From the IMG/VR virus record IMGVR_UViG_3300001533_000797, positions 1 to 44,363 of that record: a DNA stretch of 44,363 nt. One strand, written 5' to 3'. This DNA is from a virus. Position 1 is the first letter of the stretch. Every line of letters starts with the position of its first letter. Positions 1-44,363 of the stretch are shown piece by piece. The position numbers and the translations under genes are program-made. The notes below the pieces were generated by a model that had not been told where the DNA came from, did no database searches, and saw nothing but the letters and a program-made list of their open reading frames with translations.

Positions 1-96
1 TCGTCTCTATGTTGCCGCTTGCAGTGATTTTTCCAGAGGTCAACAAATCCTGTGCGGCATTAGTCCAATCAATATGCTCATCAGAATCATAATTTA
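1..96. repeat. Terminal overlap, copy 1
   Basis: These 96 bases are identical to bases 44268-44363. Both copies lie inside one open reading frame that runs unbroken across the join. The duplication is therefore most simply an assembly overlap of a circular or circularly permuted genome rather than a biological terminal repeat. Confidence 0.95.
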
Positions 97-1648
97 GCAA
101 AGCGTCATGGTCGATTTCATCTGTAAAACTTGCAAGGGTACAATTTATCCACAAGTCAGTGGTCGCATCATACCGCAAGAACTGTCCATCTGGCTCTACT
201 TCTATATTAGTGTCGCCAAGTTCCCACAGATCAAGCTCGCCCCATGATGGATCAGTACCGTCAGACTTTAATACAGTGTGCGCGGCTCCAACGGCAAGCC
301 GTGTCCACAATGGCGTGGCCCCTTGTCCTGTTATAATATCTCCACGAACGACAGCAGCCGCGCTGGTATCTCCATGCGTGGCGGATAGTAAATCATGGAC
401 AGTAACCGATGTTAAATATCCGGCGTCCCCGTGGTTGCCCCATCCGTACGCAGTATCCCAATTAACGGAATTATCCGTGATGACAGACAACGCTCCCGTG
501 CCCGTAGTCACTTTCAATAATCCAGTATCCAAGGTTGTTGAGACATTTGTAATTGCTGTTTGCAAAAAATGTTCATCGGCGGAGTAATTTAATAGGGCAT
601 TATGATCTATGTCCGCAGTGAGATTATGAATGTGATCAAAGGCGGCTTGAAGATTTTCAATTGTCAGAGAATTAGTGCCATAGCAATAAAAAACTTTATC
701 ATATCCAGATAAGATAGTCCAGTTTACGCCGCTATTACTGGAATAGATATATTCCCCATTTGCGTACCCATTAAAATCTCCACTGTGCCGCATATGTATC
801 CAACGCGCGTCGCCTTCAAGAAAAATCGAATACATAACTCCTGAAGATAAGGCAAGTGGCGTGTCTAAAATAAAATCTACAATTTCACCAGCGGTATCAG
901 TAGTTATAGAAGAAATATCAACAACCTTAGAAGCAAGGTCCGCTCCTGTTGGCTTTCCTTCCGAAGTTGCCCTAACGTGAAGAGTCGCCGTTGTCGCAGT
1001 TAATGCGCGATATAATTTGAAAGATACCTTAGCTAATGAATAATTATTTGAAGGCGTAAATGTATTTCCCTGCCAAGATACATCATCAACTCCAACGTGA
1101 GCAGTATCATAGGTATCTTGCGAGTCCTCTACCACATAATCAACGCCGGGAACAGATTCCTTGCCGAGGTCATAGAGATCATCAGTTCCCGGAACAAGCC
1201 CGTTTACTGTGCCCTTTCCTGTTGTTAATAAATCCTCCGTGGCCTCGGTCCAGTCTATATGTTCATTCTCTACAAAGTCTGCAAAGGAATCATGAGATAG
1301 TGCGTAGATATTAACCGGAGCGGATAATGTCATGTCTGCAAAAGTAGGGCTAGCCCCGGCATGTATATCCTGCGGTGCAGACAAAGTAACTGTACCATCG
1401 CTATCATCGGAAACTGTTACTCTGTTAGTTGTTCCTTCAATCCAGTCCGTCAAGGAATCAACGGAGGTTATTGCACCAGAGGAGTTCGCAGAGAGAATGC
1501 GGCTCGCGGTAATTCCGCTAAGGGTAACGCTAGCAAATGTCAGGCTACTGTCCGGCCCAAGGGCGAGTGAGGACAATTTTCGGATAGCCCTCGCTACACT
1601 AAGCGGGTCATTTGGATTAGACAGAGGTACTAAGTTTGGATTGCCCAT
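1..1648 (-). CDS. Tail fibre protein, N-terminal part (continues at 44267)
   Basis: This is the first 549 codons or so of a fibre gene that crosses the contig join and ends at 43126; joined, it is about 929 aa. It starts at ATG 1648, seven bases after the TAA of the upstream gene. The N-terminus (MGNPNLVPLS) is followed by low-complexity, beta-rich sequence. Fibre-type repeats recur, such as NEHIDWTEATEDLLTTGK, DHNALLNYSADEHF and DHDALLNYDSDEHIDW. Such repeats are usual in trimeric phage fibres that bind the host surface. It sits next to the coiled-coil and nozzle-like genes, as expected for a tail appendage. The receptor cannot be deduced. The fibre class is well supported; the domain boundaries are not. 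Confidence 0.85.
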   Translation of the reverse strand, partial: MGNPNLVPLSNPNDPLSVARAIRKLSSLALGPDSSLTFASVTLSGITASRILSANSSGAITSVDSLTDWIEGTTNRVTVSDDSDGTVTLSAPQDIHAGASPTFADMTLSAPVNIYALSHDSFADFVENEHIDWTEATEDLLTTGKGTVNGLVPGTDDLYDLGKESVPGVDYVVEDSQDTYDTAHVGVDDVSWQGNTFTPSNNYSLAKVSFKLYRALTATTATLHVRATSEGKPTGADLASKVVDISSITTDTAGEIVDFILDTPLALSSGVMYSIFLEGDARWIHMRHSGDFNGYANGEYIYSSNSGVNWTILSGYDKVFYCYGTNSLTIENLQAAFDHIHNLTADIDHNALLNYSADEHFLQTAITNVSTTLDTGLLKVTTGTGALSVITDNSVNWDTAYGWGNHGDAGYLTSVTVHDLLSATHGDTSAAAVVRGDIITGQGATPLWTRLAVGAAHTVLKSDGTDPSWGELDLWELGDTNIEVEPDGQFLRYDATTDLWINCTLASFTDEIDHDALLNYDSDEHIDWTNAAQDLLTSGKITASGNIET

Positions 1649-1654
1649 TATAGA

Positions 1655-2191
1655 TTAACCCCAGAGTTTTTGTCTCAGTGCAGCTTCGGAGCCATAGGTC
1701 TTGCCGCCGTAGTAAACTTCTCCCCGAGGTCCCGTTGTAAACGATACGGATTTTCCGCTACCCCCGCGGGGAGTATTTGCGGCCTGTGCAACAAGATTCG
1801 CGATATCCCCGAAAGAGGGCCCGATGTCTTCTCTGCGCTCTATGAATCCGACCTTTCCTGCCAGAGCCTGCATCTCTCGTTGTGCTGCTATGTCTTCGGC
1901 CTGCATACGGGCGGGAGTACCGACCTCTTCTTCAAACTGTTTGCTAAGTCCTGCCGCCGTTGTAGTGCTGGCCAGACCAGAGCTAACCAAAGACTGCATT
2001 CCCTGTGCAACTGATTTAGTTCTTCCCCTCTCAAGGGCAGCTTCAGTGGATTTCTGTACGGCTCCAAGCTTAGACTGCTCTATGATTCTATCGTACAGTT
2101 CAAGACCCTGCTGATATCTTGCCTCATTGGCGGCACGTGCCTGATCTTGTGCCTGTTGAAATCTAGCAATCAAACCATCCAAAATAGCCAT
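1655..2191 (-). CDS. Coiled-coil virion protein (178 aa)
   Basis: This is an Ala/Gln/Glu-rich helical protein. The first 110 or so residues look like continuous coiled coil (for example IARFQQAQDQARAANEARYQ). A Gly/Ser-rich linker and a short C-terminal segment ending in LWG follow. It starts at ATG 2191 after a strong AAGGAG site. It lies between the nozzle-like and fibre genes in the late operon. Small helical proteins here are commonly internal virion or DNA-ejection proteins of short-tailed phages. It resembles the N-terminal half of the 373-aa protein at 41436-42557 in composition. The ejection role is inferred from position and composition only. Confidence 0.7.
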   Translation of the reverse strand: MAILDGLIARFQQAQDQARAANEARYQQGLELYDRIIEQSKLGAVQKSTEAALERGRTKSVAQGMQSLVSSGLASTTTAAGLSKQFEEEVGTPARMQAEDIAAQREMQALAGKVGFIERREDIGPSFGDIANLVAQAANTPRGGSGKSVSFTTGPRGEVYYGGKTYGSEAALRQKLWG

Positions 2192-2200
2192 TGTCTCTCC

Positions 2201-3805
2201 TTACTTTATTCTTCCAGCAGTTTTGAATTTAACTGCTAATTTTCCAAGAGCCCATGTAGAAGCAGCGGCTGTATTCTTCAAAACAATTCCGAGGTACTTT
2301 CCTCTCGCTTTATTTCTTACCCTGCTCTTACGCCCTGCTCCGGTTACAGTTCCACTATGAAGTGAAGTATCCCCGTCCATGATATTCTCGGTAAGTTCTT
2401 CTGCATCGTCTGAGACGTGTATCTCATAATCAATCTTATCGGTATCCTCAAACTCACCGTCTGTAGCTCCCCCGGCATTTACGATTGTGGTTGATTGAAG
2501 ACGACCTTGTCCGTCCTCGTCCTCTCCGTTCATGTCTTGTACTGGCATAAGCACGTAACTTGATATAGCTTCATCTGTACCGCCTATATCATCATCTTTA
2601 GCGTCATCATCAAAGTATCTTACATAGCCATCCTTACAGCCGAGAAGAAGGTCCGCATTTGCATCTGCATTTGCGGGGTAGTCAATCATGGAATAAACAC
2701 CGCACTCTTCAGGATACGTCTCAGGAAAGAATCCCCCGGAACGAATGTCATAATAATAATTCGAATTTGTTCCGTCGCTAAGCTTTGTGATCGAGATTAC
2801 AACTCCATGTCTACTCTTATCATATCCTAAGACAATTCTATGGGTCGTGGGGTCAGGAGCCTCGTCGTCCAACAGCTTAGGTATATTTAGGGCGGAAAGA
2901 TTTTCTATAGAAAAGCTTCCACGCCGTAGTATATCTACCCCATCGGTAGCAAAGAAGTAAAGATTGCCACCCTCATCAAAGCACCACGACTGAGCCCCGA
3001 AGATTCCAACTACATCGTTAAGTGAATGAAGTTCACCCCCGGATGCTGGGTCTCCTTGAAGGTAATAGATACTAGACGAACATCCAAAGACTAGAAAGTC
3101 ATCATGGAAAGGAATAAGAGCTCTTACAATGTCCCCTACTTTTCCTGCGTCTGCGTTCGTACCCGCCACGGCGGTCTGTGCATCTCCAGATACGTATGCA
3201 AAATCAAACGGATTCAGCTGTCGGCTCATATACCACTGATGCGGGTCATTGGGATTGCCGCTTAATACAGCACGTCCTCTATACCAACATCCAATATATG
3301 CTTTCGCAGGAAGAGAGCCTGAAGCTCCGCCGGGGTAGACAGTCCAGTCATATCCATGCGGGGCAGTTGATGCCTCCGCCACTGCAGATGGGGTTGGGGT
3401 TGCTGGGTCCATGTTTCCGTCACCGTCCGATATTGTATTGGTGGCGTCAAAGGCGGTGGTCGTAGTCGTATATCCGTAGATAGCTGTCTTTGCAGAATTT
3501 ACAAAGTCAACAATCATCTGAGCACCAGATGTAGCTTGAGTAATAGTGGAGCCTCGGCTCGGGGCAGTAGTAAGCGCAGCCACGGTGAGTTTTGTATTAG
3601 AAAAATCTACGATCTTCAGGTTAGCTCCGTTAACTACAAAAGCCTTTTGAAGACCAGAGAACATATTCAGATGATCTGAAGTGTCTACTGTAATTCCTGA
3701 TACTTCTGCTAATGTCCCTGCCACGCTACCCTCCGCGTATACTTTATTATTTCCCGACATTACAAGATGTTTTAATGCCGCCTGTTGGTCTAAAGATACT
3801 GCCAT
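2201..3805 (-). CDS. Tail nozzle-like protein, probable beta-propeller (534 aa)
   Basis: This is a 534-aa protein, rich in beta strands, with recurring blade-like segments such as CWYRGRAVLSG, FLVFGCSSSIYYLQG, LYFFATDGVDILRRG and DLLLGCKDGYVRYF. That texture fits the propeller-type nozzle or tail tubular proteins of short-tailed phages, which close the tail and release DNA. It begins three bases after the stop of the preceding FN3-like gene and has only a weak ribosome binding site, so translational coupling is likely. Its first 25 or so residues resemble the C-terminus of that preceding protein. The family assignment rests on sequence texture and gene order, not on a diagnostic motif. Confidence 0.65.
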   Translation of the reverse strand: MAVSLDQQAALKHLVMSGNNKVYAEGSVAGTLAEVSGITVDTSDHLNMFSGLQKAFVVNGANLKIVDFSNTKLTVAALTTAPSRGSTITQATSGAQMIVDFVNSAKTAIYGYTTTTTAFDATNTISDGDGNMDPATPTPSAVAEASTAPHGYDWTVYPGGASGSLPAKAYIGCWYRGRAVLSGNPNDPHQWYMSRQLNPFDFAYVSGDAQTAVAGTNADAGKVGDIVRALIPFHDDFLVFGCSSSIYYLQGDPASGGELHSLNDVVGIFGAQSWCFDEGGNLYFFATDGVDILRRGSFSIENLSALNIPKLLDDEAPDPTTHRIVLGYDKSRHGVVISITKLSDGTNSNYYYDIRSGGFFPETYPEECGVYSMIDYPANADANADLLLGCKDGYVRYFDDDAKDDDIGGTDEAISSYVLMPVQDMNGEDEDGQGRLQSTTIVNAGGATDGEFEDTDKIDYEIHVSDDAEELTENIMDGDTSLHSGTVTGAGRKSRVRNKARGKYLGIVLKNTAAASTWALGKLAVKFKTAGRIK

Positions 3806-3807
3806 GA

Positions 3808-4755
3808 TTAGGTCTCATAGAATATTTTATTGTTAGCAGCACACACTAATCGTTTGATGGTAGCCATTGCGTTTTCTCCGGTAGCCATTGCGTCTTCTCC
3901 GGGAGCTACATCGCCGTCTGTAGATACAACCGGCGGGTCAAAGTCTATAGTATTAAATGTCCATGTAGCGGAATCATAATCAACGTCATCTATAGTCTTG
4001 CGCACAAACCAGTAATAAGTAGTATCATAATCAAGATACCGACCAAGCCACATAAAATAACCAACGATGCTATAGCGAGATCGGTCAGTCTGTTCAATCC
4101 AGCCAATAGCTGGGTCGTAGAACCATACCGTGTACAACGAAATGTCTTCTGCATCGTCATCGTCCCATTCCAACTGTAAAAGCCAATCGGAATTAAGATA
4201 CATGTTAGCTGTTTCATCAGTTGGAGATTCAAGAGTCGGTGTTGAAACTGCTGACGCACCAGTTCCATACACCCTAAAATTCATGTCTTCATTTGCAACC
4301 GGGCCGTCAGTATAATACCCGCCATCTCTCCCATATCCGGGATAATAGCCGCCTTCAGCATCTCCATCATTGAATCCCCATAGTAAAGTTGAATAAGGAG
4401 AAGTAGTATCCTTTGTCAAATATGTTAACTTAATGTAATAATCTACGCCGGGCTCGACAGCTATTCCCGGAGAAATATTAAAAGTAACCCAGTTATATGT
4501 AGGACTGACTGGTGCAACAGAAGAACTAAACGTACTTTCATATATTAGTTCATCAGCTTTATGAATAGCAAAATAATAATCCCACACTTTGCTATTAAGA
4601 TTTGATAGGTATAAGTCAACCCGATCTACAGTATAGTTCGCGTCAAATTGTAGCCATTGGAACGCCATATTCATATAGGTCGTAGTACTGCTACCATGCC
4701 ATGTAATTGGCACATTAGAATGATAAGTGCTGCATTGCGCGATTATATCAGACAT
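3808..4755 (-). CDS. Tail appendage protein with FN3-like domain (315 aa)
   Basis: Residues of about 15-170 form an aromatic-rich beta sandwich like a carbohydrate-binding jelly roll (TVDRVDLYLSN, YYIKLTYLTK). Residues of about 175-270 look like a fibronectin type III-type domain (LQLEWDDDD, YTVWFYDP, DTTYYWFVRKT). The tail end carries a short tandem repeat (EDAMATGENAMAT) and then a segment resembling the start of the next gene product. Phage FN3 and jelly-roll proteins commonly bind surface sugars, so a host-adsorption or virion-decoration role is inferred. Positioned inside the tail module, it could be an accessory insertion. Confidence 0.65.
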   Translation of the reverse strand: MSDIIAQCSTYHSNVPITWHGSSTTTYMNMAFQWLQFDANYTVDRVDLYLSNLNSKVWDYYFAIHKADELIYESTFSSSVAPVSPTYNWVTFNISPGIAVEPGVDYYIKLTYLTKDTTSPYSTLLWGFNDGDAEGGYYPGYGRDGGYYTDGPVANEDMNFRVYGTGASAVSTPTLESPTDETANMYLNSDWLLQLEWDDDDAEDISLYTVWFYDPAIGWIEQTDRSRYSIVGYFMWLGRYLDYDTTYYWFVRKTIDDVDYDSATWTFNTIDFDPPVVSTDGDVAPGEDAMATGENAMATIKRLVCAANNKIFYET

Positions 4756-4773
4756 CAGTACACCGCATCCTTA

Positions 4774-4998
4774 TTATAAAATGCTCGACACAACGCACAT
4801 TGCGACGACGGGCTGTTCTGCCGCGCCGACCAAATCGCCATTGCCCCACTTGTCCAGCCCGGGCCGCTGACCAATACGTATTCGATTCTCAAGAGTGTCT
4901 ACAGGACGTACATTATTCATATACTCACTGGTCAATTCAGGAGCATGTCCATGTAATGTACCTCTGTGTAATCCCTTGAGGGGAGGAAGTATTTCCAT
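4774..4998 (-). CDS. Small conserved-looking late protein (74 aa)
   Basis: The start is set at ATG 4998, one base beyond the TAA of the upstream gene, with a GGAGAAG site ending in that gene. A longer in-frame reading upstream would overlap the previous gene heavily and is not preferred. The protein has a Pro/Gly-rich start and a hydrophobic C-terminal end (VVAMCVVSSIL). It lies among tail and head-completion genes. I do not recognise a family. A structural or connector role is suggested by position only. Confidence 0.65.
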   Translation of the reverse strand: MEILPPLKGLHRGTLHGHAPELTSEYMNNVRPVDTLENRIRIGQRPGLDKWGNGDLVGAAEQPVVAMCVVSSIL

Positions 4999-4999
4999 C

Positions 5000-5293
5000 T
5001 TAGCTTCTCCAGAGGATATAAACATCATCCCCAGTTGTTCCGTTGAAGTAGAGCTTATTAGTATTGCTAATAGGAATAGTAATAGCCCCCGCAGGAAGAA
5101 CAGGGCCCGATGCCGCTGCCGACGCACTTTCTCCAATACTGACGCTCTTACCTGTCTCCGGCCAGATGATTACTTCTCTGCACTCTTGATCTCCCCCCTG
5201 CCCAACATCATCTGCAAGAGTAACAACCTCTACGCCAAAGGCGGCAGATACTATACTAGAAGGGGTAGCATTGTCTCTATAGTTACTCATCAT
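5000..5293 (-). CDS. Small structural-region protein (97 aa)
   Basis: This is a beta-rich protein of 97 aa. It is similar in texture to small phage proteins found beside tail or decoration genes (VSAAFGVEVVTLADDV, AITIPISNTNKLYFNG). Two consecutive ATG codons lie at 5293 and 5290 behind an AAGGAAAA site, so either may be used. Its stop codon abuts the next gene, indicating tight operon packing. No catalytic motif is seen, and I do not assign a function beyond probable virion component. Confidence 0.65.
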   Translation of the reverse strand: MMSNYRDNATPSSIVSAAFGVEVVTLADDVGQGGDQECREVIIWPETGKSVSIGESASAAASGPVLPAGAITIPISNTNKLYFNGTTGDDVYILWRS

Positions 5294-5299
5294 TTTTCC

Positions 5300-5782
5300 T
5301 TACAGTTTTGCGTGGCCATCAGTCAGTTCAACATTCGTGCTGAGGTAGAAAATCTCAACCAGCATCTTACCGGCAGTAACATCACCCCAATCACTGTCAG
5401 ACGTTGCCGTCAATTTGACCGTAGTATCTGCAGCAACAGCTTTCAGGCCTTCTCCGGTTGTGCCATCAGAAGTACTATCCGCACCTTCAACAAGATTATT
5501 TGCACTTGCAAAGATGTTATGGTCAGTATACGAATAAGCATCAGAGTCACTTGCATTGCCGATATCAAGAACACAGGACGTATCGCCAGTGAAGCCGGTC
5601 TCAACTGTAACCTTACTTCCGATAACAAATGAACCAGCAGGAATCTGCTTATTAAGTTCCAACGTGGCTACCGCAGCGCCATCATCAGTGAAGTCACCGT
5701 ACCTAACAACCTGAGAAACCTTTCGAAGACCGAGGCCAGTGTCAGACAACTCCAAGTGGGCATTAACATTATCAATACTCAT
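5300..5782 (-). CDS. Probable virion structural protein (160 aa)
   Basis: This is an acidic, Thr/Ser/Asp-rich, beta-strand-rich protein. It alternates short hydrophobic strands with polar turns (AAVATLELNKQIPAGSFVIG, MLVEIFYLSTNVELTDGHAKL). It lies directly downstream of the adaptor-like gene with a 12-base gap. Proteins of this shape and position in phages are often decoration, fibre-base or connector proteins. I cannot distinguish these. No enzyme motif is visible. Confidence 0.65.
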   Translation of the reverse strand: MSIDNVNAHLELSDTGLGLRKVSQVVRYGDFTDDGAAVATLELNKQIPAGSFVIGSKVTVETGFTGDTSCVLDIGNASDSDAYSYTDHNIFASANNLVEGADSTSDGTTGEGLKAVAADTTVKLTATSDSDWGDVTAGKMLVEIFYLSTNVELTDGHAKL

Positions 5783-5794
5783 TTTATTCTCCCG

Positions 5795-6565
5795 TTAGAT
5801 TTCAAATCCATAAACAGTAAATGTGCCTTTAGGAATCCAAAGAGATCGGTAGTCCATTGTGGACACCTGTTCAATATTTGAATCTCTCATCCGTCCAACA
5901 GTGTCCGGTGCGATTCCTTTATCTTTTCTTATCAGCGCCTGAATCATCTCAACTGCTCGCTGTGTTTCTACTCCAATTACTTCGTCTTCTTCATTCTCAG
6001 CAACAGCCAGAGCGCACTGCATTATTACATCAGACTCCAATTGACCCCCAATAAAGTAGTCTTCGTCTTCAGTTGGTTTAGGAGGAGCCATTACATACGT
6101 GCAGTTTGCCACTATATTAGTAGTGGGTGTTGGATACATAATCAGTTCTTGGGTGCTTCCAACAGCGCTGTCAAATTTACCAGTACGGATTGCGTACTGA
6201 TGGGGATAGCTGCTATACTCCAAAAGATTCCTGTTCTTCATGATCGCATTCTCTGTTACGAGCCTAAGACTCATTGTAACTTCACCTGCGTCAAGAGTTA
6301 TAGGACGATAGAATCTTTCAAAGTCTTGAGGAAGAAGATACTCCCACTTGTTTGACTCAATAGCCAGCTTAAACGGCTGCTGCAGAAAACTCCAGATGTA
6401 TATTTCTTGATCTTTCGGGCTTATCGGCATGAGGAATTTCATGTATCCACGATAAGTCAGGTTCTTTACTTTTGTTAGGTCAGAACCGGTAGGAGAAGAC
6501 CCAAGCCCCAGAAACTCTGAGACTTGTGTATATACATCTGAGAATGTCCATTTCATATCTGCCAT
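5795..6565 (-). CDS. Head-tail adaptor-like protein (256 aa)
   Basis: The N-terminus is helical (MKWTFSDVYTQVSEFLG, KVKNLTYRGYMKFLMP) and is followed by mixed sequence that includes an Arg/Pro-rich central part (FERFYRPITLD). This arrangement is typical of podovirus adaptor proteins that join the portal ring to the nozzle. The start at ATG 6565 follows a GGAG site eight bases away. It lies between the capsid genes and the tail genes, where adaptors are expected. The assignment is by resemblance and position, and I see no diagnostic motif. Confidence 0.6.
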   Translation of the reverse strand: MADMKWTFSDVYTQVSEFLGLGSSPTGSDLTKVKNLTYRGYMKFLMPISPKDQEIYIWSFLQQPFKLAIESNKWEYLLPQDFERFYRPITLDAGEVTMSLRLVTENAIMKNRNLLEYSSYPHQYAIRTGKFDSAVGSTQELIMYPTPTTNIVANCTYVMAPPKPTEDEDYFIGGQLESDVIMQCALAVAENEEDEVIGVETQRAVEMIQALIRKDKGIAPDTVGRMRDSNIEQVSTMDYRSLWIPKGTFTVYGFEI

Positions 6566-6576
6566 AGTCTACTCCA

Positions 6577-6606
6577 ATAATAGTAGAGGGGGCATCCATT
6601 CCCCCG
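6577..6606 (-). terminator. Weak GC hairpin between late genes
   Basis: A five-base GGGGG/CCCCC stem closes an eight-base loop in the gap between the 124-aa gene and the adaptor-like gene. On the minus strand it is followed by a mixed tract rather than a U-run. It is probably an mRNA-stabilising or partial attenuation hairpin and not an efficient terminator. Confidence 0.35.
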
Positions 6607-6620
6607 CCACTGGGAGACCG

Positions 6621-6995
6621 TTACTTTTCTTCCGTCGTGAATACTCGAAGTATAAGTTCCTCATACCTAGGACCGCCTAAAGCAACAAGTCCGGCTTGAG
6701 GATTATGTTCTCTCTTGATAAGCTTATTCATGACTTTACGAAGAACATTCATCTCATCTTCTGTCAACTCCACACTGTCATCTTCGCAGGAAAGAATACG
6801 CCGTGCGAGTGTAATAGCATCTACAATTTCCATGCCAGAGTCCAAGACTCCGGGAATACGTAGCATTTCATAAATCTCCTGACGAATCGGAAATATCTGC
6901 TTTTCTATTTTTCGTGTAACGGTGTTGTCTTCTTCCCTTTTGAATGTCTCAACGTCTACATCATAAGGACTAAGATCAAGAGTATAAGCTTTCAT
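6621..6995 (-). CDS. Late protein of unknown function (124 aa)
   Basis: The start is set at ATG 6995, six bases after GGAG (context GGAGACAGAC, the usual late-gene start context in this phage). An upstream TTG would add four residues but lacks spacing. The protein is charged and helical. A central stretch (MEIVDAITLARRILSCEDDS) and an acidic helix (ELTEDEMNVLRKVMNKLIKR) suggest a small all-alpha fold. It sits between the capsid genes and the adaptor-like gene. Small proteins here are often head-completion or assembly factors, but I do not recognise a family. Confidence 0.7.
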   Translation of the reverse strand: MKAYTLDLSPYDVDVETFKREEDNTVTRKIEKQIFPIRQEIYEMLRIPGVLDSGMEIVDAITLARRILSCEDDSVELTEDEMNVLRKVMNKLIKREHNPQAGLVALGGPRYEELILRVFTTEEK

Positions 6996-7003
6996 GTCTG
7001 TCT

Positions 7004-7040
7004 CCAAAAAGATTAAGGAGGGGGAGGTTAGTCCCCCTCC
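7004..7040 (-). terminator. Hairpin downstream of capsid-region genes
   Basis: A perfect nine-base-pair stem, GGAGGGGGA/TCCCCCTCC, closes a six-base loop. On the minus strand it is followed by TTAATCTTTTTGG. It lies immediately after the stop of the 373-aa capsid-region gene. This is a likely rho-independent terminator or attenuator that raises capsid expression above that of the downstream tail genes. Confidence 0.65.
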
Positions 7041-7052
7041 GGGTTGCTTCTA

Positions 7053-8174
7053 TTACGACTCCGCCGGGTTATTCATGGCGATCAGATAATAGTCGGTCGA
7101 GCCGATCTTAATCTTGATCTTCTTCCAATCATCCCCAGTAGTCAGGGTCGTGTCGCCAGTTCCACCGTTGCTGATGAAGTTGGCAGTAATCCCGTCGCAA
7201 CTCTGGAAGCTGAACAGCCTGTTGATTCCGTAATTGCCATAAATCTCAATCGCATTATCAACTTCAGTCTGGTTTGCCCCGTTGTTGGAGATCATGATTC
7301 CGTTGTAGTCTCCGGACGTGGGAGTCACGCCAAGCGACAGATCAACCATGATACCGGCAACCTTACTGCATTCGGTGAACGTGGGGGAACCATGTACCTG
7401 GGCCATCAGGCCGGTGAGATGCTGATTCGACCCGTCAATAGTCCCTGTCAGATTCAACTGAGCAAGAATAGCTCTCGTATAACCGGTCGTCGCAGTGAGA
7501 GACCCGCTCATGAGCAAGTAACCAGTAACGGAGTTAGCCCCGCCCGTAGCGGCAATTGTGCCCGTTGAAGTCGTATTCACGGTAAGTCCCGCCGAGTACC
7601 CTGTAACATGGGCATGGGTCGTATGAATCAAAGAAGCGGAACCAGATACCGACTTCGCAATAGCCGAAGCACCCTGCAGATAGACAAACATGCTCGGGTC
7701 CAGCTTTGCAAGACATATCCCGTTCGTATCGGAGCGGTTGACAGTTTCCATCGCAATAGCGACAGGACGGCCAGTTGCGCCCAACTCGTATTCACCATTC
7801 TGAATATGGAACGCGGTAACACCAACGGTGGTACTAAGCTCCGACCTTACGGGAACAATTGCTCCATTTGGGATATAGATATCAATCCAACGGGGACCCG
7901 TAAGACCTGCATAAGAGCCACCAGCAACGACGCCCGCGAAAAACGCGAGGTTGGCAGTTGCGGGCTCCTCCACTCGAAGAAACTTACCTTCATTCTGATA
8001 CCCCTCGGCAGTCGTGCTGCTTACAACTTCATCTTCCGGGTCAAAGCCAAGAATGTTGGAAGTGGTATCATAATTGTAACAGAGAGCCATGCCCTCATAA
8101 ATAGTATCAGTACCTTCGTAGTATACTCTTTTCCTACGGGCCTGAGATTCAGTACCAAACTGCGAAAATGCCAT
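7053..8174 (-). CDS. Capsid-region structural protein (373 aa)
   Basis: It lies directly after the major capsid gene, with a strong AAAGGAG site seven bases before ATG 8174. The N-terminal 150 residues are beta-rich and resemble capsid-decoration-like sequences (ITVPVR-type strands such as YIPNGAIVPVRSEL and TGRPVAIAMETV). The C-terminal half is Gly/Thr/Ser-rich with repeated short strands (TSTGTIAATGGANSVTGY, LTATTGYTRAILAQL). This resembles a secreted-looking beta-helix or head-fibre domain. Such two-part proteins commonly decorate the head. The hairpin just after this gene sets it off with the capsid gene as a high-expression unit. The head-decoration role is inferred. Confidence 0.7.
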   Translation of the reverse strand: MAFSQFGTESQARRKRVYYEGTDTIYEGMALCYNYDTTSNILGFDPEDEVVSSTTAEGYQNEGKFLRVEEPATANLAFFAGVVAGGSYAGLTGPRWIDIYIPNGAIVPVRSELSTTVGVTAFHIQNGEYELGATGRPVAIAMETVNRSDTNGICLAKLDPSMFVYLQGASAIAKSVSGSASLIHTTHAHVTGYSAGLTVNTTSTGTIAATGGANSVTGYLLMSGSLTATTGYTRAILAQLNLTGTIDGSNQHLTGLMAQVHGSPTFTECSKVAGIMVDLSLGVTPTSGDYNGIMISNNGANQTEVDNAIEIYGNYGINRLFSFQSCDGITANFISNGGTGDTTLTTGDDWKKIKIKIGSTDYYLIAMNNPAES

Positions 8175-8215
8175 TATAAATCTCCTTTAATAGTTCTATT
8201 TCTTAATTCCGATTA

Positions 8216-9304
8216 TTACTGTTCGCTGATAAGGAACCCAGCCCGCTGACGGTTTTCGCAGATAACAGCAAACGAAACATCCAAATTGACGACGAGGACG
8301 TTGTGACTTCCATCACGCCGCGTGGGAGGACTCAGGACGAAATCGTTTTCTCGAAGAACCATGACCTTGAAGTAGTCGTGATTCACACCAAAGATCGGGT
8401 CCGTACCCATGATGGTCGAGTAGTCAGACGAATCCAACATATCAACATACATGAAGGGGATGCCTTTGTACAGCACACGACCAAAGTACTTAGCCAGATC
8501 GGGACCGACATTGTCGTCCATCTTACGAGCCAGGGCCTCAAGATTTCCAAGCACTGCGTCGTTAGTGTAATAACGGAACGGACTCGGAGGAGTCTCCTTA
8601 TCAATAGCAGTCGGAATCAGGGTCGGCATAAAGTGCGTCTTCCTCGTGGCACGGGCCAGAAGATCGAGCAAGTTATCGCCCATCAGTCCGTTGTGGTCTG
8701 CGTAGTAAGAAGCCCAACGAGGCTTATCCGCAGCACCAGACGAAATCGTACCTACGTTATAGGCCGTACCAGAACCATCGTAATATTTGCCCTGATAACC
8801 AGTGTGAGCTCCGGGGGAACCATCCGTACCCAAAGACAGCCACGAAGCCAAGCCATGCGGGTTCTTCTTGTCCGAGGCAGACAGCGGAGACAGGATGAGT
8901 TTCTTCTGCAGAAGCTCAGCAAACTCACGATACATATTTTTCTGCTTGCCAACAAGATAGTTATAGATACGAACCTTGTTGCCCGTATTCATGGCGAGCT
9001 CAACACGATTATAAGTCATGTTGGTCGTGGCATGAACCCAGTCAACTTTAATCTCATGGTCAGTGTTTACCAGATTGTAGGTATCCTCTTCCCAAAGCGA
9101 GATCATCTTTGCGTTGCCAGTATCTTCGAGAGTGATAAATGCCTTAACCGCATCACCACTATCACGCTCCGCCTCTTTGAACCACGTATTATACAGTTCA
9201 TGAGTGACGTCATTGAACGTCATCTCCAAAGCTTCCTTCTTAAAAGAAGCAAGAGTTGCGTGACCGATATCTACTGCTTGTTCAATAGTAATTTCAGCGC
9301 CCAT
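8216..9304 (-). CDS. Major capsid protein (362 aa)
   Basis: The length, position just after an acidic scaffold gene, and sequence character fit a major capsid protein of the HK97-fold class. A helical N-terminus (FKKEALEMTFNDVTHELYNTWF) precedes mixed alpha/beta sequence. The spine-helix-like and late segments include YNRVELAMNTGNKVRIYN, ALARKMDDNVG and LVVNLDVSFAVICENRQRAGF. The AAAGG site precedes ATG 9304. No protease gene is visible nearby, so maturation may not involve a phage prohead protease. The fold is inferred from context and texture rather than from a signature motif. Confidence 0.8.
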   Translation of the reverse strand: MGAEITIEQAVDIGHATLASFKKEALEMTFNDVTHELYNTWFKEAERDSGDAVKAFITLEDTGNAKMISLWEEDTYNLVNTDHEIKVDWVHATTNMTYNRVELAMNTGNKVRIYNYLVGKQKNMYREFAELLQKKLILSPLSASDKKNPHGLASWLSLGTDGSPGAHTGYQGKYYDGSGTAYNVGTISSGAADKPRWASYYADHNGLMGDNLLDLLARATRKTHFMPTLIPTAIDKETPPSPFRYYTNDAVLGNLEALARKMDDNVGPDLAKYFGRVLYKGIPFMYVDMLDSSDYSTIMGTDPIFGVNHDYFKVMVLRENDFVLSPPTRRDGSHNVLVVNLDVSFAVICENRQRAGFLISEQ

Positions 9305-9324
9305 TGAATAAACCTTTCAGTTGT

Positions 9325-10233
9325 TTATTCCACTCCTGCGGACCTATAAGCCTCCGTGATCACGTTAATTTTGTGGGCCTCACTGCCCGGAGTGGCTTTC
9401 TTTTTCTTAGTTGCTTTATTAGTTGGGCGAGCAGTAAACTTTTGCTTTCTCTGATTCAGGTCTTTAATGACCTCGCGAGTTGCACGGCCCTTCGCGTTCT
9501 TCCCTTCATAGAGAAGTAATGAATCATCGACTGCATCCTTGAAAGTGAGATAAGCGCCGGTGGAATAAAGTGCGTTTGCCTTTTCCCACATCTTTGCTCG
9601 TTCCTTTACAGAACGATTACGTTCATCAGGAATACCATCACTGTTCTTAGGAAGCTTGTCATAGGACCCCAACAAGGGAAAATCCTCAGCTAGCTCGTCC
9701 ATCCTACTATTTATTAAACGGAAGTTAGATACGGCTTCTTTGTTGCGAGCCTCTGTCTGTCGCTTCTGTTCTTCCGCTCTAACAGAAACGAGGGTGTCGG
9801 ACATAGAGTTTACCTGAGACATGAGGGACTCTAGGACTCCGGCCACTGCAGGGTCCTTCTCACGCAGAGATTTCAAAGTCTCATCATCTAAGGAAACCTT
9901 ATCCAAATCAGCATCGCCCTTGAGTTGGTCTGACGCCTCGGCGTCTTCATCGACCTCTTCTTCTCGGGGCTTTTCAATAAGTCCTCGCAAGTCTTCAAGC
10001 AGCGAGGGGTTAATCTCTTTGATCTTATCGATGGTATCTTCGTCCCAGCCGAGGACGGAGAAGTCATAGTCGTCTTCTTCAGCAGTCTCTTCTACTTCTT
10101 CAGAAGTTTCTTCTTCTTCCTCTTCAGTGTCAAGATCGTCTTCTTCGATCTCTTCCTCTTCAAGATACCCATCGTATTTATCCGACAAGTCTGCCGGAAT
10201 TCCATCTTTCATTTCAATGTCTTCGTTACTCAT
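9325..10233 (-). CDS. Scaffolding protein (302 aa)
   Basis: The N-terminal half is extremely acidic and includes Glu runs (residues of about 23-50, EEEEIEEDDLDTEEEEEETS). A long helical centre follows (VLESLMSQVNSMSDTLVSVR), and then a basic, Lys-rich C-terminus (RKQKFTARPTNKATKKKKA). Acidic, coiled-coil proteins with a basic end placed just before the capsid gene are typical phage scaffolds that direct capsid assembly and bind the coat through the basic end. It starts at ATG 10233 behind AAGGTG. The assignment is strong on architecture and position. Confidence 0.85.
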   Translation of the reverse strand: MSNEDIEMKDGIPADLSDKYDGYLEEEEIEEDDLDTEEEEEETSEEVEETAEEDDYDFSVLGWDEDTIDKIKEINPSLLEDLRGLIEKPREEEVDEDAEASDQLKGDADLDKVSLDDETLKSLREKDPAVAGVLESLMSQVNSMSDTLVSVRAEEQKRQTEARNKEAVSNFRLINSRMDELAEDFPLLGSYDKLPKNSDGIPDERNRSVKERAKMWEKANALYSTGAYLTFKDAVDDSLLLYEGKNAKGRATREVIKDLNQRKQKFTARPTNKATKKKKATPGSEAHKINVITEAYRSAGVE

Positions 10234-10244
10234 AGAACCGCACC

Positions 10245-10538
10245 TTAATTCTTAACAGGACTTTCAAGCTTCTTCATCTCTTCATGATAAGCTTTCTTCT
10301 TATCCTCTTCTCTCTTAGTCTTTTCGGAGACATCGCAGAGAAAATCAGTCAGCCCCTCACAAAGCTCCTCTACAAAAGAATTCCCTTCTTTGTCTTCGAG
10401 GAAGCAGTTAAGCATCCGTCCGCCGCTGAGCTTGAATCTCATAGCGAGGGCCATAGTATCATCATCGGGACGACGCATGTGCGTAAGTTCAATCGAAGTT
10501 CCATCCCCGAGGTCTTTCATAAAATAACGTGTCTTCAT
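10245..10538 (-). CDS. Late protein of unknown function (97 aa)
   Basis: This is a charged alpha/beta protein. The first half is strand-like (TSIELTHMRRP, MALAMRFKLSGGRMLNCF), and the C-terminal helix is Lys/Glu-rich (KTKREEDKKKAYHEEMKKLE). The AGGAGACAGAA start context matches other late genes. It lies 11 bases before the scaffold gene, so an assembly role is possible, but no family is recognised. Confidence 0.65.
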   Translation of the reverse strand: MKTRYFMKDLGDGTSIELTHMRRPDDDTMALAMRFKLSGGRMLNCFLEDKEGNSFVEELCEGLTDFLCDVSEKTKREEDKKKAYHEEMKKLESPVKN

Positions 10539-10547
10539 TTCTGTCTC

Positions 10548-10877
10548 CTAGCAATAAGAATCTCTGTTAACCCAGCCCCTCTCGCGAAGGCGCTGCTTTT
10601 GTTCGGCCCGGTTTTTAAGTATCATGTTTCCGTCACGATCAAACTTAGCTCCGGGGTGCATCTTGAACACCTCACCACTTTCTATCTGTGAGGGATGAAC
10701 ACCTAATGAAATTGAAAGACGTTCCTTGTCTCCTGTGGATACGTGATTTCCAATCATGTATGATCTTTCTGTCTCTCCTCCACAATCACAGGTCGGAGGA
10801 ATCTTTTCTTCTGTAGACCAGTAGAACTCCTGAACTATCTTGTGACACTCTTTACACTCAAAGTTAAATAGAGGCAT
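10548..10877 (-). CDS. FmdB-type zinc-ribbon protein (109 aa)
   Basis: The N-terminus, MPLFNFECKECHKIVQEF, with CxxC at residues 8-11 and a second pair (CDCGG) near residue 31, matches the small FmdB-like zinc ribbon often carried by phages. The remainder is charged and includes the segment HPGAKFDRDGNMILKNR. It overlaps the upstream gene by one base (stop and start share a base), indicating coupled translation. Nucleic acid binding or an assembly-related role is possible. The family is reasonably clear but its job is not known. Confidence 0.7.
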   Translation of the reverse strand: MPLFNFECKECHKIVQEFYWSTEEKIPPTCDCGGETERSYMIGNHVSTGDKERLSISLGVHPSQIESGEVFKMHPGAKFDRDGNMILKNRAEQKQRLRERGWVNRDSYC

Positions 10878-11128
10878 TACTTATCCTTCGTTTCTCTTTT
10901 TGTGGCTTCGTTGTCAAACAGTAAGTACTTAATCCACACCCTAAGAAAGTCTAGATTTTCCTGTATCTCTTGTCGGATGCTTTCTGGTGAGTCATCTTCG
11001 TGTTTCTTTACGATTTCATCTACAGCAGGAAGATTGTTTATTGGCATACACGCATAGATAAGACGGGTAGTAGATAACAACTCAGCGCATACTTTCTTCT
11101 CATAGTCCTTATCACGATGCTTTGCCAC
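10877..11128 (-). CDS. Small helical late protein (83 aa)
   Basis: The start codon is GTG at 11128, seven bases after AGGAAG. The protein is mostly helical and charged, with a short hydrophobic segment (AELLSTTRLIYACMPI) and a helix (IRQEIQENLDFLRVWIKYLLF). It is packed end to end with its neighbours between the portal and scaffold genes. No domain is recognised. Confidence 0.6.
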   Translation of the reverse strand: MAKHRDKDYEKKVCAELLSTTRLIYACMPINNLPAVDEIVKKHEDDSPESIRQEIQENLDFLRVWIKYLLFDNEATKRETKDK

Positions 11129-11130
11129 TT

Positions 11131-11496
11131 CTATCTTCCTATAACTAGATACTCGTAAGTGACCTGCTCTTCACTATCTTCATTCTTGATGTATACTGTT
11201 CCAGATGGCTTGAAGATACACATCTCGCCCTCGGGCAAATTCAATTCCGCATTATAGGTAGCATTGAATGTAGTATCTATTGTGGCACCATTAGTTACAC
11301 TTTTCAGTACAATCAAGTCTACTGTAGAAACCCCGCCAAGATCGAGAGCCTCTTCTGTATCAACCGCCGCCTGCTGTCTGTAATTATAATGCACCTTCGT
11401 AGGAGTATTGGTAAGAGCAAACTTATCCACGAAAGCCTGATCTTTCCCCAGACCAAGAAGGGTGGCTATGATACTAACAGAACCTGATGCGGCCAT
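11131..11496 (-). CDS. Small beta-rich late protein (121 aa)
   Basis: This is a compact beta-strand-rich protein (ATLLGLGKDQAFVDKF, VDLIVLKSVTNGATI, CIFKPSGTVYIKNED) of the kind often annotated as a phage structural or decoration protein. Its start overlaps the upstream stop by one base and is preceded by GAGAGGT. The position between the portal and scaffold genes suggests an accessory head protein; this is inference. Confidence 0.65.
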   Translation of the reverse strand: MAASGSVSIIATLLGLGKDQAFVDKFALTNTPTKVHYNYRQQAAVDTEEALDLGGVSTVDLIVLKSVTNGATIDTTFNATYNAELNLPEGEMCIFKPSGTVYIKNEDSEEQVTYEYLVIGR

Positions 11497-11726
11497 TATT
11501 TACCTCTCAGCCTTTTAATCTCTTCTTCTGTTAGACCCGCGTCTCTTAGTTTCTTTTCAACATCTGACGTTCGTTTGGTCTTAGCTTTCTTCTTTTTGGT
11601 CTCAGCTTTCTTCTTTTTAGCCTCGGCCCTTTTCAACTGTTCGTCGATGTACTCATCGGTGCTCTTGCGCTTCTTACTCTTTGCCGACATCTTAGCGGCG
11701 TTTCCGTATCCGATTCCCTCAGGCAT
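11496..11726 (-). CDS. Lys-rich coiled-coil protein (76 aa)
   Basis: It is highly basic. Residues of about 15-55 contain repeated Lys-rich helical units (AEAKKKKAETKKKKAKTK), and the C-terminal helix (LRDAGLTEEEIKRLRGK) resembles a short SHOCT-like tail. It overlaps the lipoprotein gene by eight bases at its start. The basic helix could bind DNA or the acidic scaffold. No homologue is recognised. Confidence 0.6.
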   Translation of the reverse strand: MPEGIGYGNAAKMSAKSKKRKSTDEYIDEQLKRAEAKKKKAETKKKKAKTKRTSDVEKKLRDAGLTEEEIKRLRGK

Positions 11727-12180
11727 CTGTCTCTTTTCCTTTCAGCACATCAATGAGTGCTTTACCCACTTTGTAAATATCTTCCTCTTTAAGACGATCA
11801 GTGACTTTGCTTTTTACCACATCGCCAACGGTAGTACCTTCCTCGTCAAGAACAACAGCCTCACTATCTTCTACCGCGTTTATAACGGCTTCCATGATAA
11901 CTACTGTCTGTTCATAAACATCGTCCTTCTTTACGATCTCCTGCTTCTTGCGCATGTTTGTGTATGCCCCGCCAAGAATGGTCAGAAGATTCGTAACAGC
12001 CAAAACGGGAAGAGCATAGGGACCACCCACTGCACCAGCCGCGTTTTCTACATCCTCTACAACTTGCATAGAACTGCCGGGACTTCCGTCTTCATTGGGG
12101 AGAAAGAAGTTATCCATGGCGGCACAGCCAGCAATCATAAGAATAGTTCCGGCAATAAGACCCAACAAATACTTTTTCAT
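11719..12180 (-). CDS. Phage lipoprotein (153 aa)
   Basis: The N-terminus is a classic lipoprotein signal: two lysines, a hydrophobic run, then the lipobox IAGC with Cys at residue 19 and Ala at +2. A second hydrophobic stretch (ALPVLAVTNLLTILGGAY) follows at about residues 55-75, and the rest is a charged helical domain. A lipid anchor in the outer or inner membrane is implied. It lies between the portal and scaffold genes, an odd place for a membrane protein. Outer-membrane spanin, superinfection exclusion, or a peptide shared with host lipoproteins are all possible. None can be chosen from the sequence. Confidence 0.7.
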   Translation of the reverse strand: MKKYLLGLIAGTILMIAGCAAMDNFFLPNEDGSPGSSMQVVEDVENAAGAVGGPYALPVLAVTNLLTILGGAYTNMRKKQEIVKKDDVYEQTVVIMEAVINAVEDSEAVVLDEEGTTVGDVVKSKVTDRLKEEDIYKVGKALIDVLKGKETDA

Positions 12181-12188
12181 GATGTCTC

Positions 12189-13934
12189 CTAGTTTACGGT
12201 GTTATCGGACTGCATTTTCTGTCTTGAATTAGCTGCAGCAGAGTCGGCATTGACTCCGGTTCTGCCATCAGCAACGTCTTTATTTTTAACCTTCCCTTGT
12301 GTTGGCTGGTACGGGTTCAACCTCGACTCCTGTGTTGGTACGGCGCTAGAGTACATCTCATCAAACTCTCTTATTCCTGACATCTTTGCTAGCTTATTAG
12401 CTACCGCAGGAACATTTAATTGATAGCCCTGCTGAGCAGCAATCTGTGCCGTCGGCAGTACCCACTGTGACATAAGAGCTAGTATTCTCTGGTACTCAAG
12501 CATCGGAGAAAGGCGTTGCATGGAGTAGGGCTCAACATCAAACTCATAATCCCAAAACTCTCCATCCCTCGCGGCACGATCAAACGTAACGGGGATATCT
12601 CCGAATCCCTCAATCCTTTTTATCTGCGGAACCGATATAAGGGGGTCGCTCCAGAAGTACCAGACCATCTTATGCGCAACACTCTTTGCAAAATCATACA
12701 CTGTCTCCGTCATATCATCTACACTTTTGGAGGCGTTGGCCATTAACATCTGCTCTTGCCCAAGTGTATCTGCCTGCGAGTTCCTTCCACCGAGGGTGTA
12801 AAGATTGTTACCTTGAAGAGAGTATTGACTTTCAAGATATTGAATCCAGTTGTATTGTTCTCTATCAACGCCGGGCCATTCAATAGGCTTCAGTCCATCA
12901 ACATTGGATACCTTGACGCTCTGCCTGTCGCCGCTTCCTGCCAGTCTTTCTGCATCATCGGCAGCGTCACCTTCGTAAGCAAGTACGATCTTCTGTGATT
13001 CGGCTTGCTTGCGCATCTTGTTTACTATGATATTCATAGCAGTATCAAGGTCTAGCCAGTACCATACGGGAGGAATCGGAACTGGGGTATTAGGAAAGTC
13101 TTTGAAGTAGAGTTTATCGTAGGGTCCGCCCTCAGGTGTATCCGCCTCAATCGTTCTAATTATCTTAGAAGACTGGGGCTCAATTGTCATAATCACATTC
13201 TCATCTGGAATCCAGAAGTCAGCAAGCTCAACGAATTCTTTCAGAGTAGTACTTACGTTGTCTAGTGTGGAACGATGCGCTATCTTTTCTGGGGACTCGT
13301 CTGAAGCATCACCATGCAGCGCATAGGAAGGATTAAGAAAGTCCGCGAACTTCGGATACAAGTCTCTTGCCGCCTCAAGGGGCATTCTATAGAAATTTCC
13401 CTCGAACTCAAAATCCTCAAAGCTAAGTGCCGAGGGGTCTCCAATATAATCAGTAACATCTACGCGGTCAGAATAAACTTGACCAATAGCGTGAAGATGT
13501 CCGTAGATTTCAACCTCGTGTGATTTTGTTATGCCCGTCTTCGATATACCAAGACCCATCATTGCGTCTTTAACTATTGGCCTAAGAGTCTTCTTTGCAA
13601 ATTTAATCTCTCGCATTAAATGATTGAATGCTAATTCAGTTGTTCTTGCAAAGGGCCTATACTCTGGCTTCTTTGTACTAATGAGAAGATAAGGGTTCGT
13701 CATTACAAGATAGGGAACTAAAATACTAAGACCCCTCTCTATTAAATTAACGGGGTGACTCTTATCTACAGTCGCGCGCTCAGAGTTAGAATCGTAGAAA
13801 CCTGACTGTAATGCATTAAGGATGAGTTGTCTATTTTTTAATGCGGGTTTTAACTTAGTCTGCCACTGTTTTGCTCCAGAGATCAATCTCTGGGGAAAAC
13901 TAAGTTTGACATTCTTCTCTTTAAGCTTTGACAT
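12189..13934 (-). CDS. Portal protein (581 aa)
   Basis: This protein follows TerL by eight bases and has the length and texture of a podovirus-type portal: a helical N-terminus with membrane-like loop (LIERGLSILVPYLVMTNPYLL), a central beta and helical wing, and a Gln/Pro-rich C-terminal tail. Segments such as QLNVPAVANKLAKMSG and LGQEQMLMANASKSVDDM are in the expected C-terminal helical part. The dodecameric portal would be the DNA entry channel and motor docking site. The start is ATG 13934 behind TAGGG. Gene order supports the call strongly. Confidence 0.85.
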   Translation of the reverse strand: MSKLKEKNVKLSFPQRLISGAKQWQTKLKPALKNRQLILNALQSGFYDSNSERATVDKSHPVNLIERGLSILVPYLVMTNPYLLISTKKPEYRPFARTTELAFNHLMREIKFAKKTLRPIVKDAMMGLGISKTGITKSHEVEIYGHLHAIGQVYSDRVDVTDYIGDPSALSFEDFEFEGNFYRMPLEAARDLYPKFADFLNPSYALHGDASDESPEKIAHRSTLDNVSTTLKEFVELADFWIPDENVIMTIEPQSSKIIRTIEADTPEGGPYDKLYFKDFPNTPVPIPPVWYWLDLDTAMNIIVNKMRKQAESQKIVLAYEGDAADDAERLAGSGDRQSVKVSNVDGLKPIEWPGVDREQYNWIQYLESQYSLQGNNLYTLGGRNSQADTLGQEQMLMANASKSVDDMTETVYDFAKSVAHKMVWYFWSDPLISVPQIKRIEGFGDIPVTFDRAARDGEFWDYEFDVEPYSMQRLSPMLEYQRILALMSQWVLPTAQIAAQQGYQLNVPAVANKLAKMSGIREFDEMYSSAVPTQESRLNPYQPTQGKVKNKDVADGRTGVNADSAAANSRQKMQSDNTVN

Positions 13935-13942
13935 AATTAACC

Positions 13943-15967
13943 CTAGTACCGAAATCTTCTGTTGCTTTTCTTGTTACTCTGTAGTTTTCTACTTTTCATT
14001 CTCGCATGAAGAGAGTGTTCAGAAGTCGCCGCTCGCTTTTCAATTAGTGCCTTTGGCTGGTACTTCATGGCAAGAACACAAAGACCAAGAGAGATAACAC
14101 GGTCGCCGTGTGAGGAAGCAGCACCACTATCATCATCCTCGGAAGTAGCAACAGGATGAGGAGTACCGGCGTTATTAAACATGTAACATTCAAGTTCCCT
14201 TACTACGTTAATATCGTGAATTACTACATATTTCTGTGTCGGTTTTTCTTCAAGCCCCTCTTTTAGCGCAATATCGAGGTTTACGCAAAGTTGATATTTA
14301 CTTCCCTCTGTACCTTTAGTACTTGTCCACCCCCTTTTGTTTTTCTTTTTTGCCCTTCTTGCTCTCTCGTCTCTTTGGATATACACGAAGGGGTAGTTAT
14401 TTTTTACGACCTCATTTTCAAACGGACCGCCCGGACCATTTGCTTCCCATATAAGATAGGGCTCTTTATCTTTTCCACCAATCCACTTACACAGGCCAAC
14501 AACTATTCTTGCGAACGCCTCGGGTGAAGTATTAGGGCAAATCCACTTACCTACTTCCTCCCCCGTATTAGTGTCTAGTATAGAGGCTACAGAGTTAGAT
14601 GCTCCCTTGCCTAAACTAATGTCACATCCAACGATATAGTTATGATCTTGATTAGGTCTTCCGGAGTTTAATACTCCCCACCAATTAAGTCTTCCTGCCC
14701 CTCCGGGATATACATTATAACTCTTAACTATGCCATCTTCGTCTACTTTTATATCTATCTCTCCCTTAAACTTAGGGGGAAATATAGTAGTCTTCTCAAT
14801 TCGGTGGAGAGTAGACGTAGCAAAGACGGATGCTCCAGAACCCCGTGGCCGTCTGTCTAAGTTACATGCTATATCTCTAGGACGTCTCTCCTCACATTCA
14901 TTATCGTACCACGGACTTCTCCACCCGCCTTCATTTGAATGTCCGCCGTCGGCGATGAACTTTATATCTTCAAGTTTATGAGCCCACGGAGCAGTTAGAT
15001 TCTCCTTTTCTAATCTGCTCACAACAATCCTTTGCATGGGCTTGATGTTATTGAATACTTCCGGACAAATATTTCGATAGTAATCAATATCAGAAATCTC
15101 AACAACATCATAATCGGGAGAGATGTACAGTCCTTTGTTCTTCTTAGGATTCCTGTCCCAAGGCATGACAGCTACTTGTATTCTTCCAAACTTCTGTGTA
15201 ATCAATTGATTGTATGGATGCTCAACTCCGTAAAAGTGTGTTGAATTAAAGATCACGCAGGGAGAAGTATCGTGGATAGAGTCGTTAATACTCAATGCCA
15301 TGTTATAGTCTATTCGTCCATACTCATCAATAAGCACTGCAGTCTGCCGGTCGCCAGCACCAAAGTTTTCATTTGTGGCCTCTCCAGAAATAACAGAACC
15401 ATTATTCAGATTTTGGAGAAGCATGTACGTTTTAACTATCTCAGGACGCATCCACATCGGAAGTGTGGTTATTGCGTAACAAATCTTGTGCATCAGAGAT
15501 TTGTGAAGACCTATAAGTTTTCCGTTTTCAATTATCTCTACGCCCTTGTCGACGTATTCCGCTTTTCTGGACCCTACTAGAAACTGGCTTTCCGGGTCAA
15601 GTACAAAGTGACCTGCGAATGACTTGCAGATAATTTCAGTAGCGCCCTCTTTACGGGACTTGTCGATTACTAAATCTTTTTCCGTCTTTATGCTGGCATG
15701 TATTGCATCTACTGCTTCTTCCTGATGTGGCCAAAGAATGAAAGGCTTGTTTCTAAGTCCGGCTTTGTCCTCAACATCATATACAAACATGCATGTATTA
15801 AACAGAATCTTCAGGTCCGCCCAACATAGCTGAAGAAAAGTCTTCTGCATTCCCTCATCACTCGCAAGGAGATTATGCAGCTTCATCCTGTATTCTAGGT
15901 TCTCGGTAACACTAGAGGGAATTGCCGCAAAAAAGTCTTCAGGAGTATTGAGGTCTTTAGTCTTCAA
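13943..15967 (-). CDS. terL: Terminase large subunit (674 aa)
   Basis: An ATPase domain carries a Walker A-like loop (DKSRKEGATE, residues of about 100-109) and Walker B (VLIDEYGR, about 210). The C-terminal nuclease domain has a RuvC-like acidic set: VGCDISLGKG (about 446), LIWEANG (about 504) and HGDRVISLG (about 624). It packages DNA into the prohead and cuts the concatemer. The most upstream in-frame start is TTG at 15967, overlapping TerS by 11 bases. No good ATG lies nearby, so a rare TTG start with coupling to TerS is likely. Confidence 0.93.
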   Translation of the reverse strand: MKTKDLNTPEDFFAAIPSSVTENLEYRMKLHNLLASDEGMQKTFLQLCWADLKILFNTCMFVYDVEDKAGLRNKPFILWPHQEEAVDAIHASIKTEKDLVIDKSRKEGATEIICKSFAGHFVLDPESQFLVGSRKAEYVDKGVEIIENGKLIGLHKSLMHKICYAITTLPMWMRPEIVKTYMLLQNLNNGSVISGEATNENFGAGDRQTAVLIDEYGRIDYNMALSINDSIHDTSPCVIFNSTHFYGVEHPYNQLITQKFGRIQVAVMPWDRNPKKNKGLYISPDYDVVEISDIDYYRNICPEVFNNIKPMQRIVVSRLEKENLTAPWAHKLEDIKFIADGGHSNEGGWRSPWYDNECEERRPRDIACNLDRRPRGSGASVFATSTLHRIEKTTIFPPKFKGEIDIKVDEDGIVKSYNVYPGGAGRLNWWGVLNSGRPNQDHNYIVGCDISLGKGASNSVASILDTNTGEEVGKWICPNTSPEAFARIVVGLCKWIGGKDKEPYLIWEANGPGGPFENEVVKNNYPFVYIQRDERARRAKKKNKRGWTSTKGTEGSKYQLCVNLDIALKEGLEEKPTQKYVVIHDINVVRELECYMFNNAGTPHPVATSEDDDSGAASSHGDRVISLGLCVLAMKYQPKALIEKRAATSEHSLHARMKSRKLQSNKKSNRRFRY

Positions 15968-16565
15968 CTACTTTGCTTTCTACAATTTTGGTCTTTCGAT
16001 CAGCAGCATCTGCCTGTTCCAGCGCAGCACCGGCAAGTTTTCTGATTACATCGGATTCAATCTCTCCGGTAAGGTTTACGTTTACGTTTGCCTTCTTCTC
16101 TTGAATCTCGATTGACTTTGTATTAGTCCATTCTCCAGAGCCTTTAGCTAAATTGATTAAGAAGAAGATTAGCAATTCTTTATCTACAGGACGGTGTTTA
16201 AGCTTTACCGTCTCTTTTTTCACAACCATGTTACCTTCATTGTCCTTCTCAAGAACACGATCAACTTCCTCATAATCATAGCCCATTGCAGCCCGAAGTC
16301 CATTTGCAACAAGGTGTTGCTTCGCGATTTCTTTTGCTTCCGAGCCTTCACCACAAGCCCGACGAAACTCATCATATCTTGTCTTCCACTGCTGCACAGT
16401 CGCGGGCTTTACACCAAGCACATAGCCTACCTCTTTTGTAGACATACCAGCAGCAACAAGACGAGAGGCGACCTTGACAAATTCAAAGTCATACTTGGCG
16501 CCCTTCTTTACTTTTCTTCGCAAAGCGCGACCAGTTGTGGATTCTGAATTGCAACTATCAGACAT
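15957..16565 (-). CDS. terS: Terminase small subunit (202 aa)
   Basis: The N-terminal region has a helix-turn-helix (FVKVASRLVAAGMSTKEVGYVLG then KPATVQQWKTRY, residues of about 29-63). The centre has a segment (GYDYEEVDRVLEKD ... KLKHRPVDKELLIFFL) that is characteristic of phage small terminase subunits. This protein would recognise the packaging site and hand DNA to TerL, whose gene overlaps it by 11 bases. The start ATG 16565 lies inside the end of the upstream zinc-ribbon gene. Confidence 0.85.
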   Translation of the reverse strand: MSDSCNSESTTGRALRRKVKKGAKYDFEFVKVASRLVAAGMSTKEVGYVLGVKPATVQQWKTRYDEFRRACGEGSEAKEIAKQHLVANGLRAAMGYDYEEVDRVLEKDNEGNMVVKKETVKLKHRPVDKELLIFFLINLAKGSGEWTNTKSIEIQEKKANVNVNLTGEIESDVIRKLAGAALEQADAADRKTKIVESKVVED

Positions 16566-16734
16566 CAGTGAATATCCGGGTCTTATCGATATATGTTTGT
16601 ATCTCGGGCTCTACTTTATCCCTGCCCTCAGAAGCCCTGCAGTCATCACACCAAGAATAAAGACCCCATCCGTCTTCTCTGGATGAGAATTTCGACTCGT
16701 CTAATGTCTTGTAGCAGTGTCTACATTTCTTCAT
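16558..16734 (-). CDS. Zinc-ribbon protein, first gene of the late operon (58 aa)
   Basis: A short gene starts at ATG 16734 behind GGGAG. Its product has two Cys pairs, CRHC near residue 4 and CDDC near residue 29, separated by a dozen or so residues containing SREDGWGLYSW. This layout is the small zinc ribbon often seen at the start of HNH endonucleases and in stand-alone phage proteins. It overlaps TerS by eight bases, so the two are translated together. Possible roles are DNA binding during packaging or nuclease assistance; neither is proven. Confidence 0.7.
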   Translation of the reverse strand: MKKCRHCYKTLDESKFSSREDGWGLYSWCDDCRASEGRDKVEPEIQTYIDKTRIFTDV

Positions 16735-17201
16735 AAATGCACTCCCTCTGTATTTACCATCAGAACTAGGTATAACTGCCTATTTCAGAGGAATTGCCAA
16801 AAATATTTTTAACTTTTATTAAAAAAGTCACCGGCACATAATCGTTACAACCGCTACATCTTATACATCTAATATAGTCATTAAAAGTGGATACAATAAA
16901 TTTTAATAAATGAAAAAATATTTTGAAAAAACTGCTGAAAACAGCGATTTATACCGAATTCTGACGGTTTTATATAGAAGGCGCGGTTCGAGGCAAGGAT
17001 GCCGAGAAAAGCTAAGCATGGATGGAAAATATAAGCGAGCACGAAGCGAGCGACAAAAAAATATTTCGCAGGAGGAATAAGGTCAATGCGAGCGGGAGGC
17101 GAGCGTAGCAAAGGTAAGTAGAATAGCCTAGGACGACGAGCAGGAGCGAGGAGTATAGGGGATAGATACCAGTACTATATAGAAAATCCAAAAGATTTTT
17201 G
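16735..17201. other. Divergent intergenic control region
   Basis: No convincing gene lies here. The left part (16790-16950) is very AT-rich and holds minus-strand -10-like sequences (TATTAG, TATAAG near 16865-16875) that probably start the late operon. The right part (16980-17160) is GA-rich with repeated GCGAGC and GAAGCGAGCG units and a stretch containing GGTTCGAGGC. This could be a structured leader or RNA. An AGGAGG box at 17070 precedes an 11-codon reading frame at about 17086. The region divides the two arms and is a reasonable place for an origin or packaging site. Confidence 0.5.
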
Positions 17202-17235
17202 CGAACAACTTTCCCTGCGAAACGTATAGTATAAT
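17202..17235 (+). promoter_or_regulatory. Early promoter P1 (CGAACA-N15-CGTA family)
   Basis: CGAACA at 17202-17207 is followed 15 bases later by CGTA at 17223. TATAGT and an overlapping perfect TATAAT (17230-17235) give a -10 region about 17 bases from CGAACA. It lies 48 bases before the GTG of the first early gene. It is the best -10 match in the family and may be read by the unmodified host polymerase. Confidence 0.7.
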
Positions 17236-17282
17236 GTAGCCGCGAATCGGTCGTGGTTTTTTTGTTCATAATGGAGTTTATC

Positions 17283-17627
17283 GTGCGTAAAATAATTACT
17301 TTCACCCATGGGGATAAGACACTGAGACTTACAGAAAAGGAGATGGAAGTGCTTGTAATGCACCATCCATTGTCCGATAATATGACCTATGCTGAAATAG
17401 CAGACTGGCTTGGAATAAGTATGTCATCTGTATCTACTCGGTTCAGAACTATGTATCGACGCAATCCATGGATTGAGGAAGAGATCAAGGCGGCTAAGAA
17501 GCGGGATGCAGAAAAACGGAAGGGACTGCGAAACTCCATAAAGAGAATGGGGGATATGTCCTGTATCAGCGCCAACAGTGAAGGAGAAGAAACCTTTCTG
17601 GGTCAGAAAGTAATTCGAAAGTTCTAG
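17283..17627 (+). CDS. Sigma-region-4-like helix-turn-helix protein (114 aa)
   Basis: The start is GTG 17283, six bases after GGAG, rather than an upstream ATG that lacks a ribosome site. Residues of about 15-60 form a region-4/LuxR-like HTH: LTEKEMEVLVMHHP, then MTYAEIADWLGISMSSVSTR. This is the fold that reads -35 elements in sigma factors. The C-terminus is basic (KAAKKRDAEKRKGLRNS). As the first early gene, placed just behind a promoter of the CGAACA family, it is a candidate transcription regulator, possibly a stand-alone region 4 that redirects host polymerase. It could also be a simple DNA-binding repressor. Confidence 0.7.
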   Translation: MRKIITFTHGDKTLRLTEKEMEVLVMHHPLSDNMTYAEIADWLGISMSSVSTRFRTMYRRNPWIEEEIKAAKKRDAEKRKGLRNSIKRMGDMSCISANSEGEETFLGQKVIRKF

Positions 17628-17628
17628 T

Positions 17629-19452
17629 ATGAATCATCTACTATACTCACTTTCAGACGTCCGAGACTTCTTTGACAAGAGAGATTTCCGCCTCTGCTCT
17701 TTTGATACCGAGACGACATCTCTTAACTACCATACTCTTAGGATGATGGGCTGTTCTTTCCACAACGGGGATAGTACATGCTATATAAACTTGCGTGGAA
17801 ACCCCGAGAGGGATTCAATCACGGCCTATCTGAAGCACCTATTTGCAACACACATAAAGAATCTTGTGATGCACAATGCCCCTTTCGATCTGAAGGTTCT
17901 TCATAAGGAAGGTATTACAGACGTCACAGATAATATCTTCTGCACAATGACTGCACATCATCTGATCGATGAGAACAGCAACCACGGGCTGAAAGAACTT
18001 TCCCTGCGTTATCTAAAAGTAGAGGGGATACGAACATTTGCAGAGGCATCAAAGTATGGATTTGATAGTCCAGAGTTTGTTGAGTACGCATGTAATGATG
18101 CTATATGGACGTGGGAACTTCACAAGATATTCAATAAGAAGTTGTTCGAGCTAGAGATCAACCGACTGTTCTTTGAAGTAGAGATGCCATTCCAGTTTAC
18201 TATAATGGACTTGGAGATCAACGGAGTAAGAGTAAACTTGGAGAGGCTGGAGGAGTTGCGTATAGCTGCCTCGGCTAAAAGATTTGAACTAAAGAGGAAG
18301 ATGTATGATATCGCCGGCCTAGGGTACACACTACAGGCAGATATGTTCACTGGCGAAGCGGAGATGGTCAGTAAGCATAAGCTTGGAAACCAGCAGAGGG
18401 CGCAGATAATAAAGAGCCGCGGGCTTGACTCCCCCTACAAAACAGACGGAGGAGATATTAGTGTAGGTAAGGAGACTTTGATTCATCTGAGGGGTGACGA
18501 ATTTGTTGATGCCCTTTACTTATACAACATTGTAGATAAGCTGCTGTCTTCTTTCGTAGAAAAAATTCCTTCTATGATAGATGATGATGGCCGTGTTCGG
18601 GCCTCCTATAATAACACTGGCACAGTAACGGGAAGACTGTCAAGCAGCGACCCTAACATGCAACAGAACCCGAAGGTCAATCCGGTACTTCCGTTTGACT
18701 TCAAGGGAATCTTTGAGGCGGATGAAGGCAAGAGCATAGTAAGCGCCGATTACGCCGGTCAGGAACTTAGGTTGCTCGCAATCGTTAGCGGGGATGAAAC
18801 ACTTATCGACGCTTTCAAGCAAAATCTAGACCCTCATCTTATGACGGGCAACGCAGTATTCGGGCTCGGTCTTACTAAAGAGCAGATGAAGAGAACAAGT
18901 GATGAATACAAAGAATTGAAAGAGCTGTATGACCACGAGCGTCATATTGGTAAGAATGGTTATAACTTCCCCATTATTTATGGAACAACCTCTTATGGCA
19001 TCGCAAGGAATACGGGAGTATCTGAGGAAGAAGCACAGGCAGGCATTGACAAGTTTTTCAACACCTACCCCGGAGTCCGTGATGCTATCAATAAATGTAC
19101 ATCCTTCCTCAAGAAATGCTGGCATGTTCGCTCTCTTACTCGCAGACGTAGACGTCTTGACCCTAACCAAAAGAAAAGCTACAGACAGGCCTTTAACTTC
19201 CTTATTCAAGGATTGGCATCAGACATGATTAGACGTGCATGCAACTTGGTCAGAGAAGAGATTAAGAGACACCCAGAGTGGGAAGCAAAGATCATCATGA
19301 TTGTCCATGACGAGATCGTCTTTGAGATCAAGAATGAATACTTAGACGTAGCAACGGAGAAGATCAAGTTCATCATGGAGCACGCGATGGACTTGCCATT
19401 GGACATGGAAGTGGAAATAGGAATCGGTAAGACGTACAGTGAGGCCAAATGA
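17629..19452 (+). CDS. Family A DNA polymerase with 3'-5' exonuclease (607 aa)
   Basis: The exonuclease domain shows motif I FDTETTS (about 25-31), motif [12 protein letters not shown] (about 82) and motif [11 protein letters not shown] (about 152). The polymerase domain shows motif [11 protein letters not shown] (about 372-381), motif [12 protein letters not shown] (about 441-451) and motif C VHDEIVFE (about 559). Motif A has DYAGQELR where bacterial Pol I has DYSQIELR. No 5'-3' exonuclease domain is present. It is the replicative polymerase of the phage, acting with the SSB, helicase and primase encoded further along. It starts one base after the HTH gene stop. Confidence 0.95.
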
Positions 19453-19679
19453 CTACCTACAAACGAGACTACGAGAAACTCCGCCGCAATGATATTTGTC
19501 CCTGCGGAAGTGGACAGAAGTACAAGAACTGCTGCTTGAAGAGAATTATAAAGACGGAGCAGGAAACATTCGAATACTTTTACAATAAGGAGAATGAGCA
19601 TGTGGATACTGCTGGGGATAATGCTGTCGATGGTAGGAGCAATATTGTACTTCCAGATTCACGAATTATCGTTCCGTGA
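19449..19679 (+). CDS. SEC-C motif zinc-binding protein (76 aa)
   Basis: The segment [17 protein letters not shown] (residues of about 13-29) is the SEC-C metal-binding motif known from the SecA C-terminus, which binds zinc and acidic proteins. The gene overlaps the polymerase stop by four bases (ATGA). Its last 80 bases overlap the next gene in another frame, which is unusual in this tightly packed arm. The final 25 residues may be unimportant, or the real protein may be shorter. Its partner is unknown. Confidence 0.7.
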
Positions 19680-19851
19680 TAAAGACACAGACCGGAAGCT
19701 AAAGAAGTATGCCGTTACACAGAGTAGGCGTCCTGAATGCATGACGTGGACACTTACGTGGAAAGTAAGGTCTTCCGATAAAGGAGTTGTCTTTGACTTC
19801 TTCTGTCCGAAGTGTGGCGACGTATCAGAGAAAGTAAGAGAGTTGTTGTAA
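19600..19851 (+). CDS. Membrane-anchored zinc-ribbon protein (83 aa)
   Basis: The start is ATG 19600, seven bases after AGGAG (a closer ATG at 19594 leaves only one base). Residues 2-20 are one hydrophobic helix ([18 protein letters not shown]). The body is soluble and ends in a zinc-ribbon pair (FFCPKCGD). It overlaps the stomatin-like gene by one base and probably works with it at the membrane. No family is recognised. Confidence 0.65.
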
Positions 19852-20387
19852 TGGAATGGCTTAGTGAACTACTGAGGTCATTACGTGACTGGTTTCCTAG
19901 GAAGTGCTTTATCTCCCCAGATGAGGGAGGGGTTAGAATAACACTAGGAAAGGTGGTCCGTCTTCTTGAGCCCGGTTGGTATTTATATTGGCCACCCCTT
20001 CAAGAGTGCCGGGTAATTAAGATAGCTCCACAGATCGTCGACCTCCGGGCACAGAGCTCTCTTACTAGAGACCGGGTTAATCTTGCCATAAGCGGTGGGG
20101 TTAAGTATAGAGTAAGCGATTGCCGCAAGGCCCTGCTAAATGTACTAGACTACGACAAGACTATTCAGACACTGGCGCTTGGCATAATTGCAGAATACAT
20201 TAACCTGCGTGACTTCTCCGAATTGGGCGATCTTATAAAGATACGCGAGGCTATTCTCGCAGGAATAAAAGAAGAAGCCCGTGGCATGGGATTGTATATA
20301 ATGAGAATTTACATTACCGATATTGGAACAGCAAAGAACATCCGAATATTGGGGAGTTCGAATTACATTTATGATGAGGAAGAATGA
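19851..20387 (+). CDS. SPFH/stomatin (Band 7)-like protein (178 aa)
   Basis: Residues of about 22-165 match the SPFH core: EGGVRITLGKVVRLLEPGWYLYWP at the start, IVDLRAQSSLTRDRVNLAISGGVKYRV in the middle, and IREAILAGIKEEARGMGLYIMRIYITDIG near the end. This pattern (a changed-to-beta sheet with the arginine of the DxR loop and the amphipathic end) is typical of stomatin and prohibitin proteins, which form membrane-associated rings. The N-terminal helix ([16 protein letters not shown]) may bind the membrane rather than cross it. The start ATG shares a base with the previous stop. A membrane-scaffolding or host-protease-modulating role is possible; phage examples are few. Confidence 0.75.
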   Translation: MEWLSELLRSLRDWFPRKCFISPDEGGVRITLGKVVRLLEPGWYLYWPPLQECRVIKIAPQIVDLRAQSSLTRDRVNLAISGGVKYRVSDCRKALLNVLDYDKTIQTLALGIIAEYINLRDFSELGDLIKIREAILAGIKEEARGMGLYIMRIYITDIGTAKNIRILGSSNYIYDEEE

Positions 20388-20527
20388 TGGGACAAAAGCA
20401 TTCGGCGGGGAAGGGTTCAGTATACCGACCCGTAGATAAGAAGAAGTATGATGAGAACTACGGGCGGATTTTTGGTAAGAAGGTTAAGGAAGATGAGGCC
20501 ATTGATGACGGAAAGAAACATAATTAG
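20384..20527 (+). CDS. Small basic phage protein (47 aa)
   Basis: It overlaps the stomatin-like stop (ATGATG; either ATG may serve, the second lying four bases after AGGAAG). The protein starts MMGQKHSAGKGSVYRPVD and continues with KKYDENYGRIFGKK, a charged pattern seen in many short phage proteins of unknown role. It lies in a packed early operon. Confidence 0.65.
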   Translation: MMGQKHSAGKGSVYRPVDKKKYDENYGRIFGKKVKEDEAIDDGKKHN

Positions 20528-20705
20528 AGATATATACAGTTCACTTCATAGATGCGACGAGTGCCACAATCTAATAAACTGGCAGGACTTTGAACGCGGC
20601 TTGGCCCTGCGTCAACTCGTAGAAGTATCCGATAAAACAAAGAGAGTATACCATACATTATGCCGACACTGCTTTAGGCGTCTTAGCGGAAACACAGAAA
20701 GGTAG
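20505..20705 (+). CDS. Zinc-finger protein (66 aa)
   Basis: The start ATG 20505 lies six bases after GAGG and overlaps the previous gene by 23 bases. Two Cys pairs, CDEC (about residue 17) and CRHC (about residue 53), flank a helical stretch (WQDFERGLALRQL). This is a treble-clef or ribbon-type metal site. Nucleic acid binding is likely but no family is recognised. Confidence 0.65.
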   Translation: MTERNIIRDIYSSLHRCDECHNLINWQDFERGLALRQLVEVSDKTKRVYHTLCRHCFRRLSGNTER

Positions 20706-20708
20706 ATC

Positions 20709-21053
20709 ATGGCCCATACATTGAATACATTCGTTAGAAATTTCTGCAGTAACTTCTATGAGAACACCTGTGTCTTCGGAGACTGCAAGGTTCTGGATGG
20801 AAAGCCCTGTGATTTCTTTGAGAAGGGGGTATATCCTGAATGCGACCCCGGATATCTGTACGCAACGGAGACAGATTCCCACGAAAAGGTCCTGACTGGC
20901 TATCGTAAAATCAAAAAGGGATTCAAAGGACTGAAGATAGAGAATATTCGTACATGCGAATGCGGAAAACCGCTGTTGCCACACAAGAGATACTGCGATT
21001 CCTGCCGAATTTCGAGGCGCAAGGCTTCCATTCGTGCGAAAGCTAAGAGTTAA
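20709..21053 (+). CDS. Cysteine-rich protein with zinc ribbon (114 aa)
   Basis: The N-terminal half has spaced cysteines (FCSNFYENTCVFGDC, then GKPCDFF). The C-terminal half has a zinc ribbon, RTCECGKPLLPHKRYCDSC, followed by a very basic end (RISRRKASIRAKAK). The N-terminal pattern recalls the Cys-rich phage proteins sometimes grouped as cysteine-rich VLP, though I am not certain. The basic tail suggests nucleic acid contact. It is the last gene before the gene-poor stretch. Confidence 0.65.
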   Translation: MAHTLNTFVRNFCSNFYENTCVFGDCKVLDGKPCDFFEKGVYPECDPGYLYATETDSHEKVLTGYRKIKKGFKGLKIENIRTCECGKPLLPHKRYCDSCRISRRKASIRAKAKS

Positions 21054-21943
21054 TAGATCGTTGGTGACAGTTAAGCTGATTTTACCCCCGTTTTTGATAG
21101 CGTAAAGGCCGATTTTTTTGATCAAATTTCAGGATACGTACCATAGGTCCACTAGAAATATGCCCCTCTCAGAATCAATCCTAGAGCGTTCTACGCCAAG
21201 ACATGTTTTGTCCAGATATATACCGATAATCCGAAAATTTTATACACATAAAATTCCCGCACATTATGATTGAAAATCATAATTTCGAGAAAAATTATCC
21301 ATATATTTTCGAAGAGTCGAAAATTTACCGTAAGAGGATTTCGTCTTAATATACCATCCGGGACTTGAATATCGAAACCGGACGTACCTACACCCATCCG
21401 ATAATATACGGACGTGCGATTGAGATTATCCTTTATTATGGGCGCCTATTGAAGATCGTCTTACTCTCGTCCTATAACATGGGGGGCGTTCGGCGGGATT
21501 GACCCTTATTATCGACAGATAAATGGAGTCTTGATTTGTAATTCCGATAATAACCTATCGGCTGGCTGCGTCTATTCCTTACAATCGCTACAGACCTGCC
21601 GAACACGGGCCGAACAGACTTGCGATATTATAGGACTGTCGGCTGTCTGTCCGATAATATAACAGGACATTGTTACTCTGTGTCTTTTCCGTCAAAAGTA
21701 TTATCCCGCTATTTTCTTTATTCACGGGCTGGAAACCAATCCGGAATTGTTTTTCTTGTTTATCTATCCCTCTTTATGGGCGATAAACGGCGATTGAAAA
21801 AGGCTCATTCTGCTATATAGGCTAATACATTTTCGCAGGAAAATAAGGGGCGTCGGCAGGATATTGATTGACTTCGGGCAGTCTATCGGGTATACTCTTT
21901 TATGGCCTGTCGGCAAGCGGCTTTGACAAGTTAATAAAGAGGT
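21054..21943. other. Gene-poor stretch with dispersed GTCCGATAAT-type motifs
   Basis: No reading frame here has a ribosome binding site and plausible protein texture. The stretch contains a perfect inverted repeat ATTATGATT/AATCATAAT (21263-21283). It also holds many variants of a short motif: TCCGATAATATA (21397), GTCCTATAA (21469), TTATTATCGAC (21507), TCCGATAATAA (21543), ATATTATAGGAC (21625) and GTCCGATAATAT (21649). The last two face each other and form a 12-base near-perfect inverted pair. This looks like a regulatory or origin region. Confidence 0.6.
21868..21896 (+). promoter_or_regulatory. Sigma-70-type promoter
   Basis: TTGACT (21868-21873) and TATACT (21891-21896) are separated by exactly 17 bases. 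This is a near-consensus host-type promoter placed about 50 bases before the small gene cluster at 21949-22377. Confidence 0.75.
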
Positions 21944-21948
21944 ATGCT

Positions 21949-22020
21949 ATGGGGACTTGCGTTTGGATTGTTATCTGCATTTCGTTCGCTTTGTTTGTCA
22001 ATTCTATTCTACGGAGATAG
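21949..22020 (+). CDS. Small membrane peptide (23 aa)
   Basis: ATG 21949 lies six bases after AGAGG and behind the promoter at 21868. Almost the whole peptide (CVWIVICISFALFVNSIL) is one hydrophobic helix ending in two arginines. This fits a single-pass inner membrane peptide. An overlapping ATG at 21944 in another frame has its ribosome site only one base away and is less likely. The function is unknown; such peptides may be toxins, inhibitors or lysis helpers. Confidence 0.5.
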   Translation: MGTCVWIVICISFALFVNSILRR

Positions 22021-22024
22021 TACG

Positions 22025-22192
22025 GTGAATCGAAAGATAATGGTAAATGGTGAATTGGTTGTTGTCTTGTATCGTCCTACTAAACGGTATCTATCTCTAT
22101 CGGACGGGAATATATACGATAGAGACAGTGATACTGTGATTATGCGAGATACCTTGCATTTGATTATGGAAAAGGGTGAGACGGATGAGTAG
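22025..22192 (+). CDS. Small soluble protein (55 aa)
   Basis: GTG 22025 lies nine bases after GGAG. The protein is beta-rich and polar (GELVVVLYRPTKRYLSLSDG, DTVIMRDTLHLIMEKGE). It is the second gene of a four-gene cluster driven by a host-type promoter and closed by a strong terminator. No family is recognised. Confidence 0.5.
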   Translation: MNRKIMVNGELVVVLYRPTKRYLSLSDGNIYDRDSDTVIMRDTLHLIMEKGETDE

Positions 22193-22322
22193 AGAGGCCA
22201 AAGAATTCTATCGGCGTGAATACAATCGTATCAAAAGGCTTTTGCATACGTGCGCGCCTGCGGAAAAGGAAAGCTTGAAACGACTATTCAATTACTACTA
22301 CAGGCGGATGGATTATGAGTAA
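22185..22322 (+). CDS. Small basic helical protein (45 aa)
   Basis: It overlaps the previous gene by eight bases. The protein is Arg/Lys/Tyr-rich and helical (EFYRREYNRIKRLLH, LKRLFNYYYRRMDY), which suggests nucleic acid or membrane-surface binding. The function is unknown. Confidence 0.5.
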   Translation: MSREAKEFYRREYNRIKRLLHTCAPAEKESLKRLFNYYYRRMDYE

Positions 22323-22377
22323 AGACTGGAAAACATTGTTTTGGTTAACGGTTTGGGCATATATCGCATTATGCTAA
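22315..22377 (+). CDS. Small Trp-rich membrane peptide (20 aa)
   Basis: ATG 22315 overlaps the preceding gene by eight bases, with AGGCGG seven bases ahead. The peptide (MSKDWKTLFWLTVWAYIALC) is a short amphipathic or transmembrane helix with three tryptophans. It is the last gene before a rho-independent terminator. Confidence 0.4.
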   Translation: MSKDWKTLFWLTVWAYIALC

Positions 22378-22392
22378 TCTCTTTACCCTCTT

Positions 22393-22432
22393 GACTATCG
22401 GTTATTGACGTATAATCGGTAGTCATTTTTTT
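22393..22432 (+). terminator. Rho-independent terminator of the small cluster
   Basis: A 13-base-pair stem (GACTATCGGTTAT paired with ATAATCGGTAGTC, two G-U pairs) closes a six-base loop and is followed by ATTTTTTTA. This is a strong terminator about 15 bases after the last small gene, so the cluster is an independent transcription unit. Confidence 0.85.
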
Positions 22433-22763
22433 ATGTCTATGGTTTATTATTATAGGACCATACGCTAGGTGTTTTTGCCGCCGTTTCGGCGGATTATAAC
22501 GATTATATCGGACGTAAAACAAGCCTATTTTACGGGATTTTACCTCTTATTGTCGGACGATGTTGATCAGGATTTTGTTCGATATTATCGGACTGGGGTC
22601 TATTTCGCTTCACGTTCGATTTTAAGCCGTTTTATTTTCGTGCGGTCTATGATACCCGTTTTCCTTTTTAACGCAACACAAGCGATTCTAGGCGCTTTTA
22701 GAAAGCTTGCCGATTATCGCTATTGCCACAACCAGCCCCGAAATTATTATCGGACCTTGGGGG
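22433..22763. other. Non-coding stretch with five motif copies
   Basis: A long plus-strand reading frame crosses this stretch, but it runs through a terminator and an opposing gene and has no ribosome site, so I do not accept it. The stretch contains TTATTATAGGAC (22447), ATTATATCGGAC (22502), TTATTGTCGGAC (22547), ATATTATCGGAC (22582) and ATTATTATCGGAC (22743), all in the same orientation. It also has a GCCGCCGTTTCGGCGG palindrome (22478-22493). Confidence 0.55.
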
Positions 22764-22794
22764 TCAAAAAAATAGGGCGGGTTTTATCCCGCCC
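22764..22794 (-). terminator. Rho-independent terminator of the 61-aa gene
   Basis: On the minus strand GGGCGGG-ATAAAA-CCCGCCC is followed by TATTTTTTTG. The 20-base hairpin is identical to the one ending the early operon at 38027-38046. It closes the minus-strand gene at 22804-22989. Confidence 0.9.
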
Positions 22795-22803
22795 CAAACC
22801 GAT

Positions 22804-22989
22804 TCACGCGCTAGCGATATACGCGTTAACGCCCAAGATAAGGTTTTGCCCGTCAATCACGATTGACGTCCGGACGTTGCCGCGCGTTGACGCGACTACT
22901 TTACTTTTTCCGCTCGCCGATTTTGCCGGATTCTTTGTTTCGGCATCCAAAGTAATAACCAACTTGCCATTTTTCAATTCTGTAGTCAT
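22804..22989 (-). CDS. Small protein of unknown function (61 aa)
   Basis: A convincing stand-alone gene on the strand opposite to its early neighbours: AGGGGT lies six bases before ATG 22989, and a strong terminator follows. The protein has an N-terminal strand pair (LKNGKLVITLDAE), a Ser/Lys-rich middle (ASGKSKVVASTRGN) and a final strand (IVIDGQNLILGVNAYI). I recall similar short, uncharacterised phage proteins with the KxxVVASTRGN segment, but no function. A DNA-binding or regulatory role would suit its position among the repeated motifs; that is inference. Confidence 0.75.
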   Translation of the reverse strand: MTTELKNGKLVITLDAETKNPAKSASGKSKVVASTRGNVRTSIVIDGQNLILGVNAYIASA

Positions 22990-23041
22990 GGTAAACCCCT
23001 AAAAAGATAATAAAACATTAAAACGCGTGCTTGTGTCCGCC

Positions 23042-23158
23042 CTAGTACTCGAAAGGAAATTCAACGTTATCCGACTCCATCGGGCATGGCAATTCCGTTT
23101 CGGTACACTCCATTTCTTCCGCATCCCAAAAAGGACAGTTTTCACACTTCTTTTCCAC
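23042..23158 (-). CDS. Small acidic Cys-rich protein (38 aa)
   Basis: GTG 23158 lies seven bases after GGGAGG, the best ribosome site of the region. The short product has four cysteines (CENCPFWDAEEMEC, then LPC) and an acidic C-terminus. It may bind zinc or iron-sulphur. It is transcribed toward the 61-aa gene and lies behind two sites of the CGAACA family. A TTGACA-17-TATAGT pair overlaps its start and could add a promoter for the downstream gene. Confidence 0.55.
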   Translation of the reverse strand: MEKKCENCPFWDAEEMECTETELPCPMESDNVEFPFEY

Positions 23159-23202
23159 TATACTACCTCCCGATTAAATTGTCAAATAGCCTGCTTCTAC
23201 GG

Positions 23203-23231
23203 TCTTTACGCCGCGGCGTTCTGTGTGTTCG
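23203..23231 (-). promoter_or_regulatory. Promoter-like site P5 (CGAACA-N15-CGTA family)
   Basis: On the minus strand CGAACA (23231-23226) is followed after exactly 15 bases by CGTA (23210-23207) and TAAAGA. It lies 45 bases before the GTG of the Cys-rich small gene. Confidence 0.55.
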
Positions 23232-23264
23232 GCGAAAATTTTTTCTTTCGTCCGAACGCCATAA

Positions 23265-23293
23265 GTAATACGGGCTTGCCTTTACTGTGTTCG
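23265..23293 (-). promoter_or_regulatory. Promoter-like site P6 (CGAACA-N15-CGTA family)
   Basis: On the minus strand CGAACA (23293-23288) is followed after exactly 15 bases by CGTA (23272-23269), giving TATTAC as a -10-like hexamer. It lies 62 bases upstream of P5 in the same direction. Confidence 0.5.
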
Positions 23294-23298
23294 GCCAT

Positions 23299-24070
23299 TT
23301 TCAGGAAATTCTTTTTAATTATCGCCCATCCGAAATCTCATTTATTTATTATAGGACGTACGGGGTTTGGTCTGATAATATCGAAAATAAGTCGTGGCCG
23401 TTTGTGAGGATTGTATCGACTGCTTTTGGTCCCATAATAATACTGGGCTAACGTCCGATATTTCTGATCTCGCGTGCGCGCGTGCCTGTGGAGTCATACC
23501 GTAAGCGGATTAGTCGATGCATAAGCTGATTAGTTGGGAGTTGTTCTACCGTAAGCAGATTACGCAGGAAGAATTCAGCCGGGCACTTATGAAGTATAAG
23601 CCCCTACATGGCTCATTCCGTATTCACCATGCGAGACTTATTTGTAGTGATAATCAACTTTCGGCTTCCTGCCTCACTCGGCCAATCTCTTGTAGTCATC
23701 CTGACGATTTTTGACCCGCTCGCATCCCTGCTCGCTATCGCTGCTTCTGTATTTACCAACATAACTCGGCATAACTCGTTCTGGAAACTAAATTCCAAAT
23801 ATCCACATAAGCAAATAGCCAATAATAATCTGGATTTTGGCCTAAAAACGAAGATAAAAAACTTTTGCTAAAATTGAAAAAACATCGGTACAAACAATTC
23901 TTGATTAGTTTTGCATCCAGAATGTTAGAAGAATGGTGGAGCGAAGCGGCCGATAAAAATTGCGATTTTGGCGAAATAAAAAATTTTCAAAAAACTTTCG
24001 AACAAAAAAAATTTTCGCCCGTATGATAGGCGAAAGCGAAAATAAAATCCGCCGTCCTTTGGAGATCAAA
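23299..24070. other. Gene-poor stretch, AT-rich on its right side
   Basis: It contains three further motif copies (TTATTATAGGAC at 23346, GTCTGATAATAT at 23370, GTCCCATAATAAT at 23429). It also has an imperfect direct repeat ACCGTAAGC(G/A)GATTA (23499 and 23550). A reading frame at 23517-23714 begins in a protein-like way but lacks a ribosome site and degenerates. It may be a gene remnant. From 23870 the sequence is poly-A/T rich and leads into promoter P2. Confidence 0.5.
23999..24030 (+). promoter_or_regulatory. Early promoter P2 (CGAACA-N15-CGTA family)
   Basis: CGAACA (23999-24004) is followed after 15 bases by CGTA (24020) and TATGAT as -10, with a poly-A/T tract upstream. It lies about 45 bases before the first gene of the second early block (24071). 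After the -10 it shares CGAAAGC(G/A)AAAAT with P3. Confidence 0.7.
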
Positions 24071-24163
24071 ATGGAAAGTAAAGTGATTTACGTTGTCGTA
24101 CGAGAGCCAACACTATTCTCCTTCCAAAGAATAGAGAATCTGTACGAAGAGGAACTAAGATGA
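24071..24163 (+). CDS. Small early protein (30 aa)
   Basis: ATG 24071 lies seven bases after GGAG and just behind promoter P2. The short product (a hydrophobic strand KVIYVVVREP and an acidic helix IENLYEEEL) overlaps the next gene by four bases. The function is unknown. Confidence 0.55.
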   Translation: MESKVIYVVVREPTLFSFQRIENLYEEELR

Positions 24164-24429
24164 CAGTAAGAGTAAGACTATCAGACCTGACAAGATTTGC
24201 CAAAGAAAATGGATACGTCGTGGCAATCTATGAAAGATTAACCGACTGGTGGTACTTGACGGACGAGAATCTCGGTGAAGTTGATGAATTTGACTACGAC
24301 GAGAACAGAATACTTGCAGCAAGGGGCCTAGGAACGGGTGTAGACTTCCGAAACACCTACTCAGAGGATGGACAGTATATGTATGTACTGCATAACACGT
24401 ACCGTTTAACGACTGTACTACAAGCGTAG
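24160..24429 (+). CDS. Early protein of unknown function (89 aa)
   Basis: ATG 24160 overlaps the upstream stop and follows GAGGAACTAAG. The product is an alpha/beta protein rich in Tyr and Asp (VVAIYERLTDWWYLTDENLG, VDEFDYDENRILAARG). No family is recognised. It belongs to the block transcribed from P2. Confidence 0.6.
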   Translation: MTVRVRLSDLTRFAKENGYVVAIYERLTDWWYLTDENLGEVDEFDYDENRILAARGLGTGVDFRNTYSEDGQYMYVLHNTYRLTTVLQA

Positions 24430-24440
24430 AAAGGACAGAC

Positions 24441-24917
24441 ATGGGAATAGGGGGAACGATGACTGCACAAAATTATAGGACTGTTGAAATGCTTGCTAAA
24501 TTTATGGACGAAAAGCGGCCACTATATGAGATACTGTATTTCCTTTATGACGCACAGACCGATAATGAGCAGTTGAAAGATTTAGCCGAAATAGCAATAG
24601 ACATTATCAATACTTCAGATATAGAAAGGAGCAACACGGAGATCGAATTGGTAACAGAAAAAACGAATCAAATGACTGCCGAGGAATTATCAAGATGCGC
24701 GTGGATTGGAGTCGAAGTAGACAGATATAGATACTCCCTCTTGGAAACATACAGTGGAGGTACTTACTGTATCACAAACCTAACTCAAATATACCGAGAA
24801 CGAAAAACGTCGCGTGCTGAATACATCCAAGACCTTCACAACGACGGGTACTCTCTTCACAAGTTTGATACAAATAGAGAACTAGCCGAGTGGCTAGCAG
24901 ACGAAAACGTGGACTAG
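24441..24917 (+). CDS. Early protein of unknown function (158 aa)
   Basis: ATG 24441 follows AAAGGACAG; an internal ATG at 24459 behind GGGGGAACG is an alternative. The N-terminal half is helical (VEMLAKFMDEKRPLYEILYFL, LKDLAEIAIDIIN). The C-terminal half is mixed and ends in an acidic helix (NRELAEWLADENVD). No catalytic motif is seen. Confidence 0.6.
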   Translation: MGIGGTMTAQNYRTVEMLAKFMDEKRPLYEILYFLYDAQTDNEQLKDLAEIAIDIINTSDIERSNTEIELVTEKTNQMTAEELSRCAWIGVEVDRYRYSLLETYSGGTYCITNLTQIYRERKTSRAEYIQDLHNDGYSLHKFDTNRELAEWLADENVD

Positions 24918-24951
24918 TGGCCGAATGATACCGTGTTAATGGAGTATGCGA

Positions 24952-25140
24952 ATGAAGTACTGTATAGAGCATTTGGATTCTGTGTATTTAACGTTGAATT
25001 GTGCTTATCATTGCTGTCCGCGGTACGTATTAACAATTCGACAGAACGGTCAACTTTTTCGGGAGCCGGGAATTGATCAACCAGTCCCCCTTCCCCTAGA
25101 GCGGAACGGAATAATAAAAGAAGACGAGAATTTGGAGTAA
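24952..25140 (+). CDS. Small paralogue 1 of tandem family (62 aa)
   Basis: ATG 24952 lies seven bases after GGAG. The product begins MKYCIEHLDSVYLTL and ends NGIIKEDENLE. It shares with the next three genes a start of the form MxYxI, a central strand and a G-[RK]-I-x-E-D-like acidic end. It carries four cysteines, unlike its neighbours. The family is not known to me. The cluster sits directly before a zinc-ribbon amidoligase and a glutamine amidotransferase, so these may be its substrates or partners. Confidence 0.6.
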   Translation: MKYCIEHLDSVYLTLNCAYHCCPRYVLTIRQNGQLFREPGIDQPVPLPLERNGIIKEDENLE

Positions 25141-25145
25141 GACAA

Positions 25146-25331
25146 ATGAAATACATGATAAAGTTGAGCCCACCAGGAGGAATCAAAATTAGAACGAAGG
25201 AGGATAATGAGTGTCGGTGGGAACTGGTGACTGTTAAAGAAAAGATTTACAGATGGAGTGGGATAAGAGCGAGCTTTATTCCTCATGACACCTCCGGGAG
25301 GATAATAGAAGACTATGATCTATTCGATTGA
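25146..25331 (+). CDS. Small paralogue 2 of tandem family (61 aa)
   Basis: ATG 25146 follows GGAG by about nine bases. The product begins MKYMIKLSPPGGIKI, has WELVTV in the middle and ends SGRIIEDYDLFD, matching the pattern of its neighbours. It overlaps the next gene by 17 bases. The function is unknown. Confidence 0.6.
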   Translation: MKYMIKLSPPGGIKIRTKEDNECRWELVTVKEKIYRWSGIRASFIPHDTSGRIIEDYDLFD

Positions 25332-25500
25332 ACAAAATGATTCGTACTCCTTAGATATTATAGCATCTCAGGACTTCTCTGAAAACTACTTGCCTCTACT
25401 TGCGGAAGGTAGAATAAGCAGAGACAATTATGTATCTAGGGAGTGGGGAATAGAACTTGATTGTCCTTCTGGAAGAATAAAGGAAGATTATGAGATATAA
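25315..25500 (+). CDS. Small paralogue 3 of tandem family (61 aa)
   Basis: The product begins MIYSIEQNDSYSLDI and ends CPSGRIKEDYEI, very like the end of paralogue 2. It overlaps both neighbours by 11-17 bases, so the run is translated as a coupled unit. The function is unknown. Confidence 0.6.
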   Translation: MIYSIEQNDSYSLDIIASQDFSENYLPLLAEGRISRDNYVSREWGIELDCPSGRIKEDYEI

Positions 25501-25672
25501 AATAGAGAAATCTAGTTCATTCGGGGATACGATATTTTTTGATGTCGAGTTTACAGTGGAGGGAATGGTGTGGCTTCTTGCAATTAGAAACGGAAAGATA
25601 CACAAAGAGGGACTGCCAAATGATGCACACTTTAAGGTAGACAATTTCTACAGACTGCTGGAAGAAAATTAA
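25490..25672 (+). CDS. Small paralogue 4 of tandem family (60 aa)
   Basis: ATG 25490 follows AAGGAAG inside the previous gene. The product begins MRYKIEKSSSFGDTI, has WLLAIRNGKIHKEG in the middle and ends YRLLEEN. It is more diverged than paralogues 1-3 at the C-terminus. It is the last gene before promoter P3. Confidence 0.6.
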   Translation: MRYKIEKSSSFGDTIFFDVEFTVEGMVWLLAIRNGKIHKEGLPNDAHFKVDNFYRLLEEN

Positions 25673-25681
25673 ATTTTTTTT

Positions 25682-25712
25682 CGAACAAATTTTTTTTTAA
25701 TTCGTAGTGTAA
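25682..25712 (+). promoter_or_regulatory. Early promoter P3 (CGAACA-N15-CGTA family)
   Basis: CGAACA (25682-25687) is flanked by T-runs and followed after 15 bases by CGTA (25703) and TAGTGT. It stands in a 73-base gap before the gene at 25746. The downstream sequence ACGAAAGCAAAAT matches P2. Confidence 0.65.
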
Positions 25713-25745
25713 ACGAAAGCAAAATTTTTAATTTAAGGGGAAATA

Positions 25746-26042
25746 ATGGATAACTTAGAAGAAAGACGGGCGGAGTGGACTCGGGAAGGAATGGCATTCC
25801 TCACAGACGAGGACCTGAAAGGGATTGACAACAGGCCATTTAACGGTCCTGTTGCATTGAGATTCGATCTGGTTAAGATTGAACAGCCAGCACCCGGAGT
25901 AATTCTCACTGCGGCGGACTCATTTGGAATTACATGGAGACTTCTACGAATAACAACACGCGGACTGTATCGGTATAAGTATCTTAGCTCACAACTTGGC
26001 TTCGTTCTTGATTCCCTAGGCAGAATTGAATTGGAGAACTAA
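25746..26042 (+). CDS. Early protein with C-terminal copy of the small family (98 aa)
   Basis: AAGGGGAAATA precedes ATG 25746. The N-terminal third is a charged helix (NLEERRAEWTREGMAFLTDEDLKG). The last 62 or so residues (RFDLVKIEQ, WRLLRITTRGLYRYK, LDSLGRIELEN) repeat the pattern of the four small proteins before it. It looks like a fifth family member with an added N-terminal helix. It is transcribed with the amidoligase, whose ATG lies one base after its stop. Confidence 0.65.
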   Translation: MDNLEERRAEWTREGMAFLTDEDLKGIDNRPFNGPVALRFDLVKIEQPAPGVILTAADSFGITWRLLRITTRGLYRYKYLSSQLGFVLDSLGRIELEN

Positions 26043-26043
26043 A

Positions 26044-27315
26044 ATGACTTGTGATTTCTGTGGAAAAGATGTTGAATCTCTGGTGGAAGTTGGAAACATG
26101 GAAGTATGTGAAGAGTGCAGCAGTTCCACGAGAGAATGCTTTAACTGTAATGTCGACTTTCCGGCGGACGCATTAGAGTACATTGGAGACGGAAGATACG
26201 TTTGCAGTGAGTGTAAAGAAGACTATGAAGAATGTGGAGATTGCGGACGTGTGGAACACCGTCACAATATGTGCGCGGCCCGAGGAAGTTACTACTGTGA
26301 GGGCTGTTTTGGCGACCGATTCTTTCATTGTTCTGATTGCGGGACCCTCATTGACAGTAGGAATGACAACTACGGGGAAAACAACGATGGAGATATCTTG
26401 TGTGATGAGTGCCTATACCGCGACGATTCTGAGGGAGTCCATGAGTGGGACTACAAACCACGGGCAGAATACCACACGCTTACCAAGAAGAAGCCGGATG
26501 ATCTCTTCTTAGGCATCGAACTTGAGACGGAGTTCGGACCGGACTGTGCCCGTGGCGAAATAATCGATGTGGCTTCCAGCAATTCGTATTATTACCTCAA
26601 ACACGATGGTTCTCTGGAAGACGGCGTGGAAATTGTATCTCACCCGGCGACATTCGAGTGGATAACATACAACTTCGACTCGACGTGGAAGAAGATACTG
26701 AATCTTCGGTCGGAAGGACTTCTTAGCTACACGCCAGGGACTTGCGGGATTCACGTTCACATGTCAAGATCAGCGTTCTCTCCATACCATCTGTACAAGT
26801 TTCAGAAGTTCTTCTATTGCAATAAGAAGCTCATCAGGCTTGTCGCCCAGAGAGACCTGAGAAGGTGGGCATCCATTGGTGGCGGTGAAGAGAATTACAT
26901 CGTAGCGAAAGCCTCTGGTAAAACCACGTCTGAGAAGTATACCGCAGTTAATATAAACGGCGGCAAGACGGTGGAAATCAGAATCTTTACCGGAACATTA
27001 AAGGAAAGTTCCTTCAAAAAGAACTATGAGTTCTGCCATGCTGCTTACATGTACACAAAGCAGGAGTCTGCGGCCATGCTTACTGGGGCCAGATTCCTTG
27101 AGTTTGTAAGGGCCAATAAGAAGACGTATCCGAATCTTCTTGAGTTTATGGAGAATAAATTCTCTGAGGACAAGCACGAACCGAACACAATAAAAGAAGT
27201 TAAGTATTCAATACTGTCGGACCCCTCGTTCTTCTGTCCTTCGGGTGCTCCTGATCGGTGGGTGATTACAACGGGAGTATCGGAAATTGACATGAACACA
27301 CCAGTATCTGTTTAA
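26044..27315 (+). CDS. Amidoligase with N-terminal zinc ribbons (423 aa)
   Basis: The start is ATG 26044, seven bases after GGAG. Residues 1-130 contain at least six Cys pairs (CDFC, CEEC, CFNC, CSEC, CGDC, CEGC, CSDC, CDEC), like LIM or treble-clef modules. Residues of about 155-330 carry the motifs of the amidoligase family (glutamine-synthetase-like fold): GIELETEFG (about 157), DGSLEDGVEIVSHPA (about 187), CGIHVHMS (about 234) and VEIRIFTGT (about 310). These enzymes join an amine to a carboxylate with ATP. Its neighbour is a class II glutamine amidotransferase, which in known associations of this family would supply ammonia. The target is unknown; zinc ribbons may hold a protein or nucleic acid. 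Confidence 0.85.
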   Translation: MTCDFCGKDVESLVEVGNMEVCEECSSSTRECFNCNVDFPADALEYIGDGRYVCSECKEDYEECGDCGRVEHRHNMCAARGSYYCEGCFGDRFFHCSDCGTLIDSRNDNYGENNDGDILCDECLYRDDSEGVHEWDYKPRAEYHTLTKKKPDDLFLGIELETEFGPDCARGEIIDVASSNSYYYLKHDGSLEDGVEIVSHPATFEWITYNFDSTWKKILNLRSEGLLSYTPGTCGIHVHMSRSAFSPYHLYKFQKFFYCNKKLIRLVAQRDLRRWASIGGGEENYIVAKASGKTTSEKYTAVNINGGKTVEIRIFTGTLKESSFKKNYEFCHAAYMYTKQESAAMLTGARFLEFVRANKKTYPNLLEFMENKFSEDKHEPNTIKEVKYSILSDPSFFCPSGAPDRWVITTGVSEIDMNTPVSV

Positions 27316-27324
27316 GGAACAACT

Positions 27325-28200
27325 ATGTGCGTGATTATTTACAAGCCTAAAGGCGTTGCAATAAAGAAGTCGTATCTAAAGAACTGTTTTAATAACAACC
27401 CCGACGGATGTGGGTATGCGTTTCCAGTGGACGGAAAATTTACCCTGAGTAAAGGATTCTTCAGCTTCAATACATTCTGGGAAAAGTACTACGAAGATTT
27501 CAGTCTTAATAGAAAAAGTCCATTTGTTATCCACTTCAGGATAGCCACTTCAGGAAATGTGGATGCACATAATTGCCACCCGTTCCAGATAGACGAAGAA
27601 GTGGTGTTTGCACACAACGGGATATTCTATGACTTGAATGGTATTGACCCCCACTTCTCAGACACAATACTTTTCAGGAACACATATCTCAAGACCCTTC
27701 CTAGTGGATGGATGTACAATAAATCCATTAGAGCCCTGATCACTAGAATCGCAAAGGATAATGACAGCAAGCTCGTATTCATGAACGACAAAGGAAACAA
27801 ATGGATTGTCGGCGAGGACTCCGGCTGCTGGAATAAGGGATGCTGGTACTCCAACAGTTCGTTCAGGGGGTCACATTCGTTTGGGTTCTCCGCATCAGAG
27901 TATACAGACGAGGAACTGGACAAAGTAAACCATACTGGTGGATGGAACTACAATACGGACGACCCCCCGACTGCTCAGTATGAATCATGGAAGAAATCCT
28001 ACTATTTGTCAAAGACAGAGACGTGTATATACTGTGGAATAGATCATTACAAGAAAGACATGTACTTCATGCAAGGAACAGGGTATATCTGCGAAAGATG
28101 TTCTGACTACCCCGAGTTTAGAAACACGGCATTGATTCCACCGGATTCTATGATTGGAAAGTCTACAAAGTTGCTGATGGGAGGTACAGACAATGAATAA
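27325..28200 (+). CDS. Class II glutamine amidotransferase-like protein (291 aa)
   Basis: The N-terminus is MCVIIY with the catalytic Cys at position 2 after Met removal, as in N-terminal-nucleophile amidotransferases. HFRIATSGNVDAHNCHPF (about 70-87) and FAHNGIF (about 94-100) are the class II substrate-binding motifs. The C-terminus has a zinc-ribbon pair (CIYCG about 232, CERCS about 255). It follows the amidoligase by nine bases and probably cleaves glutamine to feed ammonia to it, or reverses its product. Length and motifs fit a catalytically competent enzyme. Confidence 0.85.
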   Translation: MCVIIYKPKGVAIKKSYLKNCFNNNPDGCGYAFPVDGKFTLSKGFFSFNTFWEKYYEDFSLNRKSPFVIHFRIATSGNVDAHNCHPFQIDEEVVFAHNGIFYDLNGIDPHFSDTILFRNTYLKTLPSGWMYNKSIRALITRIAKDNDSKLVFMNDKGNKWIVGEDSGCWNKGCWYSNSSFRGSHSFGFSASEYTDEELDKVNHTGGWNYNTDDPPTAQYESWKKSYYLSKTETCIYCGIDHYKKDMYFMQGTGYICERCSDYPEFRNTALIPPDSMIGKSTKLLMGGTDNE

Positions 28201-28348
28201 GTGCAGAGTTGTAGTAACAAAACAATGTAACTTATCTTGTCCCTTCTGTTGCATGGAAGATGAAGACATGGTTAATACCTTCCTTCCCCGCGGATACGAG
28301 GACGGATTCTCTGATGGATTTGATGAAGGAGATATGTGTAGTATGTAA
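28193..28348 (+). CDS. Mini-protein with radical-SAM-type CX3CX2C motif (51 aa)
   Basis: ATG 28193 lies eight bases after GGGAGG and overlaps the previous stop. The product begins MNKCRVVVTKQCNLSCPFCC, which is exactly the start of a radical SAM enzyme, including the CX3CX2C iron-sulphur motif. There is no barrel: an acidic tail (YEDGFSDGFDEGDM) ends the protein at 51 aa. It could be a truncated gene, or a small iron-sulphur or zinc peptide that imitates the motif. Its ribosome site and intact short frame suggest it is expressed. Confidence 0.6.
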   Translation: MNKCRVVVTKQCNLSCPFCCMEDEDMVNTFLPRGYEDGFSDGFDEGDMCSM

Positions 28349-28378
28349 TAAGGAAGAAAAATAAATTTTATTTTTTCA

Positions 28379-28407
28379 CGAACAAATTATTTTTGGGAGC
28401 GTAGTAA
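28379..28407 (+). promoter_or_regulatory. Promoter-like site P4 (CGAACA-N15-CGTA family)
   Basis: CGAACA (28379-28384) is followed after 15 bases by CGTA (28400) and TAGTAA. Here the -10-like hexamer overlaps the ATG of the next gene, so it may serve downstream genes or be a regulator site rather than the promoter of that gene. Confidence 0.5.
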
Positions 28408-28562
28408 TGGCAGAGTTTCAAAGAAAAAATTTAGTCGCTTGGGCGAGAGTATGTAAGTTCTATAGAGGACTCCACTTTAATTTTTCTATAGACCTTCGGT
28501 ATATAAACGTATCATTGAGACTTCCTAAGGTGGGTTTTGGTATCGTCTGGCGGGGAAAGTAG
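28407..28562 (+). CDS. Small basic early protein (51 aa)
   Basis: ATG 28407 lies seven bases after GGGAG. The product is basic and beta-rich in its second half (FNFSIDLRYINVSLRLP, FGIVWRGK). No family is recognised. It begins a run of three small genes leading to the nuclease. Confidence 0.55.
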   Translation: MAEFQRKNLVAWARVCKFYRGLHFNFSIDLRYINVSLRLPKVGFGIVWRGK

Positions 28563-28571
28563 GGAGCAAAG

Positions 28572-28697
28572 ATGAAGATTGAAGACATGACATTCGAACA
28601 GATCATGGAGCATCTGGCATTACACTATCCGATTGATGATGTAATCAATGAGGCGTACTGCTGGGAAGATAATGGACAATTTAGTTGGGAGATGTAA
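28572..28697 (+). CDS. Small acidic early protein (41 aa)
   Basis: ATG 28572 follows GGGAGCAAAG. The product is an acidic helical peptide (MTFEQIMEHLALHYPIDDVI) with a Trp-containing end. The function is unknown. Its stop abuts the next start. Confidence 0.55.
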   Translation: MKIEDMTFEQIMEHLALHYPIDDVINEAYCWEDNGQFSWEM

Positions 28698-28889
28698 ATG
28701 AAACGATGTACTAACAAAGAGTGTTCGTTCAACTATTGTGATGGATTTTTCAAGAGCAAGGAAATTTGTGAGGCGTGTGACGGTACTCCGTATCCACGAG
28801 TAAAGAGAGTCAGTCCTGAACATGCAGTTACATCGACAAGAACTACCAATTTTGCATTACATTATGGAATATCGAATGAAAATTACTAA
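28698..28889 (+). CDS. Small zinc-binding early protein (63 aa)
   Basis: ATG 28698 follows GGAG by six bases and abuts the previous stop. Cysteines at CTNKECSFNYC and EICEACDG suggest a metal site, followed by a basic segment (YPRVKRV). It overlaps the nuclease gene by 14 bases. The function is unknown. Confidence 0.55.
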   Translation: MKRCTNKECSFNYCDGFFKSKEICEACDGTPYPRVKRVSPEHAVTSTRTTNFALHYGISNENY

Positions 28890-29769
28890 CGGATTCAACG
28901 CACCTAAGCCCTTCATATGGGCGACAGAGGGCAGTAACTGGCCCCCTAATCCTGATCGGATATATGTGACACAGCTTGCCATGTCTCCTATGGTACGAAG
29001 GCTTTTGCTGGAACACTATGACGAGATGGAAAATGATGTTATCTCCTATTACTATCGTATTCTTGGGTCTGCTATTCACTCGGTAATTGAGAATGCAGCT
29101 AAGAATCGTATTGGAATCGCTACTGAGCTTTCAGTGAGGCTCCCGAAAGAGCTATTCGGAATTGAAATCTCAGGTAGGATTGACTGGATTGACACCATTG
29201 AAAGTATCCTTGCGGACATCAAGACTGCCGGGGTGAACTCCGCCAGCTTCGGACTAAAGGACGACTGGGTTATTCAGGCCAACGTGTATCGCTACATGTT
29301 GTGGAAGACCCACAGATACTTGGTGGACAACCTTCGAATTTATCCGTTCTACCGGGACTGGATGCCTACACAGGCGGGCAACGGAGACCATCCTATCTCT
29401 CCCTATGGTGATATTGAGTTGCCGGTGTGGTCTATCAAAGAGACAGAGGACTACATTGCGGAGAGAGTTAAGCTTCACATGAGCGATAAGGTAACTCCAT
29501 GTACTGATGATGAGCGGTGGAAAAGTCCTGACTGTTTCGCAGTGATGAAGAGAGGGCAGAAGAAAGCAGTCGCAGCTACGATGTATATTGACGGAGATCG
29601 CAAGCCCATCCCGACGGAGAAGGACGCGATGAACATCATCCGGGAGAAGGGACTGTCCGATAATGAAGACATCTATGTAGAGAAACGAGTCGGCATGTAC
29701 CGAAGATGTGAAGGTTACTGTGATTGTTCTGACCTTTGTAAGAAGTATCATCCTGAAATGTGGAGTTAA
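28876..29769 (+). CDS. PD-(D/E)XK nuclease, RecB/Cas4-like (297 aa)
   Basis: The chosen start is ATG 28876, six bases after GGAA (further upstream starts overlap the preceding gene). The fold is signalled by GSAIHSVIE (about 65-73, the conserved His helix), GRIDWID (about 100), ILADIKTA (about 110, D-x-K of the active site) and QANVYRYML (about 135). Four Cys (CEGYCDCSDLC) at the C-terminus could hold an iron-sulphur cluster as in Cas4/AddB. A role in end-processing or recombination near the SSB and helicase is likely. No CRISPR array is present, so Cas4 function is not implied. Confidence 0.75.
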   Translation: MKITNGFNAPKPFIWATEGSNWPPNPDRIYVTQLAMSPMVRRLLLEHYDEMENDVISYYYRILGSAIHSVIENAAKNRIGIATELSVRLPKELFGIEISGRIDWIDTIESILADIKTAGVNSASFGLKDDWVIQANVYRYMLWKTHRYLVDNLRIYPFYRDWMPTQAGNGDHPISPYGDIELPVWSIKETEDYIAERVKLHMSDKVTPCTDDERWKSPDCFAVMKRGQKKAVAATMYIDGDRKPIPTEKDAMNIIREKGLSDNEDIYVEKRVGMYRRCEGYCDCSDLCKKYHPEMWS

Positions 29770-29771
29770 TA

Positions 29772-30161
29772 GTGAAAAGGGTATTCTTCGGAAAGATAAA
29801 AGACGGAAAGCTGGAGATGGAACGAAGAGACCTGCTGGCAAACTTCATCTCTAGCCTAAGTGACATGGACGTGGAACTAATACTGCAGAGTGTAACACAG
29901 GACCCATCATTAAGACAATGGGGATATCTATATGGTTCCGTCTACACTGAATTCGGTAATCACTTTGGCTGGACCGTGGACGAAGTTGATAAGTGGATGA
30001 AGAAGAAGTTTATGGAAGAGAATGGAATCGTACTGCCCGATGGACTTCTCCTTACGAAGACCTGCTTTGACCGTGCGTGGTTAGCTAAGTATGTGGACTC
30101 GTGTTTAAGATACGCAGCAGAACAAGGTGTGGTATGTATGCCACCAAAGATTGGAGACTAA
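29772..30161 (+). CDS. Early protein of unknown function (129 aa)
   Basis: GTG 29772 lies seven bases after GGAG; an ATG twelve bases upstream is less well placed. The product is mostly helical (RRDLLANFISSLSDMDVELIL, VDEVDKWMKKKFMEENG) with a Trp-rich centre (GNHFGWTVDE). No motif is recognised. It sits between the nuclease and the SSB. Confidence 0.6.
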   Translation: MKRVFFGKIKDGKLEMERRDLLANFISSLSDMDVELILQSVTQDPSLRQWGYLYGSVYTEFGNHFGWTVDEVDKWMKKKFMEENGIVLPDGLLLTKTCFDRAWLAKYVDSCLRYAAEQGVVCMPPKIGD

Positions 30162-30162
30162 C

Positions 30163-30378
30163 ATGAAAGTAACAGTAAGTAGTGCTGAAAATGACGGGGT
30201 TCTTATCAAAGACGTACCGGTTGGAAAAGGGCATCTGAGCGACTGCGGGGTTGTTAGGTTAAGACTTCCCAAGGAACAGTATATTCTAGTAGATGATACA
30301 ATGGAAACGTACAACGTAAATATAAGCAGCACCCCGGGAAGAATCGTTGATGTTGAAATTGAAGTGAAGGTTCTGTAA
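30163..30378 (+). CDS. Small early beta-rich protein (71 aa)
   Basis: TTGGAGACTAAC precedes ATG 30163 (a start context shared with several early genes). The product is all strands and turns (GVVRLRLPKEQYILVDD, RIVDVEIEVKVL). No family is recognised. Confidence 0.6.
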   Translation: MKVTVSSAENDGVLIKDVPVGKGHLSDCGVVRLRLPKEQYILVDDTMETYNVNISSTPGRIVDVEIEVKVL

Positions 30379-30423
30379 AGCCAGACAAATCTGACTGGTC
30401 AAGATATTTTATTGGAGACTAAT

Positions 30424-30669
30424 ATGATTACAGTAAACATGAAAGACTCCTCGCCCCGAGTATATAAGCTAGAGGAATTGACCGGAACAAACTATAGTCC
30501 TGAGAGAAATGCATTTATAGACCGCAGCGGGACTGACTCCGTGGAACGATTGTATGTTGTGTCCTTCAACAGAATCATTGAATTGGCACATCCATATCAC
30601 TCCTACTATTGGAGTGAAAAAACATTCAACATTGTTCGGTTCGTCAATCTGAAAGTGGAGATTGTATAA
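30424..30669 (+). CDS. Small early protein (81 aa)
   Basis: TTGGAGACTAAT precedes ATG 30424. The product is Tyr- and Glu-rich and beta-type (RLYVVSFNRIIELAH, TFNIVRFVNLKVEIV). It overlaps the next start by one base. The function is unknown. Confidence 0.6.
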   Translation: MITVNMKDSSPRVYKLEELTGTNYSPERNAFIDRSGTDSVERLYVVSFNRIIELAHPYHSYYWSEKTFNIVRFVNLKVEIV

Positions 30670-30827
30670 TGAGTATTGACTTTTGGGACATTAACGACTT
30701 CTCAATGACAGACAACGAGGACGGAACCGCTGATCTGACACTGATTACACCGGAAGAAGTATTGACATTAAAGGGATTGCCTCTTGACGTCGCAAAGGAA
30801 TTTGAATACTACCTTAATCTTGCGTGA
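30669..30827 (+). CDS. Small acidic early protein (52 aa)
   Basis: The start shares a base with the upstream stop (TAATG). The product is very acidic with an N-terminal aromatic patch (SIDFWDINDFSM) and a C-terminal helix (LDVAKEFEYYLNLA). The function is unknown. Confidence 0.6.
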   Translation: MSIDFWDINDFSMTDNEDGTADLTLITPEEVLTLKGLPLDVAKEFEYYLNLA

Positions 30828-30838
30828 AAGGAAAGAAC

Positions 30839-31084
30839 ATGAAAGTTTATGACGGTGAGCTCCCAAACATTATGAAGCTCCAAGACGTAAAACCCGGTGT
30901 TGTGTTTCGTGGCCTTGGATGTGTGACACGCGGGGAGGAAGTGGACTGGATGCGGCTGCAGGACAATTCCCCCTTCTGTACCGTAAAGGTGGACGAAGAC
31001 AATATTCTTCCCGTGGTGTGTTTACATAACGGAGTAGCCGGTCGTATGGATAAAGATACCCTTGTTGTTGTTTTTGATATGTAA
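30839..31084 (+). CDS. Small early protein (81 aa)
   Basis: ATG 30839 follows AAAGGAAAGAAC. The product is a beta-rich acidic protein with two spaced cysteines (LGCVTRGEEV, FCTVKVDED). It lies ten bases before the SSB gene and may be a replication-associated factor, but no family is recognised. Confidence 0.6.
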   Translation: MKVYDGELPNIMKLQDVKPGVVFRGLGCVTRGEEVDWMRLQDNSPFCTVKVDEDNILPVVCLHNGVAGRMDKDTLVVVFDM

Positions 31085-31094
31085 GGAGAAGTAA

Positions 31095-31466
31095 ATGAAT
31101 AATGTACAGTTGTTTGGAAATCTCACAAAGGACCCGGAGACTCGCGGGTATGGTAACAGTTCTTTTACTCTTGTCAACTTCGCAGTGAATGATGGGTACG
31201 GAGATAAGAAGCGGACGTACTTCATGAGTGGCGTGGCAAACGGAAAGACAGGAGAGAATATCTCTAAGTACTTGTCTAAGGGCTCTCCGATTCTGGTCGA
31301 CGGCAAGTTGTATACGAAGAAGGACGAGGATTCCGGCTTCGAAACCCTGCGTCTGGCAATTACCGGATTCACTTTTCTTCCTGCCCCCAAGGCTGGAGGC
31401 GGTGGTGGAGCAAAAAAGGAAGAGACTCGGGAAGCACCGGCATCTTTCGATGAAATTCCATTTTAG
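31095..31466 (+). CDS. ssb: Single-stranded DNA-binding protein (123 aa)
   Basis: The order NVQLFGNLTKDPETRG, FTLVNFAVNDGYG, TYFMSGVANGKTGENISKYL, GSPILVDGKLYTKKD and LRLAITGFTF matches the OB fold of SSB. The C-terminus has a Gly-rich linker and the acidic tip FDEIPF, which binds partner proteins such as helicase or polymerase. It coats single strands at the phage fork. It starts behind AAGGAG. Confidence 0.93.
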   Translation: MNNVQLFGNLTKDPETRGYGNSSFTLVNFAVNDGYGDKKRTYFMSGVANGKTGENISKYLSKGSPILVDGKLYTKKDEDSGFETLRLAITGFTFLPAPKAGGGGGAKKEETREAPASFDEIPF

Positions 31467-31475
31467 GAGTAAAGA

Positions 31476-31511
31476 ATGTCAAGTAAGGTGTGCTTCAAAT
31501 TGGGCGTGTAG
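31476..31511 (+). CDS. Very short peptide before the helicase (11 aa)
   Basis: ATG 31476 has a good AGGAG site and reads 11 codons to an amber stop. The same frame then continues ten codons to a TAA just before the helicase start. It may be a short leader peptide, or a 21-codon gene interrupted by an amber codon. Both halves contain one Cys (SSKVCFKLGV and VPCRAPPE). Low confidence. Confidence 0.3.
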   Translation: MSSKVCFKLGV

Positions 31512-31543
31512 ATCGTGCCATGCCGCGCTCCACCGGAGTAAAC

Positions 31544-32395
31544 ATGATTAAACTAGGACAGAACATCCTGAAGATTGCACATAAGATGGTGGCCCCTGAT
31601 GTTGGTGTGAAGACCGGGTTCACTGACTTAGATGCAATGACGCTAGGACTTCATGGCGGCGAGTTAATAATCGTTGCCGGTCGTCCTAGCATGGGCAAGT
31701 CGAGCTATCTTCTGCAGATGGCATGGCAGATGGACAGGCCCATACTGTTTGGCTCCGCTGAGATGTCCGAACAGATGCTGGGAGAGCGGTTGATATCTCA
31801 GATATCTGGTATCGGATTGCACAGAATCAAGGGCCAACGAACTTCACTATCAGATAAAGAAAGGGCAAAACGAGCAGTACAAGACATCTCTAGTAAAGAG
31901 ATTTACGTGATCGATGACCCTTCCTTGTCTCCTGATATGTTGAGGAGTGCTATGAAGGACCTTACCCCTTCATGTGTATTCGTGGATTACCTACAGTTGT
32001 TATCCATCTCAACATTCGGGGGCATGGAAGAAAAGGTTTCCGCTTTATCAAAGGAATTAAAGTCAATCGCTATGGACTTTGACCTGCCTCTGGTGGCGGC
32101 AAGTCAGATGAATAGAGAATCAGATAAACGGGACAATCACATACCGCGTTTATCGGACTTGCGAGGAAGCGGAAGCATAGAGCAGGATGCAGATTTAGTC
32201 CTGATGTTACATAGACCGTCTTACTATCTTCTCACGGAGGAAGACCCGGATGCAGTAGACGATGGTGAGAGTTGGCTATATGTATCAAAGAATCGCAACG
32301 GACCAGTCGGAAAGATAAAGTACAAATGGAGTAAAGAAACGATGTCTTTCTCCGAGCAATCAGCTAAGTACAAAAAATTCGGAGCCTTAATATAA
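31544..32395 (+). CDS. DnaB-type replicative helicase, C-terminal domain (283 aa)
   Basis: The start ATG 31544 follows GGAG. Walker A GRPSMGKSSYLL lies at about 46-57, Walker B VFVDYLQLL at about 145 and the DnaB motif 4 region SQMNRESDKRDNHIPRLSDLRGSG with DADLVLMLHR at about 186-220. The N-terminal primase-binding domain of full DnaB is missing; T7 gp4-like fusion is also absent because the primase is a separate gene directly downstream (start shares a base). It unwinds DNA at the fork. Confidence 0.93.
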   Translation: MIKLGQNILKIAHKMVAPDVGVKTGFTDLDAMTLGLHGGELIIVAGRPSMGKSSYLLQMAWQMDRPILFGSAEMSEQMLGERLISQISGIGLHRIKGQRTSLSDKERAKRAVQDISSKEIYVIDDPSLSPDMLRSAMKDLTPSCVFVDYLQLLSISTFGGMEEKVSALSKELKSIAMDFDLPLVAASQMNRESDKRDNHIPRLSDLRGSGSIEQDADLVLMLHRPSYYLLTEEDPDAVDDGESWLYVSKNRNGPVGKIKYKWSKETMSFSEQSAKYKKFGALI

Positions 32396-33186
32396 TGTTA
32401 AGAGTACAGAAGCTGAAGATTCTGTGTCCCGTTTGTGAGAAACCCGATGGTTGTCTGGTTTCGGAAGATGGAGCGGCATGCATCTGCTCAAGAATAGAAC
32501 AGGGCTCGGTTAAAAAGGTTGGAACAGGACCGTTTTATGGTGGTTGGCTACATATACTTGGTGACTTCAAACCTAAAAAGTATACCGAACCACCTAAGCC
32601 TGATATCAACTGGAACTTATTGGCTGTGAAGCACGGGAGACAGTTGATGGAGCATGCCCATGAGTTCGCCGAGTTCTGTCAATCAAAGAGAATCAATCCG
32701 ATTGCCGCCCTGCGGTTCTTTGTGGGGTGGGATGAGGATTGGATAACGATACCCATCTACGGAAGTGATGGAAAGATATCAGGAATCCAGAGAAGACGAG
32801 GGGTGTTCAAGAGATTCCTTGAGCACTCCTCCGCTGGGGTATTTGTTCCGTCTGCTTTCTTCCAGTACAAGTGTAAGACTCTTGCTATCTGCGAAGGATG
32901 GACCGATACAGTCACGGCTATACAGTACGGATTCAATGCAGTAGGCAAACTAAATTCTCATGTAGGCAATGAGCAATTAAAATACTTCATTGAGCGTATT
33001 GGCTGTGAAAGAATCGTTATCTTTGCCGATAACAACGAAAATAACGTAGGCATAGAGGGAGCAGAGTCGACTAAAGAATATCTGTCATACTTAAACATGC
33101 CGATAAAAATAATACTCACTCCTGAAAAGGACTTGAAGGACTGCTATACAAAAGGAATGTCACTTAGAGATATATTTGGAGTGTAA
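32395..33186 (+). CDS. DNA primase with zinc ribbon and TOPRIM domain (263 aa)
   Basis: Its zinc ribbon (CPVC at 11-14, CLVSEDGAACICS about 20-32) is followed by a TOPRIM fold with CEGWTDTVTAIQYGF (about 165-179, catalytic Glu) and IVIFADNNENNVG (about 208-220, Asp pair region reading DNN). This is a short primase that partners with the helicase just upstream. In this phage helicase and primase are separate genes. The usual DxD of TOPRIM is replaced by DNN, which fits several phage primases but should be noted. Confidence 0.88.
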   Translation: MLRVQKLKILCPVCEKPDGCLVSEDGAACICSRIEQGSVKKVGTGPFYGGWLHILGDFKPKKYTEPPKPDINWNLLAVKHGRQLMEHAHEFAEFCQSKRINPIAALRFFVGWDEDWITIPIYGSDGKISGIQRRRGVFKRFLEHSSAGVFVPSAFFQYKCKTLAICEGWTDTVTAIQYGFNAVGKLNSHVGNEQLKYFIERIGCERIVIFADNNENNVGIEGAESTKEYLSYLNMPIKIILTPEKDLKDCYTKGMSLRDIFGV

Positions 33187-33187
33187 T

Positions 33188-33790
33188 ATGAAGTATCTTC
33201 TTATTGGATTATTGAGTGTTGTTCTTAGTGTGTCTGCTTTTGCTGATAAGTTTATGTCCGATAACATCGTGCAGATTATCCGAGAGGACGAGGGCAGAGG
33301 CACGGGATTTATGTACGACGATGGAAAGATTCTTACTGCCCGCCATGTGATTGCAGACTGCAATGCTGTTGTTGTTATCTACACAGACAAGAAAGAAGAG
33401 TACTCCACTAGGCTTATCCTTGACCCACGTGCAGACTTGGGGCTGATTAGTGTTCGCAGGAAATGTGAGCAGAAGCCCACCATCTCTTACGAGACCCCGG
33501 CTATCGGTACTACAATCTACATTCATGGATACCCCTATGCATTTGAAGTCTTGAGGCTGACTCGTGGTATTGTTTCCTCGACTACTATCCACAGTAGGGC
33601 AGAAATAAACAGGGACCATGGCTGGGAGTACTTCTTCCTCGTGGACGCCATCTTCGCCGCAGGAAATTCTGGAAGCCCAGTGTTCGACGACAATCTAAAT
33701 GTAGTCGGAGTGGCGGTCGGCAGATACGACAATGTGTTTCTCTGCGTGTCCGCAAATAAACTTGCAGACTTTGTAAGGAGATTGCAATGA
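33188..33790 (+). CDS. Secreted trypsin-like serine protease (200 aa)
   Basis: ATG 33188 lies six bases after GGAG. Residues 1-19 form a signal peptide with an AFA cleavage site. The catalytic triad of chymotrypsin-fold proteases is visible: His53 in TARHVIAD, Asp83 in RADLGLI and Ser161 in AGNSGSPV. The layout resembles HtrA/trypsin-2-type proteases without a PDZ domain. It would act in the periplasm or outside the cell. Its gene sits in the replication operon between primase and NinG, so it is an early product. The substrate is unknown; envelope proteins or host defence factors are plausible. Confidence 0.85.
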   Translation: MKYLLIGLLSVVLSVSAFADKFMSDNIVQIIREDEGRGTGFMYDDGKILTARHVIADCNAVVVIYTDKKEEYSTRLILDPRADLGLISVRRKCEQKPTISYETPAIGTTIYIHGYPYAFEVLRLTRGIVSSTTIHSRAEINRDHGWEYFFLVDAIFAAGNSGSPVFDDNLNVVGVAVGRYDNVFLCVSANKLADFVRRLQ

Positions 33791-34029
33791 CGGATGAACT
33801 AAAAAAGACAATCAAATTTGCAGAAGAGATGAGGTCCACATTCAGTAGAAAATGTGATAACTACATACATTGGGACGGGTACGTACAAGGATTAAAGGGA
33901 GCGAGAAATCTTTTTTATGAAGAAGAAAAAAAGCACGAACAAAAACTACAGATGGTACGTAAAGAAAATAGACGAGACGTTCAGCAAGATTGTCCGACAA
34001 TCAGCATCGTCATCGGACGGATATTGTAA
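33787..34029 (+). CDS. Early protein overlapping the NinG gene (80 aa)
   Basis: ATG 33787 overlaps the protease stop. The first 43 residues are a sensible helical protein (ELKKTIKFAEEMRSTFSRKC, YVQGLKGARNLFYEEEKK). The last 37 overlap the NinG frame and look less protein-like. An A7-G run at 33926-33933 contains the A_AAA_AAG heptamer known to promote -1 frameshifting. That would change the frame, but not into NinG. A homopolymer error is possible. The real protein may end nearby. Confidence 0.5.
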   Translation: MTDELKKTIKFAEEMRSTFSRKCDNYIHWDGYVQGLKGARNLFYEEEKKHEQKLQMVRKENRRDVQQDCPTISIVIGRIL

Positions 34030-34321
34030 GTGCGTTACGTGTGGCGCTGTGCGTCACTACAAGGATTCGATGCATGCAGGCCACTTTATTCCACGAACAT
34101 ACATGGGAGTGCGATGGGACAAAAGAAACGTACACCCCCAGTGTTGTAAGTGCAATACCTTCAACGAGGGCGAGGGTCCTGAATACTTCCGATACATGCA
34201 AGAAAGATACGGTGACGAAGTGATTGACGATCTTCGTAAAAACAAACTGAGGTCGTGGAGCACAGCAGAATTGGCAGACCTATACGATGAAATGAAACTA
34301 GAATTGAAAGGACTACAATGA
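33917..34321 (+). CDS. NinG/Rap-like Holliday junction endonuclease (134 aa)
   Basis: Matches the lambda NinG (Rap) family: a basic N-terminus (KKIDETFSKIVRQ), CKCVTCGAVRHYKDSMHAGHFIPR, WDKRNVHPQCCKCNTFNEGEG and a helical end (ELADLYDEMKLEL). Cys pairs hold zinc beside the DxxHAGHF and NVHPQ motifs typical of this HNH-like fold. It resolves recombination intermediates. The ATG at 33917 has no good ribosome site and lies inside the 80-aa gene, so translational coupling is likely. Confidence 0.85.
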   Translation: MKKKKSTNKNYRWYVKKIDETFSKIVRQSASSSDGYCKCVTCGAVRHYKDSMHAGHFIPRTYMGVRWDKRNVHPQCCKCNTFNEGEGPEYFRYMQERYGDEVIDDLRKNKLRSWSTAELADLYDEMKLELKGLQ

Positions 34322-34578
34322 GACCAGAAGAATCTCTTGAGGCCAATCTAATCAGACTGATGATGGACAGGCCGACTAGGAAACAAGCGGAGGCAATTGC
34401 CGCCGGTATTGTTGAGGACATTAGGAACATGATTATTGATATGAACATTAATGGTGTCGAGATCGGAGAGGACGTAATCGACCGTGAGTGGTGGATGGCG
34501 TCTCCTGAACCTATCGACTACACCCCTACTCCGTGGATGCCTAATGATATTACAAGTACCGATAAGGACAAACAATGA
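34318..34578 (+). CDS. Early protein of unknown function (86 aa)
   Basis: It overlaps the NinG stop by four bases (ATGA). The N-terminal half is a long helix (ESLEANLIRLMMDRPTRKQAE) and the rest is acidic and Pro-rich (WWMASPEPIDYTPTPWMP). No family is recognised. Confidence 0.6.
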   Translation: MRPEESLEANLIRLMMDRPTRKQAEAIAAGIVEDIRNMIIDMNINGVEIGEDVIDREWWMASPEPIDYTPTPWMPNDITSTDKDKQ

Positions 34579-34784
34579 TTAAGTTTGAACCAATAGACGA
34601 TTATAATTGTAAAATATATTTCGGTAGAGAGGCCGAGATGTACTTAGGATTTCTGAGGCACAGCAAAGTAGCCAATAGAGTTGTTCTTTCCGTGACGGAG
34701 GGCGTGATGTTATCTAGGGACGCACTTGTTTCTATTGCCGATAAAATTAAATATATGGAAGACTGTCTTGGAGCAGACCTATGA
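34575..34784 (+). CDS. Small early protein (69 aa)
   Basis: It overlaps both neighbours by four bases. The product is alpha/beta (NCKIYFGREAEMYLGFLRHS, RVVLSVTEGVMLSRDAL) and acidic. The function is unknown. Confidence 0.6.
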   Translation: MIKFEPIDDYNCKIYFGREAEMYLGFLRHSKVANRVVLSVTEGVMLSRDALVSIADKIKYMEDCLGADL

Positions 34785-35413
34785 TTAAGAAAGACACTAA
34801 CCCAAAGGAAGCATTGGGCATCAGGAAAGTACCAATGCATGTTGTTCCTACAAAACCTCTCATGGCTCTTGGTTTGGCAATGATGGAAGGTGGACGCAAG
34901 TATGGTGCACACAACTACCGAGAGATGGGAGTGAGGTTCTCCACATACTACGACGCAGCAATGAGACATCTCATGTCGTGGTGGGAGGGGGAAGACATTG
35001 ACCCCGAAAGTGGAGTGTTCCATGTGGTCAAAGCAATGGCTTGTCTTACGGTCCTGATGGATTCCATCTACATGAATAACTACACGGATGATCGTCCGAT
35101 ACGGTATCCTAATGGAATTGACATGGACTCTTTCAATAAGGCAGCGTCGTCTATTATTGACGCCTATCCAGAATGTAAGAAAGGATACTATCAGATAGGC
35201 AAGACAAAGATAGATACAAAGAACAGTGACCATGAACTGAACAAAGCCATAGCCGAGGAACAAGAGAAGAAGGTGTGTGAAATTTGTGGCAAGCCCGCAA
35301 TCTTCAGAAGCACACCGGAAAGTTCGTGGGGATATTATCCCGTCGGTACTCTATTCTGTGGTAGGCACGTCTGCCGTGGTGATGAGTTAATAGACACCAG
35401 TGAAGGAAACTAA
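34781..35413 (+). CDS. Nucleotide diphosphohydrolase-like protein (DUF5664/MazZ type) (210 aa)
   Basis: Residues 1-110 match the dATP/dGTP diphosphohydrolase N-terminal domain: NPKEALGIRKVPMHVVP, GLAMMEGGRKYGAHNYRE, YDAAMRHLMSWWEGED and FHVVKAMACLTVLMD with the acidic and His pairs of all-alpha NTP pyrophosphatases. A zinc ribbon follows at about 165-205 (CEICGKPA and CGRHVC). In Z-genome phages a MazG-like enzyme clears dGTP, but no PurZ is seen here, so a general dNTP-pool role is more likely. Confidence 0.75.
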   Translation: MIKKDTNPKEALGIRKVPMHVVPTKPLMALGLAMMEGGRKYGAHNYREMGVRFSTYYDAAMRHLMSWWEGEDIDPESGVFHVVKAMACLTVLMDSIYMNNYTDDRPIRYPNGIDMDSFNKAASSIIDAYPECKKGYYQIGKTKIDTKNSDHELNKAIAEEQEKKVCEICGKPAIFRSTPESSWGYYPVGTLFCGRHVCRGDELIDTSEGN

Positions 35414-35438
35414 TGAATACCTTTACGAGGAACAAAAC

Positions 35439-35849
35439 ATGAGAGTCTACTTCAGTCACTCGATTCGTGGGGCCGCCGGTCCCGGTGCTTCGCCTGGTGT
35501 TCAGGCAGTTAATTGCAGTGCTGCCCGTGTAATGGCAGGTCGTATCAATGAAATGAGGGACGACGATGTTGACTTCTATATTCCTGCGGAGCATGAGGAC
35601 TTTGTCCAGCTTGCTTACGACAATGACTACATCACAGGGGCTGAGATTCTGGATGTTGATTGTAAGATTATTGATGCTTGTGACGCTTGTGTGGTTTATG
35701 TGCCTGATTGGGATACTCTTCAAGGTGGCAGAAAAGTGGAGTATGATCATTGTGTAAAGACAGGCAAACCTGTTTGCATCTTCCATCGGGCATCAGAAGC
35801 TGTTGATTACTTAAAGGCACTTGCCGGTGTTCACAGTTATGATGACTGA
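35439..35849 (+). CDS. Nucleoside 2-deoxyribosyltransferase-like protein (136 aa)
   Basis: The start ATG 35439 follows GAGG. It begins MRVYFSHSIRGAAGP (a Rossmann-like first strand with a nucleotide loop). Later ACVVYVPDWDTLQGGRKVEYDHCVKTGKPV resembles the D-x-x-V ... G-x-x-x-E-x-x-x-A segment of nucleoside deoxyribosyltransferases and the DUF4406 group. It would exchange or clear modified nucleosides. The catalytic Glu in RKVEYDH is present. The superfamily is likely; the exact reaction is not known. Confidence 0.7.
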   Translation: MRVYFSHSIRGAAGPGASPGVQAVNCSAARVMAGRINEMRDDDVDFYIPAEHEDFVQLAYDNDYITGAEILDVDCKIIDACDACVVYVPDWDTLQGGRKVEYDHCVKTGKPVCIFHRASEAVDYLKALAGVHSYDD

Positions 35850-35853
35850 TTTG

Positions 35854-35884
35854 CCCCAGATCGCTCCAGATCGCCCCAGAATCG
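35854..35884. repeat. Three 10-bp tandem repeats (CCCCAGATCG type)
   Basis: CCCCAGATCG, CTCCAGATCG and CCCCAGAATCG follow one another with a ten-base period just after the stop of the preceding gene. The helical-turn spacing suggests a protein binding site array, perhaps an iteron or operator, beside the promoter of the metallophosphatase gene. Confidence 0.6.
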
Positions 35885-35900
35885 TAGATAAACATCAAAA

Positions 35901-35926
35901 TTGACAGATAGGTACTATGATACCTA
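35901..35926 (+). promoter_or_regulatory. Promoter/operator region with palindrome
   Basis: TTGACA (35901-35906) is followed by the perfect inverted repeat TAGGTA-CTATGA-TACCTA (35909-35926). The loop contains TATGAT, only nine bases from TTGACA. A normal 17-base spacing is not found, so this may be an operator with a weak promoter that feeds the 35937 gene. Confidence 0.5.
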
Positions 35927-35936
35927 GGGAGCAAAT

Positions 35937-36626
35937 ATGAGAGTATTAGTTATTGGAGACATTCACGAGCCGGTTGCTCATCCAGGCTACCTTCCCTTTT
36001 GTTCTGATCTATATGATCAGTGGGATTGTGACCACGTGGTATTCATCGGGGACTTGGCAGACAATCACGCCATTAGTTTCCATGCAAAGAATCCACAATG
36101 TCCGGGACCATCGGACGAGTATGAGTTGACATGGCAGTGCATACAGGAATGGAATAAGGTATTTCCTGTAGCAGATGTTTGTATTGGAAATCACGATGAT
36201 CTTATTCTTAGACAGGCGGAGACTATAAGCCTGCCGTCGAAGTATCTTAGGAACTTCAAAGAGATTTGGGATACTCCTGATTGGGAGTGGGAGTATGAGT
36301 TTATGATAGACGATGCTATCTATTTTCACGGCACAGGACGCAGTGGAATACATCCAGCATGGAATGCCCTCCCGAAGAAGATGAAGTCTGTAGTGATGGG
36401 CCACTGTCATAGCCGAAGTGGGGTTAAGTGGAAAGCAACAAGACACGAGAGGTACTTCGCAATGGATACCGGGTGCGGGATTGACGTAGAAGCATTTCAA
36501 TTCGCATACGGAAAGCACATCGACGAGAGACCTATTCTCTCTGCAGGTGTTGTGATTGACGGTGTCCCGTTTGTAGAGCCCATGCCTATGGGGTCTAAAG
36601 AAAAGTATCACAGATCGAGGTTTTGA
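35937..36626 (+). CDS. Calcineurin-like metallophosphoesterase (229 aa)
   Basis: Metal-site motifs are all present: GDIHE (residues 7-11), GDLADNH (about 38-44), GNHDD (about 82-86), HGTGRSG (about 130) and MGHCHSR (about 157-163). The family hydrolyses phosphate esters in nucleic acids, nucleotides or proteins. GGGAG precedes ATG 35937. Its own control region and its neighbour, an RNA ligase, make nucleic-acid end repair a plausible role: removal of a phosphate followed by ligation. Confidence 0.85.
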   Translation: MRVLVIGDIHEPVAHPGYLPFCSDLYDQWDCDHVVFIGDLADNHAISFHAKNPQCPGPSDEYELTWQCIQEWNKVFPVADVCIGNHDDLILRQAETISLPSKYLRNFKEIWDTPDWEWEYEFMIDDAIYFHGTGRSGIHPAWNALPKKMKSVVMGHCHSRSGVKWKATRHERYFAMDTGCGIDVEAFQFAYGKHIDERPILSAGVVIDGVPFVEPMPMGSKEKYHRSRF

Positions 36627-36635
36627 GGTATAACT

Positions 36636-36830
36636 ATGTTGGCTAATGAGTTGGAAATAGGAAAGAAGTATACTCGAAAGACCGTAGACGGAATCCCTAA
36701 GAGGTTCCCATTCAATCAAGAGCATGCTACATTCACGGGGTATACCTCGTCTGGATGGCCGTGCTTTAAGTTAGATGGGCCTAAGTATGCTACGATCAAT
36801 GCACTAGGTTATGAATATGAGGAAGTATAA
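36636..36830 (+). CDS. Small early protein (64 aa)
   Basis: The start follows TGAGGT. The product is a compact beta-type protein (YTRKTVDGIPKRFPFNQEHA, GYTSSGWPCFKLDG) resembling short phage SH3-like folds. It lies between the phosphoesterase and the RNA ligase, sharing its last base with the ligase start. The function is unknown. Confidence 0.6.
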   Translation: MLANELEIGKKYTRKTVDGIPKRFPFNQEHATFTGYTSSGWPCFKLDGPKYATINALGYEYEEV

Positions 36831-37792
36831 TGATATCGTCTTACTCAAAAATACATCAGGCAGGCCACCGTGAGACGGAGGGAATGAAGGGCCAGCTGGT
36901 ACAGATAGAGGAGAAGATCGATGGCTCGCAGTTCTCCTTTATGTATGATGGGGAGAAGGTGCACTTCAGATCGAAGAACCAGCAAATATACCCGGACAAT
37001 CCACCGAAGTTGTTTGCTAAGGCAGTTGAATACATAAAAGAAAACACGAGGGACTTGTGTGTAAATAGAGTGTATCGTGGGGAGTGTGTTACGTCCAACA
37101 AGCACAATACTCTAGAGTATGCTAGGTGTCCGAAGGGCTACGTTGTTATCTTTGATCTTGAGAAGTCTGATGGTTCCTGTGACTACGGCAATGACCTTAT
37201 CAGGGCATACACTTGCTCGTATCTATTTGATGTAGTGCCAGTACTCTGGCGGGGCAAGTACGAAGACGTGACGTCTGAGTTGATAGAGGAACTTCTTGAT
37301 ACTGAATCAATCCTCGGGGGCACTAAGATTGAAGGTGTGGTAATCAAGTGCTATGACAAGTTTGATTCCAAAGACAAGGTTCTCATGTGCAAGTACGTGT
37401 CCGATAGATTCAAGGAAAAACATCGGGGCAATAAGTTTAATCCTGCCCGGTCGGATATTCTATCTGCGATTGGCAGTCAGCTAAGGACGGAGGCTAGGTG
37501 GGAAAAGGCCATACAACACCTTAGGGAAGAGGGCAAGCTTACAGAAACTCCAATGGATATTGGAAACCTTATCAGGGAAATACATGAGGATGTTCTTGAG
37601 GAAGAGGCAGATTGGATTAAGGACAAACTACTTGACCACTTCTGGAAGAATATCATACGTGAAGTACAGAGGGGATTGTCGATGGAAGGGCATAGTCTAT
37701 ATACGTTAGTAACCGAAGCTCTTAATAGGCAGTTTAGACACGTGATATGTCCTCTGTGTTCTGCGGAGTTGGGTCATTTTATCTGGACGTAG
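36830..37792 (+). CDS. RNA ligase, T4 Rnl2-like (320 aa)
   Basis: The nucleotidyltransferase motifs are visible: EEKIDGSQF with catalytic Lys29 (motif I), VYRGECVTS (motif III-like, about 84), EGVVIKCYD (motif IV, about 168) and CKYVSDRFKE (motif V, about 187). The C-terminal domain is helical and ends in ICPLCSAELGHFIW before a TAG. The second half of an apparent zinc ribbon lies in the -1 frame just beyond. It seals nicks or breaks in RNA, which would undo host RNA-cleaving defences. Confidence 0.85.
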   Translation: MISSYSKIHQAGHRETEGMKGQLVQIEEKIDGSQFSFMYDGEKVHFRSKNQQIYPDNPPKLFAKAVEYIKENTRDLCVNRVYRGECVTSNKHNTLEYARCPKGYVVIFDLEKSDGSCDYGNDLIRAYTCSYLFDVVPVLWRGKYEDVTSELIEELLDTESILGGTKIEGVVIKCYDKFDSKDKVLMCKYVSDRFKEKHRGNKFNPARSDILSAIGSQLRTEARWEKAIQHLREEGKLTETPMDIGNLIREIHEDVLEEEADWIKDKLLDHFWKNIIREVQRGLSMEGHSLYTLVTEALNRQFRHVICPLCSAELGHFIWT

Positions 37793-38037
37793 ACGGATGC
37801 TATCCAAATATACTATTCTGTCCAAGATGCGATATGGGCATTGAGTATAAGATAGCGTTCCCGAAGGAATATAGTCTTAAAAGGCACTGGAAAACACTAC
37901 TAAATTTTTGGAGGAAGTATAATGAAACGAAGGGAATTGATTCTTTGGTTTTGCTTAGGCGTGGGATGCTCTGCGGTATTCTGGACCCTACTTATTCTAG
38001 GTTTAGCTTGAGGCAATATAGGAGATGGGCGGGATAA
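37747..38037 (+). CDS. Out-of-frame zinc-ribbon extension of the RNA ligase (up to 96 aa)
   Basis: This frame overlaps the last 46 bases of the ligase gene. It contains DGCYPNILFCPRCDMG, which supplies the missing second Cys pair for the ligase's CPLC. It continues with a basic helix (LKRHWKTLLNFWRKY). The two pieces together look like one zinc ribbon broken by a frameshift. Either a -1 frameshift or a short separate gene from ATG 37747 is possible. The last 35 or so codons overlap a better-supported small gene. Confidence 0.4.
   Translation: MSSVFCGVGSFYLDVDGCYPNILFCPRCDMGIEYKIAFPKEYSLKRHWKTLLNFWRKYNETKGIDSLVLLRRGMLCGILDPTYSRFSLRQYRRWAG
37922..38011 (+). CDS. Small membrane peptide (29 aa)
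   Basis: ATG 37922 has the strong site GGAGGAAG seven bases upstream. After MKRRE the product is one hydrophobic helix (LILWFCLGVGCSAVFWTLL), the usual plan of a single-pass inner membrane peptide with a positive N-terminus. It is the last early gene, just before the terminator, and lies opposite the holin candidate. A lysis or exclusion role is possible. Confidence 0.6.
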   Translation: MKRRELILWFCLGVGCSAVFWTLLILGLA

Positions 38038-38055
38038 AACCCGCCCTTTTCTTTT
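38027..38055 (+). terminator. Rho-independent terminator of the early operon
   Basis: GGGCGGG-ATAAAA-CCCGCCC is followed by TTTTCTTTTA. It ends the plus-strand arm where the two arms converge. The 20-base hairpin is identical to the one at 22775-22794. On the minus strand no U-run follows, so it ends the early arm more efficiently than the late arm. Confidence 0.9.
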
Positions 38056-38224
38056 ACCCCGATTTGTATACCGCTATCAGTATAGATAATCCTGCCGACA
38101 GCAAAGCACCGTAAACTCCTATTCGTACAAGGAAGTGTTCTTTCAGGTGCTTCTCAATAGACGCTCGTATCCAATCCACGTTAGTCTCCACCTTCATTAA
38201 ACGATCTCGGTCATCCTGTTCCAT
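38054..38224 (-). CDS. XhlA-like holin candidate (56 aa)
   Basis: ATG 38224 lies seven bases after GGAGGTG and overlaps the 1070-aa gene by 14 bases. The product has a charged N-terminal coiled coil (EQDDRDRLMKVETNVDWIRASIEK), then one membrane helix (VRIGVYGALLSAGLSILIAVY) and a short tail. This plan matches haemolysin XhlA-type phage proteins that help holin function. As the last late gene it is well timed for lysis. No endolysin gene is adjacent, which is unusual. Confidence 0.65.
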   Translation of the reverse strand: MEQDDRDRLMKVETNVDWIRASIEKHLKEHFLVRIGVYGALLSAGLSILIAVYKSG

Positions 38225-41200
38225 TACGCTTCACCTCCCTCAGGTCTTTAATGTTCGCGGTCATTACAATCTTGTTTCTTGCGGCCCGCTTCGACTCTCT
38301 TATTACGTAGTCTAATAGTGCGGCCTTTCTTTGATCGTCCATGTTATTGTATCCGGGAGTGTCTACAATTCTGGACAGTACGCTGTTGATTAGTTTGCTT
38401 GTCTCTTTCTGATACTCACTGTATCTATCGGAAGACAGTCTCCAGTTTCGGTTAAGTGTCCTGCTGATTCCACCAACAGTCACGCCTATTCTGTCCATCT
38501 CCTTTCTGATGTTCTTTCCAAGAGAACGCTCCACAAGCTGGCCGGCCTCTCGCTGTCTGGTAGCATCGAACGCGATGTTCCGCCTGTCGAATTGTGCTAT
38601 TCTTTCCTGCTCTTCTATCTGCGGTTTGTATTCACGCAAAGCGTTCTGAGCCCTAGGCCCTAGTTCTTCCCACTTCCTTCCAAATACATCTATTGCATAG
38701 TGATCTCTAAGGTCAGTAAGATCGTCCATCGATGTACGCTCGAACGTCTGGACACCTACTCCGTGGAAAGCCATGGGCAGTGCAGCGGCTGCAGTCTTCA
38801 TCCCCTCGGTACGATATGCTTCTACCGTATCCTGAATTACAAGAGGAGTTATCTTTTCTAGAGCATACTCAATGAACCCTTCTTTTGTCTTTACTCGGTC
38901 CGGAATGGGCTCACCTAAGAAGTCCTTGCCAGTCAGCATTTCGACAGTCAACCCCGCGGGAGGAGATAGCTTTGATTGTATGAATCTTCCGAAGACCTCA
39001 AGACGGTCCTTTGTGTATATCTCACCCGTCTTTGTAGACTTGCCCTGTGCTGTAAACAGCTGAGCCGCAGTGCGTGCTATCTGTTGACCTCCACCCCAGA
39101 TGTCAACGCGGGTTCTGCCCATTTGTATTTTGCCAAAATCTGAAGATCGTGGGTCTCTCTCTACTTTAGCCCCAGCAAGATGAGCCAAGAATAGAATTGT
39201 CATTCCTGCAGCAACGAAGGACACTAGTTCCTTAGCAAGAACCTTACTCGCAGGAGAAGCATTGCCCGTCGCGATGTCCGTAAGTGCCTTTACTGAATCA
39301 CCAATAAGCTGGAATCTGGACCACGAATAACGAGGAGCAAAGAAACCAATGTTTAAGTAGGGGCCGAACTTGTCCAGAAACTTACCAGTTCCTCGTCCGG
39401 TAGCATGGTTGATCATCTGTGCGTAGGTATTATAATCCCGCTTAGGTACTCCTTGTCCTTGCCAAGCCTCGGCCTGTGCATCGAATATACTTGCACGTAG
39501 ACTGTTCATTCCTACTGCAGCGGCACGTTCCGAAGCTCTTACAACTGCGCCCATAATTGGTATGTTAGTAGCGACCAGACTCAGATGAGATTCTTCTCTG
39601 CTGGTAAGGGGGCCCTCTAGTTCTGATTCAAACAAGGAAGTAGACTTTCTGAGTCTAGCATACTTGTTTGTAGCAAGTTCCTTCTTAGACATCTCTGCAT
39701 ATTCTGGAGAGAACATTGCCTTGTAGGATTTTACAAGAGCTTCAGACCACTTTACAGGATGTGCAAATGCCCCAAAGATTCCCTGCCTACCAAGAAGGGA
39801 GTTATCTGCAGTTGCAAGAAGAGTACGAGGAAGATTGATTACCTCTCTAAAATATCTCAGAATAGCAGGAGTAGTTGCAATGTCTTCTGCAAGAAGTAAG
39901 TTCTGTATACCTGCGTCAATACCCAATGCCCTAGACAGTAGTTTAAGTTCTGCCGGAGGGGGGATAAGTCCCTGCTCTAATTGGCTTACTGCACTCATTG
40001 CGTTCATGGATTCGAAAGTCTGAAGGTCTGAATGCAGTACTTTCACCTTGAGGTTCTTCCAATCCTGTGCGGAGAACGTATCCTCGCTCATAGGAACATA
40101 AACAGACTTTGGCATCTCTCCACGAATCATGGCCTTAGCAGCACGGTTTGCGGCCTCGGGGTCTAGTGTTTCATTCCACACTCTAGTCTTTTCTGCTTCT
40201 GCGGCGGCTGTTCTTTTGCCCCGTTCCTGTGTACGTTCAATTTCCGTGATCTTACGAATCTCAGCTACGTCTATCTTCTTAAAGGCTTCATCGAATCTAG
40301 ATATACTGCTGTCTATATCAGCACCAGTCTCTGCCTCGTACTGCACACCGGGGTCAATTTCTTTTCCCTCGATTACCATGTCAGCCTTCTGTGCCTTTGT
40401 AAGACCGTCTGGTCCCGGAGCAGTCTCGTCGATCTCAACGTCCTGCTGGGCAGGAGTATCTACAGGACCACCCTCGTTTTCTATCTCGTCTATCCATGGA
40501 ACAAGGGAGGTTCCTTTTTTCATTGAGGCGTCTGCAAGAGTACCAATGCCGGCGAAGAATCCGCCAATTAAAGCACCCGCGCCTGCTTCGGCAAGACGAC
40601 GTTCTGCGAAGCCTTCCTCGATTGGTTTTCCTCGGAGAAGCCTAGGGACTATCTCGCTTGTGGTTCCCTGAAGGGCCTCCTCAAGAGCCTCCTCTGCAGC
40701 ATTTCTAACAATGCGCATTCCGAACTTGCCACCGGCCTGAATAACCTTCTCCCATGATTTATTTCTGGCAGAAGTGGCGATTGATTTGAGAAGAACACCA
40801 CCGGTCTTTGTAGTACGCAACACGCTACCGACCTGTGCTACCTCGATAAGGGCATTCACGCCACCTACAATGTTTGCTTCTATATTGGCAGTGTCCTCAT
40901 CTGCTCCCGTATCAATAGCATTTCTGTATGCCTCTTCTCGCATGATAGAGAATGATGCCAAGCCTGCGCCGAGTTTTGCCCCAAGTCCCGTAAGTCCAGC
41001 GACCCCAGTAGCCGCAGCACCAACACCACCAACAGCAGCACCGGCGTAACCACCGGCCATCGCAGCTGCCATATACGGAACTGTAGTGCCGACTAAGGAT
41101 GCAAACTTATCCATAGTATCTGGGTCGTCTTCTGGTCTTAGGTCTTCTCTGCTGCCCTCTTGACCAGCCCACACCGCAATGTCCGCGGCGTGTTGTCCTA

Positions 41201-41423
41201 TCCACCCAGCACCTACCTCTTTTCTAATGTCGTCTTCTGGCAGTGCGTATGCGGATAGTTTTCTGATACTGGTTGCTGACAGGTCCACAATATTGTAGAA
41301 CGACTTCTCCATTGAGACAATAAGATTCTCAAAGGCCGTCCTGTCTAGGCCGGCTACTTGTTCCTCAGCCTCTTCCATTGTAACATTCGGGTTATTGCTA
41401 GGTAAGTTACTGAATCTCCCCAC
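38211..41423 (-). CDS. Large internal virion protein (1070 aa)
   Basis: GTG 41423 follows AGGAGACAGAC. This is a large, mainly helical protein. A Gly/Ala-rich membrane-active stretch (MAAAMAGGYAGAAVGGVGAA, about 110-140) and a second one (AGAGALIGGFFAGIGTLA, about 275-295) lie in the first third. A hydrophobic helix (ELVSFVAAGMTILFLAHLAG) lies near residue 730. Giant proteins of this kind in short-tailed phages are ejected with DNA and line the channel through the envelope. No lytic transglycosylase motif is recognised. The position with the 373-aa protein matches an internal-core operon. Confidence 0.7.
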   Translation of the reverse strand: MGRFSNLPSNNPNVTMEEAEEQVAGLDRTAFENLIVSMEKSFYNIVDLSATSIRKLSAYALPEDDIRKEVGAGWIGQHAADIAVWAGQEGSREDLRPEDDPDTMDKFASLVGTTVPYMAAAMAGGYAGAAVGGVGAAATGVAGLTGLGAKLGAGLASFSIMREEAYRNAIDTGADEDTANIEANIVGGVNALIEVAQVGSVLRTTKTGGVLLKSIATSARNKSWEKVIQAGGKFGMRIVRNAAEEALEEALQGTTSEIVPRLLRGKPIEEGFAERRLAEAGAGALIGGFFAGIGTLADASMKKGTSLVPWIDEIENEGGPVDTPAQQDVEIDETAPGPDGLTKAQKADMVIEGKEIDPGVQYEAETGADIDSSISRFDEAFKKIDVAEIRKITEIERTQERGKRTAAAEAEKTRVWNETLDPEAANRAAKAMIRGEMPKSVYVPMSEDTFSAQDWKNLKVKVLHSDLQTFESMNAMSAVSQLEQGLIPPPAELKLLSRALGIDAGIQNLLLAEDIATTPAILRYFREVINLPRTLLATADNSLLGRQGIFGAFAHPVKWSEALVKSYKAMFSPEYAEMSKKELATNKYARLRKSTSLFESELEGPLTSREESHLSLVATNIPIMGAVVRASERAAAVGMNSLRASIFDAQAEAWQGQGVPKRDYNTYAQMINHATGRGTGKFLDKFGPYLNIGFFAPRYSWSRFQLIGDSVKALTDIATGNASPASKVLAKELVSFVAAGMTILFLAHLAGAKVERDPRSSDFGKIQMGRTRVDIWGGGQQIARTAAQLFTAQGKSTKTGEIYTKDRLEVFGRFIQSKLSPPAGLTVEMLTGKDFLGEPIPDRVKTKEGFIEYALEKITPLVIQDTVEAYRTEGMKTAAAALPMAFHGVGVQTFERTSMDDLTDLRDHYAIDVFGRKWEELGPRAQNALREYKPQIEEQERIAQFDRRNIAFDATRQREAGQLVERSLGKNIRKEMDRIGVTVGGISRTLNRNWRLSSDRYSEYQKETSKLINSVLSRIVDTPGYNNMDDQRKAALLDYVIRESKRAARNKIVMTANIKDLREVKRNGTG

Positions 41424-41435
41424 GTCTGTCTCCTA

Positions 41436-42557
41436 TTAGAACCATCCCGGAAATCTTGTCGGCGGATTATGTACGTAGCCCGGAGCACTTCTAGCCGGGG
41501 TCGCCGCAACAGAAGTCATCGTATCCGTGTTCGGAGCATTCTTTTTCCTGATGTCCTCAATCAGCTTCCTTAGCTTCTTTCCATTCCTGTCCTCAATTGC
41601 ATCCCGGAGGCTTTGCTTATCTTCATTGGATACCGAAAAACTACTTACTAAGGAGGTTGCGTCCTTAACAACATCCTCAAATGTATTGGTCATTCTGGCT
41701 TGCGGTGCAAATGGAATATCAAAGGAGGGATCAGGAATTAGAGCCCTATTGATCAGTTCCTGTTGTCTTCGTGCCTTCTGATCTGCTTGAATAATCTCTG
41801 CCGCCATTTTCATCTCAGCCGGATTATTATTCTTGACGATGTTTCTTAGTTCTGTCTTCTCCTCGTCGGGAAGATCAGCAGTAGAAAGATGTTCTACTAT
41901 TGTAGTGGCGTATGGATTCGATACAACCCCCGCCTTTTTCTGCGAGGTAGGACGAATCCTGTTCCACTCTTCTTGTACGGCTTCCTGATTAACCGGAGGT
42001 CTAGTATTGTCATAGAACTCCTCTCCGTTTATCGTCATTATCGGGCCACCTTCTTGTATGAGATCGTCTTCTCCGCTCGGAAACAGACCACTCAAATCAT
42101 CTCCGGTCTGATGGGGCACAGCTGGCTGGTCCATAAGAGTTCGGATTCTGTAGGTATCATAGGTCTTCTGGCTAATTTCTTTATTCTCAAGAGCCATACG
42201 AAGGGCGTCTAATTTTCTCTGCCTCTCCTGCTTTATCTTTAACTCTGCCTGAAGATTCGCCTCGAAGTCAACTTCCTTGCGTGCTTGAATCAGGTCAAAA
42301 TCATGACGAGCACCTAGCTCCATCTTTTCCTGCTCCCACGCCATTGCCCTTTTCTGGGACTCCGTACTCATCCACGAACTGAATTCAGCAAGTTCCTTGC
42401 GGGCCTGTATTTCTGTGTCAAGACGTCGCTGTGCGGCAGACTGTTGCATCAGTTGCATGGCCATTTGCTGATTTCTATCAGCGGCCTCTCTCCGTGCTTG
42501 CGCCTGTCCGGCCTGAATACCAAGCTGGGCATAGTCGCTAACGTCTCCATAAGTCAC
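41436..42557 (-). CDS. Internal virion/coiled-coil protein (373 aa)
   Basis: Residues 1-150 are continuous coiled coil (QAGQAQARREAADRNQQM, LDALRMALENKEISQKTYDT). The second half has Pro-rich and acidic linkers and a helix bundle (LSTADLPDEEKTELRNIVKN). It precedes the 1070-aa protein, as expected for a partner core protein. The start codon is GTG 42557. Its usual late-gene ribosome site is missing: the nearest strong purine run ends 14 or more bases away, inside the end of the HNH gene. This hints at disturbance by the HNH insertion. Confidence 0.65.
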   Translation of the reverse strand: MTYGDVSDYAQLGIQAGQAQARREAADRNQQMAMQLMQQSAAQRRLDTEIQARKELAEFSSWMSTESQKRAMAWEQEKMELGARHDFDLIQARKEVDFEANLQAELKIKQERQRKLDALRMALENKEISQKTYDTYRIRTLMDQPAVPHQTGDDLSGLFPSGEDDLIQEGGPIMTINGEEFYDNTRPPVNQEAVQEEWNRIRPTSQKKAGVVSNPYATTIVEHLSTADLPDEEKTELRNIVKNNNPAEMKMAAEIIQADQKARRQQELINRALIPDPSFDIPFAPQARMTNTFEDVVKDATSLVSSFSVSNEDKQSLRDAIEDRNGKKLRKLIEDIRKKNAPNTDTMTSVAATPARSAPGYVHNPPTRFPGWF

Positions 42558-42570
42558 CCTGATTGCGATG

Positions 42571-43113
42571 TTACACCTCTCTTTCGTGTACTATTGCATG
42601 GCAGTTCCTACAGAGTACCACACACTTTCTGGCCTCTGTTACGAACATTTTCTTATTTGAAAGATTGAACCCCGCTCCTGCTATTGTACTAAGATGTCCC
42701 TCTTTAGCGGAAGAATCAACGTGATGAAAACAATATATTGATGGATGATTAAGGTCTAAAATACCACACTCACTACAACCTCCGCACCGCTTAACAAATA
42801 ACAATTTAAAGGAGTTCCATCTCTGTCTCCTGCGCTTGTTATTTTTACCCCCCTCTTTCTTCCAGCACGTCACACAAAAATTTGTCCTCTGTATTCTATC
42901 CTTCCGGACGCATACTTTCCTATCAACTATATCAAAACTCTTTCCACACTTTATGCACTCTCCGACCAACTTACTTCTTCCTGTGAAGGGAGTAGGCGGG
43001 GCGGAGTCCAGTCTTGGTTTTCTTTTCCCAGACATCAGAATCCTATTCTTCCCTCCTGCTTTTTGTCGTCTGGCCGTTAAAGCCTCTTCCGCAGTTACGA
43101 GGTTAATCGCCAC
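42571..43113 (-). CDS. HNH homing-type endonuclease (180 aa)
   Basis: GTG 43113 follows AGGAG. A zinc ribbon (CIKCGKSF about 52, CVTCWKKEG about 78) precedes the HNH core: CGGCSECGILDLNHPSIYCFHHVD (about 108-131) and CVVLCRNCHAIVHERE (about 163-178). The His-rich FHHVD and CxxC ... CHAIVH are the active-site and zinc ligands. Free-standing HNH genes spread themselves by cutting uninfected relatives. It separates the fibre gene from the core-protein genes, where no such gene is needed, so it is probably an insertion. Confidence 0.85.
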   Translation of the reverse strand: MAINLVTAEEALTARRQKAGGKNRILMSGKRKPRLDSAPPTPFTGRSKLVGECIKCGKSFDIVDRKVCVRKDRIQRTNFCVTCWKKEGGKNNKRRRQRWNSFKLLFVKRCGGCSECGILDLNHPSIYCFHHVDSSAKEGHLSTIAGAGFNLSNKKMFVTEARKCVVLCRNCHAIVHEREV

Positions 43114-43125
43114 GTTTGTCTCCTA

Positions 43126-44363
43126 TTAGTTAAAGTGTAATACACATCTCGCAAGGATATGAGTTCCTGCCCCGCCCGCTGCTGCCGTTTCAATACAATG
43201 TCCGACCTCTTGGAAGTGAGTCGGAGCCTCTACTGGGTCCGGGTTAGTAGCGTCTGCGTATCCTGCCTCAGAGTCGGAGGTCTGTACCCAATTCCCTCTA
43301 GTTGCCGCAGTGTTATCTTCCATAGCAACGTCTGCTATTCCAGCAACAACTACCCATGCTTCAGAGCCGTCGGCTACTCCACTCTCTAAAAATACACCAA
43401 CGCACTCCTCATCTCCAGCAGCGACAAGAACAACAGCGTCATTAGTTGCTGTATCCGCCTTGACCAGCTGTCCGGCCACGGAAGCGGAACCCGTCTCGTT
43501 GGTCAGTTTGATCGCGTATCCACCAATTTCTGTTAATTTAGATTTTGCTGCAGCAGCGGGAGCGTCATAATACGGCATCCAACGATCAGTGCCGTTTATT
43601 TTAATTTTGGTGAAGCCCTGAATTGAATTGCCCGCTGTCCACGTTGACAGATTCTTTGAAGCCCCGGCTTCCGACGTTCCCTCATAGTCCAGAAATGCGT
43701 AGTCCACGTCGGCCTGCACTAATCGCAGTGCAGGCATCGCCCCGGTCGATGACTCTTGATTAGAGGTCAGCTTCGCATCAGCTACTTTTTCACCGAGCGA
43801 CAATGTTTTTTTAATCCAGCTTGAGCCGCGAGAATTAAATCCTATTGCCTCGGCGGTTTCATCGGAAAATGACACGATGCCGCCGCCAGCAGCGTCCTCG
43901 CGGATGCGGAAAATCCGCCCTGTTCCAGAACTGCGATTAACAAACAAAACGTCAAGGGCAGCTCCGGGTGAATCAACTGTCAGCGTCCCATCAACAGTAG
44001 CACTGCCGCAATCTAATGTGCCGGACACGTCAAGATTAGTGAGCACGGACACATTGCCTGCCGTGCCAGTGATTTTGAAGATTTCTCCATTGTGGTCGTC
44101 CCGGATAGAAAAATCATCGTCTTGTACAAGAAGCATGTATTCGCCTATTGTACCGTCCGAATCGGCGGGAGTGCGGAGATAGGAGCCGCCGTATCCGGTA
44201 GCCCCGCCATAGAGGTACAGATAGCCGCGTGTCGTATCCTCTACGCCACAGCGAAGATGCCCGGCCGTCGTCTCTATGTTGCCGCTTGCAGTGATTTTTC
44301 CAGAGGTCAACAAATCCTGTGCGGCATTAGTCCAATCAATATGCTCATCAGAATCATAATTTA
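43126..44363 (-). CDS. Tail fibre protein, C-terminal part (continues from 1648)
   Basis: This is the C-terminal 380 residues or so of the fibre that begins at 1648. The region has beta-helix-like repeats (GEIFKITGTAGNVSVLTNLD, TVDGTLTVDSPG). It ends in a compact domain of the capsid-cement/DUF2190-like type seen at the ends of phage fibres (LTNETGSASVAGQLVKAD, EEC VGVFLESG, GTHILARCVLHFN). The tip would contact the host. The frame is open through 44363 and matches that from base 1, which confirms a single gene across the join. Confidence 0.85.
   Translation of the reverse strand, partial: NYDSDEHIDWTNAAQDLLTSGKITASGNIETTAGHLRCGVEDTTRGYLYLYGGATGYGGSYLRTPADSDGTIGEYMLLVQDDDFSIRDDHNGEIFKITGTAGNVSVLTNLDVSGTLDCGSATVDGTLTVDSPGAALDVLFVNRSSGTGRIFRIREDAAGGGIVSFSDETAEAIGFNSRGSSWIKKTLSLGEKVADAKLTSNQESSTGAMPALRLVQADVDYAFLDYEGTSEAGASKNLSTWTAGNSIQGFTKIKINGTDRWMPYYDAPAAAAKSKLTEIGGYAIKLTNETGSASVAGQLVKADTATNDAVVLVAAGDEECVGVFLESGVADGSEAWVVVAGIADVAMEDNTAATRGNWVQTSDSEAGYADATNPDPVEAPTHFQEVGHCIETAAAGGAGTHILARCVLHFN
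44268..44363. repeat. Terminal overlap, copy 2
   Basis: Identical to bases 1-96. Because it lies inside a continuous coding frame it marks where a circular assembly was opened. The unique genome length is 44,267 bp. Confidence 0.95.

Follow-up and report, generated by a model that had tools for sequence, protein, structure and literature searches.

A phage amidoligase–amidotransferase gene pair and the small proteins beside it: a probable two-subunit enzyme with an envelope peptide as likeliest substrate

Which carboxylate would be amidated by the amidoligase and glutamine amidotransferase of this phage, and are the small proteins encoded directly upstream their target? Here, the window is the whole stretch of viral DNA that was analysed (44,363 nucleotides); the features discussed are collected in Table 1. 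The initial annotation suggested a possible peptide-modification cassette in which tandem small proteins with acidic ends could be modified by the enzyme pair. All of the ORFs that it named are present, including four closely spaced ones of about 60 aa. In our reading, the pair probably constitutes a two-subunit glutamine-dependent amidoligase for which an envelope peptide is the likeliest substrate, and the small proteins would be a phage-specific expansion of neighbouring genes, not the substrate.

Table 1. Positions in the window of the enzyme genes, the neighbouring small ORFs and the promoter-like elements.
Feature	Coordinates	Strand	Basis
Promoter-like element, third copy, upstream of the small-protein unit	23999..24023	+	Exact copy
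Small protein A, 62 aa, paralogue of B and C	24952..25140	+	Leave-one-out rank 1/593
Small protein B, 61 aa, tail SGRIIEDYDLFD	25146..25331	+	Leave-one-out rank 1/593
Small protein C, 61 aa, tail SGRIKEDYEI	25315..25500	+	Leave-one-out rank 1/593
Small protein D, 60 aa, marginal family member	25490..25672	+	Leave-one-out rank 3/593, E 0.98
Promoter-like element CGAACAAA-N13-CGTA, before the enzyme-bearing unit	25682..25706	+	Exact copy
Small protein E, 98 aa, immediately before the amidoligase	25746..26042	+	Leave-one-out rank 45/593, E 27
Amidoligase_2 (PF12224)	26044..27315	+	Zinc ribbons at about residues 1-130; glutamine-synthetase-like ligase domain at about 147-385
Class II (Ntn) glutamine amidotransferase, the glutaminase partner, with a C-terminal zinc ribbon	27325..28200	+	PF13230, alignment
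51-aa ORF, CX3CX2C and GX3 repeat	28193..28348	+	ORF list, Pfam, PHROG
Promoter-like element, second copy, behind the 51-aa ORF and before the next genes	28379..28403	+	Exact copy

The first enzyme was annotated as a zinc-ribbon amidoligase, and this is confirmed by a match to PF12224 well above the curated cut-off (E 2.8e-8, 34.4 bits against 22), by a further match in PHROG and by the conserved cysteines of its N-terminal zinc ribbons, which are arranged in pairs. In alignments with 44-48 relatives, to which the window pair is about 25-33% identical, all of the invariant residues are kept (G157, E159, E161, D188, G194, E196, H237, H239, R270, N303, E311 and R313), so that the acidic, histidine and arginine active-site positions of Amidoligase_2 are all present. 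The AlphaFold model (pLDDT 83) has a glutamine-synthetase-like fold. For instance, it resembles YbdK (Z 12.6 over 216 residues), plant glutamate-cysteine ligase (Z 11.3) and glutamine synthetases (Z about 11), and the Pup ligase PafA and Dop are also among its Foldseek matches. A sequence search of the PDB returned only zinc-binding domains and the like, with no sequence likeness to ligases of this fold.

The second enzyme was taken for a class II amidotransferase, which is likewise upheld: it scores 26.4 bits against PF13230 (curated cut-off 23) and carries the glutaminase residues. Its sequence starts with MCVIIYK, placing the catalytic cysteine right behind the initiator methionine. This residue is invariant in the same alignments, as are N25, G28, H70, R72, H97, N98, G99, D113 and T114, among which R72, N98-G99 and D113 bind glutamine. 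The C-terminal zinc-ribbon cysteines (C234, C237, C256 and C259) are kept in at least 90% of the aligned relatives, and GlmS and PurF are among the PDB matches. Loss of active-site residues, named beforehand as grounds for rejection, was looked for in both alignments, and the catalytic positions are all kept.

In the mechanism that these families suggest, the N-terminal cysteine of the amidotransferase would free ammonia from glutamine, and the ammonia would be transferred between the subunits. The glutamine-synthetase-like amidoligase would then activate a carboxylate with ATP and join it to the ammonia, yielding an amide. Zinc ribbons are present in both subunits and probably serve either in their association or in substrate binding.

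The two genes have the same orientation and lie 9 nt apart in the window. Of 76 distinct viral loci, 75 have the two genes side by side, a count that includes the window and 8 amidotransferases located by a six-frame profile search; the amidotransferase gene lies behind the amidoligase gene, mostly overlapping it or at most 35 nt away. In bacteria, the two are neighbours in 77 of 80 loci, and the remaining 3 end too soon to tell, which makes 77 of 77 where there is enough sequence. Thus, the pair is a near-obligate two-gene unit, tighter than had been guessed, and one that has already been described in phages. The same two families occur in the pairs noted by Iyer and colleagues (2009), in Mycobacterium phage Marvin (gp105/gp106, with the same gene order, orientation and adjacency) and in OM43 phages (MEP401/402). 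The window differs from these known pairs by small neighbour genes that are unique to its phage. The right-hand 24 kb has no nucleotide match in phage records, and the DNA polymerase and terminase of this phage have distant matches only, so that there is no close relative for a comparison of synteny. No structural RNA or tRNA genes were found.

Phage cassettes with both enzymes have been interpreted as serving peptidoglycan modification (PMC5498523, PMC10580990, PMC3890496). In podoviruses of the RIO-1, phiEco32 and LUZ24 type, the 'peptidoglycan modification cassette' includes the amidoligase and the amidotransferase among early genes, and adds a second ligase, an ATP-grasp enzyme and a gamma-glutamyl cyclotransferase (PMC5498523, PMC3890496). 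None of these three additional enzymes was recognized among the window proteins that were scanned, which comprise part of the ORFs and in which divergent copies could escape. By analogy with the proposal published for phages such as phiEco32, the substrate of the window pair may be a carboxylate of a cell-envelope peptide, a more tentative step than the coupled reaction itself. Pairs of this type have been noted in phages for more than 15 years, and the cited phage literature, whose proposals underlie the envelope step, still gives no demonstrated substrate for any of them. MurT-GatD likewise combines a ligase with a glutaminase partner for amidating a carboxylate, in peptidoglycan. This is a likeness in working, with no homology claimed; MurT resembles Mur ligases (PMC3267633) and not glutamine synthetase. 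YbdK, glutamine synthetase and glutamate-cysteine ligase share the fold (Z 10-12.6), as PafA-Dop do by the Foldseek list, and from all of these the window amidoligase differs in having additional zinc ribbons and in relying on a glutaminase that is a subunit of its own.

The small proteins were described as four paralogues plus a fifth that is fused to a helix. Their kinship was assessed with leave-one-out HMMs, by rank within the window (593 ORFs) and within the whole set of loci (22,075 ORFs). A, B and C each rank first in both sets and, by this profile evidence, are true paralogues. D is a marginal member of the family, and E fails the test and is not retained as the fused fifth. The genes are densely packed: A and B are 5 nt apart, B and C overlap by 17 nt and C and D by 11 nt. 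The acidic ends annotated as GRIxED are found as an exact motif in B and C, but not in A (NGIIKED), D (YRLLEEN) or E (GRIELEN). The distance from the GRI codons to the following start varies, and GRI is written in different synonymous codons; because of this, the shared tail looks like a feature of the proteins, and its explanation as a mere ribosome-binding-site effect was rejected. In B and C, the 'Y-D/E' behind the motif is in part a consequence of the overlapping ATG. An AlphaFold prediction with the five sequences was unusable (pLDDT 50, pTM 0.28).

Small genes and enzyme genes do not form a single tight cassette. Between D and E lies an intergenic gap of 73 nt that holds a promoter-like element, and this element occurs in three exact copies in the window, compared with 0.01 expected. 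Because it recurs exactly, once between D and E, A-D are predicted to belong to a different transcription unit from the enzymes. Downstream, the start of the 51-aa ORF overlaps the end of the amidotransferase gene by 8 nt. The CX3CX2C noted in this peptide is present, as CNLSCPFC, but the radical-SAM-like label does not hold up: the matches lack significance (E 0.051 in Pfam, 0.032 in PHROG) and cover only the cluster loop (residues 6-29 in Pfam), and no TIM-barrel domain follows the motif. No homologues of this ORF were found in IMG/VR or phage records.

It is very improbable that the pair has the tandem small proteins as its substrates and amidates their acidic tails, in a pathway to which the 51-aa peptide might also belong. 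This reading is suggested by the adjacency of the genes to the enzymes and by the G[RI]IxED-type tail common to the three paralogues. Nevertheless, relatives of the small proteins were found neither in IMG/VR or phage records nor among the 22,075 ORFs of about 150-170 loci with the enzyme pair, so that the pair recurs in other loci and the small proteins do not recur beside it. For a RiPP pathway, precursors conserved beside the enzymes would be expected, and for a Pup-type system a fixed C-terminal Glu or Gln, whereas the five proteins end in E, D, I, N and N. The promoter-like element also sets four of the five small genes apart from the enzymes, although a separate unit would still be compatible with an enzyme-substrate relation. 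In a related phage (L005; amidotransferase 35-41% identical), the pair is likewise flanked directly on both sides by tandem small ORFs that have a C-terminal tail in common. There, however, the tail is basic, the array extends over 5.3-15.4 kb with some stretches 4-6 kb from the enzymes, and the RR codons of the tail also spell an AGGAGG-like ribosome-binding site ahead of the next, overlapping start. L005 stands out in a tail-similarity test from which homologous pairs were excluded, and no shared-tail array was found in the other viral or bacterial loci; the window, being redundant, was not in this set and was compared separately. It is hardly to be expected that such small proteins, with acidic tails here and basic ones in L005, make up a viral family whose tails are amidated in trans by the adjacent two-subunit amidoligase. 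The small-protein row is probably an expansion peculiar to this phage, encoded in the predicted transcription unit ahead of that of the enzymes, a neighbour and not a target of the pair.

Two further readings leave the small proteins aside. There is some chance, albeit a low one, that the pair serves mobile elements in counter-defence and amidates or otherwise disarms a component or signal of host defence: it is carried by phages, some bacterial copies lie beside ArdC-type anti-restriction or integrase genes, and one locus (L126) has a DUF2786 neighbour, but chance puts many phage genes near such genes. Somewhat less likely is the synthesis of a small metabolite or modified nucleotide for the phage, in place of a modified envelope or protein. 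The original family description by Iyer and colleagues in 2009 reportedly proposes new metabolites alongside peptide modification, but no nucleotide-modifying neighbours were seen in the window. By the counts given above, the enzyme genes are almost never apart in viruses or bacteria, and no accessory family of small proteins accompanies them across lineages; consequently, the host cell is the place to look for the substrate, and not the phage neighbours. Of 75 viral loci, 27 have a transglycosylase-like secreted protein nearby, which was considered as support for a peptidoglycan role and set aside, as it was not recognized by Pfam. The array of L005 is the one place where the idea of a small-protein substrate stays worth a quick test; a RimK-like ATP-grasp gene is also present in that phage.

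The amidoligase and class II glutamine amidotransferase genes form a two-gene unit, for which a third conserved partner is not needed. The amidotransferase gene lies directly 3′ of the amidoligase gene in 75 of 76 distinct viral loci (the window included, counted once); 67 of these pairs came from the first gene calls, with most genes overlapping or at most 35 nt apart, and eight more were recovered by a six-frame profile search. Among the 76, only Clostridioides phage AR1086-1 (L008) has no amidotransferase beside its amidoligase. In bacterial genomes, the two genes adjoin in 77 of 80 loci, and in the other three the sequence ends less than 200 bases from the amidoligase. Many Nocardia loci (L095-L103 and others) carry an amidotransferase on both sides (GATase-amidoligase-GATase). 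Some bacterial pairs lie near other genes, such as an ArdC-like anti-restriction gene in Actinokineospora (L105) and a DUF2786 gene in Allokutzneria (L126). In addition, a small secreted transglycosylase-looking protein (LWxxESxWxxxAxN...AGGIPQ), unrecognised by Pfam, is found within about 2.3 kb of the pair in L012, L014, L043 and 24 other viral loci.

Features of the window
Feature	Position	Strand	Remark
Promoter-like element	23999	+	before the unit holding the small genes
Small proteins A, B, C, D	24952-25140, 25146-25331, 25315-25500, 25490-25672	+	about 60 aa each
Promoter-like element	25682	+	between D and E
Small protein E	25746-26042	+	98 aa
Amidoligase_2	26044-27315	+	match above curated cut-off
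Class II glutamine amidotransferase	27325-28200	+	family match
51-aa ORF	28193-28348	+	contains CNLSCPFCC
Promoter-like element	28379	+	after the 51-aa ORF
Trypsin-like protease	33176-33787		PF13365, E 1.6e-21; among phage replication genes
Calcineurin-like phosphoesterase	35937-36626		neighbour of the RNA ligase family gene
RNA ligase family protein	36830-37792		PHROG 548, E 2.9e-28

Loss of active-site residues, named in the initial annotation as evidence against its reading, is not seen. In an alignment of 44-48 relatives, the window amidoligase has all invariant positions, including G157, E159, E161, D188, E196, H237, H239, R270, N303, E311 and R313, and the cysteine pairs of its N-terminal ribbons. 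Its AlphaFold model (pLDDT 83, pTM 0.64) resembles, over residues 147-385, YbdK (Z 12.6), glutamate-cysteine ligase (11.3) and glutamine synthetases (about 11), with PafA and Dop also among the Foldseek matches. The amidotransferase retains C2, R72, N98-G99 and D113 when aligned with its relatives, residues with known roles in GlmS and PurF, and keeps a C-terminal four-cysteine ribbon. This divergent phage carries a glutamine-dependent amidoligase of an already familiar type.

Such pairs and their likely roles are already in the literature. As quoted in PMC10580990, cell-wall modification against superinfection has been proposed for the phiEco32 pair and a role in secondary metabolites for that of Marvin, and RIO-1/LUZ24-type podoviruses have a peptidoglycan-modification cassette with such enzymes (PMC5498523, PMC3890496). 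Our first choice of substrate, held tentatively, is a cell-envelope peptide. A counter-defence role is unlikely, and action on a metabolite slightly more so. The further step to a peptide-modification cassette, with the tandem small proteins as substrates, finds no support in the comparison across loci, and we regard these proteins as very improbable substrates: no relative of theirs was found in viral or phage collections, nor in any locus carrying the enzyme pair.

A small probability remains for them owing to a parallel in phage L005 (IMGVR_UViG_3300025009_000218), whose amidotransferase is close to that of the window (35-41% identity). There, tandem small ORFs flank the pair on both sides and have a common basic C-terminal tail, L-K-[VI]-[KR]-R-x-L, which widens to L-[KR]-[VI]-[KR]-R-x-[LIMY] over all 16 members of the array; among viral loci a marked excess of shared tails is seen only in L005, and no bacterial locus has one. 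Nevertheless, some stretches of this 16-member array (contig 5340-15386) lie 4-6 kb from the enzymes, and the tail's two arginine codons also supply the ribosome-binding site for the overlapping gene that follows. Because L-K-[VI] is written in varied synonymous codons, this segment is also conserved as protein. Overall, the tails look more like a general feature of L005 early genes than enzyme substrates.

The initial annotation described the small proteins as four paralogues plus a fifth fused to a helix. Pairwise alignments against shuffles gave z up to 4.7. In a stricter leave-one-out profile test, A, B and C each ranked first, both among the 593 window ORFs and among the 22,075 from all loci taken together. 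In the window, D ranked third (E 0.98) and the 98-aa protein E 45th. Therefore, sequence comparison soundly groups A-C as paralogues and makes D a likely fourth, while the fused fifth is unsupported. The 51-aa ORF, whose start overlaps the 3′ end of the amidotransferase gene, had been called radical-SAM-like, a name that is unwarranted because its match falls short of significance, the motif is not followed by a barrel and a search gave no homologue.

A 25-base element, CGAACAAA-N13-CGTA, has exactly three copies in the window (0.01 expected), all on the + strand and 5′ of successive + strand gene groups; a one-mismatch copy is at 17202. Its CGAACA is spaced 17 bases from a TA-rich hexamer (TATGAT, TAGTGT or TAGTAA), which appears promoter-like, and the element is a candidate phage promoter family. 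If so, the enzymes would belong to a unit that starts separately from that of small genes A-D.

The 44,363-base window is probably a complete phage genome, since an exact 96-bp direct repeat occupies its ends (1-96 and 44268-44363); the repeat could instead reflect circular assembly. A nucleotide search of the phage collection with the right-hand 24 kb gave no near relative, and the matches of the DNA polymerase and terminase to other phages are only distant. About 3 kb (21060-24050) has few plausible genes on either strand and recurring motifs (TCCGATAATA, TATTATCGGA and TATTATAGGAC), as well as five copies of CCGATAATA against one in the remaining 41 kb, and is possibly a replication or regulatory region.
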